This document shows positions 1 to 63,900 of a DNA stretch of 63,900 nucleotides, in pieces. The stretch covers positions 1-63,900 of the forward strand of contig DAIEHI010000096.1 in the NCBI GenBank assembly GCA_027355725.1. Reading direction: 5' to 3'. The notes under the pieces are model-generated. The model saw only the letters and a program-made list of their open reading frames with translations. It made no database searches and had not been told where the DNA came from. A program made the translations under genes and the position numbers. Source of the DNA: Acidimicrobiaceae bacterium (lineage in GTDB: Bacteria; Actinomycetota; Acidimicrobiia; Acidimicrobiales; RAAP-2). The stretch's first letter is position 1. Each line of letters opens with the position of its first letter.

Positions 1-237
1 TGGCGCGACCTGCCCCCGACACTGGTGGTCGGCGGGGGAGATGACCTCTTGGCCCCCGACGCCCGGCGGGTCGCCGCCCTCGGCCTCGAGCACGTGCGGG
101 TGCGAGAGTTCCCTGATTTTTGGCACGACTTCGCCCTCTCCGTCGGACAGTTGGCGGTCGCGGACGAGACGGCTCGCTTGATTGCGCTGCATTTTGCCAA
201 TGGCACCGGCTGGCGCGCCCGGACCCTCGCTTCGTAG
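1..237 (+). CDS. Alpha/beta hydrolase, C-terminal fragment (cut by window start)
   Basis: The reading frame is open from base 1 and ends at a TAG at 235-237, so only the last 78 residues are present. The visible part resembles the end of an alpha/beta hydrolase: a beta strand LVVGGGDD followed by LLAPDARR fits the acid residue of the triad, and FPDFWHDF fits the segment carrying the catalytic His. The nucleophile elbow lies upstream of the window, so substrate and subfamily cannot be judged. It precedes the ferredoxin-P450 genes in the same direction, about 47 bp away. The fold assignment is by pattern only. Confidence 0.5.
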   Translation, partial: WRDLPPTLVVGGGDDLLAPDARRVAALGLEHVRVREFPDFWHDFALSVGQLAVADETARLIALHFANGTGWRARTLAS

Positions 238-273
238 GCACTTACTGGGTAGTAGGGTCTCTTTATCATCACG

Positions 274-280
274 AAGGAGG
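274..280 (+). promoter_or_regulatory. Ribosome binding site of the ferredoxin gene
   Basis: AAGGAGG lies 4 nt before GTG 285. It decides the ferredoxin start, because the frame is open further upstream without such a site. Confidence 0.7.
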
Positions 281-284
281 GGTC

Positions 285-479
285 GTGCGGGTATCGATCG
301 ATACAGAGATTTGTCAAGGCCAGGGACGTTGCTTTTCAATAGCCCCGAGCATCTTTGACTTCGATGAACTGGGAAACGGTGTCGTCATTGGCGACGGGAC
401 GTTGAGTGACGAGACGTTGTCTCTCGCGCGACTCGCCCAGTCGAACTGCCCCGAGCACGCCATCTTCATCGAGGAGTAG
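285..479 (+). CDS. [3Fe-4S] ferredoxin, P450-associated
   Basis: A 64-residue ferredoxin that probably delivers electrons to the P450s encoded directly downstream (2 bp gap). The pattern is C10-QGQGR-C16 and then NCPEHA near the C-terminus, i.e. the three-cysteine CXX?XXC...CP signature of [3Fe-4S] ferredoxins encoded beside actinobacterial P450s. The variable position that replaces the fourth cysteine is Gln13. The GTG start at 285 is chosen for the AAGGAGG just upstream; the frame stays open back to about 120 but without a site. No ferredoxin reductase is encoded nearby, so that partner must lie elsewhere. Confidence 0.85.
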   Translation: MRVSIDTEICQGQGRCFSIAPSIFDFDELGNGVVIGDGTLSDETLSLARLAQSNCPEHAIFIEE

Positions 480-481
480 CA

Positions 482-1690
482 GTGGACACCAAGCCCCCCG
501 TCAAAGACTTCGCTACTGACTGGGATCACACTGATCCTCAGTGGGTGGCCGACCCCTATCCGATCTGGGAGGAGTTGCGTGGCCGTTGCCCCGTTGCTCA
601 CACCGATCGATACGGCGGTGGTTGGTTCCCCGCAACGCACGCGGGCGTCTCGACGATCGCCAAGGACACCGAGAACTTCACGAGTCGCACGGTCATCCTC
701 GGCAACGGTCGCCCCGGTGACGACGCATTGCCCGCACCGATTGGTGTGGCGCCACCCATCACGTCGGATCCACCATTTCACGCAATCGCGCGTCGCCTGC
801 TGTTACCCGCGTTCGCACCAGGTCCCATCAACGCACTCGAGCCCCAGATCAGGGCGCTGTGTCAGCGCCTCTTGGACCAACTCGGAGATCACGAGATCGT
901 CAACGGTGGCGCCGAGTACGCCCAATACATTCCACCGGGCGTCATCAAGCACATGCTCGGCTTTCCCGAGGACGACGAAGACCTCTTTCGAGAGTTCGCT
1001 CACATCATCGTTGAAGGCGTGGACCACCCCGAAGAGCAGCGCATCGAGGAATTCGCACCCATTGAGGAGTACTTCATCAAGCAGATCGAGGATCACCGCG
1101 AGAATCCGCGCGATGACCTGACGACGTATCTCTTGAACGTAGACATCGCCGGGCAGAAACTCGCGGACGAACACATCTTTGGCACCATGGTGCTCACGTT
1201 GGTGGCCGGCATCGACACCACCTGGTCGGCCATCGGCGCGTCGCTCTGGCATCTTGCGAGTCACCCCGAGGACCTCGAGCGCCTTGTCAACGAGCCGGAC
1301 CTGATGCCCGTCGCGATCGAGGAGTTCCTGCGCTTCTACGCGCCGGTGACGATGGCTCGTCTGGTCAAGCACGACATGGAGTATCTGGGTTGTCCGATGA
1401 AACAAGACGACTGGATCCTCCTCGGGTTCCCAGCGGCCAATCGTGACCCTGAGGTCTTCGAAGACGCCGACAAGTTCATCATCGATCGGGCGGAGAATCG
1501 TCACGTCGCCTTCGGTCTCGGGATCCACCGTTGCGCTGGCTCGAACCTGGCGCGCCTCGAACTGCGTGTCGCGATCGAGGAGTTCATCAAGCGTTACCCT
1601 CGCTTTGAGCTCGCCGATCCTGAAGCGGTGACCTGGGCCCAGGGACAGATTCGCGGTCCACGCAACCTACCCATTCGGATTCTCGACTAG
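482..1690 (+). CDS. Cytochrome P450, copy 1
   Basis: A 402-residue soluble bacterial P450 that would hydroxylate an unidentified substrate using electrons from the adjacent ferredoxin. The I-helix oxygen-activation motif AGIDTT is near residue 242, the ExxR motif (EFLR) near 281-284, and the heme-binding loop FGLGIHRCAG places the thiolate ligand at Cys351. The length is typical of class I P450s. GTG 482 follows the ferredoxin stop by 2 bp, so the two are surely co-transcribed. The product is strikingly similar, and identical in length, to the next P450, which indicates a recent tandem duplication. I do not recognise the CYP family with confidence. Confidence 0.9.
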   Translation: MDTKPPVKDFATDWDHTDPQWVADPYPIWEELRGRCPVAHTDRYGGGWFPATHAGVSTIAKDTENFTSRTVILGNGRPGDDALPAPIGVAPPITSDPPFHAIARRLLLPAFAPGPINALEPQIRALCQRLLDQLGDHEIVNGGAEYAQYIPPGVIKHMLGFPEDDEDLFREFAHIIVEGVDHPEEQRIEEFAPIEEYFIKQIEDHRENPRDDLTTYLLNVDIAGQKLADEHIFGTMVLTLVAGIDTTWSAIGASLWHLASHPEDLERLVNEPDLMPVAIEEFLRFYAPVTMARLVKHDMEYLGCPMKQDDWILLGFPAANRDPEVFEDADKFIIDRAENRHVAFGLGIHRCAGSNLARLELRVAIEEFIKRYPRFELADPEAVTWAQGQIRGPRNLPIRILD

Positions 1691-1722
1691 GAAGAGTCGC
1701 TGTTCGACACGTTGGGAGACAG

Positions 1723-2931
1723 ATGACCGACAAGAAGCCGGTGAAGGATTTCGCCACCGACTGGGATCACACGGATCCCAAGTGGGTCAACGACCCCTAT
1801 CCAATCTGGCAGGATCTGCGCGAGCGTTGTCCGGTGGCGCACACCGATCGATACGGGGGCGGATGGTTCCCGAGCACCCACGAAGTGGTGTCGGCGATCG
1901 CGAACGACACCGAACACTTCTCGAGCCGACTCGTCGTTGTCACGAACAACAAGTATCCCGAAGGCTCCCCACCCGCGCCGATTGGCGGTGCGCCGCCCAT
2001 TACGTCGGACCCGCCCTTTCACGCACTCGCGCGTCGACTGCTGCTGCCCGCGTTCGCACCAGGTCCCATCAATGCCCTCGAGCCGCAGATTCGCGCGCTG
2101 TGCCGTCGACACCTCGATGAGTTGAGCGGCGAGCAGATCATCGACGCCGCCTCGCAGTACGCCCAATTCATCCCACCCGGGGTCATTGCCCACATGCTCG
2201 GCTTCCCGAGCGAGGACGGCGAGATCTTTCGTGACTTCGTACACGTCGTGCTCGATCTCATCGACCTGAGCCCCGAGGTGCGCGCACCGCTGTTCGTGCC
2301 CATGGGTGAGTACTTCGATCAGCAGATCGCCGATCACGTCGCTCACCCCCGAGATGACTTGACGAGTTATCTGTTGAATGTTGAAGTAGCCGGTGAGAAG
2401 CTCTCGCCCGAGCATGTGCGCGGCACGATGGTGCTGATCTTGATTGCGGGCATCGACACCACGTGGTCGGCGATCGGCGCGTCGCTCTGGCACCTCGCAA
2501 CTCACCCCGAGGACCTGGCGCGACTCGTCAACGAGCCCGACCTGATGCCGCTCGCCATTGAGGAATTCCTGCGTTTCTACGCTCCAGTGACCATGGCCCG
2601 TCTGGTGAAAGACGACATGGAGTTCGCTGGCTGTCCCATGAAGAAGGACGATTGGATCCTCCTCGGTTTCCCCGCGGCGAACCGAGATCCCGAAGCCTTC
2701 GAAGACGCCGACAAGTTCATCATCGATCGAACCATCAATCGTCACGCCGCCTTCGGACTCGGGATCCACCGTTGCGCTGGATCGAACCTGGCGCGTCTCG
2801 AACTGCGCGTCGCGGTCGAGGAGTTCATATCGCGCTACCCGGTGTTCGAACTCGATTCGTCAAAGGACGTGACCTGGGCCCAGGGACAGGTTCGAGGACC
2901 TCGACACATCCCGCTCAGGGTGCCTGTCTAG
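1723..2931 (+). CDS. Cytochrome P450, copy 2 (tandem paralogue)
   Basis: This gene also encodes 402 residues and aligns with copy 1 nearly without gaps (start PVKDFATDWDHTDP, I-helix AGIDTTWSAIG, ExxR, heme loop with Cys351). By eye about three quarters of positions match. The differences concentrate around residues 70-90 and 170-190, regions that in P450s often shape substrate access (B-C and F-G regions), which suggests divergence in substrate rather than redundancy. Start ATG 1723 is 32 bp after copy 1. The stop is 1 bp from the stop of the convergent aminopeptidase gene. Confidence 0.9.
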   Translation: MTDKKPVKDFATDWDHTDPKWVNDPYPIWQDLRERCPVAHTDRYGGGWFPSTHEVVSAIANDTEHFSSRLVVVTNNKYPEGSPPAPIGGAPPITSDPPFHALARRLLLPAFAPGPINALEPQIRALCRRHLDELSGEQIIDAASQYAQFIPPGVIAHMLGFPSEDGEIFRDFVHVVLDLIDLSPEVRAPLFVPMGEYFDQQIADHVAHPRDDLTSYLLNVEVAGEKLSPEHVRGTMVLILIAGIDTTWSAIGASLWHLATHPEDLARLVNEPDLMPLAIEEFLRFYAPVTMARLVKDDMEFAGCPMKKDDWILLGFPAANRDPEAFEDADKFIIDRTINRHAAFGLGIHRCAGSNLARLELRVAVEEFISRYPVFELDSSKDVTWAQGQVRGPRHIPLRVPV

Positions 2932-2932
2932 T

Positions 2933-4426
2933 TCACAGTCCTAAGTTGACTGGCCCGCGCGACCACAGGTCCTTCATCCACGCTTCAATCTCGTCGGGGT
3001 CTCGCGGGAGCGCCGATGAGAGATTGGTCGCGCCCGATGCGGTGACGAGGACGTCGTCTTCAATACGAACACCAATGCCCCGGTATTCCTCGGGGACGCT
3101 CAGGTCATTCGCCTGGAAGTACAGGCCCGGCTCGACGGTGAGGACGTAGCCCTCCTCGAGGTTGCCCTGGTACAACTCATTTCGCGCGTTCGCACAGTCG
3201 TGCACGTCGATACCGAGCATGTGACTGACACCGTGCAGCGTGTAGCGCCGGTGAAGTTGGCGGTCCCGGCGCAGTGCGGTCGCGGGCTCTTCTTTCAAGA
3301 TACCGAGTTCGAACAGACCCTGGGCGAGCACGTGCATCGCGGCGTCGTTGGCCGCCATGAAGGGAACGCCTGGTCGCACCGCAGCGATACCCGCTTCTTG
3401 GGCGCGAAGGACCAGCTCATAGATTCGACGCTGCGCAGGCGTGAACGTGCCGTTGATGGGCATCGTGCGCGTGACGTCAGCGGTGTAGAGGTTGTGGCAT
3501 TCGACCCCGGCGTCGAGCAGCAGCATGTCGCCGCTTCGAACGGCGCCGTCGTTGCGCGTCCAGTGCAGGATCGTCGCGTGCGCACCACTCGCGGCAATCG
3601 TGCTGTAGCCAACGTCGTTGCCCTCGACGCGAGCCCTCAGGTTGAAGATTCCCTCGATCACCCTCTCGCCTCGACCTTCAGCCGCGGGCAGGGCACGCAC
3701 GACGTCCTCGAAGCCCTTCACCGTGTACGAGATCGCGAGTTGGAGCTGGGCAATCTCAAAGTCGTCCTTGACCAATCGGTGTTCACTCAGTACGGCTGCG
3801 AGTTGCGCGTCGTCGACGTGGGGGGCCGTGAGTGCGTCGACGTGGGCATCGAAGCCGCGAAGGGTCACCACGTCGGTGGCCGCAAGCGACTCGAGGTCCT
3901 TCGAAAGATACTCAAGAGGAGCGGTGTCGATACTGAAGTAGAGAGCGGCTTCTTCGACTCCGAGTCGCGGACCCACCCAGAGTTCTCCGTAGCGGGCGTC
4001 GGTGAAGAATTCGTGGGTGTGATGGTCACGTCGCGCCGGGACGTAGAGCGTGGACCGTGGACCGGCGGCGCTCGGTGAGATGACGAGCACTGCGTCGGGT
4101 TCATTGCAGCCCGTGAGATAGAAGAAGTCGCTGCCCGCGCGAAACGAGTAGTCGGTGTCGTTCGAACGCACCTTGGGATTACCGGTGGGGATCACCAGAG
4201 TCTTGCCGGTGAAGTGCTCACCGAGTCGTTGGCGCCGATGGGCACTGAAACTGGCGGCCGGGTGGACGTCGCTTCGCGGTGCAGAGACATCCCAGTCGCT
4301 GGTCATGTGCTCAAAGAGCACGCGCGGACACGGTGGGCGATGGGGTCCGACCCATACCCAGTGTTCGGAGATGGGATTCTCTGCAGAGACGTCGGGTTCG
4401 GGCGTTGATTGGGTGTTGTCACTCAC
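2933..4426 (-). CDS. pepP: Xaa-Pro aminopeptidase (M24B)
   Basis: Removes N-terminal residues preceding proline in the cytoplasm. It shows the AMP_N domain (first half) followed by the pita-bread M24 domain. The dinuclear metal ligands are visible in order: Asp in LLLDAG, Asp in TADVTRT, His in HGVSHMLG, Glu in TVEPGLY and Glu in GVRIEDDV. About 497 residues, long for the family because of an N-terminal tail. I place the start at GTG 4426 (VSDNTQST), since a TAAGTT element lies 7 nt upstream; a TTG at 4435 is possible. It is divergent from the enoyl-CoA hydratase gene. Confidence 0.88.
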   Translation of the reverse strand: MSDNTQSTPEPDVSAENPISEHWVWVGPHRPPCPRVLFEHMTSDWDVSAPRSDVHPAASFSAHRRQRLGEHFTGKTLVIPTGNPKVRSNDTDYSFRAGSDFFYLTGCNEPDAVLVISPSAAGPRSTLYVPARRDHHTHEFFTDARYGELWVGPRLGVEEAALYFSIDTAPLEYLSKDLESLAATDVVTLRGFDAHVDALTAPHVDDAQLAAVLSEHRLVKDDFEIAQLQLAISYTVKGFEDVVRALPAAEGRGERVIEGIFNLRARVEGNDVGYSTIAASGAHATILHWTRNDGAVRSGDMLLLDAGVECHNLYTADVTRTMPINGTFTPAQRRIYELVLRAQEAGIAAVRPGVPFMAANDAAMHVLAQGLFELGILKEEPATALRRDRQLHRRYTLHGVSHMLGIDVHDCANARNELYQGNLEEGYVLTVEPGLYFQANDLSVPEEYRGIGVRIEDDVLVTASGATNLSSALPRDPDEIEAWMKDLWSRGPVNLGL

Positions 4427-4433
4427 GGACCAC

Positions 4434-4439
4434 AACTTA
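4434..4439 (-). promoter_or_regulatory. -10 element TAAGTT of pepP
   Basis: TAAGTT on the minus strand ends 7 nt before GTG 4426, consistent with a leaderless or near-leaderless transcript. Confidence 0.45.
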
Positions 4440-4461
4440 CTAGCGAGTTCGCCTCGCGCCG

Positions 4462-4467
4462 TATGCT
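4462..4467 (+). promoter_or_regulatory. -10 element TATGCT of the enoyl-CoA hydratase gene
   Basis: TATGCT, 6 nt, then ATG 4474; there is no Shine-Dalgarno sequence. Together with the pepP element this makes a divergent promoter pair in a 47-bp gap. Confidence 0.5.
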
Positions 4468-4473
4468 CCGATA

Positions 4474-5139
4474 ATGGACATTTCAGTCAGCCAGGAGGGT
4501 GCAGTCGCGCTACTGCGATGGCACAGTGGGGAGAACCGCATCAATCTTGATTCGCTCCATCGAATCAACTCCATTCTCGATGGCCTCGAAAGCATCAATG
4601 GGCCGCTAGCGCTCGTCATGACCGGCGAGGGCAAGTTCTTCTGCAATGGACTCGACCTCGAGCGCTTCGGGAGCAACCCCGCTGAGTTCGCATCGACCCT
4701 CGATGAGATGAACCGCACGATCGGACGGATCCTGGTCTTTCCCGCCTACACCGTCGCCGCCTTGAACGGGCACACGTTTGCTGGCGGGGCGCTCCTGTCA
4801 TGCGCCTTCGACCAGCGCATCATGCGAGCGGACCGGGGCTATTGGTGCATGAACGAAGCAGAGATCGGTCTCGCACTCGATCAGCGATTGTGGTCGATCC
4901 TGGCTAATCGGTTGCCTCGCCAGACCGCGATTACTGCGGCGACCACCGCGCACCGATTCTCTGGGCCTGAGGCGCTCGCTCGAGGCATCGTTGAGAGCGT
5001 GGCGAGCGAGGAGGAACTCCTCGCTCAAGCCATTGAAATCGCGGGGCGTTACGCAAACCTTGATCGAAAGACCCTGGGCGTCCACAAGCGCTTGATCCAC
5101 GGAGCCGAGGCGGAATTCCTCGGCTTTCGATCCTTGTAA
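4474..5139 (+). CDS. Enoyl-CoA hydratase/isomerase family protein
   Basis: A 221-residue crotonase-fold protein. FFCNGLDLERF matches the first oxyanion-hole segment, and the segment LNGHTFAGGALLSCAFDQRIM carries the second oxyanion loop and the conserved helix. It is short for the family (about 255-270), and the Glu residues used by hydratases are not clear in HTFAGGALL and MNEAEIGL, so it may be an isomerase like eukaryotic ECI proteins or a variant. It would act on an acyl-CoA in the cytoplasm. No beta-oxidation operon surrounds it. Confidence 0.75.
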   Translation: MDISVSQEGAVALLRWHSGENRINLDSLHRINSILDGLESINGPLALVMTGEGKFFCNGLDLERFGSNPAEFASTLDEMNRTIGRILVFPAYTVAALNGHTFAGGALLSCAFDQRIMRADRGYWCMNEAEIGLALDQRLWSILANRLPRQTAITAATTAHRFSGPEALARGIVESVASEEELLAQAIEIAGRYANLDRKTLGVHKRLIHGAEAEFLGFRSL

Positions 5140-5154
5140 CTCAGAGAGCGCGGT

Positions 5155-5745
5155 TCACTTCTTGGTGAGCCGGTCGACCAGCCGCCACGCAGAGGGCAAG
5201 GCGAGTCCCGCGAGTCCCGCTTTGATCAAGTCGCCCGCGATGAACGGCGTCATACCGAGCGTGAGGGCCTTGGCGAGTGAGACGTGCAGATCGAACGCCA
5301 ACCACGGAACGGCCACCGCGTAGATCAGGAGCTCCCCGGCGATCATCGAGAGAGCGGCGCGAATGATGGTGCGGTCGTTGCCTCGCGAGGCGAGGTAGCC
5401 GAGAAACGAGCCCGCGAGCACGAAGCCGACCAGGTACCCGAAGGTCGCAGTGGGGTACCCATGGGAGTGACCGGCGAACCACGGTACGCCCGCCACGCCC
5501 GCCACGACGTAGAGGCTCATCGCGAGACTGGCGCGTCGAAGACCCAAAGCGGAACCGGCGAGCAGGACGCCGAGGGTCTGCCCGGTGATCGGAACCGGAG
5601 TGAACGAGAGGGGGATCGAGACTTGTGCGAGTACCCCGACCAGCGCGGCCGCTCCGGTGATGAGGGCGATGTCAGCAAGCAACGTGTTCGAGACCACGTC
5701 GGCGAGTACCGCGCGAGGTTGACGGGCGACAGCAACGGTTGACAT
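5155..5745 (-). CDS. bioY: Biotin ECF transporter S component BioY
   Basis: Integral membrane biotin-binding subunit of 196 residues with about six hydrophobic segments. The BioY features are visible: SIPLSFTPVPITGQTLGVLLAG near residues 45-65, and YPTATFGYLVGF in the middle. Start ATG 5745 is preceded by AGGAG. No ecfA/ecfT or bioM/bioN genes lie nearby, so it must use a shared energising module or work alone. No biotin synthesis genes are in the window. I looked for an operator upstream and found none. Confidence 0.9.
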   Translation of the reverse strand: MSTVAVARQPRAVLADVVSNTLLADIALITGAAALVGVLAQVSIPLSFTPVPITGQTLGVLLAGSALGLRRASLAMSLYVVAGVAGVPWFAGHSHGYPTATFGYLVGFVLAGSFLGYLASRGNDRTIIRAALSMIAGELLIYAVAVPWLAFDLHVSLAKALTLGMTPFIAGDLIKAGLAGLALPSAWRLVDRLTKK

Positions 5746-5841
5746 AGAAGTCTCCTAGTTGTGGAAGGTAGAGACACTTTAGGCGAGGCGTGACGGGGCG
5801 CGCCGAGAACCAAAGAACGCTCACCTTGCGCTACGCGTGGC

Positions 5842-7161
5842 TCACGAAGCGGCGCTCGGAACCAGATCAACGTATTGACGGTCACTGGAGCGCTCGAGGT
5901 GCTCTGCGGCGTCGAGGAGCCGCGATTCATTGCCCCAGGGTGCGATGAGTTGCAGCCCGATCGGCAGCCCCGAACGACTCAGACCGACGGGGACTGAAAT
6001 ACTCGGCACGCCGGTCAGGTTCACGAGGCACGACTGTCTGACGTTGGCCACGTCGACGCTGATACGTCCAGAGGGCAGTGTCACCCAGGTGTCGTTGAGC
6101 GGTGGCGCGCACGTCGGTGTCGATGGCAACGCAATGAAGTCAACCGCTTGGAGCAACCTCGCGAGTGCGCCACGGATCGCTGACCTGACTCGGTCCGCGC
6201 GCGGCACGAATCGAGCGGGTGAGAGCATGCCCGCGAGCACCAGTGCCCTCGAAGCGGGGCTCAGCGACGCGAGCAGATCATTCGACAAAAGTCCCACCTC
6301 GGCGACGATCCGTCCCAGATACGCGGCACTCGCCAACTCTGCGTTCTCAAGATGCACGGTACTGACGTGCCAACCCGCGTCTCGCATTGCCCGCTCGCAG
6401 GCGTCGGCGACCTCGGGGTCTGCGTCGTCCCAGTATGGGTCGCGCACGACACCGATACGAAGCCCGCTCCCGCTTTGGGCGCTGAGGGGGCGCTGTAACA
6501 ATGCGGAGGCGAGGACACGAGTGTCGCCGCCGTCGCGGGCGAGTAGTCCTGGTGCGCTGAAAGTGGTGGAACTACCGAAGTACCCGTCGTAGGGGACCGC
6601 GCCATAGGTGACCTTCAGACCAACGACGCCGCAGTAGGAGGCCGGAATGCGCGTCGAACCGCCGCTGTCGCTGCCGAGACTCCCCGCAACGAGCCGTGCC
6701 GCGACGCCGGCCGCACTTCCGCCCGAGGACCCCCCGGCGCAGTGCTCGAGGTTCCACGGATTCTTCATGACTCCGTACGCGGATGCGGTGCCGGTTGAAC
6801 CTATGCCGAGCTCGTGCTGGTTGGCGACGCCGACCACAATGGCGCCGGCATCACGAAGGTTTCGATACGGACCGCTCGCGCTCGCGGGGATCAAATCGAA
6901 GTGTGTCGCATTGCGTGCCGCGCGCCACGGGAGAGCGAACATGTCCTTCACGGTGAGCGGGACACCGTGCAGTGCTCCGGCGGGCGCGTGTGCGAGCGCA
7001 TCGCGACTCTCTTCATCGAAGATCACGGGGGTCGAGTTGAGCGGAGCGTCGCGCGCGTGGAGTCGTTCGAGGGTCGCCTCGAGCAACGCTACGGCGCTCA
7101 ATTCGCCTTTGCGCAGCGCCTCTGCCTGGGCGCGGAGTGTCCAGTCTTGGGGATGGCTCAT
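5842..7161 (-). CDS. Amidase signature family hydrolase
   Basis: A 439-residue amidase with the Ser-cisSer-Lys triad context: Lys in LTVKDMFALP near residue 78, the glycine/serine-rich block CAGGSSGGSAAGVAARL, and the nucleophile region GSDSGGSTRIPASYCG. The family hydrolyses linear amides and includes GatA, AtzE and allophanate hydrolase. Its start codon overlaps the stop of the small gene at 7158-7349 by 4 bp (ATGA), so the two are translationally coupled. A small coupled partner is known for GatA (GatC) and AtzE (AtzG). The rest of a GatCAB operon is absent, so catabolic rather than tRNA-linked use is more likely. Substrate unknown. Confidence 0.85.
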   Translation of the reverse strand: MSHPQDWTLRAQAEALRKGELSAVALLEATLERLHARDAPLNSTPVIFDEESRDALAHAPAGALHGVPLTVKDMFALPWRAARNATHFDLIPASASGPYRNLRDAGAIVVGVANQHELGIGSTGTASAYGVMKNPWNLEHCAGGSSGGSAAGVAARLVAGSLGSDSGGSTRIPASYCGVVGLKVTYGAVPYDGYFGSSTTFSAPGLLARDGGDTRVLASALLQRPLSAQSGSGLRIGVVRDPYWDDADPEVADACERAMRDAGWHVSTVHLENAELASAAYLGRIVAEVGLLSNDLLASLSPASRALVLAGMLSPARFVPRADRVRSAIRGALARLLQAVDFIALPSTPTCAPPLNDTWVTLPSGRISVDVANVRQSCLVNLTGVPSISVPVGLSRSGLPIGLQLIAPWGNESRLLDAAEHLERSSDRQYVDLVPSAAS

Positions 7162-7349
7162 GACGTCTTGGGTGCGTGGCGCAAGTCGAGCCCGAGCGCC
7201 GGGAACTTCTCGAGATCAATGTGATCCAGCGCATCAAGTTGACCGAGCGCCCCTATGTAGACCAATTCGATCAGTTCCAGATCGTCGTCACCGACTTCAA
7301 TCCCCGACTGGCGGTATGTACGTCGCGCCCACTCTTGGAATTCATTCAT
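7158..7349 (-). CDS. Small amidase partner, AtzG/GatC-like candidate
   Basis: A 63-residue acidic helical protein starting MNEFQEWARRTYRQSG. Its C-terminal half, LGQLDALDHIDLEKFPALGLD, ends in a proline-containing tail like those of GatC and AtzG (DUF4089) proteins, which wrap around their amidase. The coupling to the amidase (ATGA overlap) is the strongest argument. Length matches AtzG (about 65-70 residues). Start ATG 7349 has a weak AAAGAG site; the frame stays open upstream to 7418. Homology is inferred from pattern and context only. Confidence 0.5.
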   Translation of the reverse strand: MNEFQEWARRTYRQSGIEVGDDDLELIELVYIGALGQLDALDHIDLEKFPALGLDLRHAPKTS

Positions 7350-7499
7350 TGAACTCTTTCCCACTTTCGTGGGGGTCGAGACCACCCTTCCCCCACCGCA
7401 AATCGATGCTATCCACATCCGGGGCTCAAACAGGTGAGGCGAGGACTTCGTGACGAGAGCGAGCGTCGCTACCGTGAATACGGTTGAATGGGGTTGACC

Positions 7500-7997
7500 A
7501 TGGGCGCAGAATCACGACTTCTCGAACTCGACCTCGTTCTCGGCGTGAGAGCCCAACCCGTCGCCAACTATCGGGTGGCAGTCGCATCGGGCTCACTGCT
7601 CTTCGTGTCTGGTCACGGCCCGGTGCACGCTAACGGGGCGATGCTTCAAGGCAAGGTCGGAGACTTGCTTACCTTCGAGCAGGGTTATGACGCGGCTCGA
7701 CTCGTTGGAATGGGCTTGCTCTCTACGCTGCGGGCGGAGCTTGGTTCACTCGACCGAGTGACTCGCGTCGTGAAAGTGCTGGGCATGGTCAACTGCGCAC
7801 CGGGTTTTAACCGCATGCCCGAGGTGATCGACGGTTGTTCTGACCTTTTGTTTGATGTCTTTGGCAAGGAGCGTGGGCGTCACGCTCGTTCCGCGATCGG
7901 GGTGGCGGAACTGCCCTTTGACATACCCGTCGAGATTGAGATGATCTGTGAGTTCGAGGGCGTCTGGTTCGACACCGGTGATAGAACGTCCAGATGA
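7500..7997 (+). CDS. RidA (YjgF/YER057c/UK114) family protein
   Basis: About 165 residues. The family signature is the C-terminal ARSAIGVAELPFDIPVEIEM, whose Arg binds the carboxylate of imine substrates in deaminating RidA proteins. The middle VLGMVNCAPGFNRMPEVIDG is typical of the longer RidA subgroup. ATG 7500 is chosen for the upstream GGGG; ATG 7488 is possible. It overlaps the downstream hydrolase gene by 4 bp (ATGA) and diverges from the amidase operon. A RidA/hydrolase pair recalls rutC-rutD of pyrimidine degradation, but no rutA or rutB is visible here. Confidence 0.85.
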   Translation: MGAESRLLELDLVLGVRAQPVANYRVAVASGSLLFVSGHGPVHANGAMLQGKVGDLLTFEQGYDAARLVGMGLLSTLRAELGSLDRVTRVVKVLGMVNCAPGFNRMPEVIDGCSDLLFDVFGKERGRHARSAIGVAELPFDIPVEIEMICEFEGVWFDTGDRTSR

Positions 7998-8752
7998 TTG
8001 ATTTCGAACGCAGTGGCCACGGTGCGCCGATCGTCTTGGTGCACGGCATCACCGAATCCAAGCGGTCGTGGGATCCTTTGGTCGAACGACTAGCTGACAC
8101 CCATGAGGTACTGGCGGTTGATCTGCGTGGTCACGGCAGCTCAACCAAGGCCGAGCCGTACGACATCCTCACGATGGCGAGTGACGTCCACGAGGTAGTA
8201 GAGGCGTCACACATCGAAGAACCGCTACTCATAGGTCATTCACTCGGTGGGACTGTGGTGAGTGCGTACGCCGCCATGTTCGCCACGCGCGGGGTGATCA
8301 ATGTCGATCAGTCAATGCGCCTTGGCGACTTCCAGCAATCGCTGCGTTCGGTCGAACCGATGCTTCGAGGCGACGAAGCCACCTTTCGCCAGGTCATTGA
8401 CATGGTCTTTGACTCAATGCGCGGAGAACTGGACGAACACGAATGGGCGAGGTTGCGCTCGATCCGCAGAGCCGATCAAGACGTCGTGCTTGGCGTCTGG
8501 AGCGCCGTATTGGAACTCGACGAGGGTGAGCTTGATGCGATGGTCAGCGCGCTCGCGAGCGCAATCGAAGTCCCCTACCTCTCAGTGCACGGCAGCGAAC
8601 CGGGTGAGGATTACGAGCAGTGGCTGAGCGCGCTGGTCATGGAATCGCGCGTCGAGCGATGGCCAGGGTTGGGACACTACCCCCACCTCGTCGATCAAGA
8701 GCGCTTCGTGCAACTCGTGAGTGACTTTGAGACCACGCTGAAGAAGGTCTGA
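7994..8752 (+). CDS. Alpha/beta hydrolase
   Basis: A 252-residue single-domain alpha/beta hydrolase: oxyanion strand LVHGITESKRSWDP, nucleophile elbow LIGHSLGGTVVSAYA (Ser near residue 83), acid region YLSVHGSEPGEDY, and His in GLGHYPHLV. The start overlaps the RidA stop by 4 bp, so the pair is coupled. Possible roles are ester or carbamate hydrolysis after a RidA-assisted step, as with RutD; this is inference from arrangement. Confidence 0.8.
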   Translation: MIDFERSGHGAPIVLVHGITESKRSWDPLVERLADTHEVLAVDLRGHGSSTKAEPYDILTMASDVHEVVEASHIEEPLLIGHSLGGTVVSAYAAMFATRGVINVDQSMRLGDFQQSLRSVEPMLRGDEATFRQVIDMVFDSMRGELDEHEWARLRSIRRADQDVVLGVWSAVLELDEGELDAMVSALASAIEVPYLSVHGSEPGEDYEQWLSALVMESRVERWPGLGHYPHLVDQERFVQLVSDFETTLKKV

Positions 8753-8787
8753 AACCCAGCGTGGAGGTCTCGGTCGACGCCGTCCGC

Positions 8788-9570
8788 TCAGACCCAGCCC
8801 TGATCGCGGCCGATCTGCTCGACGTCACCAATGCGCATGCCGTTACGGTGCTGGAGGGTGCGTATGAGGCCACCGGCCTCGTACAACGACTCGTGGGTGC
8901 CGGTGTCGAGCCATGTCGTGGCGCGCGACAAGACCTCCACACGCAACTCCCCCTTCTCGAGGTACGCGTTGTTGAGTGCGGTGATCTCGAGTTCGCCGCG
9001 TGCGCTCGGCGTGAGTTCATGCGCCATTGCTGACGCGTGCTCATCGTAGAAGTAGATGCCCGGTACCGCGTAGTTGCTCTTTGGGACTTTGGGCTTCTCT
9101 TCAATCGAGATGACGCGGTGGTCGTCATCGAATTCAACAACGCCGTACGCCGTTGGGTCACTCACTTGATAGGCGAAGATGAGCGCACCCTCGACGCTCG
9201 TGTTCTGCTGGAGGTGGGTACCAAGACCTGGACCGTAGAAAAGGTTGTCGCCGAGGATGAGTGCACACTTGTCCCCGTCGAGGAACGTCTCGCCCAAGAT
9301 GAGCGCCTCGGCCAGTCCGTTGGGCGCTTCTTGAACCACGTAGGAGATCGAGACACCGAACTGTGACCCGTCGCCGAGCAGTCGAATGAAGGCGTCCTGA
9401 TCGTGCGGAGTCGTGATGAGCAGGATCTCGCGCAGGCCACTCAACATCAGGGTGCTGAGTGGATAGTAAATCATGGGCTTGTCGTAAATCGGAAGCAACT
9501 GCTTCGAAACGGCGCGAGTGATCGGGTACAGCCGCGTGCCACTGCCGCCGGCCAGAATGATTCCCTTCAC
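8788..9570 (-). CDS. rmlA: Glucose-1-phosphate thymidylyltransferase
   Basis: First enzyme of dTDP-L-rhamnose (and other dTDP-deoxysugar) synthesis: dTTP + glucose-1-phosphate to dTDP-glucose. The N-terminal nucleotide-binding motif GGSGTRLYPITRAVSKQLLP, then YYPLSTLMLSG and SYVVQEAPNGLAEAL are diagnostic. GTG 9570 (VKGIILAGG) is the preferred start because TATACT ends exactly 6 nt upstream; GTG 9591 would add seven residues and has AAGGGG 3 nt away. About 260 residues, slightly shorter than E. coli RmlA (about 290) at the C-terminus. Divergent from rmlBC. Confidence 0.92.
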   Translation of the reverse strand: MKGIILAGGSGTRLYPITRAVSKQLLPIYDKPMIYYPLSTLMLSGLREILLITTPHDQDAFIRLLGDGSQFGVSISYVVQEAPNGLAEALILGETFLDGDKCALILGDNLFYGPGLGTHLQQNTSVEGALIFAYQVSDPTAYGVVEFDDDHRVISIEEKPKVPKSNYAVPGIYFYDEHASAMAHELTPSARGELEITALNNAYLEKGELRVEVLSRATTWLDTGTHESLYEAGGLIRTLQHRNGMRIGDVEQIGRDQGWV

Positions 9571-9576
9571 TCCATT

Positions 9577-9582
9577 AGTATA
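9577..9582 (-). promoter_or_regulatory. -10 element TATACT of rmlA
   Basis: TATACT on the minus strand, 6 nt before GTG 9570; it fits leaderless transcription and decides the start choice. Confidence 0.5.
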
Positions 9583-9621
9583 GAAGTCCACTAACCCCTT
9601 ACTAAAGGCCGAGGTAGTTCA

Positions 9622-10593
9622 ATGCGCGTAGTGATCACGGGGGCGGCTGGGTTCATTGGTTCGCGTTTCGTCGAACTCTTCTTAGAGCAGGCAGATCGCC
9701 TCAATTATGACGAAATCATCCTGTTCGATGCACTCACCTACTCGGGACGGCGCGAGAACATGGACGAGGCGCTGCGCGACGCCCGTGTCCGCTTCGTCGA
9801 GGCGTCGATCCTTGACGCTGAGATTGCCGACGAGTTGCTCGGGGGCGCGCACGCGGTGGTGCACTTCGCTGCGGAGAGTCACGTCGATCGATCGATCACG
9901 GGTGCGCGAGCCTTCTATGAGACCAACGTCCTCGGCACTCAGCAGTTGCTGGAGAGTGCTCGTCGCGGTGGTGTGGAGCGCTTCGTGCACGTGTCGACCG
10001 ATGAGGTCTATGGAACCATTCCCGAGGGTTCATGGCGCGAGGATCACCTGCTCGAACCCAACTCCCCGTACTCGTCCAGTAAGGCGGCCTCGGATCTCGC
10101 GGCACTCGCGTATCACCGAACCTTCGAACTGCCGGTCATGGTGACCAGGTGCTCGAACAATTACGGACCGCGTCAATTCCCCGAGAAGGTGATCCCGCTG
10201 TTCGTGACCAATCTGGTCGACGGACGTAAGGTCCCGTTGTACGGAGACGGACTCAATGTGCGTGACTGGCTGCACGTCGATGACCACTGCCGAGGAATAC
10301 TGCTCGTGCTCGAGGGTGGCCAGGCGGGTGAGATCTACAACATCGGTGGCGGAACGGAACTGACCAACAAGGAACTGACGCTTCGTCTCCTGGAGTTGTG
10401 CGACAGCGATGAATCGATGATTCAACCCGTCGCCGATCGACTGGGGCACGACCGTCGTTACTCGGTTGACTGCACGAAGATCCGTGAAGAGCTCGGCTAC
10501 GCCCCCCAGGTCAACTTTGATGAAGGCCTCGCCGCAACCGTGCGCTGGTATCACGACAATGAGTCGTGGTGGCGACCGCTTAAGGAGACTTGA
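9622..10593 (+). CDS. rmlB: dTDP-glucose 4,6-dehydratase
   Basis: Extended SDR enzyme of 323 residues converting dTDP-glucose to dTDP-4-keto-6-deoxyglucose. It has the NAD site GAAGFIGSRFVELF at the N-terminus, HFAAESHVDRSI near residue 80, the Ser/Thr-Asp-Glu segment VSTDEVYGTI, and the YSSSK catalytic Tyr/Lys. GAGGTAG precedes ATG 9622. It lies immediately before rmlC. Confidence 0.95.
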   Translation: MRVVITGAAGFIGSRFVELFLEQADRLNYDEIILFDALTYSGRRENMDEALRDARVRFVEASILDAEIADELLGGAHAVVHFAAESHVDRSITGARAFYETNVLGTQQLLESARRGGVERFVHVSTDEVYGTIPEGSWREDHLLEPNSPYSSSKAASDLAALAYHRTFELPVMVTRCSNNYGPRQFPEKVIPLFVTNLVDGRKVPLYGDGLNVRDWLHVDDHCRGILLVLEGGQAGEIYNIGGGTELTNKELTLRLLELCDSDESMIQPVADRLGHDRRYSVDCTKIREELGYAPQVNFDEGLAATVRWYHDNESWWRPLKET

Positions 10594-10595
10594 TC

Positions 10596-11171
10596 GTGAA
10601 CGTCACTGAACTCGCCATCCCCGGACTGCTTGTCCTCGATTCAGCGGTACACGCTGATGATCGGGGGTACTTTCGAGAGTGGTTCAAGGCGGGCGACCTC
10701 GAGGAGGCGGGCGTTCACTTTCCGACGCGTCAGGCGAACCTGTCGCTCTCGTCACGCGACGTCGTTCGCGGTCTGCACTACTCACTCGCGCCCGAGGGGC
10801 AGGCCAAAGTCGTCACGTGCGTCTTTGGCGAACTCGATGACGTGATCGTGGATGTGCGGGTGGGCTCAGCGACGTTTGGCCGTGTGGAGATCGTGCACTT
10901 GGCGCACAACTTAGGCCGGTCGGTCCACCTGCCCGCGGGTGTGGCTCATGGATTCTGTGTCACGAGTGAACACGCTGCACTGTCGTACCTGTTGTCGTCA
11001 CCTTTTAACGCGCCCTTCGAACTCGAGATCAATCCTTTTGATGTTGATCTGAAGGTCGCGTGGCCGCTCAGTGGCGAGCCGATCGTGAGTGCCAAGGACG
11101 CGGCGGCGCCTTCGCTGGCCGAGCGTTTGGCCGCGGGTGAACTGCCCACGATCAGCGGGGCCCCGGTTTAG
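10596..11171 (+). CDS. rmlC: dTDP-4-dehydrorhamnose 3,5-epimerase
   Basis: A 191-residue cupin-type epimerase. Motifs: DDRGYFREWF, RQANLSLSSRDVVRGLHYS (with the catalytic-site His region) and HLPAGVAHGFCV. AAGGAG at 10582-10587 favours GTG 10596; the alternative TTG 10590 is too close to it. The rmlD reductase that would finish dTDP-L-rhamnose is not in the window, so the end product could be rhamnose (rmlD elsewhere) or another 6-deoxysugar. Confidence 0.9.
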   Translation: MNVTELAIPGLLVLDSAVHADDRGYFREWFKAGDLEEAGVHFPTRQANLSLSSRDVVRGLHYSLAPEGQAKVVTCVFGELDDVIVDVRVGSATFGRVEIVHLAHNLGRSVHLPAGVAHGFCVTSEHAALSYLLSSPFNAPFELEINPFDVDLKVAWPLSGEPIVSAKDAAAPSLAERLAAGELPTISGAPV

Positions 11172-11191
11172 TCCTGCGGGGTGTTCATTGC

Positions 11192-11197
11192 TAGCGT
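11192..11197 (+). promoter_or_regulatory. -10 element TAGCGT of deoC
   Basis: TAGCGT, 7 nt, then GTG 11205. It supports GTG 11205 over GTG 11181 as the deoC start and marks the head of the deoC operon. Confidence 0.45.
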
Positions 11198-11204
11198 TGG
11201 GCGA

Positions 11205-12197
11205 GTGAGTACAGTCCCGCTTCGACTTGTCGTACCAGACGAAATCGATGTCGTAATCGCTCGCTCCACTGATGCGCCGATTGTTGAGTCCGAAGCCCAA
11301 CTGCGCACGGTGTTGAGCAGCCTTTCGGGGGTGGACGCCGTTGGTGTGGAGGCGCGCGCCGCCAAGCTCGCGACCAGATCTATCAAGAAGTCGACGAAGA
11401 TGTCCGCCATCGACATGGCGATCTCAATGGTGGACCTGACGACACTGGAGGGTGCCGACACGCCGGGCCGAGTCCAATCCCTCTGCACCAAAGCGCTTCG
11501 CCCCGATCCACGGGACTTGACGGTTCCATCTGTCGCGGCGGTATGCGTCTATCCCGATCTCGTCGCACAGGCTCGAAGGACGCTCGCGGGCTCGGCCGTA
11601 GCGGTCGCGGCGGTCGCGACCGCATTTCCCTCGGGTCGCGCCTCCATGGCGGTCAAGTTGCTCGACGTTCGTGAAGCGGTCGCGGCGGGCGCCGACGAGA
11701 TCGACATGGTGATTGACCGAGGGGCGTTCCTCTCTGGGCGCCTGGGTCAGGTCTACGAGGAGATCGTCGCAGTGAAAGAAGCGTGTGGCGACGCGCACCT
11801 CAAGGTGATCCTCGAAACCGGTGAACTCGTGACGTACGACAACGTGCGCCGCGCCAGCTGGCTCGCGATGCTCGCGGGCGCCGATTTCATCAAGACTTCG
11901 ACTGGCAAAGTCGGTGTCAACGCGACACAGCCTGTGGCGCTCGTGATGCTTGAAGCAGTTCGTGACTTCGCTGAAACCAATGGCCGAGTGGTCGGTGTGA
12001 AGGTCGCCGGCGGGATCCGCACCACCAAGGACGCGATGAAGTACCTGGTCATCGTCAACGAGACTGCTGGTTCGGCGTGGTTGACGCCGCAGCGGTTTCG
12101 ATTCGGCGCCTCATCGTTGCTCAACGATTTGTTGATGCAGCGCCTCAAGCAGCAACGCGGGGCGTACGTTCGACCCGACGAATTCAGTGGGGATTGA
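11205..12197 (+). CDS. deoC: Deoxyribose-phosphate aldolase, long (animal-type) form
   Basis: Cleaves 2-deoxyribose-5-phosphate to glyceraldehyde-3-phosphate and acetaldehyde. The Schiff-base lysine is K230 in DFIKTSTGK; the second lysine is in VGVKVAGGIRTTKD. At 330 residues it is clearly longer than E. coli DeoC (259). The N-terminal SMVDLTTLEGADTPGRVQSL segment and the C-terminal WLTPQRFRFGASSLLNDL segment match the animal DERA layout as I remember it. It is the first gene of an apparent operon deoC-ALDH-ALDH'-punA-pgm in which neighbours overlap or nearly touch; the acetaldehyde product is the logical ALDH substrate. Confidence 0.92.
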   Translation: MSTVPLRLVVPDEIDVVIARSTDAPIVESEAQLRTVLSSLSGVDAVGVEARAAKLATRSIKKSTKMSAIDMAISMVDLTTLEGADTPGRVQSLCTKALRPDPRDLTVPSVAAVCVYPDLVAQARRTLAGSAVAVAAVATAFPSGRASMAVKLLDVREAVAAGADEIDMVIDRGAFLSGRLGQVYEEIVAVKEACGDAHLKVILETGELVTYDNVRRASWLAMLAGADFIKTSTGKVGVNATQPVALVMLEAVRDFAETNGRVVGVKVAGGIRTTKDAMKYLVIVNETAGSAWLTPQRFRFGASSLLNDLLMQRLKQQRGAYVRPDEFSGD

Positions 12198-12198
12198 C

Positions 12199-13665
12199 AT
12201 GAACGACAAGAACTTGGAGAAGTCTCGCTTAGGTGCGCTCGTCTACGATCCGGCCCCAGAGTCTGCGTCCATAGCGAACATCAAACCCAGTTACGGACTC
12301 TTCATCGACGGCGCCTTCAGCGATGCATCCTCACACGAGCACTTCGTCACGCTCAATCCCGCCACCGAAGAAGTCCTCTCGACAGTGTCGCGTGCGAGTG
12401 ACGCGGACGTGGACAGAGCGGTATCGAGTGCGCGCCGCGCCTATGAGAAGGTCTGGTCAAAGACGAGTGGTGCCGAGCGCGCAAAGTATCTTTTTCGCAT
12501 AGCTCGCCTCATCCAAGAGCGGTCGCGAGAACTGGCCGTGGTCGAAACCCTCGACAACGGCAAGCCGATCCGAGAGTCGCGCGACATCGACATTCCACTC
12601 GCCGCCGCACACTTCTTCTATTACGCCGGCTGGGCCGACAAACTCGATCACGCGGGGTACGGAGCGAACCCCCAACCACTCGGGGTTGCCGGTCAGATAA
12701 TCCCCTGGAATTTCCCATTGCTCATGGCGGCGTGGAAGCTGGCACCCGCGCTCGCCGCGGGCAACACCTGTGTCCTGAAGCCAGCCGAGACGACGCCTCT
12801 GACGGCGCTGGTGTTGGCCGAGATCCTTCAACAGGCGGAACTCCCGAGCGGCGTCGTCAACATCATCACCGGTGACGGCTCGACGGGAGCGGCTCTGGTC
12901 GAGCACCCGGGGGTCGACAAGATCGCTTTCACCGGCTCGACGGAGGTCGGCCGACTCATCCAGCAGCGCGTCGCGTCGAGCGCCAAGCACCTGACCCTCG
13001 AACTTGGCGGCAAGGGTGCGAACATCGTCTTTGAAGATGCGCCCATCGATGAGATGATCGAGGGCATCATTGATGGGATCTTCTTCAATCAAGGTCACGT
13101 CTGTTGCGCGGGTTCTCGCTTGCTCGTTCAAGAATCAATCGCTGATGAGGTGCTGCGTCGTCTCGTTCGTCGCGTTGAGCAGTTGCGCGTGGGCAACCCC
13201 ATGGACAAGAACACCGACGTGGGTGCAATCAACTCAGCCGCGCAGTTGGCGCGGATTGAAGAACTCACCGCCTTTGGCGAGCGAGAAGGAGCCACACGAT
13301 ATTCGAGTTCGTGCGTGTTGCCCGAGAAGGGTTACTGGTTCGCACCGACCGTCTTTGCTGATGTGGCTCAGTCCCACCGGATCGCGCGAGAAGAGATCTT
13401 CGGTCCGGTGCTCTCGGTGTTGAGTTTTCGTACGCCCGAAGAAGCGGTGGCCAAGGCGAACAACACCAACTACGGATTGGCGTGCGGCGTGTGGAGTGAG
13501 AAGGGAAGTCGTACGTTGTGGGTTGCTGAGCGTCTGAGGGCCGGTGTCATCTGGGCAAACACCTACAACCGCTTCGATCCAGCCAGCCCCTTTGGTGGTG
13601 TTCGCGAGTCGGGCTTTGGTCGTGAGGGTGGACGCCAGGGTTTGGAGGCGTACCTCAATGTCTGA
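12199..13665 (+). CDS. Aldehyde dehydrogenase, catalytic (ALDH16-like first half)
   Basis: NAD(P)-dependent aldehyde dehydrogenase of 488 residues, complete in motif terms: IIPWNFPLLMAAWKLAPALAAGN (nucleotide site), general base E268 in TLELGGKG, nucleophile C302 in NQGHVCCAGSR, EEIFGPVLSV, and the C-terminal ASPFGGVRESGFGREGG. It sits directly after deoC, so acetaldehyde from deoxyribose-5-phosphate is a likely substrate. The gene following it encodes only a catalytically empty ALDH half, and the two overlap by 8 bp. The sum (488 + 283 residues) resembles one ALDH16 chain, so I suspect a split ALDH16. Confidence 0.9.
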   Translation: MNDKNLEKSRLGALVYDPAPESASIANIKPSYGLFIDGAFSDASSHEHFVTLNPATEEVLSTVSRASDADVDRAVSSARRAYEKVWSKTSGAERAKYLFRIARLIQERSRELAVVETLDNGKPIRESRDIDIPLAAAHFFYYAGWADKLDHAGYGANPQPLGVAGQIIPWNFPLLMAAWKLAPALAAGNTCVLKPAETTPLTALVLAEILQQAELPSGVVNIITGDGSTGAALVEHPGVDKIAFTGSTEVGRLIQQRVASSAKHLTLELGGKGANIVFEDAPIDEMIEGIIDGIFFNQGHVCCAGSRLLVQESIADEVLRRLVRRVEQLRVGNPMDKNTDVGAINSAAQLARIEELTAFGEREGATRYSSSCVLPEKGYWFAPTVFADVAQSHRIAREEIFGPVLSVLSFRTPEEAVAKANNTNYGLACGVWSEKGSRTLWVAERLRAGVIWANTYNRFDPASPFGGVRESGFGREGGRQGLEAYLNV

Positions 13666-14509
13666 TCGTCTCGATGTGCGAAAGACCTACAAGTTGCTCA
13701 TCAACGGAGCGTTCCCACGTTCGGAGTCGGGACGAACCTACGAAGTGCTGAGTGAGCATGGTGACTTCCTTGCCAACGTGGCTCAAGGTTCGAAGAAGGA
13801 TGTGCGCGACGCGGTGGTGGCCGCGCGTGGCGCTCAGACCAAGTGGTCGAGTGCGAGTGCGTACAACCGCGGTCAGGTCATCTACCGCCTTGCTGAGATG
13901 GCCGAGTCACGCCGAGCTGAGCTTGGCGAGCACGTGGGTCTTGCGGAGGGCTTAGGAGCCAAACAATCGGCGAAGAGCGTGGCGAGGGCGATTGACCGCA
14001 TCGTGTGGTACGCGGGTTGGACTGACAAGATCGCCCAGGTCTTTGGCGGCGCGAACCCGGTGGCTGGCCCCTTCTTCAACTTCTCGGTCCCTAAGGCGTG
14101 CGGTGTGGTCGGGGTGGTTGCGCCTCAGGAGTCTTCACTCGAAGCCTTCGTCGACGCAGTCCTCGCGCCGATTTGCAGCGGTAACAGCGTCGTCGCCGTG
14201 GCGAGCGAGCGCCGCCCCACTCCGAGTGTCCTGCTCGGCGAAATGTCAGCGACGGCGGACTTTCCGCCAGGCGTGCTCAACATCCTCACGGGTGCCACAG
14301 GTGAACTCGCTCCGATTCTTGCCTCGCACGAAGATGTCGACGGTATTGACTTGAGCGGTCTTGACGAAGTCGTGGCGAATGAGCTGCACGCGCTCGCGGC
14401 GGGTTCGATCAAGCGCGTGTATCGCTCGGGCCACGACGCCCCAGCCTCAACGCGCCGACTGCGCGCCTTCATCGAGACCGCAACCGTATGGCACACGATT
14501 GGACAGTGA
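13658..14509 (+). CDS. Truncated, catalytically vestigial aldehyde dehydrogenase homologue
   Basis: A 283-residue protein homologous to the N-terminal (NAD-binding) part of an ALDH: YKLLINGAFPRSESGRTYEV, the coiled DVRDAVVAARGAQTKWS, WYAGWTDKIAQVFGG and the ACGVVGVVAPQESSLEAF block where a working enzyme would have PWN. It stops before the region that would carry the catalytic Cys, and no Cys loop or ELGG motif is present. It is intact, coupled (8-bp overlap with the upstream ALDH, TGATG junction with punA) and has normal codon use, so it is not a decayed gene. Most likely a structural partner of the upstream ALDH, like the second domain of ALDH16. Confidence 0.8.
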   Translation: MSDRLDVRKTYKLLINGAFPRSESGRTYEVLSEHGDFLANVAQGSKKDVRDAVVAARGAQTKWSSASAYNRGQVIYRLAEMAESRRAELGEHVGLAEGLGAKQSAKSVARAIDRIVWYAGWTDKIAQVFGGANPVAGPFFNFSVPKACGVVGVVAPQESSLEAFVDAVLAPICSGNSVVAVASERRPTPSVLLGEMSATADFPPGVLNILTGATGELAPILASHEDVDGIDLSGLDEVVANELHALAAGSIKRVYRSGHDAPASTRRLRAFIETATVWHTIGQ

Positions 14510-15327
14510 TGACGAATCCTTACGAACTCAGCCAGCATGCCGCCGACGCACTTCGCGAGCACAGCGGTGTCGACTCCTACGACATCGCAATCGTCCTCGG
14601 GTCGGGTTGGAAGGAGGGTGCCGAGTCACTCGGTACCGTCACGAGCTCCATCGCGACGACCGACTTACCCGGTTTCGTGGCACCCACGGTTGCGGGTCAC
14701 TCGGGTCAGATCATGTCGCTCGAGGTCGCGGGTAAGCACATCGCACTGGTGTCGGGTCGTGTGCACCTCTATGAGGGCAACACCGCTCACCAGGTCGTGC
14801 ACCCGGTACGCACCGTCGTCGCCGCGGGTGCGGGGACGGTGGTCTTGACCAACGCCTGTGGCGGTATTGATCCGACGATTGGCGCTGGATCGGTCGTGAT
14901 GATTCGAGACCACATCAACCTGACCGCGACGTCTCCCATGGAAGGTGATGCGCCGCCCGACGGTTACGGGGCGCGATTCGTTGACCTGACTGACTTGTAC
15001 AGTCAGAGACTGCGTGCTGGCGCGCACTCGGTCGCACCAGAACTCACTGAAGGTGTGTACGCCGGGTTTCGCGGTCCGCATTACGAGACACCCGCAGAGA
15101 TCAACATGGCGCGCACCATGGGCGCCACGCTCGTTGGCATGTCAACCGTGCTCGAGGCGATTGCGGCGCGTCACCTCGGCGCTGACGTGATGGGCCTCAG
15201 TCTCGTGTCGAACCTCGCCGCTGGAGTCTCAAGCACCCCGCTCAACCACCTCGAGGTCCTCGAGGCCGGTGAGCACGCCGCACGTTCCTTGGGCGACCTG
15301 CTGGGTCGACTCGTCCCGGTTCTGTGA
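14509..15327 (+). CDS. punA: Purine nucleoside phosphorylase (trimeric type)
   Basis: Phosphorolysis of purine (deoxy)nucleosides to base and (deoxy)ribose-1-phosphate. Motifs of the trimeric PNP/MTAP family: IAIVLGSGW, AGHSGQI, GRVHLYEGNTAHQVVHP, LTNACGGI, GPHYETPAEI and the GMSTVLEAIAARH/LVSNLAAG segment with the purine-contacting Asn. ATG 14509 overlaps the previous stop in a TGATG junction; ATG 14488 is an alternative that would add seven residues. 272 residues, normal for the family. Confidence 0.93.
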   Translation: MTNPYELSQHAADALREHSGVDSYDIAIVLGSGWKEGAESLGTVTSSIATTDLPGFVAPTVAGHSGQIMSLEVAGKHIALVSGRVHLYEGNTAHQVVHPVRTVVAAGAGTVVLTNACGGIDPTIGAGSVVMIRDHINLTATSPMEGDAPPDGYGARFVDLTDLYSQRLRAGAHSVAPELTEGVYAGFRGPHYETPAEINMARTMGATLVGMSTVLEAIAARHLGADVMGLSLVSNLAAGVSSTPLNHLEVLEAGEHAARSLGDLLGRLVPVL

Positions 15328-16979
15328 AACGCGAACTGCTGGCGAGCGTACGCGAGTGGATCGCGGGCGACCCCGACGAAGCCGACCGAGCGGTCCTCCA
15401 GCAACTCCTCGACCAGGGTGATGAAGAAGAGCTCCATCGTCGATTCGACACACCCCTCAGTTTCGGCACGGCGGGACTGCGCGGACCCGTCATGGCCGGA
15501 CCTGGGGGGATGAACCGTTATATGGTGCGACGCGCGACCCAGGGTGTCGTTTCGTGGCTCGAAGAGACCGGTGCGGACCCCATGGCTGGTGTCGTCGTGG
15601 GTCGAGACGCTCGCCACGGCTCAGAAGAGTTCAACGACGAGGTTGTTCGTGTACTGCTCGGTGCGGGCGTCAAGGTCATGGAGATGCCGCGACCTCTGCC
15701 AACGCCATTGGTGGCCTACTGCGTGAAGGTGTTGGGTGCAGCGGCCGGCATCATGATCACCGCCAGTCACAACCCACCCGAGGACAACGGCTACAAACTC
15801 TACGGTCCTGAGGGGTCCCAGATAATCCCTCCGAATGATCGGATTGTTGAGCGCTACGCGCTCGCCGCGAGCGAACCCGTCCTCGGTTCGCGCACGAGCA
15901 CGTTGCACCAGCCAATAGGTGACGACGTGCTCGATTCGTACTTCGAGCACTTCGCCCAGCGTTTTGTCGTACACGGTGGTACCGGTCTTCGAATCACGTA
16001 CACCCCTCTGCACGGCGTCGGTGGCGAGCCGATGATGCGACTCTTTCGAGACGCGGGGTACCGCCGTGTAGCCGTCGTTGATCAGCAATTCGTTCCTGAT
16101 GGCGATTTTCCGACGCTCGCATTCCCCAACCCCGAGGAGCCCGGTGCGCTGGACCTCGCCATGGAGCGCGCCGACGAGACGGGCTCGGCCCTCGTCGTGG
16201 CGAACGACCCCGACGCTGACCGACTCGGCGTTGCGGTCAATGCGCACGGCGGATGGAGAATCCTGCGCGGCGACGAGATTGGCTGGCTCCTCGCCTCGGC
16301 GCTGCTCGAAGAGATGGATCCCCAGCGCGACCTCGTGGCGACGACCATCGTGTCCTCGACGATGCTCGAGAAGATGGCGCGACGAGCCCGCATCCCCTAC
16401 ATCTCGACACTCACCGGATTCAAATGGATTGCCCGAGGTGACGGTGAGCGGACTCTGCGCTTCGGGTACGAAGAGGCGCTCGGCTTCGCCGTCGATCCGC
16501 TCGTCGCCGACAAGGATGGCATGTCCGCAGCACTGGCGTTGTGCCGGCTCGCGGAGCGTTTGAGCCACGAGGGCAAGTCATTGCTCGATCGCCTTGATGA
16601 GATCGAGCACGACTTCGGCGTTCACGCGGGCGGTCAGGTGTCACTGCGCGCCGAAGGACCGCACGCCAGTGAGATGATTCGTGACGCGGTGGCTCGCTTA
16701 CGCGCGACGCCTCCTTCGAGTCTTGGCGGACTTGCGGTGAGTGAGGTTGTCGACCTCGCTCAGGGTTGGCGAGGACTCATGGCAACCGATGGGGTCTACA
16801 TGCGTCTCGGTGACATGGGCCGGGTCGTCGTTCGCCCGTCGGGCACCGAGCCCAAATTGAAGGCCTACCTCGAGGTGACCCTCGCGCCCGACGACCGCCG
16901 CCTCGTTGAGCAGCGAGCCGAGGCGGGTCGGCACCTGCGTGGCGTGCGCGAAGACCTACAACGCCTCTTGAAGTTTTAG
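15324..16979 (+). CDS. Phosphopentomutase/phosphoglucomutase of the PGM2-like alpha-D-phosphohexomutase family
   Basis: A 551-residue mutase. FGTAGLRGPVMAGPGGMN, the phosphoserine loop TASHNPPEDNGYKLYG, the metal loop ANDPDADRLGVA, the sugar loop LTGFKWIARG with FGYEEALGF, and the phosphate loop RPSGTEPKLKAYLE are all present. This arrangement is that of PGM2-type enzymes, which in animals act as phosphopentomutases. After a nucleoside phosphorylase and in an operon with deoC, interconversion of (deoxy)ribose-1- and -5-phosphate is the sensible role. GTG start overlaps the PNP stop (GTGA). The end overlaps the convergent adenosine deaminase gene by 4 bp. Confidence 0.9.
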   Translation: MKRELLASVREWIAGDPDEADRAVLQQLLDQGDEEELHRRFDTPLSFGTAGLRGPVMAGPGGMNRYMVRRATQGVVSWLEETGADPMAGVVVGRDARHGSEEFNDEVVRVLLGAGVKVMEMPRPLPTPLVAYCVKVLGAAAGIMITASHNPPEDNGYKLYGPEGSQIIPPNDRIVERYALAASEPVLGSRTSTLHQPIGDDVLDSYFEHFAQRFVVHGGTGLRITYTPLHGVGGEPMMRLFRDAGYRRVAVVDQQFVPDGDFPTLAFPNPEEPGALDLAMERADETGSALVVANDPDADRLGVAVNAHGGWRILRGDEIGWLLASALLEEMDPQRDLVATTIVSSTMLEKMARRARIPYISTLTGFKWIARGDGERTLRFGYEEALGFAVDPLVADKDGMSAALALCRLAERLSHEGKSLLDRLDEIEHDFGVHAGGQVSLRAEGPHASEMIRDAVARLRATPPSSLGGLAVSEVVDLAQGWRGLMATDGVYMRLGDMGRVVVRPSGTEPKLKAYLEVTLAPDDRRLVEQRAEAGRHLRGVREDLQRLLKF

Positions 16980-18067
16980 CTCGCGCGAAGGGCGGCGTAG
17001 CCCGGCTTGATGACCGTATTGATCATCGCAAGGCGCTGATCGAACTGATAGAAGGTGCTCTTCGCGGCGTTGAGGGTGAGCCACTCCATATCGTCAAGAT
17101 TCCAATTGAAAGCCTTGGCGCACGTCTCGAACTCGCTGCTCATCGTGATGCCGCTCATGAGTCGATTATCGGTATTGAGCGTCACACGAAAGCGCAACTG
17201 TCGAAGCAGTTCAATGGGGTGGGCTGCTATTGAGGCCGCGGCGCCCGTGTGCACGTTGGACGTGGGACATACCTCGAGTGGGATCCGTCGATCTCGCACG
17301 AAGTTGGCTAGTCGACCCAATTCGTAGTGGTCGCCTACGCGCGTGATGTCGTCGACGATGCGTACACCGTGTCCGAGACGCTCTGCGTCACAGAACTGCA
17401 CCGCTTCCCAGATCGAGGGCAGACCGAAGGCTTCGCCCGCGTGGATGGTCATATGGAAGTTCTCACGCTGGATCAGATGAAACGCACTCAGATGTTCAGT
17501 CGGTGGAAAGCCGTCTTCGGGCCCGGCGATGTCGAAGCCGCATACGCCCTCATCACGAAAGTTGACCGCGAGTCGGGCGATCTCCTCGCTGCGATTGTTC
17601 TGGCGCATCGCCGAGAGGATCGGGCGAACGACGATGTCGTGGCCCTCCATCGACGCCTGGCGGGTACCGTGGGCGAAGCCCGCGAGCACCGCAGTCACGA
17701 TCTCATTGAGTGTGAGACCACGGTGCGTGTGCAACTCGGGCGCGAAACGGACCTCGGCGTAGACAACGCCGTCACGTGCGAGGTCGAGAGCACTCTCGCT
17801 CGCGACCCGCTCCAGCTGCTCCTTGGTCTGCATCACCGCCGTGGTGTGTGCGAAACCCTCGAGGTAGCGCACCAGGTCGCTGCCTGGCGCGTCGGCGATG
17901 AACCAGCGGGCGAGCTCTTCAGGGTCACTCGTGGGTAGTCCCTTGTAGTCGATGTCGCGTGCGAGTTCGAGCACCGTGGCGGGACGCAGCCCTCCGTCAA
18001 GGTGCTCGTGTAGGACTACCTTGGGCGCTCGTTCGATGATTTCGCGGGTGAGTGGGATGCCTGACAT
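16976..18067 (-). CDS. add: Adenosine deaminase
   Basis: Deaminates adenosine and deoxyadenosine to (deoxy)inosine. The zinc ligands and catalytic residues are visible: HEHLDG at residues 20-25, HAGEAFG, RLGHGVRI, CPTSNVHTG and LNTDNRLMSG. The last motif has Asn where many family members have a second Asp (NTDDP-like); the first, metal-binding Asp is kept. 363 residues. A TAACCT element 6 nt upstream of ATG 18067 gives it its own promoter. It heads a minus-strand group with its stop overlapping the mutase. Confidence 0.92.
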   Translation of the reverse strand: MSGIPLTREIIERAPKVVLHEHLDGGLRPATVLELARDIDYKGLPTSDPEELARWFIADAPGSDLVRYLEGFAHTTAVMQTKEQLERVASESALDLARDGVVYAEVRFAPELHTHRGLTLNEIVTAVLAGFAHGTRQASMEGHDIVVRPILSAMRQNNRSEEIARLAVNFRDEGVCGFDIAGPEDGFPPTEHLSAFHLIQRENFHMTIHAGEAFGLPSIWEAVQFCDAERLGHGVRIVDDITRVGDHYELGRLANFVRDRRIPLEVCPTSNVHTGAAASIAAHPIELLRQLRFRVTLNTDNRLMSGITMSSEFETCAKAFNWNLDDMEWLTLNAAKSTFYQFDQRLAMINTVIKPGYAALRAS

Positions 18068-18073
18068 GGGACA

Positions 18074-18079
18074 AGGTTA
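18074..18079 (-). promoter_or_regulatory. -10 element TAACCT of add
   Basis: TAACCT ends 6 nt before ATG 18067 on the minus strand; no Shine-Dalgarno sequence fits in the gap. Confidence 0.45.
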
Positions 18080-18095
18080 CTCACCTGATGGAGTC

Positions 18096-19376
18096 CTACT
18101 TCGAGATTCGCTCTAGCAACACGGGCTCGTGAATGACTGGTTCCTCACCGAGCACGACCGCCGTGGCGAGGGTGTCGCGCCCTCGTGCGAGGTGTTCGTC
18201 GTCGTCGGCGAAGAGTTCGAAGAGGGGCTGGCCCGCTTCGACGAACTCTCCCACTCGAGCGAGGCACACAATGCCCGCTCCGGCGCTGACCGGGTCTTCT
18301 TTTCTTGCGCGACCCGCGCCGAGTCGCCACGCGGCGACACCGACGTCGAGAGCATCCATTTGTTGGATGATGCCGTCCTGAGGGGCGAGGAACACATCCT
18401 TGTGGGAGCCTTCAGCGAGTTGCGCGTCCGGGTCGCCGCCCTGGGCCTCGATCATGGCGCGATAGACGCCGTAGGCGGAACCGTCATCGAGTTTGGACGC
18501 AGGGTCGGTGTCGATTCCAACCAACTCGAGCATCGTGCGCGCGAGCGAGAGGGTGAGCTCTCGCACGTCGTTGGGTCCTGCGCCCCTTAAGACGTCTACG
18601 GACTCGATCACTTCGAGTGCGTTGCCAACGGCGCGACCGAGAGGCTGGTTCATCGACGTCAGTTGCGCCACGGTGGCGACACCATGATCAGTCCCGAGTG
18701 ACACCATGGTCTGTGCGAGTTGAAGAGCTCGATCATGGGATTTGATGAACGCGCCGCGGCCGACCTTGACGTCGAGCACGAGTGCGTTGGTCCCTTCGGC
18801 GATCTTCTTTGACATGATCGAAGACGAGATGAGCGGGATGGACTCCACCGTCCCGGTCACGTCGCGAAGCGCGTACAGCCTTCGATCGACTGGTGCGAGT
18901 CCTTGTCCTGCGGCACAGATCACCGCCCCCACGTCTTCGAGTTGGTCGCGAATCTCCTCGTTGGAGAGCAATGCACGCCAGCCAGGAATTGACTCGAGCT
19001 TGTCGAGCGTGCCACCGGTGTGACCGAGGCCGCGTCCCGACAATTGAGGTACCGCCGCGCCGCACGCCGCGACCAGTGGCGCCAGGATCAGAGAGATCTT
19101 GTCACCGACACCACCCGTTGAGTGTTTGTCAACCGTTGGGCGAGAGAGCCCCTTCAGGTCCAATCGTTCACCCGAGGCGATCATCCGATCGGTCCAGGTG
19201 AGCAGCTCTCGAGGATCCAATCCGTTGAAGAAGATCGCCATCAACAGTGCAGACATCTGTTCATCGGCAACGTCGCCGCGCATGTAAGCGTCGAGCATCC
19301 AGGTGATTGCGTCGTCGCCGAGGGCACCCCCGTCACGCTTGGTCGTTATGACGTCCACTGCCGAGAAAGTACTCAC
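18096..19376 (-). CDS. deoA: Thymidine / pyrimidine-nucleoside phosphorylase
   Basis: Phosphorolysis of thymidine, deoxyuridine and possibly uridine. The diagnostic phosphate-binding motif DKHSTGGVGDKISLILAP is near residue 82; SGRGLGHTGGTLDKLESIPG follows, then LTSMNQPLGRAVGNALEV. 426 residues, normal for the family. Its ATG 19376 overlaps the cdd stop by 4 bp, so cdd-deoA is a translationally coupled unit: deoxycytidine is deaminated, then phosphorolysed. Confidence 0.94.
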   Translation of the reverse strand: MSTFSAVDVITTKRDGGALGDDAITWMLDAYMRGDVADEQMSALLMAIFFNGLDPRELLTWTDRMIASGERLDLKGLSRPTVDKHSTGGVGDKISLILAPLVAACGAAVPQLSGRGLGHTGGTLDKLESIPGWRALLSNEEIRDQLEDVGAVICAAGQGLAPVDRRLYALRDVTGTVESIPLISSSIMSKKIAEGTNALVLDVKVGRGAFIKSHDRALQLAQTMVSLGTDHGVATVAQLTSMNQPLGRAVGNALEVIESVDVLRGAGPNDVRELTLSLARTMLELVGIDTDPASKLDDGSAYGVYRAMIEAQGGDPDAQLAEGSHKDVFLAPQDGIIQQMDALDVGVAAWRLGAGRARKEDPVSAGAGIVCLARVGEFVEAGQPLFELFADDDEHLARGRDTLATAVVLGEEPVIHEPVLLERISK

Positions 19377-19792
19377 GAACTCTTCCTCGTGTCGAGGTCA
19401 CCCGGGCCGAAGGCGTCTGGAAGCAGTTCGTGCAGATGGCGAGGTGGTCTTTCGGGTCCGTCATCGACGAGGAGTCCGCCGCCACCGTGCTCGTAGAGCA
19501 CTTGACGACAGCGCCCGCACGGCGCGATCGGCTTCTCGTCTCCGGCCACGATCGTCACCGCGGCAAGTCTTCCTCCGCCGAGTCGTGCGAGATCGCTCAC
19601 GAGTGAGCACTCAGCACACAAGGTGAGACCATAACTCGCATTCTCCACGTTGGCGCCCGTCACGAAGCGACCATCCGTCGTGTAGCCGCACGCCCCGACA
19701 CGCACATTCGAGTAGGGGGCGTAGGACGTCGTCGTGGCGAGTCGCGCCCGTTCGCGCAACTCTTCCCACGGGATCTCGTTGAGTGAACTCAC
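19373..19792 (-). CDS. cdd: Cytidine deaminase
   Basis: Zinc deaminase of 139 residues: SYAPYSNVRVGA, VENASYGLTLCAECSLV (zinc Cys and catalytic Glu) and PCGRCRQVL (two more zinc Cys). I place the start at GTG 19792 because TACTGT ends exactly 6 nt upstream and the protein then begins at the usual distance before the family motifs; the frame runs on far upstream but antisense to psuG. The C-terminus reaches into deoA. Confidence 0.92.
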   Translation of the reverse strand: MSSLNEIPWEELRERARLATTTSYAPYSNVRVGACGYTTDGRFVTGANVENASYGLTLCAECSLVSDLARLGGGRLAAVTIVAGDEKPIAPCGRCRQVLYEHGGGGLLVDDGPERPPRHLHELLPDAFGPGDLDTRKSS

Positions 19793-19798
19793 AATCAA

Positions 19799-19808
19799 AC
19801 AGTACACT
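19799..19808. promoter_or_regulatory. Overlapping divergent -10 elements of cdd (-) and psuG (+)
   Basis: Minus-strand TACTGT (19804 to 19799) ends 6 nt before cdd GTG 19792. Plus-strand TACACT (19803-19808) ends 9 nt before psuG ATG 19818. The two hexamers share two base pairs, and the whole gap between the start codons is 25 bp. The -35 regions of each promoter would lie inside the other gene. Confidence 0.55.
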
Positions 19809-19817
19809 TCGCTGTGC

Positions 19818-20747
19818 ATGAGAAATTTCCACGAAGTCCCAATGAGGTTGCACGAAGAAGTTGCTAGCGCGTTGATCGAGGGTCGCGGAGTCGTCGCCCT
19901 CGAGACCACGATTGTTGTCCAAGGACTGCCGGCGCCGACGAACATTGACGTGGCGCGCGAATGTGATTCTGCGGTGCGTTCAAGTGGTTCGGTGCCCGCC
20001 ACCATTGGCATCCTTGACGGCGAGATCATCGTTGGAATGACGATGGAGGAATTGGAGCGACTCGCGGACCCGTCGCGTGGCGCCGCCAAGCTGTCAGCCC
20101 GTGACGTCGGGCTTGCGCTGGCGAGCGGCGTCGACGGGGCGACCACAGTCGCGGGCACGATCGCCATTGCCGAGAAGGCGGGCATCAAGGTCATGGCGAC
20201 GGGTGGGCTCGGAGGGGTCCATCGTGACGCCGTGCGTAGTTTTGACGAATCGGCTGATCTGACCGCACTGTCGCGCACTTCGATCCTGGTGGTGGCCTCA
20301 GGTGTGAAGTCGATCCTTGATATCGGTGCGACACTGGAGCGACTTGACTCGCTCGGGGTCGCAATCGCGGGATATCGCACGCGCCAGTTCCCTGGCTTCT
20401 ATCGCAGCGACAGCGGATTCGAACTGGACTGGTCACTCGAGGATCCCGCTCAGGCGGCGACAGCGTTCATCGCGCATCAGCGTCTCTCAGGCTCGGGACT
20501 GCTGGTCGCGAACCCTGTTGACCAGGATCGACAGTTGGATGGTCAACTTCACGACAATGCGCTCGAGAGTGCGCTCGCGATGGCCCAACGCCTCGGCGTG
20601 AGTGGCAAAGACGTCACGCCCGTCCTGCTCGCCGAGTTTGCCCGCTTCAGTGAGGGCCGAAGTGTGCAGGTGAACAAGGATCTCGTCGTGGCCAACGCAC
20701 TGCTCGCGGGCGAGATCGCGATGGAGATCGCCAGAGCGAAGCGGTGA
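19818..20747 (+). CDS. psuG: Pseudouridine-5'-phosphate glycosidase
   Basis: Splits pseudouridine-5'-phosphate into uracil and ribose-5-phosphate. Recognised from VALETTIVVQGLPAPTN near the N-terminus, GVPATIGILDGEI-type spacing, VMATGGLGGVHRDA (phosphate and Mn site), DLTALSRTSILVVASGVKSILDI and the C-terminal PVLLAEFARFSEGRSVQVN. 309 residues from ATG 19818. It is coupled to the kinase gene downstream by a 4-bp overlap. Confidence 0.95.
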   Translation: MRNFHEVPMRLHEEVASALIEGRGVVALETTIVVQGLPAPTNIDVARECDSAVRSSGSVPATIGILDGEIIVGMTMEELERLADPSRGAAKLSARDVGLALASGVDGATTVAGTIAIAEKAGIKVMATGGLGGVHRDAVRSFDESADLTALSRTSILVVASGVKSILDIGATLERLDSLGVAIAGYRTRQFPGFYRSDSGFELDWSLEDPAQAATAFIAHQRLSGSGLLVANPVDQDRQLDGQLHDNALESALAMAQRLGVSGKDVTPVLLAEFARFSEGRSVQVNKDLVVANALLAGEIAMEIARAKR

Positions 20748-21619
20748 GTGCGCGCGTCGTCGTCATCGGTGACGCCATGCTTGATGTGATCGTGCGACCG
20801 CTCGGCCCAGTAGCGCCAACCAGTGACACGCCGTCTCGCATCAGGATCTCTCGTGGAGGCTCGGCGGCGAATATAGCGGTCGCCCTCGCGCGAAGCTGTG
20901 CCGTCACCTACGTTGGCGTCGTGGGCGACGACGAGACCGGGGCGATGTTCGCTCGCGACCTCGAGCACGCTGGGGTCGTCGCACGCCTCCACGTCGTCCC
21001 TGGCTCGACGGGTGTGGTGGTCGCAATGGTCGATTCAGACGGTCAGCGCGCGATGATGAGCGACCGGGGCGTCAACCCTGAGCTGTCCATGGATCATGTT
21101 CACGAGGTGTTGAGCGGACGCTTCGATCATCTGCACGTGTCGGGGTACACGGTGCTCGACGCCGCGACTCGTCACGTTGCGAGCGCGGCGCTCAGACTCG
21201 CACGAGACCGTGGCGCGTCGACGTCAGTCGACGCGTGCTCTGTCGCCCCGCTCGAGCGAATGGGCGCCGATGAGTTCCTCGGCGCGATAGGGCGGGTGAC
21301 CATGCTCTTCTCCAATGAGGAGGAAGCGTTGGCGCTGTCACGCGAGGGTGACGTTGAGTCGGCGAGCCAACGGCTCAGTTCGCTCGTTGACGAAGTGGTT
21401 ATCACACGTGGCCCCTTGGGTGCGCTCGTTCGTCGAGGCTCCGAGTACTGGTTGGCTCACTCGAGGAATGTAGAGGTGCTCGACACCACTGGTGCCGGTG
21501 ACGCCGCAACGGGTGCGTACGTGGCGGCTCGTCTAGGGGGTAGTGCCTGTGACGAGGCTCTGGAACTCGCCATGGCGAGCGCGGCACAGGTCGTGGGCCA
21601 TCTGGGTGCCAGCGACTGA
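20744..21619 (+). CDS. psuK: PfkB-family sugar kinase, probable pseudouridine kinase
   Basis: Ribokinase-fold kinase of 291 residues: N-terminal GDAMLDVIV, SRGGSAANIAVALAR, the ITRGPLGALV strand and the C-terminal anion hole and catalytic Asp in DTTGAGDAATGAYVA. The GTG start inside the psuG stop makes a psuG-psuK operon, and psuK supplies psuG with its phosphorylated substrate; that context supports the specificity. Ribose or another nucleoside would be the alternative substrate. Its stop is 1 bp from the convergent permease gene. Confidence 0.85.
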   Translation: MSARVVVIGDAMLDVIVRPLGPVAPTSDTPSRIRISRGGSAANIAVALARSCAVTYVGVVGDDETGAMFARDLEHAGVVARLHVVPGSTGVVVAMVDSDGQRAMMSDRGVNPELSMDHVHEVLSGRFDHLHVSGYTVLDAATRHVASAALRLARDRGASTSVDACSVAPLERMGADEFLGAIGRVTMLFSNEEEALALSREGDVESASQRLSSLVDEVVITRGPLGALVRRGSEYWLAHSRNVEVLDTTGAGDAATGAYVAARLGGSACDEALELAMASAAQVVGHLGASD

Positions 21620-21620
21620 G

Positions 21621-22928
21621 CTATTCGCGGTGATAGGGAATGCCGTCGGCGGCGGGGGCGCGGACACGTCCGATGAGCCCTGAGACAACGGCGATGGTGA
21701 TCACGTAGGGGAACATGTTGAGGATGTACGTCGAGACCGGCACGTTGTAGGTCTGCAGGTTCTGGGACAGGTAGACCGACAGACCGAAGAGGACTGACGC
21801 TACGACTGCGCCCGAGGGTCGCCAACGACCGAAGATCATGGCGGCCAGTGCGATATAGCCGAGTCCCGATGTGTAGCCGGGCTGGAACTGACCTTGCGAT
21901 GCCATGAAGGCAACGCCTCCGACACCCGCAATGGCGCCACCCAGGACGACGTTGATGTATCGCACTCGAATCACGTTGATGCCCACCGTCGCAGCGGCTC
22001 GCGGATGTTCACCGACTGCTCGCACGTGCAGGCCGTAGCGGGTCTTGAAGAGCGCGAAGCTGACCGCTCCGACCAGTATCAGCATGAAGTAGAAGAAGCC
22101 CGACTGATCAAAGAAGACGGGTCCGATGATGGGAATCTTCGAGATGAGTGGAATTGCGAGGTTGGGTGCGAGAGTACCGGTGTTGAACTGAGGGAATGGC
22201 GTGAAGACCTGCAAGTTCAAGTACGAAGAGAAGCTCCCGATCATCGTGACGAGTACCACGCCCACGATGATCTGATCCGAGAGGTAGCGAAGCGAGAGGA
22301 ACGCGAGGAGAAGTCCGAGAAGCCCGCCTATCACCGCTCCACCAAGAGCCGCGAAGATGAAACTGTGGGTGGTCGAGGCGAGCATGGTACCGACGAAGGC
22401 TCCACCGATGAACTGGCCTTCAATGGCGATGTTCACAACACCCGAACGCTCGCACATCACTCCCGACAGTGATCCAAAGATGAGCACCATCGCGACTTCG
22501 GAGCTACCAATGAGCACCGCGGTCAGATTGATGACCGATACGGGTGAGGGGCCGGGGGTGCGCACCACCCAAAAGAGCAGCGCCAACAAGAACAACACCG
22601 CGACGACGCCGAATCGAACCATCACCGCACGTCGAGGCGAGCGCAGTACGACTTCGACGCCAAGTGCGATCATCAACACGGCGATAACAAGATTGACCCA
22701 CCGAGTCACGACGGTCAGATTTCCGAGATGCCAGGGTGCGTTCGAGAGGTTGACCGGATTGAAGGTCAGCCCCGAGTGCGCGGCACTCGAGACGCCCAAG
22801 GCGAAGACCAGACCGGTGAAGAGCCCGATGCCGATCATGATGGCACCGATTGCTCGTGTTCGTCCGTTGGCGGCGACCGAGACTTCGATACTTGTTGGTG
22901 TGGCGCTGGCGATGCTCACGAGTTCCAT
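21621..22928 (-). CDS. Nucleoside ABC transporter permease (NupQ/BmpD type)
   Basis: A 435-residue BPD_transp_2 family permease with about ten membrane segments. The family pattern is clear in SGVMCERSGVVNIAIEGQFIGGAFVG and the coupling region VRAVGEHPRAAATVGINVIRVRY. The C-terminal half carries GYIALAAMIFGRWRPSGAV, characteristic of this type. The N-terminal region has an additional hydrophobic section. It is the last gene of bmpA-ATPase-permease-permease and overlaps the preceding permease by 13 bp. Confidence 0.9.
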   Translation of the reverse strand: MELVSIASATPTSIEVSVAANGRTRAIGAIMIGIGLFTGLVFALGVSSAAHSGLTFNPVNLSNAPWHLGNLTVVTRWVNLVIAVLMIALGVEVVLRSPRRAVMVRFGVVAVLFLLALLFWVVRTPGPSPVSVINLTAVLIGSSEVAMVLIFGSLSGVMCERSGVVNIAIEGQFIGGAFVGTMLASTTHSFIFAALGGAVIGGLLGLLLAFLSLRYLSDQIIVGVVLVTMIGSFSSYLNLQVFTPFPQFNTGTLAPNLAIPLISKIPIIGPVFFDQSGFFYFMLILVGAVSFALFKTRYGLHVRAVGEHPRAAATVGINVIRVRYINVVLGGAIAGVGGVAFMASQGQFQPGYTSGLGYIALAAMIFGRWRPSGAVVASVLFGLSVYLSQNLQTYNVPVSTYILNMFPYVITIAVVSGLIGRVRAPAADGIPYHRE

Positions 22929-24169
22929 CCCTTCGTTGCGAGCTGGACGGTGGCGGTGGGCGAGGTGCGCAGTCGGAAGATCTCCTTCACGAGCACGGGA
23001 GTCGCTACGAACAAGACGACGGCCGATTGGATGATGGTCGCGAGGTCTAGGGGAATGCCGGTGCTTGCCTGCATGGAGCGACCACCGACACCCAGTGCCG
23101 CGAACAACAGTGAAGCCCAGACAATGCCCATTGGCCGATTGCGACCAAGGAGGGCGACCGTGATGGCGGTGAAGCCGATGCCGGCATTGCCGATCAAGAA
23201 TCCACCGTCAATGAAGTGGGTCGTGCTCGCGGCTTGGACGATGCCGGCGAGACCGGCCAGTCCGCCCGAGATGAGAAAGACCAGCACCATGATGGCGCGT
23301 GAGTTGATCCCAGAGGCTCGCGCTGCGGTGGGGTTGGCACCGGTGACCCGAAAGTCGAAACCAAGTGAAGACCGGTCAAGGAACCACCACGCGAAGACCA
23401 CGACGGCCGCGGCGACAAAGATGCCGTAGCTGACGCGCAGACCCGATGCCACGCCGAAGATGGGCGCGAGCTGTGACGACGGATCCATCATCCGAGAGAT
23501 GTCGTTCTGCTGGCCCGGTTGTTGCAGGGGTGTGGAAAGCACGGCGAAGAGCAGGAACGCGTAGACAACGTAGTTGAGCATGATCGTGACGATCACCTCA
23601 TGTGCCCCGGTGTAGGCCTTCAAGAGGCCAGGTATGGCACCCGCGATGACGCCGCCCGCGAGGCCCGCGAGCAACGTCAGGGGAATGTGGATAATGGTCG
23701 GCATGTGCAGCATCGAGCCAACGGTCGCCCCGGCGATGCCACCGAGCACTGCTTGACCGTTGGCGCCAATATTGAAGATGCCGGTCTGGAACGCGATGCC
23801 AACACCCATGCTCGCAATGATCAGCGGCGTTGCGTAGGTCAGCGTCTCAGAGATGGGCGTCAGGGTTGCGTCCCAGCCCTTACCCGTGGTCAGGGAATGC
23901 CACAGTCCGGGTGGGTCGATGATTGAGCCGGTGAACATCGAGCGGTACGCCGCACCGACGTTGTCAGCGGTGATCTTCACGGCCCGCCACGGTGAACTCC
24001 AGCTGTGAAAAATGTCGCGCCAGCTATTGAGAATGACCGGCGTGGTGAAGATGATGATGAGCGCCCCAAGTACGAGTCCCAGGATCAAGGCAATAAACGC
24101 GATGGTGATGGGACTCGTTGAGGAGAAGCGCCGTCGAAGAGACGATAAGCGGTTCGTGGAATCAGACAT
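22916..24169 (-). CDS. Nucleoside ABC transporter permease (NupP/BmpC type)
   Basis: About 417 residues, BPD_transp_2 family, pairing with the next permease to form the channel. GIAFQTGIFNIGANGQAVLGG and DFRVTGANPTAARASGINSRAIM are the matching family motifs. Start ATG 24169 is preceded by AGAGAG with 5 nt spacing; GTG 24175 is the alternative. The start lies inside the end of the ATPase gene, as expected for a coupled operon. Confidence 0.9.
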   Translation of the reverse strand: MSDSTNRLSSLRRRFSSTSPITIAFIALILGLVLGALIIIFTTPVILNSWRDIFHSWSSPWRAVKITADNVGAAYRSMFTGSIIDPPGLWHSLTTGKGWDATLTPISETLTYATPLIIASMGVGIAFQTGIFNIGANGQAVLGGIAGATVGSMLHMPTIIHIPLTLLAGLAGGVIAGAIPGLLKAYTGAHEVIVTIMLNYVVYAFLLFAVLSTPLQQPGQQNDISRMMDPSSQLAPIFGVASGLRVSYGIFVAAAVVVFAWWFLDRSSLGFDFRVTGANPTAARASGINSRAIMVLVFLISGGLAGLAGIVQAASTTHFIDGGFLIGNAGIGFTAITVALLGRNRPMGIVWASLLFAALGVGGRSMQASTGIPLDLATIIQSAVVLFVATPVLVKEIFRLRTSPTATVQLATKGWNS

Positions 24170-25676
24170 GTTCACTCTCTGAGGTCGTACCGGTCATGAG
24201 CAGTCCAATGGCTTCGCGACTGGTGCTCGGATCGACGATGCCACTGATCTTGCCCGCGTACATGACCGCTATGCGGTCACCGAGGGCGAGCACCTCATCG
24301 AGCTCTGAGGAGACGATGAGCGACGCGTTGCCCTTGTTGCGGTGATCGACGATCTGCTTGTGGACGTACTCGATTGAGCCGACGTCGAGACCGCGGGTGG
24401 GCTGGGATGCCATGAGAAAGTCAAGGGGGCGCGAGAGTTCGCGCGCCACGATGACCTTCTGTTGGTTGCCGCCCGAGAGTGAACTGGCGTCTTCGTAGAT
24501 AGAGGTCGTGCGGATATCAAACTCCTGGACCAAGCGCTCGGCGTTCTCTTTGACCGCCGCGAGGTTCCTTGAGCCGTGCTTGGCGAATGGAGCACGACGT
24601 GGGGTGTTGAGTACCAGGTTGTCGGCCACTGACATCGACAACACGAGTCCATCACGGTGGCGGTCTTCGGGGATATGGCCGAGACCCGCGTCAAGGACTC
24701 GACGTGGAGACGCGTTGGTGATGTTTCGACCCTTCAGGGTGATGGTGCCCGACTCCACGTGACGCATGCCGGCGATCGCCTCGACGAGTTCGGTCTGGCC
24801 ATTGCCCTGAACACCGGCCAGAGCGAGGATCTCGCCCGCGCGTACGTCGAGCGAGACGCCGTTCACCGCAATGAGCCCTCGGTCGTCGCGCACCACGAGG
24901 TCGCGGATTTCGAAGACCTCCTCACCCGGAGTGAACGTGGACTTCTCGACCGTGAGATTCACGTCACGTCCAACCATCAGTGAGGCGAGTTCGCCCTCGC
25001 TGTCAGTGGGCTGGGCGGTACCCACCACACGACCTTGGCGGATGACGGTGATCACGTCGGCGACGGCCTTGACCTCTTTCAATTTGTGAGTGATGAAGAG
25101 GATCGACTTGCCCGCGGCGGCGAGTGAGCGCATGATGTCCATCAGCGCATCGATCTCCTGTGGCGTGAGGACCGCAGTGGGTTCATCGAGGATCAAGAGT
25201 TCGGCGTCGTGGCTGAGCGACTTGAGTATCTCGACACGCTGTTGGAGACCAACGGGGAGATTCTCGACAATCGCGTCGGGATCGACGTCGAGATTGAATT
25301 CCTTGGAAACGCGCCGGATATCGTCGGTCGCCTTCTTGTAGTCGACGCGGTTGATCGACTTGGTGGGTTCGAATCCCAGCACGACGTTCTCGGTGACGGT
25401 GAAGACGGGCACGAGCATGAAGTGTTGGTGCACCATGCCGATGCCACGTCGCACGGCTTCGCCTGAGTCTTCGAACTTGACTGGTTCCCCGTCGATGATG
25501 ATCTCACCTTCGTCGGGGTGCAACAGCCCGAAAAGGACGTTCATCAAGGTGGATTTGCCCGCACCGTTTTCACCAAGTAAGCAGTGAATCTGCCCGGGTT
25601 CGACGGTGATGCTGATTTGGTCGTTGGCGGTGAATGAGCCAAATCGTTTGGTTATGCCGCGCAGTTCTAGTCGCAT
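24162..25676 (-). CDS. Nucleoside ABC transporter ATPase, two ABC domains (NupO type)
   Basis: A 504-residue fusion of two ATPase domains. Domain 1: Walker A LLGENGAGKST near residue 35, a degenerate signature region NLPVGLQQRVEIL, and Walker B LLILDEPTAVLTP. Domain 2 has a degenerate Walker A (ALAGVQGNGQTEL), LSGGNQQKV and a modified Walker B. This asymmetry is normal for the RbsA/NupO class. It is separated from bmpA by a strong hairpin, so it probably receives only part of the transcripts that start before bmpA. Confidence 0.92.
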   Translation of the reverse strand: MRLELRGITKRFGSFTANDQISITVEPGQIHCLLGENGAGKSTLMNVLFGLLHPDEGEIIIDGEPVKFEDSGEAVRRGIGMVHQHFMLVPVFTVTENVVLGFEPTKSINRVDYKKATDDIRRVSKEFNLDVDPDAIVENLPVGLQQRVEILKSLSHDAELLILDEPTAVLTPQEIDALMDIMRSLAAAGKSILFITHKLKEVKAVADVITVIRQGRVVGTAQPTDSEGELASLMVGRDVNLTVEKSTFTPGEEVFEIRDLVVRDDRGLIAVNGVSLDVRAGEILALAGVQGNGQTELVEAIAGMRHVESGTITLKGRNITNASPRRVLDAGLGHIPEDRHRDGLVLSMSVADNLVLNTPRRAPFAKHGSRNLAAVKENAERLVQEFDIRTTSIYEDASSLSGGNQQKVIVARELSRPLDFLMASQPTRGLDVGSIEYVHKQIVDHRNKGNASLIVSSELDEVLALGDRIAVMYAGKISGIVDPSTSREAIGLLMTGTTSESEHV

Positions 25677-25690
25677 CAGATTTCATCGTA

Positions 25691-25735
25691 CTAATGAACA
25701 CGACCCGGGCGTGGTGCCCGGGTCGTGTTCATTAG
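25691..25735 (-). terminator. Perfect 20-bp hairpin between bmpA and the transporter ATPase gene
   Basis: Arms 25691-25710 and 25716-25735 are perfect inverted copies (each begins or ends with CTAATGAACACG and GCCCGGG), with a 5-nt loop. No T-run follows on the minus strand. Placed between a binding-protein gene and its transporter genes, it more likely protects the bmpA mRNA end or partly terminates than acts as a full terminator. Confidence 0.8.
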
Positions 25736-25760
25736 TCACATCCGCTGTTAGCGGTGATTG

Positions 25761-26861
25761 TTACGGTGCTGGGTACTTGTTCGGGTTCACCGAGATCTTG
25801 CCAGCGATGATGCCCGCCTTGGCCTTGTTGATGATCGACTTGAGTGACGCGGGCACGCTGATGCCGCCGTACTCGAGCGCGGTGCCGTTGTTCTTCAGCG
25901 TTCCAACGTAGGTACCACCCTTGAAGGTGCCCTTCGCGGCCGACAGGATTGCCGCCTCGACCGAGGGCTCAACGCCCTTGGCAACGGTGCCAACAAACCA
26001 TGGGCACGCCGCAGCGTTGGCGACACAGCCGTTGCTGTCAACCCACATCACGCTGTGGCCAGCGCCCGCCTGCTGAGCGGCGGCGACTGAGCCGAGGCCC
26101 ACCGAACCCGCGACCGGGAAGACAATGTCGGCGCCTGCGGCGAAGTCACCAGCTGTCAGAGTCTTACCAGCAGTCTGGTCGGTGAAGTTACCAACGAATG
26201 TCCCCGTACCGTTGCACGTCGAGAGACTGCACGCGCCCGGTGCCGGAGTCCAACCAAGGACCTTCACTGACTTAGAGAAGGTCTTGTCGTAGTAGCGAAC
26301 GCCGGCTACGAACCCGTTCATGTAGAGCGTCACCGACGGAAACTGCATACCGCCAAATGTCGCGACAGTGCCGGTCTTTGACATGCCCGCAGCAAGGATG
26401 CCGCCGAGGAAGCCCGCCTGGTCAGTCTCGTATTGGAGCGAGAGGACGTTGTGCGACTTCTTCGCCACTGGGGCGTCGTCGACGATTGCGAACCTCTGGC
26501 GAGGGTTGGCGTTGGCGGACGCGGCGGTGGCCTGGTCCATCAAGAAGCCGACCGTGACGATGATGCCGCAGCCCTTTCGCACGAAGCTCGCAATGTTTGG
26601 CACGTAGTCAGCCGACGAGGTCGACGAGAGGTAGGACGGAACGATGTTCTTGTTCACCTTCGCGGCGTCCTTCGCACCAGCCCACGCCGATGCGTTGAAT
26701 GACTTGTCGTTGATACCTCCGGTATCTGTGACGATGCACGCCTTGAACTTGGCCGTTGCCGCCGACGACGAAATCGCCGTCGAAGCTGTGCTGAGCGTCA
26801 ATGTACCTAGAACCAATGCTGCGGTTCCGAGCACGGTACTGAGGCGTCGAATGCTCCCCAT
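25761..26861 (-). CDS. bmpA: BMP-family nucleoside-binding protein
   Basis: Extracytoplasmic purine nucleoside receptor of about 366 residues feeding the downstream permeases. After a signal peptide (MGSIRRLSTVLGTAALVLGT, cleavage probably near STAISSSAATA) comes ACIVTDTGGINDKSFNASAWAG, the family hallmark with the nucleoside-contacting Asp. GGGAG precedes ATG 26861. No lipobox cysteine is seen, although BMP proteins are usually lipoproteins. First gene of the import operon. Confidence 0.92.
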   Translation of the reverse strand: MGSIRRLSTVLGTAALVLGTLTLSTASTAISSSAATAKFKACIVTDTGGINDKSFNASAWAGAKDAAKVNKNIVPSYLSSTSSADYVPNIASFVRKGCGIIVTVGFLMDQATAASANANPRQRFAIVDDAPVAKKSHNVLSLQYETDQAGFLGGILAAGMSKTGTVATFGGMQFPSVTLYMNGFVAGVRYYDKTFSKSVKVLGWTPAPGACSLSTCNGTGTFVGNFTDQTAGKTLTAGDFAAGADIVFPVAGSVGLGSVAAAQQAGAGHSVMWVDSNGCVANAAACPWFVGTVAKGVEPSVEAAILSAAKGTFKGGTYVGTLKNNGTALEYGGISVPASLKSIINKAKAGIIAGKISVNPNKYPAP

Positions 26862-27018
26862 TATTTCTCCCTTGTTGTAGTCAGTCTGTATGGAAACGAC
26901 TGTCCAATCGTGTTGTGCTTCCCCGACATGGTCGCCAAACACGCTCAGATGTTTATCATGGCGAGACTAGCCCTCTGGTGAGAGGAGCACCTGGGGCGCT
27001 GTATGAATTCTGTGGTAA

Positions 27019-28476
27019 TTAGGCCTTTTTGGCCTTGTGCTGCTTGGTGGAGTGACCCGTGTGGCGCGGGACCGCGAGACTCGCCAAGAACGCAACGGCC
27101 GTGATGAGCGCAGATATTTGAAAAGCCCGCTCGTAGCCGCTGACCAGGGCCACACCTGACGTGGGGTCGATGAACGTGGCCGAGCGATCGGCGGCCACGG
27201 TGCCAAGAATCGCGAGTGAGAGCGAGCCGCCGACTTGGCGCGCCGTGTTGAGCACGCCCGAGGCGAGTCCTGCGTCGGCACGGTCGACGCCAGCGGTCGC
27301 GGTGTTGGCGAGGGGCGCGAAGAGTAGGCCCATCGCGAAAGCGCACATGATCGCGGGCACGAAGATCGCACCCCAATAGGAACTGTCGACCTTGATGAGC
27401 GAGATCCAAACGAATCCGAGGCTCGCAATCGCGCCACCCACGAGCAGGATCGGTCGCGCGCCAGTCTTGGTGAGGAGTCGTGAGCTGATCTGCGCGCCGC
27501 TGATGATACCCACCGCCATTGGCAGGAACGCGAAACCGGCCTTCACTGGTCCGTAATGAAGTATGTACTGGAAATAGAACGTCAAGAAATACCACATGGC
27601 GAAGAACGCGCCGCCCACGAGGAACATCACGATATTGGCCGACGACAGCGCGCGTGACTTGAAGATGCGAAACGGTACCAGTGGGTGTGACGCGACGTTC
27701 GATTCCCAAAAGAGGAACGCGGCCAGTCCAATGGCGCCGCCGAGGAACCACGAGAGTGTCGTCGCCGAACCCCAGCCCTCACTCGTGGTGTTGACCACGC
27801 CATAGATCAGTGACGCGAGAGACCCGGTGACGAGAACGGCACCAGTGATGTCGAGTTTGACCGCGGCGTCACGATTGCGCATCTCGCGCAGGTACATGCC
27901 AGCCACGATGGCCGCGATGATTCCGAGGGGGACGTTGATGAAGAAGACCCAGCGCCATGAGAACCATCCCGTGAGGATCCCGCCCAGCAGGCCACCTACC
28001 GCGCCACCCGCGCCGGCCACCGCACTCCAGGCACCGATGGCTTTGGGGAGCCGCGGTCCGTGAAAGGTGGTCACGATGATGGTGAGTGTGGCGGGTGAGA
28101 GAATTGCGCCGCCGATTCCTTGGAGCGCGCGAACGGCGACCATCTGGCTGTCAGTGGCGGCAAAACCTGCTCCAATACTGGCGATCGTGAAGATGAACAA
28201 TCCGCTCAGGTAGACCCGGCGCCGCCCGAAGATGTCAGCGGCTCGCCCACCGAGCAGCAAGAAGCCCGCAAACGTCAAGACGTACGCATTGACGACCCAC
28301 TGTGAACTGGCGATCGTGAAGTGCAGATCCTTGCCCATTCGTGGCAGGGCGACGTTGACGATCGACACGTCGAGCACGACCATGAATTGCGCGAGACACG
28401 CGATTGCGAGGATGATCCATTCGGGCGCGTGTCGATGCGCAGATGGAGATTTGGCGGTCGCGGTCTTCTCGGGCAT
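27019..28476 (-). CDS. MFS multidrug exporter, DHA2 (EmrB/QacA) type
   Basis: About 485 residues, consistent with 14 membrane helices. FMVVLDVSIVNVALPRMGKDL near the N-terminus is the DHA2 motif D1-like segment; LLLGGRAADIFGRRRVYLSG is motif A, and ARQVGGSLSLAILGT is typical near the end. The C-terminal tail is basic (KQHKAKKA). ATG 28476 is chosen because TACACT lies 6 nt upstream. Likely a proton-driven drug or metabolite efflux pump; no regulator is adjacent. Confidence 0.9.
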   Translation of the reverse strand: MPEKTATAKSPSAHRHAPEWIILAIACLAQFMVVLDVSIVNVALPRMGKDLHFTIASSQWVVNAYVLTFAGFLLLGGRAADIFGRRRVYLSGLFIFTIASIGAGFAATDSQMVAVRALQGIGGAILSPATLTIIVTTFHGPRLPKAIGAWSAVAGAGGAVGGLLGGILTGWFSWRWVFFINVPLGIIAAIVAGMYLREMRNRDAAVKLDITGAVLVTGSLASLIYGVVNTTSEGWGSATTLSWFLGGAIGLAAFLFWESNVASHPLVPFRIFKSRALSSANIVMFLVGGAFFAMWYFLTFYFQYILHYGPVKAGFAFLPMAVGIISGAQISSRLLTKTGARPILLVGGAIASLGFVWISLIKVDSSYWGAIFVPAIMCAFAMGLLFAPLANTATAGVDRADAGLASGVLNTARQVGGSLSLAILGTVAADRSATFIDPTSGVALVSGYERAFQISALITAVAFLASLAVPRHTGHSTKQHKAKKA

Positions 28477-28482
28477 GGGGCG

Positions 28483-28488
28483 AGTGTA
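28483..28488 (-). promoter_or_regulatory. -10 element TACACT of the DHA2 exporter gene
   Basis: TACACT on the minus strand ends 6 nt before ATG 28476; it decides this start over the TTG further upstream. Confidence 0.45.
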
Positions 28489-28556
28489 ATGGTGAAGAAT
28501 TCTCCACTTGACCGTTGATGTGATGAGTTGGTGCAAAGTGCGCAACACTAGATGCC

Positions 28557-30236
28557 ATGGCAGCTCAGTTCATCTTCACAATGCGCGACCTTCGTCGCTT
28601 CTATCCGCCCGATCGAGAGGTTCTAAAAGGGATCAACCTCTCGTTCTATCCAGGCGCGAAGATCGGCGTCATCGGTGCCAATGGTTCGGGTAAGTCATCG
28701 CTGCTGCGCATTATGGCGGGACTCGATGACGGTTTCACTGGTGAAGCCCGTCTGACGCCGGGTTTCAGTGTTGGCTACCTCTCCCAGGAGCCGCAACTCG
28801 ATCCCACCAAGGACGTGGTGGGCAACGTCGCTGACGGTGTTGCTGAGCAGCGAGACCTGCTCGCGCGCTTTAACGAAGTGTGTGCGGCATTCGCCGATCC
28901 TGACGCGGACTTTGACGCGCTCTTGAGCGAGCAGTCCGATCTACAGACCAAGATCGATGCACTCGGCGCGTGGGACCTTGAGCGCACACTCGAGATTGCG
29001 ATGGACGCGTTGCGACTTCCGCCGCCAGACGCTGACGTCACGAAGTTGTCGGGTGGTGAGCGTCGACGTGTCGCGCTCTGTCGGCTCCTACTCTCCAAGC
29101 CTGATCTCTTGCTGCTCGACGAGCCCACTAACCACCTTGATGCCGAGTCGGTTGCCTGGCTCGAGCGAACCCTGCAGGACTACGCCGGGACCGTCGTTGC
29201 GATCACGCACGACCGGTACTTCCTCGATAATGCGGCTTCGTGGATCCTCGAACTCGACCGGGGACACGGCATTCCCTGGGAGGGGAACTACTCGTCATGG
29301 CTCGAACAGAAACAAGCCCGCCTCGCCTCAGAAGAAAAGGCTGACAAGGTCCGTCAAGCAGCCCTCGAGCGAGAGCTCGAATGGATTCGAATGTCCCCGC
29401 GCGCGCGACAGAGCAAGGGCAAGGCGCGCCTCAGCGCCTTTAACGAACTGGTCGCTGAGTCCGAAGCCGCCGAGCGTCGTGCGGATCGACTCGAGATCGC
29501 CATTCCGCCGGGCCCGCGCTTGGGCGATGTCGTCGTTAATGCGACGCATCTCACCAAGGGTTTCGATGATCGACTCTTGATCGAGGACTTGACGTTTCTG
29601 CTTCCTCCCGGTGGCATCGTTGGTGTCATCGGTGCGAACGGTGCGGGCAAGACCACGCTCTTCAAGATGATGATCGGTCAAGAACAGCCCGACTCGGGCA
29701 CGATTGAGATCGGCAGCACCGTGCAATTCGCCTACGTGGATCAGAGTAGAGACAACCTCGACGCTAACGCCACCGTGTTCGACGAGATCAGCGAGGGTCA
29801 AGAGCACATGGTGGTTGGCAACCGTGAGATCCACGCGCGCGCGTATGTGGCGAGTTTCGGCTTCAAGGGGAGTGACCAGCAGAAGAAGGTTGGTGAGATC
29901 TCCGGCGGAGAACGTAACCGCGTCCAGTTGGCCAAGGTGCTTCGTAGCGGCGGCAACGTCTTACTCCTCGACGAGCCCACGAACGACCTCGATGTCGACA
30001 CCTTGCGAGCGCTCGAGGATGGCCTGTTGACGTTCCCAGGTTGTGCCGTTGTGATCAGTCACGATCGATGGTTCCTCGACCGGATCGCCACTCACGTCTT
30101 GGCGTTCGAAGGTGACGCAGTCGTTCGCTGGTTCGAGGGGAACTTCTCTGACTATGAGGCCGAGCGCCACAAGCGTCTTGGCACCGATGCCGACCAGCCG
30201 CACCGACTCAGGTACAAGCCCATCACGCGTTCGTGA
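28557..30236 (+). CDS. ettA: Energy-dependent translational throttle protein EttA (ABC-F)
   Basis: A ribosome-binding ABC-F ATPase of 559 residues that gates the first steps of elongation according to ATP/ADP. Two ATPase domains: [14 protein letters not shown] / [12 protein letters not shown] / [12 protein letters not shown], then [14 protein letters not shown] / [13 protein letters not shown] / [12 protein letters not shown]. The linker holds [20 protein letters not shown], close to the EttA linker. No membrane segments. It stands alone with its own promoter region; the upstream hexamer is poor (AACACT). Confidence 0.95.
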
Positions 30237-30262
30237 GGTCCGGTGTGGGGTGGTGTGGGGAA

Positions 30263-30290
30263 GTAATTAAGTAATTACTACGCCTAGAGT
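30263..30290 (+). promoter_or_regulatory. kynA promoter: AT-rich palindrome and -10 element
   Basis: GTAATTA (30263-30269), AG, TAATTAC (30272-30278) is a perfect 7-bp inverted repeat and at the same time two tandem AGTAATTA copies. It covers the expected -35 position. TAGAGT (30285-30290) follows and ends 7 nt before GTG 30298. Likely an operator that controls kynAU. Confidence 0.6.
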
Positions 30291-30297
30291 TCTTGGC

Positions 30298-31056
30298 GTG
30301 AGCAACAAGACCGACTATTCGAGCTACCTGCGTATTGACGACCTGTTGACCTTGCAGGTGCCATTGACCAGTGGCGCCTCCGACGAGTTGCTCTTCATTG
30401 TCGTACACCAGTCCTATGAATTGTGGTTCAAGGTCATCATCGATGAACTCACGCGCGCCAACGCCGCGCTGCACGAGAAGCAGCCCTGGAACGCGGTCGC
30501 GCCCTTGCGTCGGATCGTTGGTATTGAGGACCTCTTGCTCGGACACCTTCGCGTGCTTGAGACCATGTCACCGGAAGGATTTCTCGAGTTTCGAGACCCA
30601 CTGCACCCCGCGTCAGGGTTCCAGTCGTTCCAGTTCCGAGGTATCGAGTTCCTAAGTGGCGCAGGCAAACCCGCCATGTTGAGCTTTGAGATCTTCGATG
30701 ACGACCAGCGCGCCTGGCTCAGGGGCTTGAGTGAGGGCACCACACTCTGGTCAGGTTTCGAGCACTCGGTGCGCGCGCTGCTCGGCGTGAGCGCTCAAGA
30801 GGACCTGCTCGATGTGGTGCGCGCGCTGTACGTCTCGCACTCGACGCCGGAGACCTCGGCACTGCACGCAGTGGCTGAACTGATGATGGATCACGACGAG
30901 CGCCTCGCAATGTGGCGACATCAGCATCTGCTCATGGCGGGACGTCAAATTGGTCGTCGCCCGGGCACCGGTGGCAGTGACGGCATGGCGTATCTTGATA
31001 CGACGCTGGGACAACGTTTGTACCCGCTGTTGTGGGAAGTGAGGTCGGTACTGTGA
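30298..31056 (+). CDS. kynA: Tryptophan 2,3-dioxygenase
   Basis: Heme enzyme of 252 residues that opens the indole ring of L-tryptophan to N-formylkynurenine. TDO motifs: SSYLRIDDLLTLQ at the N-terminus, DELLFIVVHQSYELWFKVI (with the substrate-base His), GFQSFQFRGIEF and the heme-side RHQHLLMAGRQIGRRPGTGGS segment. GTG 30298 is the start; no Shine-Dalgarno sequence. Coupled to kynU by a 4-bp overlap. Confidence 0.95.
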   Translation: MSNKTDYSSYLRIDDLLTLQVPLTSGASDELLFIVVHQSYELWFKVIIDELTRANAALHEKQPWNAVAPLRRIVGIEDLLLGHLRVLETMSPEGFLEFRDPLHPASGFQSFQFRGIEFLSGAGKPAMLSFEIFDDDQRAWLRGLSEGTTLWSGFEHSVRALLGVSAQEDLLDVVRALYVSHSTPETSALHAVAELMMDHDERLAMWRHQHLLMAGRQIGRRPGTGGSDGMAYLDTTLGQRLYPLLWEVRSVL

Positions 31057-32285
31057 TCTTGAGAGACGACTGCTCGGCGCTCGACGAAGCTGACGAGATA
31101 TCCGATCTACGCGCCGAGTTCCGCCTCAACAGCGGTGAGATATACCTCGACGGGAACTCGCTCGGGCCGGTGACCCACGCGGCGAGCCGGCGCGTCACCG
31201 AGGTCATCAACGTCGAGTGGGCGAAGGGCCTTGTGCGAAGTTGGAATGCCGCGGGCTGGATGGCAGAGCCGACCAGTCTTGGTGACCGACTGGCCCCACT
31301 CATCGGTGCCCAGCCGGGTGAGGTGCTGGTCGCTGACACGTTGACGTTCTTTCTCGCCAAGCTCATCGGCGGCGCACTGGAGCTGCGAGAGGATCGCCAC
31401 GTTGTCTTGACCGACGTAGCCAACTTTCACTCTGATATCTATATCGTCGAGGCGATGGCTCGTCGAGCGGGGCGGCCCATGATCGTCAAGCCCATCAGGC
31501 GTGAATCACTCGAAGCCGAACTCAGTAGCGACGTGGCATTGGTGATGCTGACGCACGTTGATTTTCGCACCGGCGAGATGCTGGACATGAAGGGCATCAC
31601 GAAGAAGGTCCACGACGCGGGCGCGTTGATGTTGTGGGACTTTGCTCACTCCGCGGGTGCGGTCGAGCTCGACGTGACCGGGTGTGACGTCGACTTCGCA
31701 GCCGGGTGTGGTTACAAGTACCTGAACGGCGGGCCCGGCGCGCCGGCGTTCCTCTACGTGCGAGAGCGCTGGCAGGGGGTGCTCGAAAATCCACTACCCG
31801 GGTGGTTGGGGCACGCTCGTCCGTTCAATTTCGAACTGACCTACGAACCGGCGAAGGGCATGCAGGCCTTCGTCACATCCTCACCTTCGGTCATCGCCCT
31901 CGCGGCACTCGGCGGAGCCCTGGAGGTTTGGGAACACGCCACAATGGCCCAGGTGCGAGCCAAGAGTCTGGCGTTGACCGACATGTTCATCGCACTCATC
32001 GAAGACCGGCTGCCCGGTGTCTTTGAGGTCGTGACACCTCGTGAACACGAACGAAGGGGCAGTCAGGTGGCGCTTCGTCACGCCGAGGGGTACGGCATCA
32101 TCCAAGCCCTGATCGAGCGCGGGGTCATTGGCGACTTTCGAGACCCCGACATCTGTCGGTTCGGATTCGCCCCGTTGTACGTTCGCTACGTCGACGTCTA
32201 CGACGCGGTCGAACGCATTGTCGAGGTGATGACGTCTGAGATGTATCGAGACGAGCGCTTCGCGCTGCGTAATCCGGTGACCTGA
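31053..32285 (+). CDS. kynU: Kynureninase
   Basis: PLP enzyme of 410 residues converting kynurenine to anthranilate and alanine. IYLDGNSLGPVT is the N-terminal family motif; LWDFAHSAGAVELDV supplies the PLP Asp, and GCGYKYLNGGPGAPAF the PLP lysine. GTG 31053 overlaps the kynA stop (GTGA). No kynurenine formamidase gene lies in this pair, so the middle step must be encoded elsewhere. The stop is 1 bp from the convergent purU stop. Confidence 0.95.
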   Translation: MILRDDCSALDEADEISDLRAEFRLNSGEIYLDGNSLGPVTHAASRRVTEVINVEWAKGLVRSWNAAGWMAEPTSLGDRLAPLIGAQPGEVLVADTLTFFLAKLIGGALELREDRHVVLTDVANFHSDIYIVEAMARRAGRPMIVKPIRRESLEAELSSDVALVMLTHVDFRTGEMLDMKGITKKVHDAGALMLWDFAHSAGAVELDVTGCDVDFAAGCGYKYLNGGPGAPAFLYVRERWQGVLENPLPGWLGHARPFNFELTYEPAKGMQAFVTSSPSVIALAALGGALEVWEHATMAQVRAKSLALTDMFIALIEDRLPGVFEVVTPREHERRGSQVALRHAEGYGIIQALIERGVIGDFRDPDICRFGFAPLYVRYVDVYDAVERIVEVMTSEMYRDERFALRNPVT

Positions 32286-32286
32286 G

Positions 32287-33135
32287 TCACTGCGAGAAGA
32301 TCACCGTTCGTTTGCCGACGAGGGCCACTCGGTCTTCTGCGATGAGTCGCACCGCGCGCGCCAAGACCGTGCGCTCGATGTCACGACCAAGCGAGACGAG
32401 GTCTGTGGGACGTCGAGCGTGGGTGACGCGCACGACGTCTTGTTCGATGATCGGTCCTTCGTCGAGTTCAGGGGTGACGAAATGTGCCGTCGCGCCGATG
32501 ATCTTCACGCCACGTTCATAGGCCTGGTGGTAGGGTCGAGCCCCCTTGAAACCAGGCAGGAACGAATGGTGGATGTTGATTGCCCGGCCACTCAAGTCGT
32601 CACAGAGTTGCGCGGAGAGCACTTGCATGTAGCGCGCGAGGATCACCACGTCAGCCTCGAAGCGAGCGATGAGTCCTCGCAGTTCGTCTTCGGCTGCGGG
32701 CTTGGTCTCGCTCGTGACCGCTATCTCGAAGAACGGCACGCCATAGCGCTCGGCCAAGGGGCGACAATCTGGGTGATTGCCAACTATGGCCACGATGTCC
32801 AAGGCAAGATCACCCTGCTCTCGTCGGTAGAGGAGGTCCGCGACGCAGTGGTCAGCGGTTGACACCATGATGATCGCTCGTCGCTCGGTGAGTTCGTTGC
32901 GAATGCCGAGACGTGGCTCGAAAGGTGCGAGTTCACTCATCAGCACGTCGCGCACCTCTGACATCTGATCGTTGTCGGTTTCAAAGCGCGTGCGCATGCA
33001 GAACTGCCCGGTCACCGGATCGGTGAATTGGTCGTTCTCGAGGATGTTGCCGCCCACTTGGACGATCGCTGAACTGGCGGCTCGCACGATGCCCGGTCCG
33101 TCAGCACACTGCAAGGTCACGACGTAGGTTGTCAC
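32287..33135 (-). CDS. purU: Formyltetrahydrofolate deformylase
   Basis: Hydrolyses 10-formyl-THF to THF and formate, balancing one-carbon pools. N-terminal ACT-type domain (TYVVTLQCADGPGIVRAASS), then the formyltransferase fold with the active-site run INIHHSFLPGFKGARPYHQA and the catalytic Asp in FVTPELDEGPI. 282 residues. GGAGGGG lies just before ATG 33135. It faces the kynAU operon, which also releases formate once formylkynurenine is hydrolysed; the functional link is speculative. Confidence 0.94.
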   Translation of the reverse strand: MTTYVVTLQCADGPGIVRAASSAIVQVGGNILENDQFTDPVTGQFCMRTRFETDNDQMSEVRDVLMSELAPFEPRLGIRNELTERRAIIMVSTADHCVADLLYRREQGDLALDIVAIVGNHPDCRPLAERYGVPFFEIAVTSETKPAAEDELRGLIARFEADVVILARYMQVLSAQLCDDLSGRAINIHHSFLPGFKGARPYHQAYERGVKIIGATAHFVTPELDEGPIIEQDVVRVTHARRPTDLVSLGRDIERTVLARAVRLIAEDRVALVGKRTVIFSQ

Positions 33136-33202
33136 TCACCCCTCCTTCTGTCCACACAGCGTAGAAGGTTCGCTGGCGAGCGAGTGGCGTGCGCGGGGAC
33201 TC

Positions 33203-34057
33203 CTATTTCTTGTACGAGTAGAAGCCCTGGCCCGACTTTCGACCGAGAAGTCCAGCCTGGGTCATGCGCGAAAGCAGTGGCGGAGGCGCGAGGTGCGGCT
33301 CCTTGAACTCCTCGTAGAGCGATTCAGCCACGGCCATCGTCGTATCGAGACCAATGAGGTCGGTGAGCGCTAAGGGGCCGAGCGGATGGGCACATCCAAG
33401 TACCATGCCGGTGTCGATGTCCTCGGCGCTCGCAAAACCGGATTCGAGCATGCGAACCGCTGACAGGAGATAGGGAATGAGGAGCGCGTTCACAACGAAA
33501 CCCGCACGGTCGGGAGAGGTGATGACGCGCTTGTTCAGGTTGTTCGTTGCGAAGTCGTGCACGCGCTGGGTCGTCTCGGCACTGGTCAGGAGTGACGAGA
33601 TCAATTCGGTCAACTTGAGTACCGGCACCGGATTGAAGAAGTGCATGCCAATGACCTGTTCGGGTCGCTTGGTGACCATGGCGAGCTTGATGATAGGGAT
33701 CGACGACGTGTTCGTGGCGAGAATCGCGGCGGGATCACTGACGACGGCGTCGAGTCTCTTGAACACGTCGACTTTGATGGCCTCGTCTTCGGCGACGGCC
33801 TCAATGACGAGTTGACACTGCGCGAGGTCTTCGAAGTCCTCGCTGTAGGTCAGATTCGCCCGGGCGAGGTTCGCCTCGTCCTCTGGGAGTTTGCCCGCGG
33901 TCACCGCGCGAGACAGCGACTTCTCGATACGGTCGATACCCGCGCGAAGCGCCTGCGCGTCGCGCTCGATGACCACGACGCTCGATCCCGATCGCGCGGA
34001 AATCTCTGCGATACCTGAACCCATGAGGCCGCAACCAACCACACCAACCCGCTCCAT
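33203..34057 (-). CDS. 3-hydroxybutyryl-CoA / 3-hydroxyacyl-CoA dehydrogenase
   Basis: NAD-dependent dehydrogenase of 284 residues. GCGLMGSGIAEISARSG is the Rossmann motif; ATNTSSIPI, IGMHFFNPVPVLKLTELI (catalytic His) and the C-terminal dimer domain HPLGPLALTDLIGLDT are typical of PaaH/FadB2/Hbd enzymes. The start at ATG 34057 follows AAGGAGG; the frame is open upstream but the additional residues look non-coding. Could serve beta-oxidation, butanoate or PHB metabolism; nothing nearby decides. Confidence 0.93.
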   Translation of the reverse strand: MERVGVVGCGLMGSGIAEISARSGSSVVVIERDAQALRAGIDRIEKSLSRAVTAGKLPEDEANLARANLTYSEDFEDLAQCQLVIEAVAEDEAIKVDVFKRLDAVVSDPAAILATNTSSIPIIKLAMVTKRPEQVIGMHFFNPVPVLKLTELISSLLTSAETTQRVHDFATNNLNKRVITSPDRAGFVVNALLIPYLLSAVRMLESGFASAEDIDTGMVLGCAHPLGPLALTDLIGLDTTMAVAESLYEEFKEPHLAPPPLLSRMTQAGLLGRKSGQGFYSYKK

Positions 34058-34189
34058 AGGACCTCCTTGTCCTGTAGCGACATCACGTCGCGCCGGCAAA
34101 AGTCTAGGTCGTGTCCACGTGGTGCTTGTGGCTACGATTGGCATGCACTGCGCAGTGGCGCGAGTTCGCATAAAGGAGCTGTTCGAGAC

Positions 34190-34672
34190 ATGGACAACGT
34201 CAACGTCATCATCGAGATCCCCCGGGGTAGTCAGAACAAGTACGAGTACGACCACGAGAACCACACCATCAAGCTCGATCGACACCTGGTTGTCTCAATG
34301 GGCTATCCCGCTGAGTACGGCTTCATCCCCGACACGCTGGGCGGTGACGGCGACCCTCTCGATGCGCTCGTGCTCACTGAGTATCCGACCTTCCCGGGTT
34401 GTCTGATCGAGTCGAGGATTCTCGGCATGTGCGTCATGACTGACGAGAACGGCGAGGACGGAAAGCTGATCTGCGTTCCGGCCTACGACAAGAAGTGGAA
34501 ATCGGCCACGGACATTGGTGATGTGGCGAAGGATGTTCTGGACCGCATCAGCCATTTCTTCACCGTCTACAAAGACCTCGATGAGGGCAAGTGGGTCAAA
34601 GTCGAGCATTTCGTAGGGCGCGCCGAGGCTGAGGCGGAGCTTGAGGCATCGCGTGCGCGATTCGCGGGCTAG
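34190..34672 (+). CDS. ppa: Inorganic pyrophosphatase
   Basis: Family I soluble pyrophosphatase of 160 residues. NVIIEIPRGSQNKYEYD, YPAEYGFIPDTLGGDGDPLDALVL (metal-binding Asp cluster) and CVPAYDKKWKSATDI are the signature regions. AAAGGAG precedes ATG 34190. A housekeeping enzyme that pulls pyrophosphate-releasing reactions forward. Confidence 0.96.
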   Translation: MDNVNVIIEIPRGSQNKYEYDHENHTIKLDRHLVVSMGYPAEYGFIPDTLGGDGDPLDALVLTEYPTFPGCLIESRILGMCVMTDENGEDGKLICVPAYDKKWKSATDIGDVAKDVLDRISHFFTVYKDLDEGKWVKVEHFVGRAEAEAELEASRARFAG

Positions 34673-34687
34673 ACATATCTTGGAGGT

Positions 34688-35290
34688 ATGGGTCCCGATG
34701 AGTCGTCGAGCCAACTAACCCCGCGCCAGTTCCTTTTCGCGACTCAACTCATCTTCTTTGCGACCCTGTTGTTGTGTCTGTTGATAGTGCACAACGAAGT
34801 CGTCGAGAATGACGGCATCTCGTTCTTTGGCGTGTATCACGGCACCATTGAGATTCTTGCGCTGGGATTCTTCGTGGCGGCGTACGGCTTATGGAGGACT
34901 TCGTCACATCTTGAAAACGTGAGTGCTCCCGCGCTCGTGGTGGTGGGGCTGCGCATAGTGGCGATTTCGCTGTTCGTGTTGTTGATCACACCATTCAACA
35001 AGGGTGCGTTTCTCAATTGGGCCCACATGATCACCGGCGTCGCCATGGCCCTGGTGGAGCTCGCCATCGCGATACTCCTGCTCGCGAGGTACCCCGGAGC
35101 CGGGTCAATCGGCGCCTTCAGCGTGGCGCTTGGCGGAGGCTTGCTCGCCGCCGCGTCGTTGCCGGATTGGAATTTCGCGTACCTCTTCCAGGGTGAGGTC
35201 ATCTTCGAGCTCGGTATTGGCTGGTGTCTGCTCGAATGGACCAGAATTTTCGAGGTCGACCAACGAGAAGCGATGGCGCAACAGTTCTGA
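34688..35290 (+). CDS. Hypothetical integral membrane protein
   Basis: Unrecognised 200-residue protein with about six hydrophobic segments (for example LFATQLIFFATLLLCLLIV, IEILALGFFVAAYGLW, VVGLRIVAISLFVLLIT). Both ends are polar, and a few charged residues sit between helices (HNEVVEND, WTRIFEVDQREA). GGAGG precedes ATG 34688, 15 bp after ppa, so it may share the ppa transcript. No catalytic motif stands out. Confidence 0.7.
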   Translation: MGPDESSSQLTPRQFLFATQLIFFATLLLCLLIVHNEVVENDGISFFGVYHGTIEILALGFFVAAYGLWRTSSHLENVSAPALVVVGLRIVAISLFVLLITPFNKGAFLNWAHMITGVAMALVELAIAILLLARYPGAGSIGAFSVALGGGLLAAASLPDWNFAYLFQGEVIFELGIGWCLLEWTRIFEVDQREAMAQQF

Positions 35291-35303
35291 TCAACGGGCT
35301 CAC

Positions 35304-35309
35304 TAGTGT
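35304..35309 (+). promoter_or_regulatory. -10 element TAGTGT of the SRPBCC gene
   Basis: TAGTGT, 7 nt, then ATG 35317; this chooses ATG 35317 over in-frame starts further upstream that overlap the preceding gene. Confidence 0.45.
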
Positions 35310-35316
35310 CGTTGTC

Positions 35317-35778
35317 ATGGACTACTCCGATTCAATCGAGATCGCCGCTGCTGCCCAGGACGTGTTCGAGGTAATTTCCGATCTGCCCGCGATGGGCCGG
35401 CTGTCGCCTGAGAACACCGGAGGTGAATGGCTCGGAGGCGCAACGCGCCCGGCGCTCGGGGCAAAGTTCAAGGGCAGTAACGCACGAGATGGCGCGACCT
35501 GGTCGACCACCGCTCGTGTCACGACCTTTGAGCCTCCATCGCGCTTTGCCTTCAACGTGACCTACGGACCCTTTCGTGTGGCCAAGTGGGAATACATCAT
35601 CGAGCCAACGCTCGAAGGCTGTCGGGTCATTGAAGGGTGGACCGAGCAGCGAAATGCGTTCGTCCGTCGCGCCGACAAGAAGGACGGTTTTGATCGAGCC
35701 GAGTTCACGAAGGAGTCCATCCGATCGACGCTTACCGCACTGAAGGCGATATGCGAAGCGAGTGCCAACGCATCGTGA
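35317..35778 (+). CDS. SRPBCC (polyketide cyclase/START-like) family protein
   Basis: A 153-residue helix-grip fold protein: N-terminal strand DYSDSIEIAAAAQDVFEVISDLPAMGRLSPEN, then WLGGATRPALGAKFKGSN, TARVTTFEPPSRFAFNV and the long C-terminal helix. Such proteins bind hydrophobic ligands; this subgroup is abundant in actinobacteria and mostly uncharacterised. No specific ligand or partner can be named. Confidence 0.8.
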   Translation: MDYSDSIEIAAAAQDVFEVISDLPAMGRLSPENTGGEWLGGATRPALGAKFKGSNARDGATWSTTARVTTFEPPSRFAFNVTYGPFRVAKWEYIIEPTLEGCRVIEGWTEQRNAFVRRADKKDGFDRAEFTKESIRSTLTALKAICEASANAS

Positions 35779-35805
35779 TCACGATGTCACTGCAATCTCC
35801 TAGGG

Positions 35806-36123
35806 TTGGGCATCGCTAAATCCCAAGGACTCTCGAGCGCCAGTGAAGTTCAACGCGTGATCGACGCCGCCCGTTCCCCGGGTTGGAGCATCGGTCTCGG
35901 CCGGTCGGGTGAGATCATGGCGACGCGAGACTCGGGCGAAATCGGTCTTCCGTGGGTGGTGAGCGCTCAGCGCTGGGGTCGGGGGATGCGCGTCTCGCTC
36001 TATCGCCCCGGTGACGATGTTGCGATCGAAGGCGATGTGATCGGCGAGATCGTCGGCAATCCTCGAGAAATGGGGCGCCAGCTCCGCACGATCCTCGAAG
36101 AGACCGAGACCAGCTCGAAGTAG
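35806..36123 (+). CDS. Hypothetical protein
   Basis: An unrecognised 105-residue frame with codon use like its neighbours. Features: SEVQRVIDAARSPGWSIGLGRSGE, a strand-rich middle (RWGRGMRVSLYRPGDDVAIEG) and a helical tail ending in Ser-Lys. The start is unclear: TTG 35806 and GTG 35857 are the only conventional choices, and a TAGGGT hexamer at 35801-35806 would put the transcript start only 5-7 nt later, near an in-frame ATC. I cannot assign a function. Confidence 0.5.
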   Translation: MGIAKSQGLSSASEVQRVIDAARSPGWSIGLGRSGEIMATRDSGEIGLPWVVSAQRWGRGMRVSLYRPGDDVAIEGDVIGEIVGNPREMGRQLRTILEETETSSK

Positions 36124-36217
36124 CGCTTGAAACTTGATGGATGATTCCATGGGTTTCTTGTGCACCTCTTCGTTGACGCGACCTTCGGTTTAGTTCGAAT
36201 CGAAGTGGGTGCGGACG

Positions 36218-36697
36218 TCACGGCCTCTGGTTACTGGCGCCAACCTGGAGGATCTCGGAGAGCTTCTCGAGGATTGGAAGCGTCGCTCGTAGTGAGGACT
36301 GTTCGTCTCGGCTGAGCGTCGAGAGGGCGGACTCGATGGCGCGAGTGCTCGCTGCTCGATATTCACGGATCAGCTTCACCCCCTTGGTACTGAGCTTCAC
36401 CATGCTCGCGCGCCCGTCGAGGGGATCGGCAATGCGCGTCACGATTCCCTGGGCTTCAAGGGATTCGACGATCCGGCTCATCGACGCCGCACTCACTCCC
36501 TCGAGTTGAGCGAGCACGCCGAGGCGCACTGGCTCGCACTGTTCAATGCGCGCGAGCGCCGAACCCTGGGAGGGAGTGATGCTCCAGTCCGAGTTCACGC
36601 GCAGCGCCCGATAGATCCGGGCCACCGAGACGCGCAGACTGTTCGCCGGCCCTGATTCTGGCGGCGTAGAGGTGCTGATCTTGGCTGAAGCGTTCAC
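36218..36697 (-). CDS. MarR-family regulator, divergent from an EmrB-type exporter
   Basis: A 159-residue winged-helix repressor: SRIVESLEAQGIVTRIADPLDGRAS is the recognition helix to wing region with the conserved DxR, followed by KLSTKGVKLIREYRAA. GTG 36697 follows a TATACT by 6 nt. It is divergent from the DHA2 exporter gene, with a palindrome between them, so it very likely represses the exporter and itself and is released by an exported compound. Confidence 0.9.
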   Translation of the reverse strand: MNASAKISTSTPPESGPANSLRVSVARIYRALRVNSDWSITPSQGSALARIEQCEPVRLGVLAQLEGVSAASMSRIVESLEAQGIVTRIADPLDGRASMVKLSTKGVKLIREYRAASTRAIESALSTLSRDEQSSLRATLPILEKLSEILQVGASNQRP

Positions 36698-36703
36698 GAG
36701 ACC

Positions 36704-36739
36704 AGTATAGTGTACTAGTTAGTTGATATTAACTAACTA
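36704..36739. promoter_or_regulatory. MarR promoter and palindromic operator
   Basis: The -10 TATACT of the regulator (minus strand) is at 36709-36704. TAGTTAGTT (36716-36724), 6 nt, AACTAACTA (36731-36739) is a perfect 9-bp inverted repeat placed where it would cover the regulator's promoter and the exporter's upstream region. Confidence 0.65.
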
Positions 36740-36774
36740 ATTCGTCAATCCACCCCGCCATCGCTTGGAGACAC

Positions 36775-38583
36775 ATGACCATTGCAGCAACACCGCATCC
36801 TCATCCCGATCGCTACAAGTGGATAGCACTCTCCAATACCACGCTCGGCATTTTGATGGCGACGATCAACGGTTCGATTCTTCTCATCGCACTACCCAAC
36901 ATCTTTCGCGGCATCAAATTGGACCCACTGGCGCCCAGTAATACGCCCTACTTCCTTTGGATTCTCACGGGCTTCTTGCTCGTCACTTCAGTACTGGTCG
37001 TCAGCTTTGGTCGCGTGGGTGACATCTACGGTCGAGTGCGCATGTACACCCTCGGTTTTGCGGTGTTCACCATCTTTTCGATACTGCTCGCGGTCACGTG
37101 GATGACCGGTCCGGCCGGAGCGATGTGGATCATCATCATGCGAGTGGGCCAGGGCGTCGGTGGTGCCTTCTTGTTCGCCAATTCGAATGCCATCCTCACT
37201 GACGCATTTCCGCCGAGCGAGCGCGGCCTCGCGCTCGGCATCAACGGCGTCGCGGCCATTGGCGGTTCGTTCATAGGACTGCTCCTCGGTGGCGTGCTCG
37301 CTCCCATTGAGTGGCGTCTGGTCTTCTTGGTGTCAGTACCGGTCGGCCTCTTCGGCACGGTCTGGGCATACATGAAGCTGCACGACAACGGAGCACGGGC
37401 CAAGGCCAAGATCGACTGGCTCGGTAACTTCACGTTCGCGCTTGGCCTCATCGCGCTCCTGACCGGCATTGTCTACGGTCTCCAGCCCTACGGAGGTCAC
37501 CCGATGGGCTGGACGAGCCCCTTCGTGTTGACCTGTATCTTCGGCGGTCTCGCGGTGTTGGTGGGCTTTCTCGTCATTGAGGCCAAGACCGCAGAGCCCA
37601 TGTTTGATCTGAGTCTCTTCTCGAACCGAGGATTTGCGATGGGCAACGTGGCAACGCTCATGCTCTCACTCGCTCGAGGTGGATTGCAGTTCATCCTCAT
37701 CATCTGGCTTCAAGGGATCTGGTTACCCCAACATGGCTACACCTTTGCCCAGACGCCGTTGTGGGCGGGTATCTATATGGTGCCACTCACCATTGGGTTC
37801 TTCATCGCGGGTCCATTGTCCGGGCGGCTCGCAGACCGTCACGGAGCACGCAACTTCGCGACGTTGGGACTGGTGCTCACCGGCCTCAGCCTGGTGGGTC
37901 TTCAGATGATCCCAATCAACTTCACGTATCCCGTCTTCGCTGCTCTGTTACTGCTGGTCGGGCTCTCCATGGGTCTCTTCGCGGCGCCGAACTCGAGCGC
38001 GGTGATGAACTCGCTGCCCGCTAATCGGCGAGGAGCGGGGGGAGCGATGCTCAACACCTTTCAGAATTCGGCGAGCGTGCTCTCGATCGGCTTCTTCTTC
38101 ACCGTCATCACGCTCGGTCTCGCGGCGTCGTTGCCGCACACGCTCCTGAGCGGTCTCACCGCCCAGGGTGTCCCCACTTCGCAGGCAACGGTCATCTCGC
38201 ACATCCCCGCGATCGGGAGTCTCTTCTCAGCGTTCCTCGGTGTCAATCCCATGCAACAACTCCTCGGGGCCCACCTCCTCGCACAAAGTGGCGTGCATTC
38301 CTCGGTGCTGCTCGGTCGTAGTTTCTTCCCGAATCTGATCGAGGCGCCGTTCGCCAAGGGCTTGCACATGGCGTTTCTCGTCGCGGCGGGACTGTGCTTC
38401 GTCGGTGCGGTCTTCTCATGGATGCGAGGTGCGGGTGGCACACATCTGGTGCGTACGGTGCCAGAAGAAGACGAGGAAGGTTTCGCCGGGGTCGGCCAAG
38501 GCATCATGAGCGAGGTCGGGGTCGGCTCTCCGGGATCGGTGCTCTTGCCAGAGGGCGATTCGAGCGAGGACAAGCAGGGCTGA
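36775..38583 (+). CDS. MFS exporter, DHA2 (EmrB/QacA) type
   Basis: A 602-residue 14-helix drug:proton antiporter, long because of an extended loop near the C-terminus and a tail of about 60 polar residues (TVPEEDEEGFAGVG...). N-terminal TLGILMATINGSILLIALPNI and VVSFGRVGDIYGRVRMYT (motif A) fit the family; the segment RVGQGVGGAFLFANSNAILTD is motif C-like. A GGAGA site precedes ATG 36775. Probably regulated by the divergent MarR protein. Substrate unknown. Confidence 0.9.
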   Translation: MTIAATPHPHPDRYKWIALSNTTLGILMATINGSILLIALPNIFRGIKLDPLAPSNTPYFLWILTGFLLVTSVLVVSFGRVGDIYGRVRMYTLGFAVFTIFSILLAVTWMTGPAGAMWIIIMRVGQGVGGAFLFANSNAILTDAFPPSERGLALGINGVAAIGGSFIGLLLGGVLAPIEWRLVFLVSVPVGLFGTVWAYMKLHDNGARAKAKIDWLGNFTFALGLIALLTGIVYGLQPYGGHPMGWTSPFVLTCIFGGLAVLVGFLVIEAKTAEPMFDLSLFSNRGFAMGNVATLMLSLARGGLQFILIIWLQGIWLPQHGYTFAQTPLWAGIYMVPLTIGFFIAGPLSGRLADRHGARNFATLGLVLTGLSLVGLQMIPINFTYPVFAALLLLVGLSMGLFAAPNSSAVMNSLPANRRGAGGAMLNTFQNSASVLSIGFFFTVITLGLAASLPHTLLSGLTAQGVPTSQATVISHIPAIGSLFSAFLGVNPMQQLLGAHLLAQSGVHSSVLLGRSFFPNLIEAPFAKGLHMAFLVAAGLCFVGAVFSWMRGAGGTHLVRTVPEEDEEGFAGVGQGIMSEVGVGSPGSVLLPEGDSSEDKQG

Positions 38584-38606
38584 GCCCTTGGCGAGTGATT
38601 GAAGCG

Positions 38607-39419
38607 TCAGCGCACCCGCGGGGCGTGGGCGAGCACGGTGAAACTGAGAGGAAGTCGAGGGCGACCGTCGGGTGTGCGCCACACGCCTTTCGTCTCTGCG
38701 AGCCAGGGGAACTGGTGAAAGTACGTCCAGTCGTGTTCGTGTAGTGCGTCGATGATCAACCCCTCATCGAGCAGCGCTTGGATGATCTCGCCCAAGGCGT
38801 GATTCCACTCGTAGGTCCTCACATGCGTGAGGCGACCCCCATCGGTGTAGGTCGAATCCTCGTCACTGACGAAGGGGTGCTCAGGATCTTCAAAGTAGCC
38901 GTACACGACCCGTTCACCTTCGTCATCAAGGCATGAGGAGAAAGGATGGACGTCGTGGATGAACAACGTGCCGCCCGCGCTCAACAGGTTCGCTGCGACC
39001 TTGGCCCAACGCGCAATGTCGGGTAACCACCCGAGTGAACCAATGGAGACGTAGACGATGTCGAAGGTGACGTCACCGAGTGCAACGTCGGCGTCGTAGA
39101 CGTCAGAGCAGACGAACGTGGCGCGAGACGACAGTCCAGTACGAGCGGCGAGGGTGCGCGCCGCGTCAATCGCGGCTGGCGAGAAGTCGACACCGGTGAC
39201 CTGCGCGCCGGCTCGCGCCCACTCCAGGGTCTCGAGACCGATGTGGCACTGCAACTGGACGAGGGACTTGCCGGCCGGGTCACCAATCATGGCGCGTTCA
39301 CGTTCTCGGGGCATTCGTTCACTCGAAAGCCAACGCTCGACGTCATAAAATCGTGACGTCATGTGAATGGGTACTCGGTCTTGCCAGTTGGACTGGTTCG
39401 CCGCGAGCTGGTCATCCAT
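38607..39419 (-). CDS. Class I SAM-dependent methyltransferase
   Basis: A 270-residue Rossmann methyltransferase: GKSLVQLQCHIGLETLEWARAGAQVTGVDFSPAAI holds motif I (glycine-poor LQCHIG) and the acidic end of strand 2; FDIVYVSIGSLGWL is motif IV. The C-terminal HEHDWTYFHQFPWL is found in a common family of uncharacterised small-molecule methyltransferases. Start ATG 39419 has TAGCCT 6 nt upstream. Substrate unknown. Confidence 0.82.
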   Translation of the reverse strand: MDDQLAANQSNWQDRVPIHMTSRFYDVERWLSSERMPRERERAMIGDPAGKSLVQLQCHIGLETLEWARAGAQVTGVDFSPAAIDAARTLAARTGLSSRATFVCSDVYDADVALGDVTFDIVYVSIGSLGWLPDIARWAKVAANLLSAGGTLFIHDVHPFSSCLDDEGERVVYGYFEDPEHPFVSDEDSTYTDGGRLTHVRTYEWNHALGEIIQALLDEGLIIDALHEHDWTYFHQFPWLAETKGVWRTPDGRPRLPLSFTVLAHAPRVR

Positions 39420-39425
39420 TGGTCA

Positions 39426-39431
39426 AGGCTA
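39426..39431 (-). promoter_or_regulatory. -10 element TAGCCT of the methyltransferase gene
   Basis: TAGCCT ends 6 nt before ATG 39419 on the minus strand. It overlaps the stop region of the GNAT gene upstream, so the gene can be transcribed separately. Confidence 0.4.
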
Positions 39432-40325
39432 GCGAGCGGTGGTTGATTCGCTGTGGGCGTGGCCCGCAAGGAGGTCGACGCGCACCACTTCGTCGATCGC
39501 GTGAAAACCAATGCGCTGGTACACCCCGTTACTGGTCGGGTTCGCCGCATCGGCGTAGAGCATCACCCGTGAGCCTCGACGCACCAGGGTCGCAGTCAGT
39601 ACCGAGGTGATGGCAGCTGCGTAACCATTGCCGCGATGCTCCTCGGGTGTGTAGACAGGTCCGATTCGCGTCACGGTGCCCGACGGCACCTTGACCGGCG
39701 AGGCGTAGCCGGCCATGGCGACCGGCGCTCCCTCGACGCACCAAAACCACAGACCCCCACTTGAGATACGCGATCGAAGAGAATCCCGATCTCGTTTGTC
39801 CGCTCGCGGCGGTGCGCCGTCGATGAAGGCCTGGAAGTCGGTACTCCATCGAAAGGCGAGATTCAAGTCCGCGAGTGTCGCTACGCGGTACGTCCCGCTG
39901 ACGATCGGTAGCGCAATCGCACCCGCCTCGTAGACAATGTCACGTCGACCCCAGACCGATTGACGCGTCGAGCCCGGAGAGCCCGAGGAGCGGTACGCGT
40001 CCATGAACGTCGTGATGGTGGATTCTGACGCGAAGACCCAGGGGAATCCGTCGTCGTGCAGTGAGACCTCGAACGCGAGCGCAGCCGCAGCCTCAGGTGG
40101 CATTGGTCCAATTTGCATGCCGTAGGGTGCAGTGCGCATGGCCGCGCCAATGACGTCGGCACCCTCGCGCACGGCCCACCAGATGCAGTCGTCGTAGTGG
40201 TGCGTGCGTTGTGCAGTCGAGATTGCGACGGATCCGAGAACGTTCGAGCGGATCGGATCACGCTCGCGGTACGAGGTGGTGAGGTCGAGGAACTCGGTAG
40301 GCGATGCGCAGCGAACGACCTCCAT
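39429..40325 (-). CDS. GNAT-family acetyltransferase (two-domain)
   Basis: About 298 residues. The C-terminal half is a GNAT domain with the acetyl-CoA loop GPVYTPEEHRGNGYAAAITSVL and LYADAANPTSNGVYQRIGFHAIDEV at the end; the N-terminal half is a degenerate repeat-like region (EFLDLTTSYRERDPIRSN), as in other double-domain GNATs. Acceptor unknown. ATG 40325 is 6 nt downstream of TAGGGT. Confidence 0.85.
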   Translation of the reverse strand: MEVVRCASPTEFLDLTTSYRERDPIRSNVLGSVAISTAQRTHHYDDCIWWAVREGADVIGAAMRTAPYGMQIGPMPPEAAAALAFEVSLHDDGFPWVFASESTITTFMDAYRSSGSPGSTRQSVWGRRDIVYEAGAIALPIVSGTYRVATLADLNLAFRWSTDFQAFIDGAPPRADKRDRDSLRSRISSGGLWFWCVEGAPVAMAGYASPVKVPSGTVTRIGPVYTPEEHRGNGYAAAITSVLTATLVRRGSRVMLYADAANPTSNGVYQRIGFHAIDEVVRVDLLAGHAHSESTTAR

Positions 40326-40331
40326 AGCCAG

Positions 40332-40337
40332 ACCCTA
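40332..40337 (-). promoter_or_regulatory. -10 element TAGGGT of the two-domain GNAT gene
   Basis: TAGGGT ends 6 nt before ATG 40325 on the minus strand; no Shine-Dalgarno sequence. Confidence 0.4.
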
Positions 40338-40443
40338 GGGGAAAGTGTCTGTGAGTGAAAGGGGTGGAAATGAAAGTTAACATTGCCGACGCGAAGGCCA
40401 GTTCGCGCCCTAGCGTCCCTGATGGGCTAGCGAGGGAGTATCG

Positions 40444-41208
40444 ATGACCAACCAACGTGATCGCACGAATGCGGTATCGGGCTTCGCTGATGGCGCGCGC
40501 TATCAATCGGCCCGACCGGGCTATCCGGTCGCCGCGGTGGCGCACATGGTCGAAGCCCTCGATATCGCGGGTGCGCGACGGGTTGCGGACGTCGCCGCCG
40601 GGACCGGGCTGTTCACAAGAGAACTCACGGCGTTCACGCGCGACCTGGTAGCCGTCGAGCCGTCGCCGGGGATGCGCCTCGAGTTCGAACGCCAAGACCT
40701 CGGGGTGACCATTGTCGAAGGGACTGCCGAGTCCCTGCCGTTCGAGCATCAATCAATCGACGTGATCACGGTGGCTCAAGCGTTTCACTGGTTCGACTAC
40801 GAGAAGGCGTTGGCCGAGTTCACACGCGTGCTCGGCCCCCGCGGACATCTGGGACTGATATGGAATGAACGCGACGAGTCTGTTGAGTGGGTTGCACAGC
40901 TCACCCGGGCCATGCTCTGGGACCTCAAGCGCCCCTTTGACGCGGCGACGGACTACGCCGCGGTACTCGCCCAGGGAGGATTTCGCGGTATCGAGCGACG
41001 TGACTTTCGTCACACGCAGCTCGTTGATCGTGCGACACTCGATCGCCGGGTTCTGTCGACGAGTTACATCGCCGTCATGGAACCAGAGGGCCAGCGAAAG
41101 ATCCTGGATGAGGTGGCAGAGATTGTTCGTGACTTCGATGAGTTCTTCGAGGTCCCCTACATCACGACAACCTACTGTGCGAGGGCACCGTTGGAGGCTG
41201 TGCGGTGA
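40444..41208 (+). CDS. Class I SAM-dependent methyltransferase
   Basis: A 254-residue Methyltransf_11-type enzyme: RRVADVAAGTGLFTRELTAF (motif I, DVAAGTG), VAVEPSPGMRLEFERQ, GTAESLPFEHQSIDVITVAQAFHWFDYEKALAEFTRVL. The AQAFHWFD segment and overall layout resemble yeast Tmt1/UbiE-like proteins of unknown target. GAGGGAG precedes ATG 40444. It starts divergently from the GNAT gene, with a 118-bp gap that also contains a TAGCGT hexamer. Confidence 0.85.
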   Translation: MTNQRDRTNAVSGFADGARYQSARPGYPVAAVAHMVEALDIAGARRVADVAAGTGLFTRELTAFTRDLVAVEPSPGMRLEFERQDLGVTIVEGTAESLPFEHQSIDVITVAQAFHWFDYEKALAEFTRVLGPRGHLGLIWNERDESVEWVAQLTRAMLWDLKRPFDAATDYAAVLAQGGFRGIERRDFRHTQLVDRATLDRRVLSTSYIAVMEPEGQRKILDEVAEIVRDFDEFFEVPYITTTYCARAPLEAVR

Positions 41209-41212
41209 CGCG

Positions 41213-41722
41213 TCAGCCAATCCAGTAGCGACGAAACGCGACGTCCTCAGCACTCGCCGGCACCACTTGTTCAAGCACGCCGCCACAGACTTCGATCACC
41301 TTGGCTGATGGAATGTTGTCGTCGCGACACGTGACCAGCACTCGATCGACGCCGTGCGCGCGGGCAACGACAAGTGCCTGTTGGAGAATCTCTGGCGCGT
41401 AACCCTGGTGGCGATGCTCGCGAAGCACGCCGTAGCCAATGTGACCGGCGTGCCACGCGAGCCACTCGTTCAGGCAAAATCTGACCGACGCACGGCCTAT
41501 GATCTCGTCGTCGAGCACGGCCATGAGCAGCGTGCTCGGAACCTGGTCGGGGGTGACGGTGGTCGATCGAGCCAACTCGCGTCTCGAAGTCACGTATTCA
41601 CTCCAGTCGGTTCCGGGCTGCCAGCCGATCAGGAACTCAAAATCCTCTTCCAGCATCTCCTGGTGAGCGCTCGTCGCGGCGTCCTCGTCCTCGAGCCGCA
41701 GTGGACGCAGTCGAACTCGCAC
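41213..41722 (-). CDS. GNAT-family acetyltransferase (RimJ/RimL-like)
   Basis: A 169-residue GNAT: LRPLRLEDEDAATSAHQEM start, IGRASVRFCLNEWLAWHAGHIGYGVLREHRHQGYAPEILQQAL (acetyl-CoA loop) and VLVTCRDDNIPSAKVIEVCGGVLE near the end. GTG 41722 follows TAATAT by 7 nt. Acceptor unknown; ribosomal-protein-type N-acetyltransferases and antibiotic acetyltransferases share this layout. Confidence 0.87.
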   Translation of the reverse strand: MRVRLRPLRLEDEDAATSAHQEMLEEDFEFLIGWQPGTDWSEYVTSRRELARSTTVTPDQVPSTLLMAVLDDEIIGRASVRFCLNEWLAWHAGHIGYGVLREHRHQGYAPEILQQALVVARAHGVDRVLVTCRDDNIPSAKVIEVCGGVLEQVVPASAEDVAFRRYWIG

Positions 41723-41729
41723 GCCCTCG

Positions 41730-41735
41730 ATATTA
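41730..41735 (-). promoter_or_regulatory. -10 element TAATAT of the GNAT gene
   Basis: TAATAT ends 7 nt before GTG 41722 on the minus strand. Confidence 0.45.
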
Positions 41736-41798
41736 GAAGGGCAACTTTTGATGGCGCCCTCATGGTGGCGTCAGGCGGCTTGCTAGAAAGGGCGACAT

Positions 41799-42296
41799 AT
41801 GAAACGTATCGCCGTCGTTGGTTCCCCCGGATCGGGTAAGACGCGCTTGGCGCGCGAGCTAGGCATTCGAACCGGCATCGAGGTGATCTCGCTCGATCAC
41901 CACTATTGGCAGCCGCAGTGGCGCGAGATGCCGGCCCAGCAGTGGCGAGCAATCCATCGTGCACTACTCAGTGCAGATCAGTGGATCGTTGACGGTACCT
42001 ACGTCGACACCATTGACGATCGGTTGGCCGCGGCCGATACGGTCGTCGTACTTCGCTATACGCGCGTGCGGTGCGTGCTCAGGGTGCTGCGGCGAATACT
42101 GCTGCATTACGGCAACGACGTCCAGGCCCCCGGTTGTCCCGAGAAATTGAGTCTTGAGTTCCTTCGATACGTCTGGCGATTCCCACTCGATCAACAACCG
42201 CTCATCGATGCGTCAGTTGAACGCCACCGCTCGACGATCACGGTGGTGCAAGTGACGAGCAATCGCGAGCGCGTGCGTTTCCTCGCGGGGTTATGA
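41799..42296 (+). CDS. P-loop NTPase, adenylate-kinase / topology-modulation-like
   Basis: A 165-residue small kinase-like protein: Walker A VGSPGSGKTRLA at residues 7-18, LDHHYWQPQWREMP, then WIVDGTYVDTIDDRLAAADTVVVLRYTRVRCVLRVLRRI. This pattern belongs to the FlaR/DNA topology modulation-like adenylate kinase group, whose substrate is not established. GAAAGG lies about 6 nt before ATG 41799. Confidence 0.78.
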   Translation: MKRIAVVGSPGSGKTRLARELGIRTGIEVISLDHHYWQPQWREMPAQQWRAIHRALLSADQWIVDGTYVDTIDDRLAAADTVVVLRYTRVRCVLRVLRRILLHYGNDVQAPGCPEKLSLEFLRYVWRFPLDQQPLIDASVERHRSTITVVQVTSNRERVRFLAGL

Positions 42297-42315
42297 GCCC
42301 ACCTTCGCTGGACGT

Positions 42316-43638
42316 CTAGAAACTCGCCGAGAAATCCGGGCGCAGCGCGAGCCCGCTGGCGCCATTGATGGGCTTGACGCACAGTACCTGGTGGATCTCG
42401 AGGTGATGGCGCTCGAAGCCCACCGCCGAACCCGCCATGTACAACCGCCACACCCTCGCGCGCTGTTCGCCCACTTCGCTCACCGCTTCGTCGAAGCGCT
42501 TGACGAGGTTGTCGACCCAGTGACGAAGCGTGAGGGCGTAGTGCTCTCGAAGACTCTCGAGGTGTCGTACTTCGAAGCCGTGGGCCTGGAACATTGACAC
42601 CATCGTGCCCACCTCATGCAATTCTCCATCGGGGAAGACGTAGCGCTCGATGAAGGGGCTGCCGATCTTGGATGGCCCACGCATGCCGAGGGCGATCTGA
42701 GTCTGACGCACGGCCTCAGAGACCGACGTTGGCCTCGGGTCGTCGTCGAAGGAGACGGGTCGGCCAATGGCGTGGTTGAGCAGGCGTCCGCCGGGCCTCA
42801 GTAGGTCGAAGAGGGCTTGGGTGTACGCGGGGAGCGAACGTCGACCAACGTGTTCGGACATCCCGATGGAACTGATCGCGTCGAATGGGCCGTCCTTCAC
42901 GTCGCGATAGTCCTGGAGTCGGAATTCGACCAGGTCACTGACTCCGGCGATTCGCGCACGCTCGGTGGCGTAGCGCTGTTGAGGTTCAGAGAGCGTTATG
43001 CCGACGACTCTGGCGCCGTAAGTTGACGCAGCATGGATCGCCATCGCTCCCCAGCCGCACCCGACATCGAGGAGTCTCATGCCTGGTTGCAGGTCAAGCT
43101 TTCGAGCGACGAGGTCGACCTTTCTCTTCTGGGCCGTCTCAAGGGTGTCGTCGGGAGAATTGAACACCGCGCACGAGTAGGTCATCGAGGGGCCAAGCAC
43201 CATTTCATAGAAGCGGTTCGAAACGTCGTAATGATGCGATATCGCCTGACGGTCTCGGCTGCGACTGTGCAAGACGCCACGCTGGCGAGCCTCGATCTGG
43301 GGCGGCGTGAGCGGTTTGAACGCTGAGACGCCCACCACGGACGTGAGTGAACGAAGATTCTTCACGTTGAGTATTTGAAGGACCGGTGGCGAGGACAATT
43401 CAAAGAGTGCGTCAAGATCGCCGTCGACGTCAATATCACCAGCGACGTAGGCGCGCGCCAGTCCCAGTTCGCCTGGGTGGGTCAGCACTCGATTCAGCGC
43501 ATCACGGGTGAGGATCTTCACCGTGATGGCGTTGGCCGAGGAAGCCACGCCCGGCTCAGCACTGCTCCCGTCGAACGCTTCGACGCGAAACGGTAGTTGG
43601 TCATTGAAGATGGTTGAAACAAACGTTGCGACGTCCAT
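42316..43638 (-). CDS. Cyclopropane-fatty-acyl-phospholipid synthase family methyltransferase
   Basis: About 440 residues. SAM motif I is RLLDVGCGWGAMAIHAASTYGARVVGITLS; the earlier ISHHYDVSNRFYEMVLGPSMTYSCAVF and the later ISSIGMSEHVGRRSLPAY are CFA synthase hallmarks, as is YVFPDGELHEV. It methylenates or methylates unsaturated acyl chains of membrane lipids; related actinobacterial enzymes instead make 10-methyl branches. Start ATG 43638 follows AAGGAG; an earlier start at 43656 has no site. Confidence 0.9.
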   Translation of the reverse strand: MDVATFVSTIFNDQLPFRVEAFDGSSAEPGVASSANAITVKILTRDALNRVLTHPGELGLARAYVAGDIDVDGDLDALFELSSPPVLQILNVKNLRSLTSVVGVSAFKPLTPPQIEARQRGVLHSRSRDRQAISHHYDVSNRFYEMVLGPSMTYSCAVFNSPDDTLETAQKRKVDLVARKLDLQPGMRLLDVGCGWGAMAIHAASTYGARVVGITLSEPQQRYATERARIAGVSDLVEFRLQDYRDVKDGPFDAISSIGMSEHVGRRSLPAYTQALFDLLRPGGRLLNHAIGRPVSFDDDPRPTSVSEAVRQTQIALGMRGPSKIGSPFIERYVFPDGELHEVGTMVSMFQAHGFEVRHLESLREHYALTLRHWVDNLVKRFDEAVSEVGEQRARVWRLYMAGSAVGFERHHLEIHQVLCVKPINGASGLALRPDFSASF

Positions 43639-43792
43639 TCGACTCCTTCTCGACATGCTCGCAGGGACCCTTGATCATCGTATTTAGTCGCCCATCTGCC
43701 ATTTTGGACGCTCCGGCGCTCGTCGTCAACCCGAACTTTGAAATCACGTCGGACGCACCATTGGTGGTGGGCACTTTGAAGCTCCGGCATCG

Positions 43793-43957
43793 ATGCTCGT
43801 ACGTAGTGATGGTGTGAGCGATTGCCACGTGTTGGAGACTGACGCCGAGGAGGTTGCGTGTGACTCGGCGATCCGACGTGCGAGCGAACTTCCGGCCTCC
43901 TCATCCCCTCAGCGAGTCATCGTGGTGGCCCTTGTCGTGATCGAGAATCATCAGTAA
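43793..43957 (+). CDS. Possible small protein
   Basis: A 54-codon frame (ATG 43793 to TAA 43955-43957) inside a 396-bp stretch without other genes. Third positions are mostly G or C, as in real genes here, and the peptide is amphipathic: acidic start (SDCHVLETDAEEVACDSA), then hydrophobic VIVVALVVIE near the end. There is no good ribosome binding site and I recognise no relative. The rest of 43639-44034 holds nothing else I can name. Confidence 0.25.
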   Translation: MLVRSDGVSDCHVLETDAEEVACDSAIRRASELPASSSPQRVIVVALVVIENHQ

Positions 43958-44034
43958 GTGTGGGCGGTGCGACCACTACACTCCGATTGAGAGCCGATGA
44001 CTCTTGTGTCTCACGATGCAGGGCAGGAGGACTT

Positions 44035-44967
44035 ATGGGATTGGGCGTCGTGCTCGCCATTGTTGCGGGCGTCATTGTTCTACTCGTGATCGCGACCATC
44101 ATTAAGTCAGTACGGATTGTCCAGCAGGGTTATGAAGGTGTGGTCACTCGATTCGGCGAGTTCAAGGACATAAAGAGCCCCGGACTCACGTTCATCTTCC
44201 CCTTCATTGAACAGATGAAGATTGTTGACGTACGAGAGACGCCGCGTACCGGCGATCGCCAACAGGTCATCACTCGAGACAACGTGGCGGTCATCGTGAA
44301 CGCAACGATCTTCAGCCAGGTGGTTGACGTTCGACTTGCGCTGTTCACCAACTCTGACTACCTCGTGAGTGTCGACAATCTGGCGCGCACCTCGGTTCGT
44401 GCGGTCTTTGGCAGCATCACCCTCGACGAAGCGTTCTCCCAGCGCGAGCGTATCGGCTCGTTGCTGCAATCACAGATGGAAGAAGCGACTGATAAATGGG
44501 GTGTGCGCATCAATCGCGTGGAAGTGCTCGAGATCACCCCTCCCGAGCAGATCCTTCAAGCCATGGCTTTGCAGAAGCAAGCGGATCAGGAGAAGCGCGC
44601 CAGAATCCTTGAGTCTGAGGGTGCACAGCAATCAGCGGTGAACGTCGCCGACGGTCAGCGCCAGGCGGCGATCAAAGAGGCCGAGGGAGCACAGCAATCG
44701 GCGATACTCCGTGCGGAGGGTCAACGTCAGGCCCTCATCCTCGAAGCCGAGGGTCGCGCTCAAGCGATTGCTTCGGTCTATGCAGCAATCAAGGCCCAGG
44801 ACCCGAGTCCTTCGCTCATCGCGATCCTGCAATTGGACACGTTGTCGAAGTTCGCTGAGAGTGAGAACACGAAGTTGATCGTTCCTGCAGAAAGCGCAGC
44901 ACTCTTGGGTGCGGTTCAAGCCATCAAGAGCGTGATGTCCGAAGTCCCAAGCGCACTGAGCAGTTGA
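44035..44967 (+). CDS. SPFH/Band 7 membrane protein (QmcA/stomatin type)
   Basis: A 310-residue membrane-anchored scaffold: a single N-terminal helix (GVVLAIVAGVIVLLVIATIIKSV), the SPFH domain VQQGYEGVVTRFGEFKDIKSPG..., and a long coiled, Ala/Glu/Gln-rich region with repeated EGAQQSA...DGQRQAAIKEA units. AGGAGG precedes ATG 44035. A NfeD-type gene lies convergently downstream; SPFH and NfeD proteins usually work as a pair in membrane domains. Confidence 0.92.
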   Translation: MGLGVVLAIVAGVIVLLVIATIIKSVRIVQQGYEGVVTRFGEFKDIKSPGLTFIFPFIEQMKIVDVRETPRTGDRQQVITRDNVAVIVNATIFSQVVDVRLALFTNSDYLVSVDNLARTSVRAVFGSITLDEAFSQRERIGSLLQSQMEEATDKWGVRINRVEVLEITPPEQILQAMALQKQADQEKRARILESEGAQQSAVNVADGQRQAAIKEAEGAQQSAILRAEGQRQALILEAEGRAQAIASVYAAIKAQDPSPSLIAILQLDTLSKFAESENTKLIVPAESAALLGAVQAIKSVMSEVPSALSS

Positions 44968-45007
44968 GTCAATCCTTGGCGCGATCGAATCGATGTCGCG
45001 AGGGCGA

Positions 45008-45445
45008 TTAGACCCTCTCCACCCACAAGGTCGTGCCGTAAGCCCGCTTCACTACGATCTGGACACCACTTGGAATAGGTGTCGAATCCTGGGTGACCGC
45101 CTTCCAAGTCTCACCCTTTATCTTCACCCGTCCCGGGTGGCCCTCATCGCCCACAACGTCTTCGACGAATCCCGTCAGATTCGCGAGGCTACTGGGCGCG
45201 GGCACACTGAGATCGACCACCGACGTACGCTTAAATCGACGCACGACAGTTGGGCGAAGCGCGAACACCGTGGCTCCCGACACGACAACGAAGACAACTG
45301 ACTGGACAGCGAACGGCACCGCCGCCAGGGCGAGGAAGAAGGCGATCACGGCTCCGACCCCGACGAAGAGCGCGACGAAAGCTTGGGTGTGGATCTCGGC
45401 GAAAATGCAGATCAACAAGATGACCAGCCAGAAGAGTATCGCCAT
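45008..45445 (-). CDS. NfeD-like membrane protein (short form)
   Basis: About 145 residues: three hydrophobic segments (ILFWLVILLICIFAEI, AFVALFVGVGAVIAFFLAL, VQSVVFVVVSGATVFAL), then a cytoplasmic OB-fold with TGFVEDVVGDEGHPGRVKIKGETWKAVT. That is the short NfeD layout without a protease domain. TATACT sits 7 nt before ATG 45445. It is convergent with the SPFH gene, which is unusual because the two are normally co-directional. Confidence 0.87.
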   Translation of the reverse strand: MAILFWLVILLICIFAEIHTQAFVALFVGVGAVIAFFLALAAVPFAVQSVVFVVVSGATVFALRPTVVRRFKRTSVVDLSVPAPSSLANLTGFVEDVVGDEGHPGRVKIKGETWKAVTQDSTPIPSGVQIVVKRAYGTTLWVERV

Positions 45446-45452
45446 AAATCGC

Positions 45453-45458
45453 AGTATA
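45453..45458 (-). promoter_or_regulatory. -10 element TATACT of the NfeD gene
   Basis: TATACT ends 7 nt before ATG 45445 on the minus strand. Confidence 0.5.
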
Positions 45459-45567
45459 TGACTGGGATTGTTCGCCGGTACGAGCCGAGCAGCGCCACTT
45501 CATCGCTCGTGCTGGAGCAGCGTTGCGAAGAGGATTACGTTGGAAATGAGATACATGGGAGGTATTT

Positions 45568-46758
45568 GTGAAGAACAGTACCGAAGAAGTGATTGAGGGC
45601 CGGGGGCTGCTCGCGCCAGTGACGTCATCGCTCGATGACACAGTTGTTGATGAATCCGATCCACGGCGGCTTGAGCTTCGTCTATGGCTCGATGAACACC
45701 CGAATCCGACCGGACTCGAATTGTCCGAAGCGGGTCTTGTTGTGCCGCATTGGCCCGAACCCTGGGGACGAGCGGCATCAGTTGAGTATCAGTTGCTCAT
45801 TGACGACGAGTTGAATCGGGCGGGCGTGCGGCGTCCGATCAATCCAATCGGCATCGGGTGGGCTGGTCCAACGATTGCTCTCGCGGGGACTGAGGAACAG
45901 AAAGAACGTTGGTTGCCGCGTCTCTTGAGTGGCGAGGATTTCTGGTGCCAACTCTTCAGTGAACCAAACGCCGGAAGCGATCTCGCATCGCTCACCACCA
46001 CTGCGGTACGTGATGGTGATGAATGGGTGATCAAGGGACAGAAGGTCTGGACGAGTTATGCGCACATTTCCACGTGGGGCATCTTGCTCGCTAGGACGTC
46101 GAACGAGGGGCCCGCTCAAAGTGGGATCAGCTACTTCGTGTGTCCCATGAAGGCACCGGGCGTGACGATTCGCCCACTGGTCGACATGACGGGCGATCAC
46201 GCATTCAATGAGGTGTTCCTTGACGAAGTGCGTCTGCCCAGTGACTACCTGATCGGCGAGGTCAACGATGGATGGCGTCTCGCCAAGGTCACACTCGGCA
46301 ATGAGCGCGTCTCACTCTCGGGCGAAGGGGCACTGTGGGGTCGCGGTCCGACCGCGAAGGACCTCGTTGAGTTGGTCGCGAAAAAGAACGTGAGACACTC
46401 TGATATCGAGCGTGATGCACTTGTCAAGTGTTGGTCGCACGGCGAGATACTTCGACTCTTGCGCATGCGCCTCATCGCTGGGGCGCTCGCCGGACGAGAG
46501 CCTGGTCCCGAGGCGAGTGTTCGAAAGGCGTTGGCGGATGACCACGGCCAAGAAGTGATGACTCTGGCGCATCAGCTCGCGGGCAGCACGGGAATGCTGA
46601 GCGATAGGGGACCTGGCGGCATGGATGGAGAGGACGGCGCGTCATGGCACTACGGATTCTTGTACGCGCAGGCATTGACCATTGGTGGTGGCACCTCGGT
46701 CGTCCAGCGCAACATCATCGCAGAGCGAGTCCTCGGGCTACCTAAGGACTCGAAGTGA
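45568..46758 (+). CDS. Acyl-CoA dehydrogenase family protein
   Basis: FAD enzyme of 396 residues: WCQLFSEPNAGSDLASLTTTAVRDGDEWVIKGQKVWTSYA (FAD/substrate middle domain), NEVFLDEVRLP, and the C-terminal helical domain with YAQALTIGGGTSVVQRNIIAERVLGLPKD. Oxidises an acyl-CoA at alpha-beta. The usual catalytic Glu cannot be placed with confidence. GGGAGG precedes GTG 45568. It stands alone, so chain length cannot be judged; steroid-side-chain type relatives are common in actinobacteria. Confidence 0.9.
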   Translation: MKNSTEEVIEGRGLLAPVTSSLDDTVVDESDPRRLELRLWLDEHPNPTGLELSEAGLVVPHWPEPWGRAASVEYQLLIDDELNRAGVRRPINPIGIGWAGPTIALAGTEEQKERWLPRLLSGEDFWCQLFSEPNAGSDLASLTTTAVRDGDEWVIKGQKVWTSYAHISTWGILLARTSNEGPAQSGISYFVCPMKAPGVTIRPLVDMTGDHAFNEVFLDEVRLPSDYLIGEVNDGWRLAKVTLGNERVSLSGEGALWGRGPTAKDLVELVAKKNVRHSDIERDALVKCWSHGEILRLLRMRLIAGALAGREPGPEASVRKALADDHGQEVMTLAHQLAGSTGMLSDRGPGGMDGEDGASWHYGFLYAQALTIGGGTSVVQRNIIAERVLGLPKDSK

Positions 46759-46823
46759 ACTTCGCGCGGCGATAGAGGACTGCGCACCATTCATTTGAGA
46801 TTCACGTGTTACTTCGAAGTAGC

Positions 46824-46844
46824 GCCCTTAGCCCTTAGCCCTTG
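46824..46844 (+). repeat. Three tandem GCCCTTA units in the malic-enzyme leader region
   Basis: GCCCTTA GCCCTTA GCCCTTG in a row. They lie in the 226-bp gap 46759-46984; a possible hairpin (GCAAAG...CTTTGC) follows at about 46846-46870. No other feature seen in this gap. Confidence 0.4.
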
Positions 46845-46984
46845 GCGCAAAGGACCTAAGACCCACTTTGCCCCCTCTCACGCGTGGTTAGCATCGATGC
46901 AGTGCCTGTTAGCGATCGTTTCGTTCTTCAATGCAACGGCGAACGTAGTGTCGGGCCACAATCAAAGAGGAGTTGTCTGCGGTC

Positions 46985-48370
46985 ATGAGTTTTCCAAGTG
47001 CTTCCTATTCAGTCACCATGCGCGTCTTGCTCGAGAGCGCCGCTGAGATCGCGAAGATCTCGAGTGCAGTGAGCGACGCGGGCGGTCTCGTGACTGCGCT
47101 TGACGTGGTCGAGCCCATTGACGGGCGGATGGTTGTCGACTTGACCTGTAACGCCAGTGACGAGGAGCACGCCGAGAAGCTTCGTGCATCGGTCGAGTCA
47201 GTCGACGGCGCCCGAGTGCACGCGGTCAGTGACCGAACGTTCTTGCTGCACCTGGGCGGAACAATCTCGATCCAGCCCAAGGTGGCCCTCAAGACCCGTG
47301 ATGACCTCTCTATGGCGTACACGCCAGGCGTGGCGCGAATCTCCACCGCGATTGCCAATGACAAGTCGCTCGCTCGAAAGCTGACCATTAAGCGAAACAC
47401 GGTTGCCGTGGTGACCGATGGTTCTGCGGTGCTCGGACTGGGCAACATCGGCCCCGAAGCTGCACTACCGGTGATGGAGGGCAAAGCGCTGCTCTTCAAG
47501 CGTTTTGCGGACATCGACGCGTGGCCGGTGTGCCTTGATACTCAAGACGTCGACGAGATCGTGCGGATCGTCCAGTGCCTCGCTCCGGTCTATGGCGGCA
47601 TCAACCTTGAAGACATCGCCGCACCTCGCTGTTTCGAGATCGAGTCACGTCTGCGCGAGATGCTCGACATCCCGGTGTTCCATGACGACCAGCACGGTAC
47701 CGCGACCGTTGTCTACGCCGCTTTGTTGAATGCACTTCGCGTCGTTGGAAAAGAGATGAAGGATGTCAAAGTCGTCATCCTCGGCGTTGGAGCTGCTGGC
47801 GTGGCAATCGCGAAGCTGCTGCTCGCAGAAGGGGTGGGCGACGTCATTGGGATCAATCGCCACGGCATCCTCTCGAGTGACGACGACCGCCTGGACGCAG
47901 ACCGAAAGTGGTTGGCCGACAACACGAACAAGAATCGCTTGACCGGTACGTTTGCGGACGCAATGGACGGCGCTGACGTCTTCATCGGCGTCTCTGGCTC
48001 GAATCTGGTGAGCGAGGAACACCTCAAGCTGATGGCGAAGGACTCGATTGTGTTCGCACTCGCGAACCCCGATCCCGAAGTGGATCCGCAGTTGGCTCGG
48101 CGCTACGCCGCCATCGTCGCCACCGGTCGAAGCGATGAGCCTAATCAGATCAACAACGTCCTGGCGTTTCCGGGGATTTTCCGAGGACTCCTCGACGCGG
48201 GTGCCACACACATCAGTGAGGCGATTGAAATCGCTGCGGGACGAGCAATCGCCGACATCGTCAAGCCTTCAGAATTGTCGCCTGAGTACATCGTGCCCAC
48301 AGTGTTCAACCCCAATGTGGTGAAGGCAGTCGCTGCCGCGGTCGAGCAGGTTGCGCGCGCCGGCGCGTAG
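46985..48370 (+). CDS. Malic enzyme with N-terminal ACT domain
   Basis: About 461 residues. After an ACT-like regulatory domain ([27 protein letters not shown]) comes the malic enzyme core: [68 protein letters not shown] (metal Asp pair) and [18 protein letters not shown] (NAD site). Decarboxylates malate to pyruvate. ATG 46985 is preceded by AGAGGAG at 12 nt; TTG 46973 would be too close to it. The ACT domain suggests amino-acid control. Confidence 0.92.
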
Positions 48371-48430
48371 CCACCACGATTCGCGTTAAGACCGAGGTGA
48401 CCAAGGAAAAGCAGGGCAATATTTAATTGC

Positions 48431-48457
48431 TTGCCGATAGGCAAATTAATATAGACT
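48431..48457 (+). promoter_or_regulatory. Palindromic operator and -10 element before marR-MFS
   Basis: TTGCC (48431-48435), GATA, GGCAA (48440-48444) inside AT-rich flanks; TAGACT (48452-48457) follows and ends 6 nt before GTG 48464. The palindrome covers the expected -35 region. Probable autoregulatory site of the MarR protein. Confidence 0.6.
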
Positions 48458-48463
48458 GGTGTT

Positions 48464-48931
48464 GTGGCTTCGAAGAACCCCCCTCCAGCGAGCATTCCAA
48501 GCGCTGACCCGGTCGATAGGTTGCGCACAACGCTCGCTCGCCTTGGGCGTCAGATTCGGATGAGTCACGTTGACGAGAACCTCTCACCGACCCAGATCGA
48601 AGTGCTCGCGACAATTGTGCGCAGCGGTCCGCTTCGCCTTTCGGCGTTGGCGACCGACGAAGGTATCAATCCGACGATGCTTTCTCGCATCGTCGCGAAG
48701 CTCGAGAGTGCCCACTTGGTAGAGAGATTGGCGGACCGCGATGATGCGCGCATCGTTCATGTCGTGGCCACCGAGGCGGGCGGGCAGTTGCTTCAAGAGG
48801 TGCGAAGTGAGCGAACGAGTGCGCTTCGCTACGGCTACTCTCGTCTCGACGATGCACAGCGAGCGACGATTGAACAGGCGCTCGACGCACTCGAGACGAT
48901 CGCCGAGATCCTAAAGAATCGCCAAGCATGA
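48464..48931 (+). CDS. MarR-family regulator
   Basis: A 155-residue winged-helix protein: LSPTQIEVLATIVRSGPLRLSALATDEGINPTMLSRIVAKLESAHLVERLADRDDARIVHVV covers the recognition helix and the wing with DRDDAR. GTG 48464 is the start. It is coupled to the MFS gene by a 4-bp overlap, so it likely autoregulates the two-gene unit. Confidence 0.92.
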   Translation: MASKNPPPASIPSADPVDRLRTTLARLGRQIRMSHVDENLSPTQIEVLATIVRSGPLRLSALATDEGINPTMLSRIVAKLESAHLVERLADRDDARIVHVVATEAGGQLLQEVRSERTSALRYGYSRLDDAQRATIEQALDALETIAEILKNRQA

Positions 48932-50160
48932 ACGTACAAGCTGCCACGCAACGAACGTTCTCCTCTCTCAGTAATCAGAATTACCGCAAGTACTTCTTCG
49001 GCCAGGCGGTCTCCCTCGCGGGAACATGGATGCAGTCCACCGCACAGGCATGGTTGGTGCTGGTCCTCACTCATTCGCCGACGAACCTCGGCTTCGTCGT
49101 GGCACTGCAAACACTGCCGGTGCTGTTGTTGGGCCCTTACGGGGGTGTGATCGCTGACCGATTAGACAAGCGACGGCTCATGATCGGACTGCAGTCGATG
49201 ATGGGCCTCCAGGCGCTCGTGATGTCGGTGCTGACACTCACGCACGTCATCACCTTCGCTGAGGTGTGCGTCTTGGCGGTGGTGCTCGGTATCAACAATT
49301 CCTTCGAGAATCCCGCACGCCAATCGTTCGTGCTTGAGATGGTCGGCCCCGCCGATCTTAGAAATGCTGTGGGGCTCAACTCCACTCTGCAGAACGCATC
49401 GCGTGCCGTGGGGCCGGCCATTGCCGGCGTGCTGATTGCAACGGTGGGTGAAGGATGGTGCTTCGCGCTGAATGCTTTGAGTTTCGTCGCCGTCATCGGC
49501 TCGCTTCTCGCAATGGATACGAACCAACTGCGCCCGAGTGAACCAACGGCGCGCAGTCGTGGTCAGGTGCGCGAAGGGCTTCGATACGTGCGAGCCGAGC
49601 CCAACCTTCTCGTCCCCTTACTCATGATGGCACTCGTTGGCATGCTCGCCTACGAGTTCCAGGTCACCTTGCCAGTCGCCGCCCAGCGTGTCTTCCATGG
49701 AGGGTCGGAGACCTTCGGTGTGATGACGTCCTCAATGGGAATAGGTGCGGTCATCGGTGGTCTGGTGACCGCGGCGAGGGGAAAGACCGGGATGCATGCA
49801 ATGGTGCGCGCCGCACTCGTCTTTGGGGTGTGTATCTTGTTCGCGGCATTGTCACCCGTGCTCGTCGTAGAGTTCGTGGCGCTCATCTTGGTTGGCTACA
49901 CCAGTGTCTCGTTTCTTTCGATGGCCAATTCGACCTTGCAACTGCAGGCGAATCCGACCATGCGCGGTCGCGTGATGGCGTTGTGGGCGGTGGCGTTCCT
50001 CGGTACAACACCGGTGGGTGGACCGATCATTGGTTGGATCACGGAACACTCGAGTGCTCGAGTCGGTCTCGAAGTTGGTGCAGCATCTTGTCTCTTGGCC
50101 GCGTTGCTTGGGATGTGGGCGATACGCCGACATCGTGAACGCGGCCATGTCCTCGAGTAG
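48928..50160 (+). CDS. MFS exporter, DHA3/EntS type
   Basis: A 410-residue 12-helix transporter: NYRKYFFGQAVSLAGTWMQSTAQAWLVLVLTHS, GVIADRLDKRRLMIGLQ (motif A), NSFENPARQSFVLEMVGPADLRNAVGLNSTLQNASRAVGPAIAG. That combination is the EntS/DHA3 family of siderophore and drug exporters. Coupled to marR. Substrate unknown; an antibiotic-like inducer is plausible. Confidence 0.9.
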   Translation: MNVQAATQRTFSSLSNQNYRKYFFGQAVSLAGTWMQSTAQAWLVLVLTHSPTNLGFVVALQTLPVLLLGPYGGVIADRLDKRRLMIGLQSMMGLQALVMSVLTLTHVITFAEVCVLAVVLGINNSFENPARQSFVLEMVGPADLRNAVGLNSTLQNASRAVGPAIAGVLIATVGEGWCFALNALSFVAVIGSLLAMDTNQLRPSEPTARSRGQVREGLRYVRAEPNLLVPLLMMALVGMLAYEFQVTLPVAAQRVFHGGSETFGVMTSSMGIGAVIGGLVTAARGKTGMHAMVRAALVFGVCILFAALSPVLVVEFVALILVGYTSVSFLSMANSTLQLQANPTMRGRVMALWAVAFLGTTPVGGPIIGWITEHSSARVGLEVGAASCLLAALLGMWAIRRHRERGHVLE

Positions 50161-50178
50161 TGCGCTGTCGCAGCGGTC

Positions 50179-51075
50179 CTACAGACCCGAGAGTCTACGG
50201 ATACTTCGAGCGAGGGCAGAATTGTCGTCATCACCGTGACCCTCGGCGATGAGGCCATCTTCGAATGTCGCGGCCAATGAGGTGACTGGCAGCACCGCCC
50301 CGACGCCGCGGGCGAGTTCGAGTGCGATGCCGAGGTCCTTGCGGTGCAGGGCCAATTTGAATCCGATTGGATACTCGTCGTCGATCATGCGGCCGCTGCG
50401 ATTTGCAAGTACCCACGACCCCGCCGCGCCACCACTGAGGGCGCTTACGACTTGTTCTGCGTCGAGACCAGCTTTGAGTGCGAGTGTCACGCCTTCGGCG
50501 ACAGCGAGGTAGGTGCCCGCGAGGATCACCTGGTTGATGGTCTTGGCCCATTGACCTGAGCCGAGCGCACCGAGGTGGGTGAGGTTGTTGCCTAGAGCGC
50601 TGAGCACCCCTCGGGCACGCTCTACATCGTCGGGTTCACCACCAACCATGATGGTGAGAGTCCCTAGGCGCGCTCCCTCTGAGCCTCCGGAGACTGGAGC
50701 ATCGAGCATTGCGATTCCACGTTGGGCGAGTCGTTTAGAGAATTCGAGTACCTTCGTTGGACTTATTGTGGAGCAGTCGATGAACAGCGAGCCCTCGCGC
50801 AGCCCCTCAATCAGGCCATTTGGTGCGAAGAGTACCTCTTCGACCTGGGGTGCGTCGGTGACGCATGTGATGACGATGTCGCACCTCATCGCGAGTTCCG
50901 CCGGGGTCGAGGTCTCAACCGCGCCGAGTTCCGTGAGATGCTTGGCGCGACCGGGGGTACGGTTCCATACAGTGAGTTCATGACCAGCGCGGATGAGATT
51001 CTCCGCCATGAAGGCACCCATGGTACCGAGTCCGACGAAGCCGACCCGCTTCACGTCGAGTTGCGTTGAATTCAT
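50179..51075 (-). CDS. 2-hydroxy-3-oxopropionate reductase / 3-hydroxyisobutyrate dehydrogenase family
   Basis: A 298-residue beta-hydroxyacid dehydrogenase: VGFVGLGTMGAFMAENLIRAGHELTVWNRT (NAD(P) site), DAPVSGGSEGARLGTLTIMVGG (substrate loop) and GSGQWAKTINQVILAGTYLAVAEG (catalytic Lys). GGAGA precedes ATG 51075. The adjacent glycerate kinase, transcribed first, suggests it is a tartronate semialdehyde reductase (GarR/GlxR): glyoxylate-derived semialdehyde to glycerate. 3-hydroxyisobutyrate is the alternative. Confidence 0.85.
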   Translation of the reverse strand: MNSTQLDVKRVGFVGLGTMGAFMAENLIRAGHELTVWNRTPGRAKHLTELGAVETSTPAELAMRCDIVITCVTDAPQVEEVLFAPNGLIEGLREGSLFIDCSTISPTKVLEFSKRLAQRGIAMLDAPVSGGSEGARLGTLTIMVGGEPDDVERARGVLSALGNNLTHLGALGSGQWAKTINQVILAGTYLAVAEGVTLALKAGLDAEQVVSALSGGAAGSWVLANRSGRMIDDEYPIGFKLALHRKDLGIALELARGVGAVLPVTSLAATFEDGLIAEGHGDDDNSALARSIRRLSGL

Positions 51076-51183
51076 GAGGTCTCCAATTCATAATTGCGAA
51101 GATGCAGTGGAATATTAGGCCCAACGCCAAATGTCATCTCCGCTCGAAGAGGGCGCAGCGCTAGTGGTGCGACGTGATTGTCG

Positions 51184-52449
51184 TCAGTTCGCGAGGACAA
51201 AGTACAGGTCGCAGAGATTCCAACCGGTGTGGGTTCCCGCGAAAAGCTGTCGCACTGCTTCGAGTCCGCGATGGCTGTCGTGATTCGAAGCAATCGCAGT
51301 CCACTCCAGACCCATCCTCGCTGCCCGTTGAAGCGTCGTGCGGTCGACCCACGCACCCGCAACACCCGGAAGGAAGTCCCGACCATCCGATGCGCGTGCG
51401 GCGAACACGGTCTCGCGGTTGAGACCTTCGAGCTCCCTCGCCATCAGCCACGCGAACTCCTGACATCGTCCGCCAGTTCCTGATCCGTTGACGCGTACCG
51501 TCACCTCTCCCGCACCAATAAGACAGATAGGTTCGCTGTCACCGTCTAGGCGTCGAAGCGTCGTTGACCAGCGCGCACTTTCGCGTGTCACGTCGCCTTG
51601 GATGCGATTGCCCATGTCGACTATGCGATAGCCGAGCCGCCGCGCCTGCGCAGTGGCCAATTCGTGCATGAGATCTGGTCTCGCAATGACATCGTTACGG
51701 TGCCGGGTCGTGATCGGCCGAGTCAAGAGGCGTGAACGATGGGCGTACGCGTCGCGAAGTGATCGTCCGAGTGGCGTATCTACGAGGTCGAGCTGTTTCA
51801 GAAGATCCTCAAATTTCGTGGCGTTCATTTCGTGACGATACGTAAGACCCGACGCAACCCACTGTGCGCCCGAAACGACGTTGTCGACCATGATGAGACT
51901 TTGCGATGATGCACTCTTAACGTGGCGGAGTACCGCGCCGCCGGCGATGTTCGATGTTCCAGCGCGCGCCTGGTTAAGGGTGGTTATGTTCACGCCAGCC
52001 ACGAGCGCGGCCCGCCACAGTTCATGCAGGTCCTCGAGGTTGAGGGGTGGCGAAGGCCAGGCGCAGAGACTCGACGCACCACCCGAGATGAGAAAGAGAG
52101 TGATATCGGCGTGCGTGTGCGCGTCGAGGAATGCGACCAGGGCCCGCCCGGCTTTGAGGCTTGCGATGCCGGGAACGGGGTGATCACCAATGAGTATCTC
52201 GGGGTCGTCGTGAGTGCTCCTCGCCTCGTCATAGTCCGTGATGATGAGGCGACGTTGCACGCGAGAGCCGAGTATCTGCTCGGCACTCTGCGCCATTTCT
52301 ATCGATGCCTTGCCCACTGAAACGAGATCGATACGATGAGGTGCGTTGAGATATGACGTCAGTTGCTCGCGCATCAACGCGGACAAGTCGAGTGTGTCGG
52401 ACCAACTCTTCGAGATGGTGAACGCGTCAGTTACAAGTTTCGAGGTCAC
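51184..52449 (-). CDS. Glycerate 2-kinase (type II, MOFRL family)
   Basis: A 421-residue kinase: VSVGKASIEMAQSAEQIL, LFLISGGASSLCAWPSPP, ICLIGAGEVTVRVNGSGTGGRCQEFAWLMA, ARASDGRDFLPGVAGAWVD and TGWNLCDLYFVL are hallmarks of GckA/TtuD-like kinases. Converts glycerate to 2-phosphoglycerate. GTG 52449 is the apparent start. It is followed 108 bp later by the reductase gene, forming a glycerate pathway unit for glyoxylate, tartrate or sugar-acid catabolism. Confidence 0.9.
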   Translation of the reverse strand: MTSKLVTDAFTISKSWSDTLDLSALMREQLTSYLNAPHRIDLVSVGKASIEMAQSAEQILGSRVQRRLIITDYDEARSTHDDPEILIGDHPVPGIASLKAGRALVAFLDAHTHADITLFLISGGASSLCAWPSPPLNLEDLHELWRAALVAGVNITTLNQARAGTSNIAGGAVLRHVKSASSQSLIMVDNVVSGAQWVASGLTYRHEMNATKFEDLLKQLDLVDTPLGRSLRDAYAHRSRLLTRPITTRHRNDVIARPDLMHELATAQARRLGYRIVDMGNRIQGDVTRESARWSTTLRRLDGDSEPICLIGAGEVTVRVNGSGTGGRCQEFAWLMARELEGLNRETVFAARASDGRDFLPGVAGAWVDRTTLQRAARMGLEWTAIASNHDSHRGLEAVRQLFAGTHTGWNLCDLYFVLAN

Positions 52450-52687
52450 TAGTGCCTAGCGTCGAGGTCCGATTGAGGTCAATCTAGTTTCTGGCCCGAA
52501 TGATCTGAATTCGAAATGGAGTAACGATGATGAAGGCATGCAAACCAGCACTTCGTACTAGGTGTAACGATTGTTGATTTCTGTATACGAGCCTTCTGTT
52601 GCGGCAGTGGTTGCTGAGTCCCCGAGACCTGGGCCAGCGCATTCGTCGCGCCATCGACCAATGAGCGGGAGTGACCGGCCACTGACG

Positions 52688-52714
52688 GCCTCACGGGTGG
52701 GACGCCCGTGAGGC
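52688..52714. other. 10-bp perfect hairpin in a 363-bp non-coding stretch (52450-52812)
   Basis: GCCTCACGGG (52688-52697), 7 nt, CCCGTGAGGC (52705-52714). It lies between the divergent glycerate kinase and lacI genes. It has no T-run, so a terminator is uncertain. The surrounding sequence has no convincing gene: the minus-strand frame at 52479-52760 has no family pattern. Confidence 0.55.
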
Positions 52715-52812
52715 GGGACCGTTGCCCTAAAGGAATTGACTCAAGGAGTGAATCTTCCACTGACTTAGTTAATTGGTTCTTCGCGCGAGCGAGAAAAAAG
52801 GTTCATTCTGAC

Positions 52813-52841
52813 TTGACACGAAGCTGTCACGTGTGTACTTT
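52813..52841 (+). promoter_or_regulatory. lacI promoter
   Basis: TTGACA (52813-52818), 17-nt spacer, TACTTT (52836-52841): a near-consensus sigma-70-type promoter. It is the best-matching promoter that I see in the window. Confidence 0.75.
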
Positions 52842-52869
52842 GTAAGCGGTTGCAAAGTAAGCGGTTGCA
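52841..52869 (+). promoter_or_regulatory. Two tandem LacI-type operators
   Basis: TGTAAGCGGTTGCA (52841-52854) and AGTAAGCGGTTGCA (52856-52869) share the core GTAAGCGGTTGCA and are 15 bp apart. Each is an imperfect palindrome with a central CG, as in LacI/PurR operators. The first touches the -10 hexamer, so bound repressor would block transcription of lacI and of the operon behind it. Confidence 0.75.
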
Positions 52870-52907
52870 TTTTGATAGGGGATTCTCCGGGGGGAGTTGA
52901 GTGACCA

Positions 52908-54014
52908 GTGGGTGATTCACAGCCGACGATCTACGACGTTGCTCAGCGTGCTGGAGTCTCGACGGCGACCGTGAGTCGCGCCATCAATTCTCTCTCCTCG
53001 GTTCGTCCTTCGACGCGCGACAAGGTCATGCGCGCCATGGAGGAGCTGGAATTCGTACCTAACGCGGTGGCACGCGGCTTAGCGAGTGGAAAGCACTGGA
53101 TTCTCGGGCTGGTCTTCATGCACGCTCCTTTCGATGGCAACGTGCTTGCGGTAGAAGAGGCGAGTTTGCTCTACACCGACATTGTCATTCGTGGTGCGGA
53201 GTCACAGGCCGCGAAAATGGGTTACTCGCTGCTCTTGAGTGGCGTTCGCGAATACGACGATTCGGGTCTGGTGCATCTGCTCTCACTGACTGGAACCGTT
53301 GACGGGATGATCGTCTTGGACCGTGTGCTGAGCGAAGAAGACGCCGCGGATCTCGGACGGCGAATTCCTCTGGTGTTGCTCGCGGGAACGGGTAGCTCCG
53401 ATGCGGCAATGTCGATACGTGTCGACAACGAGCAAGCAATGCGCAGCCTCGTTGAGCACTTGGTGAACGTCCACCAGGTCACTAGAGTCGGCTTCGTTTC
53501 GGGGCTCGATGACAGCCCCGACAGCGTGGCGCGCGCACTGACTTTTAAGGCTGCCGCAGAGCAGCTGGGCGCCACACTGCTCGACGTTGACAATTTGAAG
53601 GGCGACTGGACCTCTGGCGGAGGCGAGTCCGCAATGCGTGCCCGTATGGCTCTGGAGGATCCATTGCCCGAGGTGTTCGCGTGTGCCAATGACCAGACTG
53701 CCGTCGGCGTAATTTTCGCGTTGAAATCCGCTGGAATACGTGTGCCCGAAGATATCAAGGTAACGGGGTTCGATGACATCACGCTCACCAGGTACTTCAA
53801 CCCGCCACTTACGACGATCCGACAGTCGGGGAGCCGATTGGGCGAAGTCGCAGTGGATGTCCTGTTGGCAACGCTCGATGGCGACGAGGACGTGCAACGC
53901 AACGTAGTGTTGCCCACGGAACTCATCGTGCGTGGCAGTTGCGGCTGCGTCACGGCCAGCGACGCACTTCCTGACCTCTTCGAAGTCGTTCCCCGTCACG
54001 GTGAGGCGAACTGA
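52908..54014 (+). CDS. LacI-family transcriptional regulator
   Basis: A 368-residue repressor: the N-terminal DNA-binding region TIYDVAQRAGVSTATVSRAINSLSSVRPSTRDKVMRAMEELEFVPNAVARGL is followed by a periplasmic-binding-protein-like effector domain. GTG 52908 lies 11 nt after GGGGGGAG. It precedes an Opp-type importer and a beta-glucosidase gene; with the two operators it likely senses a beta-glucoside or a derived sugar and controls the whole locus. Confidence 0.93.
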   Translation: MGDSQPTIYDVAQRAGVSTATVSRAINSLSSVRPSTRDKVMRAMEELEFVPNAVARGLASGKHWILGLVFMHAPFDGNVLAVEEASLLYTDIVIRGAESQAAKMGYSLLLSGVREYDDSGLVHLLSLTGTVDGMIVLDRVLSEEDAADLGRRIPLVLLAGTGSSDAAMSIRVDNEQAMRSLVEHLVNVHQVTRVGFVSGLDDSPDSVARALTFKAAAEQLGATLLDVDNLKGDWTSGGGESAMRARMALEDPLPEVFACANDQTAVGVIFALKSAGIRVPEDIKVTGFDDITLTRYFNPPLTTIRQSGSRLGEVAVDVLLATLDGDEDVQRNVVLPTELIVRGSCGCVTASDALPDLFEVVPRHGEAN

Positions 54015-54016
54015 GC

Positions 54017-54997
54017 ATGCGAATCATTGGCCGCCGCCTTTTGCTCTACGTACTTACGGCCTGGGTGGCTATCTCGGTGAACTTTCTCTTGCCTCACTTG
54101 ATGCCCGGCAACCCCATTCAGACGCTCATCGGCAAACTCCAAGGGCAGGTCACCCCTCAGGAGATAGAGGCGATTCGCCTCTCGTTCGGTGGAGGGATCG
54201 ACAAGGGTTTGCTCTCGCAGTACTTCACGTACATCGATCAACTCTTCCACGGCAATCTTGGCGTCTCGATCACGCTCTCGTCGCCGGTGAGCACAATATT
54301 GAAGGCGTCGGTTCCTTGGACCATCGGTCTCATCGGTGTCTCCACCCTTCTCAGCTTCTTGATCGGTACGGTTTCTGGCGCTCTATTGGGTTGGACCAGA
54401 GGTTCGAGACTTGACGCTCTCATCCCGACGGCGACATTTTTTCAAGCGATTCCGTATTTCTTCTTGGCGACGGTCATGCTGCTCATCTTTGGTAGCAACC
54501 TTCACTGGTTTCCAGTCCTGGGCGCCTACAGCCAGAATCTTCACCCCGGTTGGACGTGGCCCTTTGTCGCGAGTGCATTTCGCTACGCCGAGTTGCCAGT
54601 GGTATCGATTGTCCTGAGCTCGGTCGCAGGGTGGATGCTCGGAATGCGCAACATGATGATCACCGTCGCGGCTGAAGACTTCGTCCTGATGTCAGTTGCC
54701 ATGGGACTCTCCAAGCGCAAGGTGATCATGACCGCCGCACGCAACGCGGTGCTGCCGAGCATTGCCAACCTCTCACTCGCAATCGGTCTGGTGGTATCAG
54801 GGGCACTGCTCGTCGAGCTCGTCTTCAATTACCCCGGTGTCGGCGATCTTCTCTTAAACGCTGTTCAGAATGAGGATTACCCCTTGATTCAAGGGATTTT
54901 CCTCGTCATCACTTTGGCGGTCCTGGCCGCGAACCTCCTGGCGGACGTTGTCTATCTCGCCCTTGATCCTCGAACGCGAACAGAGACAGTCGCGTGA
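54017..54997 (+). CDS. ABC transporter permease (DppB/OppB type)
   Basis: A 326-residue permease: RRLLLYVLTAWVAISVNFLLPHLMPGNP start, then a long extracellular loop, and the coupling region VLMSVAMGLSKRKVIMTAARNAVLPSIANL. It forms the channel with the next gene. Although the family is named for peptides, several members carry oligosaccharides, and the context here (LacI, GH1) favours a beta-glucoside. Two bp separate it from lacI. Confidence 0.92.
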   Translation: MRIIGRRLLLYVLTAWVAISVNFLLPHLMPGNPIQTLIGKLQGQVTPQEIEAIRLSFGGGIDKGLLSQYFTYIDQLFHGNLGVSITLSSPVSTILKASVPWTIGLIGVSTLLSFLIGTVSGALLGWTRGSRLDALIPTATFFQAIPYFFLATVMLLIFGSNLHWFPVLGAYSQNLHPGWTWPFVASAFRYAELPVVSIVLSSVAGWMLGMRNMMITVAAEDFVLMSVAMGLSKRKVIMTAARNAVLPSIANLSLAIGLVVSGALLVELVFNYPGVGDLLLNAVQNEDYPLIQGIFLVITLAVLAANLLADVVYLALDPRTRTETVA

Positions 54998-55965
54998 AGT
55001 CGATCAGGTTCCCTCGCTCGCCTAAGGTCATCCTCGGACTTTGCATCGTGGGCTTCTTTGTTTTACTCACGATTTTTGGTCCATACCTCGCTCCCTACAG
55101 TCCAGATAACACTTCGTTTGCTCCGAATCTGACGCCTTCGGCGCATCATTGGTTCGGCACGACCAGCCTCGGGCAGGACATTTTTTCCCAGACTCTGGTC
55201 GGTGCGCGCGCCACGATAGTTGTGGCCCTCATTGCCGGACTCGTCGCAACGCTGCTTTCCATGGTCGTCGGGATTGCGGCTGGTTACGTAGGTGGTTTCA
55301 CCGACGATGGCCTATCGATGCTGTCGAATGTCTTCCTGGCTATTCCCGGATTACCTCTCTTGATTGTCATCGATAGCTACCTGCCGGTAAACAGCCGGTC
55401 TAATTCGTTGGTCATTGGCCTTGTGATCTCGCTCACTGGATGGGCGTGGGGAGCGCGCGTGATCAGAGCGCAGACGATGTCGCTGCGTAACCGCGATTTC
55501 GTGGAAGCGGCGCGCATTATTGGTGAGAAGCGATACCGCGTGATGTTCTTCGAAGTAGCACCGAATCTCTTGCCGATCCTCGCATCGTCGCTCCTCTTCA
55601 CCGTTCTCTATTCGATTGGTGCGTACGTGACGTTGGCTTACATTGGCCTGACGAGCACCTCGGTGTGGAACTGGGGCACCATGTTGTTTTGGGCCCAAGG
55701 CAACAACGCCCCACTCTCTGGAGAGTGGTATTGGTTCGTTCCACCGGGAATATGCATTGCCCTCGTTGGCACCGGGCTCGCACTGTTGAACTTCGGTATT
55801 GATGAGTTCATTAATCCGCGTCTTCGCGCCGCAGGTCTGAGCGCCAAGCAACGGCGCAGTCTGGGTCTGCCTCGTCGTCAACGCTTGGGTCTGACTCCCG
55901 TGGTCCATTCTGCCTCGCAGCGACCATCAACGCCAGCAATTGCATCGAACACGGTGTCGACGTGA
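54994..55965 (+). CDS. ABC transporter permease (DppC/OppC type)
   Basis: A 323-residue permease. The APYSPDNTSFAPNLTPSAHHWFGTTSLGQDIFSQTLVGARATI start is typical of DppC; the coupling segment is DFVEAARIIGEKRYRVMFFEVAPNLLPIL. About six membrane segments; the C-terminus has a basic, polar tail. GTG 54994 overlaps the preceding stop. Confidence 0.92.
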   Translation: MKSIRFPRSPKVILGLCIVGFFVLLTIFGPYLAPYSPDNTSFAPNLTPSAHHWFGTTSLGQDIFSQTLVGARATIVVALIAGLVATLLSMVVGIAAGYVGGFTDDGLSMLSNVFLAIPGLPLLIVIDSYLPVNSRSNSLVIGLVISLTGWAWGARVIRAQTMSLRNRDFVEAARIIGEKRYRVMFFEVAPNLLPILASSLLFTVLYSIGAYVTLAYIGLTSTSVWNWGTMLFWAQGNNAPLSGEWYWFVPPGICIALVGTGLALLNFGIDEFINPRLRAAGLSAKQRRSLGLPRRQRLGLTPVVHSASQRPSTPAIASNTVST

Positions 55966-57161
55966 AGAGCGAGTCAGTGGATGTAGAGGAAGCGCGAGCC
56001 AGTGTGGTCGCGACAAGACGTGAGGACACTGAGGTGCCAACAGAGTTGGGAACGGGGATGGATGAGACTCGGACGAAGAATCGGATACTCGACCTTCGGA
56101 ACTTCAGTGTTGACTACGGATGGGGTGACGGGGCGGTACGTGCGGTCGATAACGTGACGATGCACGTCGATCGGTCCACCGTTGTCGGCATCGCCGGCGA
56201 GAGTGGCAGTGGGAAATCGACCCTGATCTACGGATTCACGCGGCTTTTGCGTGCGCCAGGCGTCATTGCGGGTGGCGAAGCGTTGTTCAACTTGAGCGAC
56301 GCAAGCGCATCGGAGGGCAATTTCATCAACCTCGTCACCGCGACCGAGAGTGAAATGCGTCGAGTGCGGTGGTCGAATATCTCTATTGTTCTTCAGAGTG
56401 CGCTCAGCGCACTCAACCCGGTGCTCCGCGTCAGGGCACAATTCGATCAGGTCCTAAAGACCCATCGACCTCACATGTCTAAGTCGCAACGTCGCGATCG
56501 AACTATTGAACTACTTGCATTGGTAGGGCTGAACGAGGACCGTTTGCGACGCTATCCTCACGAACTCTCCGGTGGGCAGCGCCAGCGAGTGATGATCGCC
56601 CTCGCCCTGACGTTAAATCCCTCGCTGGTAGTAATGGATGAACCGACCACGGCACTCGATGTCGTCACGCAGCGAGAGATCATAGGCAAACTAGCCGAGT
56701 TACGTTCGCAATTCGGATTTGCGATGATCTTCATCACGCACGACTTATCGCTACTCGTTGAACTGGCCGACGAGATTGTTGTCATGTATGCGGGGACCGT
56801 TGTTGAGCGGGCGCCGGCCCAGACACTGTACGACTCGCCGCGCCACCCTTACACCTTGGGTCTCTTGAGCTCCTTTCCGCCAATGCACGGCGCGCGCACG
56901 GAACTCACTGGTATTCCTGGCTCACCGCCCGATCTCTCCGATATGCCTGGAGGATGTAGATTCCATCCGCGCTGCCCATACGCAATGGAGCGTTGCGCCC
57001 GTGAGACGCCACCCCTAGCGCAAGTAACTAATGAATCGCGGTCCGTCGCATGTTGGTTGCACGCGGGAGACGAAGACGCTGCGGTGCCTGTGGAATTGCG
57101 CCGCGTGGGAGTTGAACGTCACCCACCGCTCGGTGCCGAGAATGCGGAGGGTGAAACATGA
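55962..57161 (+). CDS. ABC transporter ATPase (DppD/OppD type)
   Basis: A 399-residue ATPase: Walker A GESGSGKSTLIYGF near residue 85, Q-loop SIVLQSALSALNPVL, signature ELSGGQRQRVMIALAL, Walker B LVVMDEPTTALD. The C-terminal oligo_HPY region CRFHPRCPYAMERC has the cysteine pattern that can hold an iron-sulfur cluster. The first about 45 residues are an extra polar stretch; a later start (for example ATG 56058) is possible. Confidence 0.92.
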   Translation: MKSESVDVEEARASVVATRREDTEVPTELGTGMDETRTKNRILDLRNFSVDYGWGDGAVRAVDNVTMHVDRSTVVGIAGESGSGKSTLIYGFTRLLRAPGVIAGGEALFNLSDASASEGNFINLVTATESEMRRVRWSNISIVLQSALSALNPVLRVRAQFDQVLKTHRPHMSKSQRRDRTIELLALVGLNEDRLRRYPHELSGGQRQRVMIALALTLNPSLVVMDEPTTALDVVTQREIIGKLAELRSQFGFAMIFITHDLSLLVELADEIVVMYAGTVVERAPAQTLYDSPRHPYTLGLLSSFPPMHGARTELTGIPGSPPDLSDMPGGCRFHPRCPYAMERCARETPPLAQVTNESRSVACWLHAGDEDAAVPVELRRVGVERHPPLGAENAEGET

Positions 57162-58207
57162 AAGTCGACGAGGTGGGCACAGCGCAATTACAGGCTCGTC
57201 ACCTGACGCGTCTTTTCACAACTCGCACGCCCGGGCGACTGTTCAACGCCAACCGAATCGTTCGTGCCGTTGACGATGTGAGTCTCGATCTCGTCGCCGG
57301 CGAGGTCGTTGCTGTAGTAGGGGAGAGTGGATCAGGAAAGTCGGTGCTCGCTCGCATGCTGGCGCGCATCGTGCGACCTACCTCGGGCGACGTGATCCTT
57401 CAAGGCGTACATATCGCACGCAGGACCAAGCGTACGCTCGACTACTCCTCACAGGTCCAACTCGTCCTTCAGGACCCTTTTGCCTCAATGAATCCCGTGC
57501 ATCGGATACGTCACAATCTTGAGCGCCCGTTGCTCATCCACGGCGCAAAGAAAACTGACGTCGAACGACTTGCGCAAGCCGCCTTGACGAGAGTGTCACT
57601 CGAACCCCCTGGTCGGTTCCTCGATCGATATCCACACGAACTCTCCGGTGGGCAGTTACAGCGCGTCTCCATCGCCCGCGCCCTCTGCGTCGAACCCAAA
57701 GTGCTACTCGCCGACGAGCCCATTTCAATGCTCGACGTTTCGGTGCGACTCGGCGTGCTCAACCTGTTGCGTGGACTTTGTGACGACGACCAACTCGCAA
57801 TCTTGTACATCACCCACGACATTGCCTCAGCTCGCTACATCGCTGACGAGGTGATTGTCATGTACGCCGGACAAGTCGTTGAACAGTCGCGCGGCTCGGT
57901 ACTCGTTGACCAGCCAACTCATCCCTACACCAGACTCCTCATCGCATCGGTTCCCAATCACTCCGATCCGCCGAGCGCTTCGCCGTCGTCAAATGAGCAG
58001 ATTCAGACCGCGATTGCTGAAGAGGGCTGCCGATTTGCACCGCGCTGCGCCTCGGTCATGGACCGGTGTCGAGTAGAAGCGCCACCCCAATTTGTCGTCG
58101 GTGAAAACCACACCTCGCGGTGTTGGCTTTACGCAGATTGTCCACCGCTCGAAGTCGAAGTGACACTGAGCAAGCACCTAAGAGAGGGGGATACCACGAA
58201 GACATGA
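57158..58207 (+). CDS. ABC transporter ATPase (DppF/OppF type)
   Basis: A 349-residue ATPase: VGESGSGKSVLARMLARIV (Walker A), VQLVLQDPFASMNPVHRI (Q-loop), ELSGGQLQRVSIARALCVEPKVLLADEPISMLDVSVR (signature and Walker B). The C-terminal CRFAPRCASVMDRC oligo_HPY motif is present as in its partner. ATG 57158 overlaps the preceding stop by 4 bp, so both ATPases are co-translated. Confidence 0.92.
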   Translation: MKVDEVGTAQLQARHLTRLFTTRTPGRLFNANRIVRAVDDVSLDLVAGEVVAVVGESGSGKSVLARMLARIVRPTSGDVILQGVHIARRTKRTLDYSSQVQLVLQDPFASMNPVHRIRHNLERPLLIHGAKKTDVERLAQAALTRVSLEPPGRFLDRYPHELSGGQLQRVSIARALCVEPKVLLADEPISMLDVSVRLGVLNLLRGLCDDDQLAILYITHDIASARYIADEVIVMYAGQVVEQSRGSVLVDQPTHPYTRLLIASVPNHSDPPSASPSSNEQIQTAIAEEGCRFAPRCASVMDRCRVEAPPQFVVGENHTSRCWLYADCPPLEVEVTLSKHLREGDTTKT

Positions 58208-58368
58208 AGCCCAATCGATAATTAACCGCTCGTCACCCCACGAAGGTGGCCGGCGGACGTCGTACCGCGAAGGTCCAACCGGCCTCGCGTTGTTAGGTAG
58301 GGCCTCGGATGGTTCTTACGAAATGTCGGCGAAGGCCGGCTGGACAATTCAAATATAAAGGATGAAAA

Positions 58369-60030
58369 ATGTTTAGAAAGGGAATAACTGCTTTAGCGGC
58401 GACGTCGTGCGTTCTGCTCGGCATCATCGCGTCGGGTGGGATTTCGCAGGCCGCGTCGACAAATTCGACATTGACCTTAGAAAACAACACCGGAGTTACC
58501 TTCACCGATAATTTCAACCCGGTGGACTCGAACTCATTCTGCAAGCAAATGAGCGTGTGTTCACTCGTCTACGAACCACTGATGGAGTTCGATTCGCTGA
58601 AGGCCGGTGTCTCGTATCCGTGGCTCGCTACGGGTTATGCGTGGAGTAATGCAGGTAAGACGCTGACCTTCACAATCAGATCGGGCGTCAAGTGGAGCGA
58701 CGGTTCTGCTTTTACGCCCGCTGACGTGGCGGCCACATTCAACATGGTGAACACGAACGCAGCGGCGAATGTCGCAGGTATTCCGCCGCTGGCGAGTCCC
58801 GCAACGGTGAGTGGCAACACGGTGGTGTTGAACTACGCCACGTCGGAGTACTCGAACATTGTGGCGATTGCCGGTACGCAGCTCATGCTGCCAGCCAGTT
58901 TCGCGACGACGTACTCGACACCCGCAACCGCAACCGTGACTGCACCAGTGGGAACTGGGCCGTACGAAGTGGACAATTACAGCTCAACGCTCGTCAGCTA
59001 CAAGGCTAACCCGAATTATTGGGGTGGCAAACCAGCCGCAAGCATGATTGACGTTCCAGCGTACGCGTCGAACACTGACGCCGCGACGGCGTTGGCGAGT
59101 GGTCAGCTCCAATGGGCTGGTAACGACATCTCGAACGTCAACAAGATCTTCGTGAACGTCAACCCGGCAACCAACCACACGTTCTTCGCGCCGGGCAGCA
59201 CTGTAACGCTAGAGCTGAACGTGACGAAGGCTCCGTTGAACGACCCCAAGGTCAGAGCAGCGATCAGTGCGGGGATCAATCGTCAACAACTCAGTGTCAA
59301 GGGTGAGACGGGTTACGAAGCGCCGGCGACATCGCTTAGCGGGCTGATCATGCCCAACCAGGCAGCGTATTTGAACCCTGCTTACAATAAGGACATCAAG
59401 CCAACGAGTCAGCCCGCAGCTGTGAGGAAGATTCTGTTGTCCGACGGGTACAAGATGGGCAAGAATCACTTCTGGGAGAAGAACGGCAAGGAAATTAAGT
59501 TCTCCATCCAGGATCCAATCGCCTACTCGGACTACTACGCCGATGACCAGTTGATCTCTTCTGAATTGAAGGCGGAGGGCATTGACGCGACTGTTGATGG
59601 TGTTCAGGCGTCTGCGTGGTACACCAACTCAGCGGACGGCAATTTCACGTCGATCATTCACTGGGGCAATGGTGGAACCGACCCGTACACGCAGTTCGAC
59701 AACTGGCTTGACTACAAGAACTCTGCGCCTATGGGTAAAGTTGCCAACGCTGACTTCGGTCGTTATCACAATGCCAGTGTCCAGGCCGAGTTGACCAAGT
59801 TGGCCGCCACGGACCCCGCGAATACCGCGGCGGTGAAGGCTGCCTCACTGCCCCTGGAGAAGGTCATTGCGACTACTTTGCCAGTCATTCCGCTGCTGTA
59901 TGGCGCGGACTGGGACGAGTACAGTACTGCGAATTTCACAGGATTCGTGACGGCGGCTAACCCTTACATGGACCCGTCGCCGAGTGACCCAGAACTGCCG
60001 TACATCTTGATGAAACTCAAGGCGTCGTAG
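58369..60030 (+). CDS. ABC transporter solute-binding protein (family 5)
   Basis: A 553-residue extracytoplasmic binding protein of the DppA/OppA type. A signal peptide (KGITALAATSCVLLGIIASGGISQAAS) is followed by TDNFNPVDSNSFCKQMSVCSLVYEPLMEFDSL, TFTIRSGVKWSDGSAFTPADVAATFNMV and GTGPYEVDNY. No lipobox is seen. AAAGGATG precedes ATG 58369. It comes 161 bp after the ATPase genes in a gap that may hold a second promoter, and is followed by a large hairpin. Probable receptor of this sugar importer. Confidence 0.9.
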   Translation: MFRKGITALAATSCVLLGIIASGGISQAASTNSTLTLENNTGVTFTDNFNPVDSNSFCKQMSVCSLVYEPLMEFDSLKAGVSYPWLATGYAWSNAGKTLTFTIRSGVKWSDGSAFTPADVAATFNMVNTNAAANVAGIPPLASPATVSGNTVVLNYATSEYSNIVAIAGTQLMLPASFATTYSTPATATVTAPVGTGPYEVDNYSSTLVSYKANPNYWGGKPAASMIDVPAYASNTDAATALASGQLQWAGNDISNVNKIFVNVNPATNHTFFAPGSTVTLELNVTKAPLNDPKVRAAISAGINRQQLSVKGETGYEAPATSLSGLIMPNQAAYLNPAYNKDIKPTSQPAAVRKILLSDGYKMGKNHFWEKNGKEIKFSIQDPIAYSDYYADDQLISSELKAEGIDATVDGVQASAWYTNSADGNFTSIIHWGNGGTDPYTQFDNWLDYKNSAPMGKVANADFGRYHNASVQAELTKLAATDPANTAAVKAASLPLEKVIATTLPVIPLLYGADWDEYSTANFTGFVTAANPYMDPSPSDPELPYILMKLKAS

Positions 60031-60100
60031 TAGATCACCTCTGCTTGTGCGTCAGTCACTTCCTCAACCTGCTTACGCACGGGCAAGGGGAACATCACAT

Positions 60101-60144
60101 CACGCTCGGCTCCACTGAATTTCAAGTCAGTGGAGCCGAGCGTG
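60101..60144 (+). terminator. Perfect 18-bp hairpin between binding protein and beta-glucosidase
   Basis: Arms 60101-60118 and 60127-60144 are perfect inverted copies (CACGCTCGG...CCGAGCGTG) with an 8-nt loop, 71 bp after the stop codon. No T-run follows. Likely a 3' stabiliser or partial terminator that leaves the binding-protein mRNA more abundant than the downstream bglB message. Confidence 0.8.
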
Positions 60145-60191
60145 GGTGCCACCCAACCCCCATCTTCGACCATTAGGAGAATCTCCGCATT

Positions 60192-61640
60192 ATGAGTACT
60201 ACCAAGCATCATGACGACAATCTGCCTCGTATTTTTCCGCACGACTTCCTTTGGGGAACTGCGACGGCGTCCTACCAGATAGAAGGCGCCGTTGAAGTTG
60301 ACGGCCGTAGGCCCTCGATCTGGGATACGTACAGTCGCCAACCTGGCGCCATCCGCAACGGCGATACCGGCGATATTGCGTGTGATCATTATCACCGTAT
60401 GAATGAAGACCTCGACCTGATGCGTGAACTCGGGGTTGGTTCGTATCGATTTTCGGTCGCGTGGCCGAGAATTCAACCTGATGGCAAAGGTCCCGCCAAT
60501 CAGGCCGGCCTCGACTTCTATCGACGCCTCGTCAACGGCCTTCGTGATCGTGATATTGAGCCGACCCTCACGCTCTATCATTGGGACCTTCCTCAGGCGC
60601 TTGAAGACGAAGGCGGGTGGTGCGTTCGCGACACCGCCGAGCGCTTCGCCGAGTACGTGGACCTTGTTGCTCGATCATTGGGCACCGATGTTGAACGCTG
60701 GATCACCCTCAATGAACCGTGGTGTTCCGCGTGGCTCGGCTACGGTTCGGGCCGTCACGCTCCAGGGGTGCAAGATATTGGTAAGGCGGTCGCCGCGAAC
60801 CACCATCTCCTACTGGCACACGGACTCGCCGTTCCCATCTTGCGATCCGCAGTACCCAGCGCAAAGGTCGGAATCACGCTGAACCTCGGCGTGCATCGCC
60901 CCGGTACCGATCACGCCGATGACGTCGCTGCAGCGCGGCGAGCCGATGGCAACTTAAATCGTCTTTTCCTCGACCCGATCTTTCACGGTCACTATCCCGA
61001 GGACATGCTTGAACACTACGAGACGAATCAACCAGGTTTTTCAGTCATTCAGGCGGGAGATCTCGAGATCATAAGTCCGCCACTGGATTTTCTCGGTGTG
61101 AATTACTACTTTCCTGGCACGGTTATGGACGCCAAGCGTATTTCGGAAGCCCGCGTCGCGGGTTACGGGGTGCCACTCGGAGAGCAGTTTCCTGATCTTC
61201 GAGTGCTCTCACTCGAAACGCCTGGTATCGATACGACATCTATGGGTTGGGAGGTGGATGCTTCGGGACTCACCGAGCTGCTCGTACGCATCAAGAAGGA
61301 ATACACCGATTTGCCGATTTACATCACCGAGAACGGTGCAGCGTTCGACGACTACGTAGACCCCAATAACTACGTGCTCGATCACAACCGCGTCGCGTAC
61401 CTCCAAGAACACATCTCGGCGGTGCATGACGCGATAGACGCCGGTGTGAATGTGCAGGGGTATTTCGTTTGGAGTTTGTTGGACAATTTCGAGTGGTCTT
61501 TTGGCTACTCGAGGCGCTTCGGCATTGTGTGGGTTGACTTCCCATCGGGTGACCGATTACCCAAAGCGAGCTTCGAATGGTATCGCGAGACAATCCGTTC
61601 CAACTCTGTTGTCTACGCTCGCTCTGTGGGGACGGAATGA
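60192..61640 (+). CDS. bglB: GH1 beta-glucosidase
   Basis: A 482-residue (beta/alpha)8 retaining glycosidase. FLWGTATASYQIEGA is the N-terminal GH1 signature; the acid/base is E175 in TLNEPW and the nucleophile E380 in ITENGAAF. YFVWSLLDNFEWSFGYSRRFG holds the conserved aglycone/C4-OH contacts. Cytoplasmic; would split imported beta-glucosides such as cellobiose. AGGAGA precedes ATG 60192. Placed behind the importer, it completes the LacI-controlled locus. Confidence 0.95.
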   Translation: MSTTKHHDDNLPRIFPHDFLWGTATASYQIEGAVEVDGRRPSIWDTYSRQPGAIRNGDTGDIACDHYHRMNEDLDLMRELGVGSYRFSVAWPRIQPDGKGPANQAGLDFYRRLVNGLRDRDIEPTLTLYHWDLPQALEDEGGWCVRDTAERFAEYVDLVARSLGTDVERWITLNEPWCSAWLGYGSGRHAPGVQDIGKAVAANHHLLLAHGLAVPILRSAVPSAKVGITLNLGVHRPGTDHADDVAAARRADGNLNRLFLDPIFHGHYPEDMLEHYETNQPGFSVIQAGDLEIISPPLDFLGVNYYFPGTVMDAKRISEARVAGYGVPLGEQFPDLRVLSLETPGIDTTSMGWEVDASGLTELLVRIKKEYTDLPIYITENGAAFDDYVDPNNYVLDHNRVAYLQEHISAVHDAIDAGVNVQGYFVWSLLDNFEWSFGYSRRFGIVWVDFPSGDRLPKASFEWYRETIRSNSVVYARSVGTE

Positions 61641-61704
61641 ACCGATCGGTCGCTCTTCGATGGCGAGCACGTTGTTATGGGTTACGCGCGTTGAATTGAT
61701 AAGA

Positions 61705-61742
61705 GGGCACCGCTCGCGATTTCAGGCTCGCGAGCGGTGCCC
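61705..61742. terminator. Bidirectional terminator-like hairpin between bglB and hsp20
   Basis: GGGCACCGCTCGCGA (61705-61719), 8-nt loop, perfect complement (61728-61742). It sits between the two convergent stops and can serve both genes. No long T-run follows on either side. Confidence 0.75.
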
Positions 61743-61764
61743 GTACTGCCCAGTCGGAATTTGT

Positions 61765-62214
61765 TCAGCCCCGCTTGATCTCGATTCGGTGTGCGCCGTT
61801 GTGCTCAGATCCCGCGGGCAAGGTCACTCGAACCTCGAGGACACCATCCTTGTAGGTCGCTGAGATCTTGGACTCGTCGACTCCCTTTGGGATAGGGACA
61901 CTCCTCGTCAAGGATCCATAGCGAAACTCGCTTCGGTGAAGGTGTCGAGTCTCCTTTTTGCTCGACTCGGATTTGTGGGCAGTAATCACCAACTCTTCGT
62001 CGACGATCTCAACCATCACGTCCTTGTCGGGGTCTACGCCGGGCAACTCTGCTCGAATCACCATTGAGTCGCCTTCGCGCCACTCCTCGATCTTGAACGG
62101 CCGCCTCCACTCGCCGTCGCGGAACATGTCGTCGATCCAGCCCCACGAGGGCCACGACAAACCGCTCCACAGTGGAGTTTCCAACTCTTGATTTGAAGAC
62201 TTTGAGAGTTCCAT
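61765..62214 (-). CDS. Hsp20 / alpha-crystallin family small heat shock protein
   Basis: A 149-residue chaperone: an aromatic-rich N-terminal arm (LWSGLSWPSWGWIDDMFRDG), the alpha-crystallin domain from MVIRAELPGVDPDKDVMVEIVDEELVITA to SKISATYKDGVLEVRVTLP, and a short basic tail. ATP-independent holdase. GGAAGTGAGG precedes ATG 62214. I looked for an HspR (HAIR) site upstream and saw none. Confidence 0.93.
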   Translation of the reverse strand: MELSKSSNQELETPLWSGLSWPSWGWIDDMFRDGEWRRPFKIEEWREGDSMVIRAELPGVDPDKDVMVEIVDEELVITAHKSESSKKETRHLHRSEFRYGSLTRSVPIPKGVDESKISATYKDGVLEVRVTLPAGSEHNGAHRIEIKRG

Positions 62215-62557
62215 TTCAGCCTCACTTCCTTGAAACGACGTGACAGTCCAACCTGGACGACCTCAGTCGCCTCACTCTTGAACATAGAGAGCACCGCTCA
62301 CAGCAACAAGGGCCGAAAGTCCGAACGATGAGCCGGGTACTTTTGATGCATCAGGGTGAGTCGCTTCGAAGTACCTGGTAAGTGGGGGGACAGAGTCTTT
62401 GGGTCCGTCACCGTGGAGCCGGGCGAACGGCGTTGAATCGCCGAAATACCATTCGCGAACACAGCGACCACGACACCCCCAAGAGTTCGCGTGGTGTTCA
62501 CCATTCGGTAACCTTCGAGAAAGCGGATCATTACTTGGGTCTGGCACACTGACGCTC

Positions 62558-63900
62558 ATGAGTACTGCAGAGTCCATTGAGATGCCACCCGAGGAAATCC
62601 AAAACGGCCACATACCTCAGACGGGTATAGCTGCGGCCACCCAAACGGTGAGTGAACTGCTTGACTCGGCTCCCACCAGCCGCTTCCACCGTCAAGCAGT
62701 CATTGTCTCGGGCATGGGATTCTTCACCGACGCCTACGACCTCTTCGTCATCGGAATTGTCGCGTCACTGCTCGCCGCCCAATGGAATCTGTCTACTACC
62801 CAAGTGAGTTGGGTCACGGGCTCGGCGATACTCGGTGCGTTCATCGGTGCATTCCTGTTCGGGCGCATCGCCGACATACTGGGTCGCAAATCCGTCTATA
62901 CGATCGTGGCCGCCATCATGATCCTCGGTGCATTGCTCTCGGCGGTGGCGCCGAGTTTCATCTACTTGGTGATCGCGCGATTCGTGCTGGGTCTGGGTAT
63001 CGGCGGCGATTATCCGGTCTCTGCGGTACTCATGAGCGAGTACTCGAATCGCGCGAATCGGGGGCGTCTCGTCGGCCTGGTCTTCTCCATGCAGGCGGCA
63101 GGTCTGATCGTTGGCCCACTCGTCGCGGTCACCCTCCTTTCGTCGGGTGTTCACCAGAGTGTGGCGTGGCGGTTGTTGCTGGCATTCGGCGCCATTCCCG
63201 CCGCGGCGGTCATCTACCTGCGAGCAAAGATGCCTGAATCACCTCGCTTTCGAGCGAGTGTGCAAGGCCAGTCAGAGCGTGCGGCGAAGGAACTCCATCA
63301 CTTCGCCAAGGGTGCTATTGAGAGCTCTACGGCTGTCGAGACCGAACGGCGCCAACTCAATCTGCGCGGTTTCCTCGGCAATCGGCGAATGCTTCGTCTG
63401 ATCCTTGGCACGGCGGGTTCATGGTTCTTGTTCGATTACGCCTATTACGGCAACACGATCTCACTTCCAACGATTCTCTTGAAAGTCTCACCCACCGCGA
63501 CGATTGAATCAAAACTCTGGTTCAGTCTGATCATCTTCATCGTCTTCGCACTGCCGGGCTACGCCCTCGCGGTATGGAGGATTGACAAGGTCGGGCACCG
63601 CCGCCTGCAACTCATTGGTTTCGCGATAATGGCGGCCTGTTTCCTCGTGCTGGGCGCAGTCCCACAGTTGACTGCGTCGATAGTCCCCTTCATTGGTATC
63701 TTCGGGTTCAGCTACCTGTTCACAGAGTTCGGTCCCAACACGACGACCTTCGTTCTGCCCTCGGAACTGTTTCCCGTCGAGATGCGCACCACCGGCCACG
63801 GCATCGCCGCCGGCATTGGTAAGTTTGGCGCCTTTGTTGGTGTGTTCCTCGTGCCGCAACTTCAGGACCGGATCGGCCTTCGCGGAATGCTGGTCGTTGC
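62558..63900 (+). CDS. MFS transporter, phosphate:proton symporter (PHS) type, truncated by window end
   Basis: The frame from ATG 62558 is open to the last base (447 codons visible, no stop). GMGFFTDAYDLFVIGIVASLL and GLGIGGDYPVSAVLMSEYSNRANRGRLVGLVFSMQAAGLIVGP match the inorganic phosphate transporter group of MFS (Pho84-like), as does FTEFGPNTTTFVLPSELFPVEMRTTGHGIAAGIGK. About 11 of 12 helices are included. The 343-bp gap 62215-62557 before it holds no gene that I can support; CACACT lies 7 nt before the ATG. Confidence 0.85.
   Translation, partial: MSTAESIEMPPEEIQNGHIPQTGIAAATQTVSELLDSAPTSRFHRQAVIVSGMGFFTDAYDLFVIGIVASLLAAQWNLSTTQVSWVTGSAILGAFIGAFLFGRIADILGRKSVYTIVAAIMILGALLSAVAPSFIYLVIARFVLGLGIGGDYPVSAVLMSEYSNRANRGRLVGLVFSMQAAGLIVGPLVAVTLLSSGVHQSVAWRLLLAFGAIPAAAVIYLRAKMPESPRFRASVQGQSERAAKELHHFAKGAIESSTAVETERRQLNLRGFLGNRRMLRLILGTAGSWFLFDYAYYGNTISLPTILLKVSPTATIESKLWFSLIIFIVFALPGYALAVWRIDKVGHRRLQLIGFAIMAACFLVLGAVPQLTASIVPFIGIFGFSYLFTEFGPNTTTFVLPSELFPVEMRTTGHGIAAGIGKFGAFVGVFLVPQLQDRIGLRGMLVV

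Follow-up and report, generated by a model that had tools for sequence, protein, structure and literature searches.

By sequence comparison, two overlapping genes in a 63,900-nucleotide stretch of Acidimicrobiaceae DNA (the window, at its full length) are a two-chain counterpart of ALDH16, with each chain homologous to its own half of that protein. The novelty of this arrangement is that the working and non-working halves of ALDH16—known so far as one chain—are encoded separately. We propose that the pair probably forms a two-chain ALDH16 that would oxidize the acetaldehyde produced by DeoC, with the predicted binding of the gene 2 product completing the dimer interface of the gene 1 product. 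The two genes and their junction are laid out as follows.

12199 to 13665, plus strand: gene 1 (A, aldA-like), ATG 12199 to TGA 13665, 488 aa; a complete catalytic ALDH that corresponds to the N-terminal domain of ALDH16
13658 to 14509, plus strand: gene 2 (B, aldB-like), ATG 13658 to TGA 14509, 283 aa; a stand-alone ALDH16 C-terminal domain with the catalytic domain excised
13658 to 13665, plus strand: the 8-bp overlap ATGTCTGA, made up of the gene 2 start plus the gene 1 stop
13644 to 13648, plus strand: GGAGG, a Shine-Dalgarno-like site within gene 1, 9 bases 5' of the gene 2 ATG

The 8-bp overlap reported in an earlier note on this DNA was confirmed at these coordinates. Of the 29 loci that reach the gene 2 start, the window included, 28 have ATGTCTGA there (30 loci of the genus were available; L029, cut by a contig end, was left out, and L036 is the sole locus without ATGTCTGA). 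Across 98 loci, the spacing between the two genes ranges from an overlap of 11 bases to a gap of 235 bases, and one genus has them 0.6–2.1 kb apart. A Shine-Dalgarno-like site precedes gene 2 at 63 of 97 loci, and at 24 of 26 where the 8-bp overlap is present; at the internal ATG/GTG codons used as a comparison set, the frequency is 73/1351. Programmed frameshifting at ATGTCTGA, joining the two frames into a fused ALDH16 product, might be suggested by the short overlap and its conservation in the genus—but it is very improbable in view of the wide range of spacings, up to 2.1 kb, and of a gene 2 that has its own start, often with a Shine-Dalgarno-like site.

Likewise, the proposal that gene 2 is intact was borne out, as both reading frames are conserved—which excludes a sequencing frameshift—and dN lies far below dS (0.09–0.18 against 1.1–1.9 in five comparisons, with dS near saturation). 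It is scarcely credible that pseudogenization or an assembly error reduced a full ALDH to gene 2: the missing catalytic domain would fit such an origin, but the length of the protein is similar over the phylum (median 288 aa, 265–306, n = 98 under our start rule), dN/dS is low, the predicted fold is confident and the gene recurs in many independent assemblies. Frameshift, pseudogene and assembly error were thus all discarded on the basis of genus-wide presence, conservation of ATGTCTGA, variable spacing, low dN/dS and an independent start.

The suggestion that the pair is an unfused ALDH16 is favored by both similarity scores and trees. Gene 1 reaches 501 bits with the N-domain of Loktanella ALDH16, the next ALDH scoring 427 bits, and it joins the fused N-domains in the tree with support of 99/99. 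For gene 2, the expectation that ALDH16, and not an ordinary ALDH, would be its best match held at the level of the family profile (194.9 bits for the Loktanella ALDH16 C-domain, with the highest-scoring other solved ALDH at 152.4), but not for the single sequence, where the scores nearly tie (99.7 bits with the ALDH16 C-domain, 103.2 with a retinal dehydrogenase); the whole-chain ALDH16 scores of gene 2 (130 for the single sequence, 268.6 for the profile) are sums over two stretches. The profile also assigned 194.5–228.8 bits to all 12 fused C-domains and at most 129.9 to seven ordinary ALDHs of this genome, and within this set only the ALDH16 domains aligned to the last residue. Single-sequence scores for the fused C-domains were 99.8–146.6 bits, against 102.8 for one ordinary paralogue. 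Moreover, gene 2 joins the fused C-domains in a quick joint tree (SH-aLRT 100), on a common long branch of 1.27; the outgroup comprised five distant rows. Profile, end point and fold all spoke against reading gene 2 as the N-terminal fragment of an ordinary ALDH, and that reading was rejected; the single-sequence scores alone are indecisive. The pair thus has a complete catalytic N-terminal ALDH and a second ALDH-superfamily domain without the catalytic cysteine domain, as in ALDH16; the window and 98 of 98 examined pairs have these domains on separate polypeptides, and we therefore file it as a two-chain ALDH16 variant and not as a canonical member.

Two parts of gene 2 are central to the proposed interface.

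14414 to 14416, plus strand: codon of gene 2 R253, matched to Arg264 of ALDH2 through a sequence alignment with a retinal dehydrogenase; R in 99/99
14471 to 14497, plus strand: gene 2 residues 272–280, the C-terminal strand, with E273 taken as ALDH2 Glu487 (register fixed by where the structural match ends, assumed gapless)

The structural model of gene 2 is a confident fold without any partner (pLDDT 93), and VIA-align matched its residues 7–283 to residues 16–497 of ALDH2, with 273 residues aligned. Because the model spans ordinary ALDHs end to end, some 210 residues are missing internally, with the C-terminal strand kept. Gene 2 had been described as an ALDH N-terminal half ending before the cysteine domain; this is correct in that the 283-residue product has no catalytic domain, but the retained strand indicates an internal excision instead of an early end. 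The VIA-align matches were classic ALDHs, all within 1.5 Z units, with no ALDH16 entry among the best 50 matches listed, and the top three rows in Foldseek were ALDH16, by a small lead. The cysteine-bearing catalytic domain of classic ALDHs is absent from gene 2, as are the PWNFP, KPAE and FTGS motifs. Within the strand, residue 273 is acidic in 99/99 sequences, with T276 conserved in 99/99 and both W278 and H279 in 98/99. Gene 2 would be a pseudo-subunit, keeping the dinucleotide-type and oligomerization domains of ALDH but not the catalytic one.

Three residues of gene 1 are of note (counts refer to 98 aligned gene 1 sequences, the window included, with E268 and C302 in gene 1's own numbering).

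13000 to 13002, plus strand: codon of gene 1 E268, the general base; E in 98/98
13102 to 13104, plus strand: codon of gene 1 C302, the catalytic cysteine; C in 97/98
13621 to 13623, plus strand: codon of gene 1 R475, equivalent to ALDH2 Arg475 and predicted acceptor of a bridge from gene 2 E273; R in 97/98

Both catalytic residues, E268 and C302, were therefore found where the earlier note had placed them. In PMC10650815, the general base Glu268 is described as replaced in the CoA-acylating ALDH6A1; this trait of the MMSDH type is not seen in gene 1, where E268 is invariant. Gene 1 would be the NAD-dependent catalytic subunit. The C-terminal strand pattern is absent from it in 96/96 sequences with the GxGRE motif, and the window chain ends 13 residues past R475, before the strand. 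Residue 487 is acidic in 38 of the 96 A chains, so A is not in every case without an acid of its own, and the idea that gene 1 always lacks one at this position was given up. The same applies to a general loss of Arg264 in gene 1, suspected from H264 in the window, as K or R is found in 83/98. An AF2 model of gene 1 alone, of middling confidence (pLDDT 74, with weak loops at about 448–478), was obtained from a smaller and less varied alignment than that of gene 2; for this reason, we draw nothing from it.

The strand missing from A is the one that B carries, and we infer a stable A–B heteromer. According to PMC8910853 and PMC8160307, ALDH2 is held by a Glu487–Arg264–Arg475 bridge, and the role of gene 1 R475 as acceptor was derived from the account of ALDH2 in the former. 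A review describes two chains of fused ALDH16 as mimicking the classic ALDH tetramer. A and B would join through the classic ALDH dimer interface and reproduce the assembly of the fused chain, giving an (AB)2 complex. B would supply the C-terminal strand, and its Glu/Arg pair (E273 and R253) would hold the R475 loop of A, as in ALDH2. A without B might accordingly resemble ALDH2 Glu487Lys, with poor NAD binding and weak dimers. R253 and E273 are invariant in 99 split gene 2 proteins, whereas the pair is mostly lost in 11 fused proteins (R in 3/11, acidic in 2/11; Loktanella has both), so the bridge is not required in every ALDH16.

It is unlikely, though worth weighing, that gene 2 instead encodes a separate protein forming no stable complex with gene 1, e.g., a DeoC scaffold or a regulator that senses a ligand and has a degenerate Rossmann domain. 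The confident partnerless fold, the close linkage of deoC as well and the wide A–B separation in one genus would agree with such a role; the fused homologues, which hold A and B on one chain, the joint occurrence of the two genes in every carrier and the match between the strand absent from A and that carried by B speak against it.

The two-chain form is widespread in Actinomycetota and not particular to this genome. Within the genus, gene 2 was found in 32 of 37 genomes, that of the window included, and 85 of 396 Actinomycetota genomes carry the pair, with both genes in all 85: both are directly visible in 82 genomes, and the other three, which seem to lack one gene, are cut by a contig end. 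Fused copies were absent in Actinomycetota from the judgeable loci of our class and phylum draws (matches at contig ends could not be judged); 13 gene 2 matches in these draws had an open frame of at least 700 aa, and all proved split on inspection. This result rests on those draws because the 80 named loci are the best 80 among 586 confirmed matches, and their ordering by similarity to the window gene 2 could not have admitted fused proteins at about 36% identity. In Proteobacteria, sampled through plasmid records, 12 fused genes encode single chains of 772–799 aa. The search for fused and split forms beside deoC, as recommended with the original observation, came out as anticipated, with split genes in Actinomycetota and fused genes in Proteobacteria, both after deoC. 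A single clade of split gene 1 proteins was not rejected (AU p 0.479), which is compatible with either fusion or fission. A non-exhaustive literature search, with the ALDH16 structure paper outside its scope, returned no split ALDH16 form; by title, it returned nothing relating ALDH16 to deoxyribose, and no report of deoC, ALDH and nucleoside genes as a set.

In the window, the gene pair is embedded in an island for nucleoside uptake and breakdown.

11181 to 12197, plus strand: deoC, deoxyribose-phosphate aldolase (TIGR00126, 183 bits, cut-off 117), ending one base before gene 1
14509 to 15327, plus strand: purine-nucleoside phosphorylase, pnp (NF006054, 310 bits, cut-off 218; chosen start, with an alternative at 14488)
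15324 to 16979, plus strand: phosphohexomutase-superfamily protein (PGM_PMM I–III), pmm, a candidate phosphopentomutase by inferred role
16976 to 18067, minus strand: adenosine deaminase (NF006847, 560 bits, cut-off 412)
18096 to 26942, mixed strands: rest of the nucleoside island, with the gene types below
within 18096 to 26942, minus strand: pyrimidine nucleoside phosphorylase
within 18096 to 26942, minus strand: cytidine deaminase-like, start uncertain
within 18096 to 26942, plus strand: PsuG-like and PfkB
within 18096 to 26942, minus strand: two BPD_transp_2 permeases, an ABC ATPase and a Bmp/PnrA-like binding protein

The order deoC-A-B-pnp-pmm is tightly packed, with a 1-base gap followed by overlaps of 8, 1 and 4 bases (with the chosen pnp start). 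Across loci, deoC lies within 400 bp upstream of the split pair in 92/98 cases and precedes the fused gene in 12/12. Judged from this neighborhood, acetaldehyde freed by DeoC in deoxynucleoside breakdown is the most likely substrate, which A would oxidize to acetate. A genuine A–B heteromer acting on some other aldehyde is quite unlikely: the acetaldehyde role is indeed read from gene neighborhood, and some proteobacterial neighborhoods of the fused gene also contain ribokinase and aldose epimerase genes, but the place right after deoC is conserved in two phyla and in both split and fused forms. We also entertain, as a distinctly doubtful extension, that ALDH16 was at root the partner of DeoC in an aldolase–dehydrogenase assembly channeling toxic acetaldehyde to A, with B both completing A and docking DeoC; its chains would be separate in Actinomycetota and single in Proteobacteria and animals, and the purine link of human ALDH16A1 (HPRT1, gout) would survive from this role in nucleoside breakdown.

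These findings bear on a poorly understood ALDH family, the human member of which PMC10650815 describes as a pseudoenzyme with a link to gout and an unclear function. A concrete candidate pathway for the ALDH16 family follows from its conserved position behind deoC, which in the window belongs to a set of nucleoside breakdown genes. Moreover, a natural two-chain version makes the role of the second domain testable by omission and re-addition—impossible with a fused protein. The pair would amount to a natural half-dimer that allows the ALDH2 Glu487–Arg475 contact in one direction only, and as such would help in understanding the disease-related ALDH2 interface.

Among known systems, the bacterial ALDH16 of Loktanella (PDB 6mvr, 6mvs, 6mvt and 6mvu) and the fused ALDH16 of Sinorhizobium, Agrobacterium, Paracoccus and Caballeronia resemble the window pair: a full catalytic ALDH comes first, then an ALDH-like domain that has no catalytic part, and the R475 equivalent is kept. 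The fused genes read here share the place after deoC as well. However, bacterial ALDH16 is one chain (772–799 aa in the 12 fused cases), as opposed to two chains and no linker here. The classic tetrameric ALDHs (ALDH2, ALDH1A1 and betaine ALDH) have their catalytic motifs in common with gene 1, and their coenzyme/oligomerization fold and Glu487/Arg264 equivalents in common with gene 2; they differ in carrying the C-terminal strand in the catalytic chain, whereas gene 1 ends before it. In DmpG–DmpF, a channeling complex, an acetaldehyde-making aldolase is encoded beside the dehydrogenase that uses the acetaldehyde—a gene order like that of deoC and gene 1—but DmpF is a CoA-acylating enzyme of a different kind, whereas gene 1 carries Glu268, as hydrolytic ALDHs do. 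Finally, we take the two-domain order of human ALDH16A1 to be the same as that of the window pair; the human protein, as described in PMC10650815, is a pseudoenzyme without catalytic residues, whereas gene 1 has them.

The two aldehyde dehydrogenase (ALDH) genes of the window are filed here as a two-chain variant of ALDH16, since the pair departs from this family in one defining feature—the single chain. The pair and the island that holds it are located as follows.

Gene 1 (product A), 12199-13665 (ATG to TGA), forward strand: catalytic ALDH, 488 aa.
Gene 2 (product B), 13658-14509 (ATG to TGA), forward strand: counterpart of the ALDH16 C-terminal domain, 283 aa.
Compact island, 11181-26942: deoC through the gene of a PnrA-like binding protein.

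These coordinates agree with the 8-bp overlap and the 283-residue second product claimed in the earlier note, with the eight bases ATGTCTGA common to the end of gene 1 and the start of gene 2. The catalytic residues E268 and C302, likewise claimed for gene 1, proved conserved: the ALDH motif set is present and, when the window's gene 1 is aligned with those of 97 relatives, 98/98 sequences have E268 and 97/98 have C302, with PWNFP, the KPAE lysine and FTGS also nearly invariant. PWNFP, KPAE and FTGS are not kept in the gene 2 alignment, which would make NAD binding by B unlikely. An AlphaFold2 model of B, built on an alignment of 67 sequences, was confident (mean pLDDT 93.3, pTM 0.91), and the top three Foldseek hits were bacterial ALDH16 entries (E between 5e-25 and 7e-25), followed closely by classic ALDHs. 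In VIA alignments, residues 7-283 of the model cover almost the whole length of classic ALDHs (273 aligned residues against human ALDH2 16-497, rmsd 2.0, Z 36.1), so the gap is internal—as modeled, B is an ALDH with its middle, the catalytic domain, removed. The earlier note had taken gene 2 for an ALDH N-terminal region only; the Pfam Aldedh match, confined to the first half of the family (positions 6-232 of 461, 120 bits), fits that description, but the end of the chain does not, as the last modeled strand (272-280) occupies the place of the ALDH2 C-terminal strand in the structural alignment. Gene 1 ends 13 residues past R475, before this strand, and the strand pattern is absent from it in 96/96 sequences.

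Gene 1 scored 501 bits against the N-domain of Loktanella ALDH16 (residues 10-475) versus 427 against the next ALDH. For gene 2, the earlier note had named greater closeness to ordinary ALDHs as the finding that would speak against ALDH16. As a single sequence, gene 2 scored 99.7 bits against the Loktanella C-domain alone (500-764 of 767) and 103.2 against retinal dehydrogenase, the leading 130 bits of the entire ALDH16 chain being the sum of two stretches; the ALDH16 match reached gene 2 residue 280, while most other ALDHs ended near 254-262. A profile built from the window's gene 2 together with 66 related sequences, every one of them from a split pair, favored ALDH16: the Loktanella C-domain, whose alignment extends to residue 766, scored 194.9 bits, and no other solved ALDH exceeded 152.4; fused C-domains scored 194.5-228.8 bits, aligned to the last profile position in 12/12, and seven ordinary ALDHs of the window's genome reached at most 129.9. 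At the level of sequence, the profile decides for membership of gene 2 in ALDH16, the single-sequence search not being decisive. A joint tree (91 rows, quick method) grouped gene-1 proteins with fused N-domains (95, starred), and its gene-2 proteins joined fused C-domains on a long branch (100, starred). A more careful tree (56 rows) set gene 1 and fused N-domains together (99/99), apart from five distant ALDHs also encoded in the window's genome.

A clear copy of gene 2 was found in 34 of 61 genomes searched (32/37 in the genus, 2/24 outside), and in a sample of 395 genomes drawn from the class, 121 have a profile match with an E value no higher than 1e-40, the one in G071 (142 bits) resembling an ordinary ALDH. 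Of 396 genomes drawn from the phylum, 91 match, with two separate ranges of score: at least 304 bits in 84 genomes and no more than about 150 in the other 7. Eleven of these 84 contain an open frame of at least 700 aa, all split on inspection; frames in the rest are too short for a fused chain, save for two contig-end starts (G606, G530). Gene 1 was recovered in 83 of the same 396 genomes, a count that leaves out four matches at 48-49% identity. Both genes occur in 82, and the three single-gene genomes are contig-end cuts, so that all carriers (85/85) have both by the thresholds used. Among the best 80 of 586 loci confirmed in a genome scan, 77 carry names of Actinomycetota, which range from Acidimicrobiaceae to Streptomyces, Amycolatopsis, Nocardioides and Microbacterium, and 78 have gene 1, all of them split; with 20 pairs from further genomes, the split form accounts for 98/98.

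Several loci stand out individually. Gene 1 of a Planktophila MAG (L069) has one in-frame stop, by sequencing error or decay. Actinobacterial-type split pairs also turn up in records labeled Rubrivirga sp. (Rhodothermota, L066) and Acidobacteria bacterium (L106); these contigs are probably misbinned, or else gene transfer brought the pairs there. The MAG labeled Streptomyces griseus isolate MH-21oct19-64 (L072) lies apart from Streptomyces in the joint tree, beside a 1-Mb genome, and its label looks wrong. A divergent deoC-A-B set from another family of the same order (L161, 4014-7434, the same stretch as L137) shares only 44% identity with the window in gene 1, which has no usual GxGREGG end, and 37% in gene 2; it is possibly a second subfamily, older or transferred.

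Within the 98 pairs (78 from the best 80 of 586), overlaps, whose lengths rest on the chosen gene starts, measure 4 bases in 41, 8 in 26, 1 in 10 and 11 in one, and gaps of 1-235 bases separate the genes in 20; in one genus (L156, L157, L158), A and B are 0.6-2.1 kb apart, and the interval holds other open frames. Just ahead of gene 2, 63/97 loci (partly from the best 80 of 586) have a Shine-Dalgarno-like site, including 24/26 with the 8-base overlap, compared with 73/1351 internal ATG/GTG codons. Variable spacing and this site favor two distinct chains over a frameshift that would join them.

A single base separates deoC from A in the window, and the genes after it overlap in turn: A and B by 8 bases, B and the purine-nucleoside phosphorylase gene by 1 (with the phosphorylase start chosen here), and this gene and that of a phosphohexomutase-family protein by 4. 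Adjoining genes encode adenosine deaminase, pyrimidine nucleoside phosphorylase, cytidine deaminase-like, PsuG-like and PfkB proteins, two permeases, an ABC ATPase and the PnrA-like binding protein, and the island can be read as one for nucleoside uptake and breakdown. Directly upstream (8788-11171) lie dTDP-rhamnose type genes (nucleotidyl transferase, dehydratase, 3,5-epimerase). Since DeoC is described as yielding glyceraldehyde 3-phosphate and acetaldehyde (PMC6365646, PMC8346489), the simplest reading of a dehydrogenase right after deoC would be acetaldehyde removal.

The earlier note had also suggested comparing fused and split forms beside deoC, and the linkage holds for both. At E 1e-130, the Sinorhizobium meliloti ALDH16 chain matched 154 plasmid records, 149 of which hold 80% or more of it at a single site; the twelve fused genes read are open frames of 772-799 aa, with deoC directly upstream in 12/12 (eleven by annotation, Caballeronia insecticola by tblastn). 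At 92/98 split loci (74/78 from the best 80 of 586, 18/20 from further genomes), a co-oriented deoC lies no more than 400 bp upstream, and three of the four misses among the 78 begin near a contig end. The window DeoC (11181-12197, 338 aa) matches its family model over 81-300 only, leaving about 80 N-terminal residues outside; the five DeoC proteins inspected beside fused ALDH16 are likewise long, at 314-338 aa. In an AU test, a single clade of split gene-1 proteins was not rejected (p 0.479), so the change between the two forms may have run either way, by fusion or by fission. No split ALDH16 appears in the paper listings searched on ALDH16 with deoxyribose, an actinobacterial split or heterodimer, Streptomyces loci or the gene set together, and we provisionally regard it as a new form.

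Position 253 of B is R, and position 273 E or D, in 99/99 sequences. In the model register that sets residue 283 at ALDH2 497, with no gap assumed, E273 would be equivalent to ALDH2 Glu487, and sequence alignment suggests R253 as the equivalent of what we take to be Arg264 in ALDH2 numbering. On the A side, R475 is present in 97/98 and position 487 is acidic in 38/96 chains. For ALDH2, two reviews describe Glu487 as bonding Arg264 and, across the interface, Arg475 of the neighboring subunit (PMC8910853, PMC8160307); Arg264 is placed in the same subunit as Glu487 (PMC8910853), and Glu487Lys is described as disordering the NAD site and weakening the dimer (PMC8160307). The A-B pair, which keeps the residues for this contact, would have it one way only, from B to A, and we infer an (AB)2 complex with B completing A. 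Such a bridge is a possible mechanism, to be weighed with the acid at 487 in those 38/96 A chains and with a fused sample that is small and related: among its 11 C-domains, R occurs at the 253 equivalent in 3 and an acid at the 273 equivalent in 2. Loktanella fused ALDH16, two chains of which are described as imitating the classic tetramer (PMC8160307), has both the R and the acid, whereas most of these 11 other fused C-domains do not.
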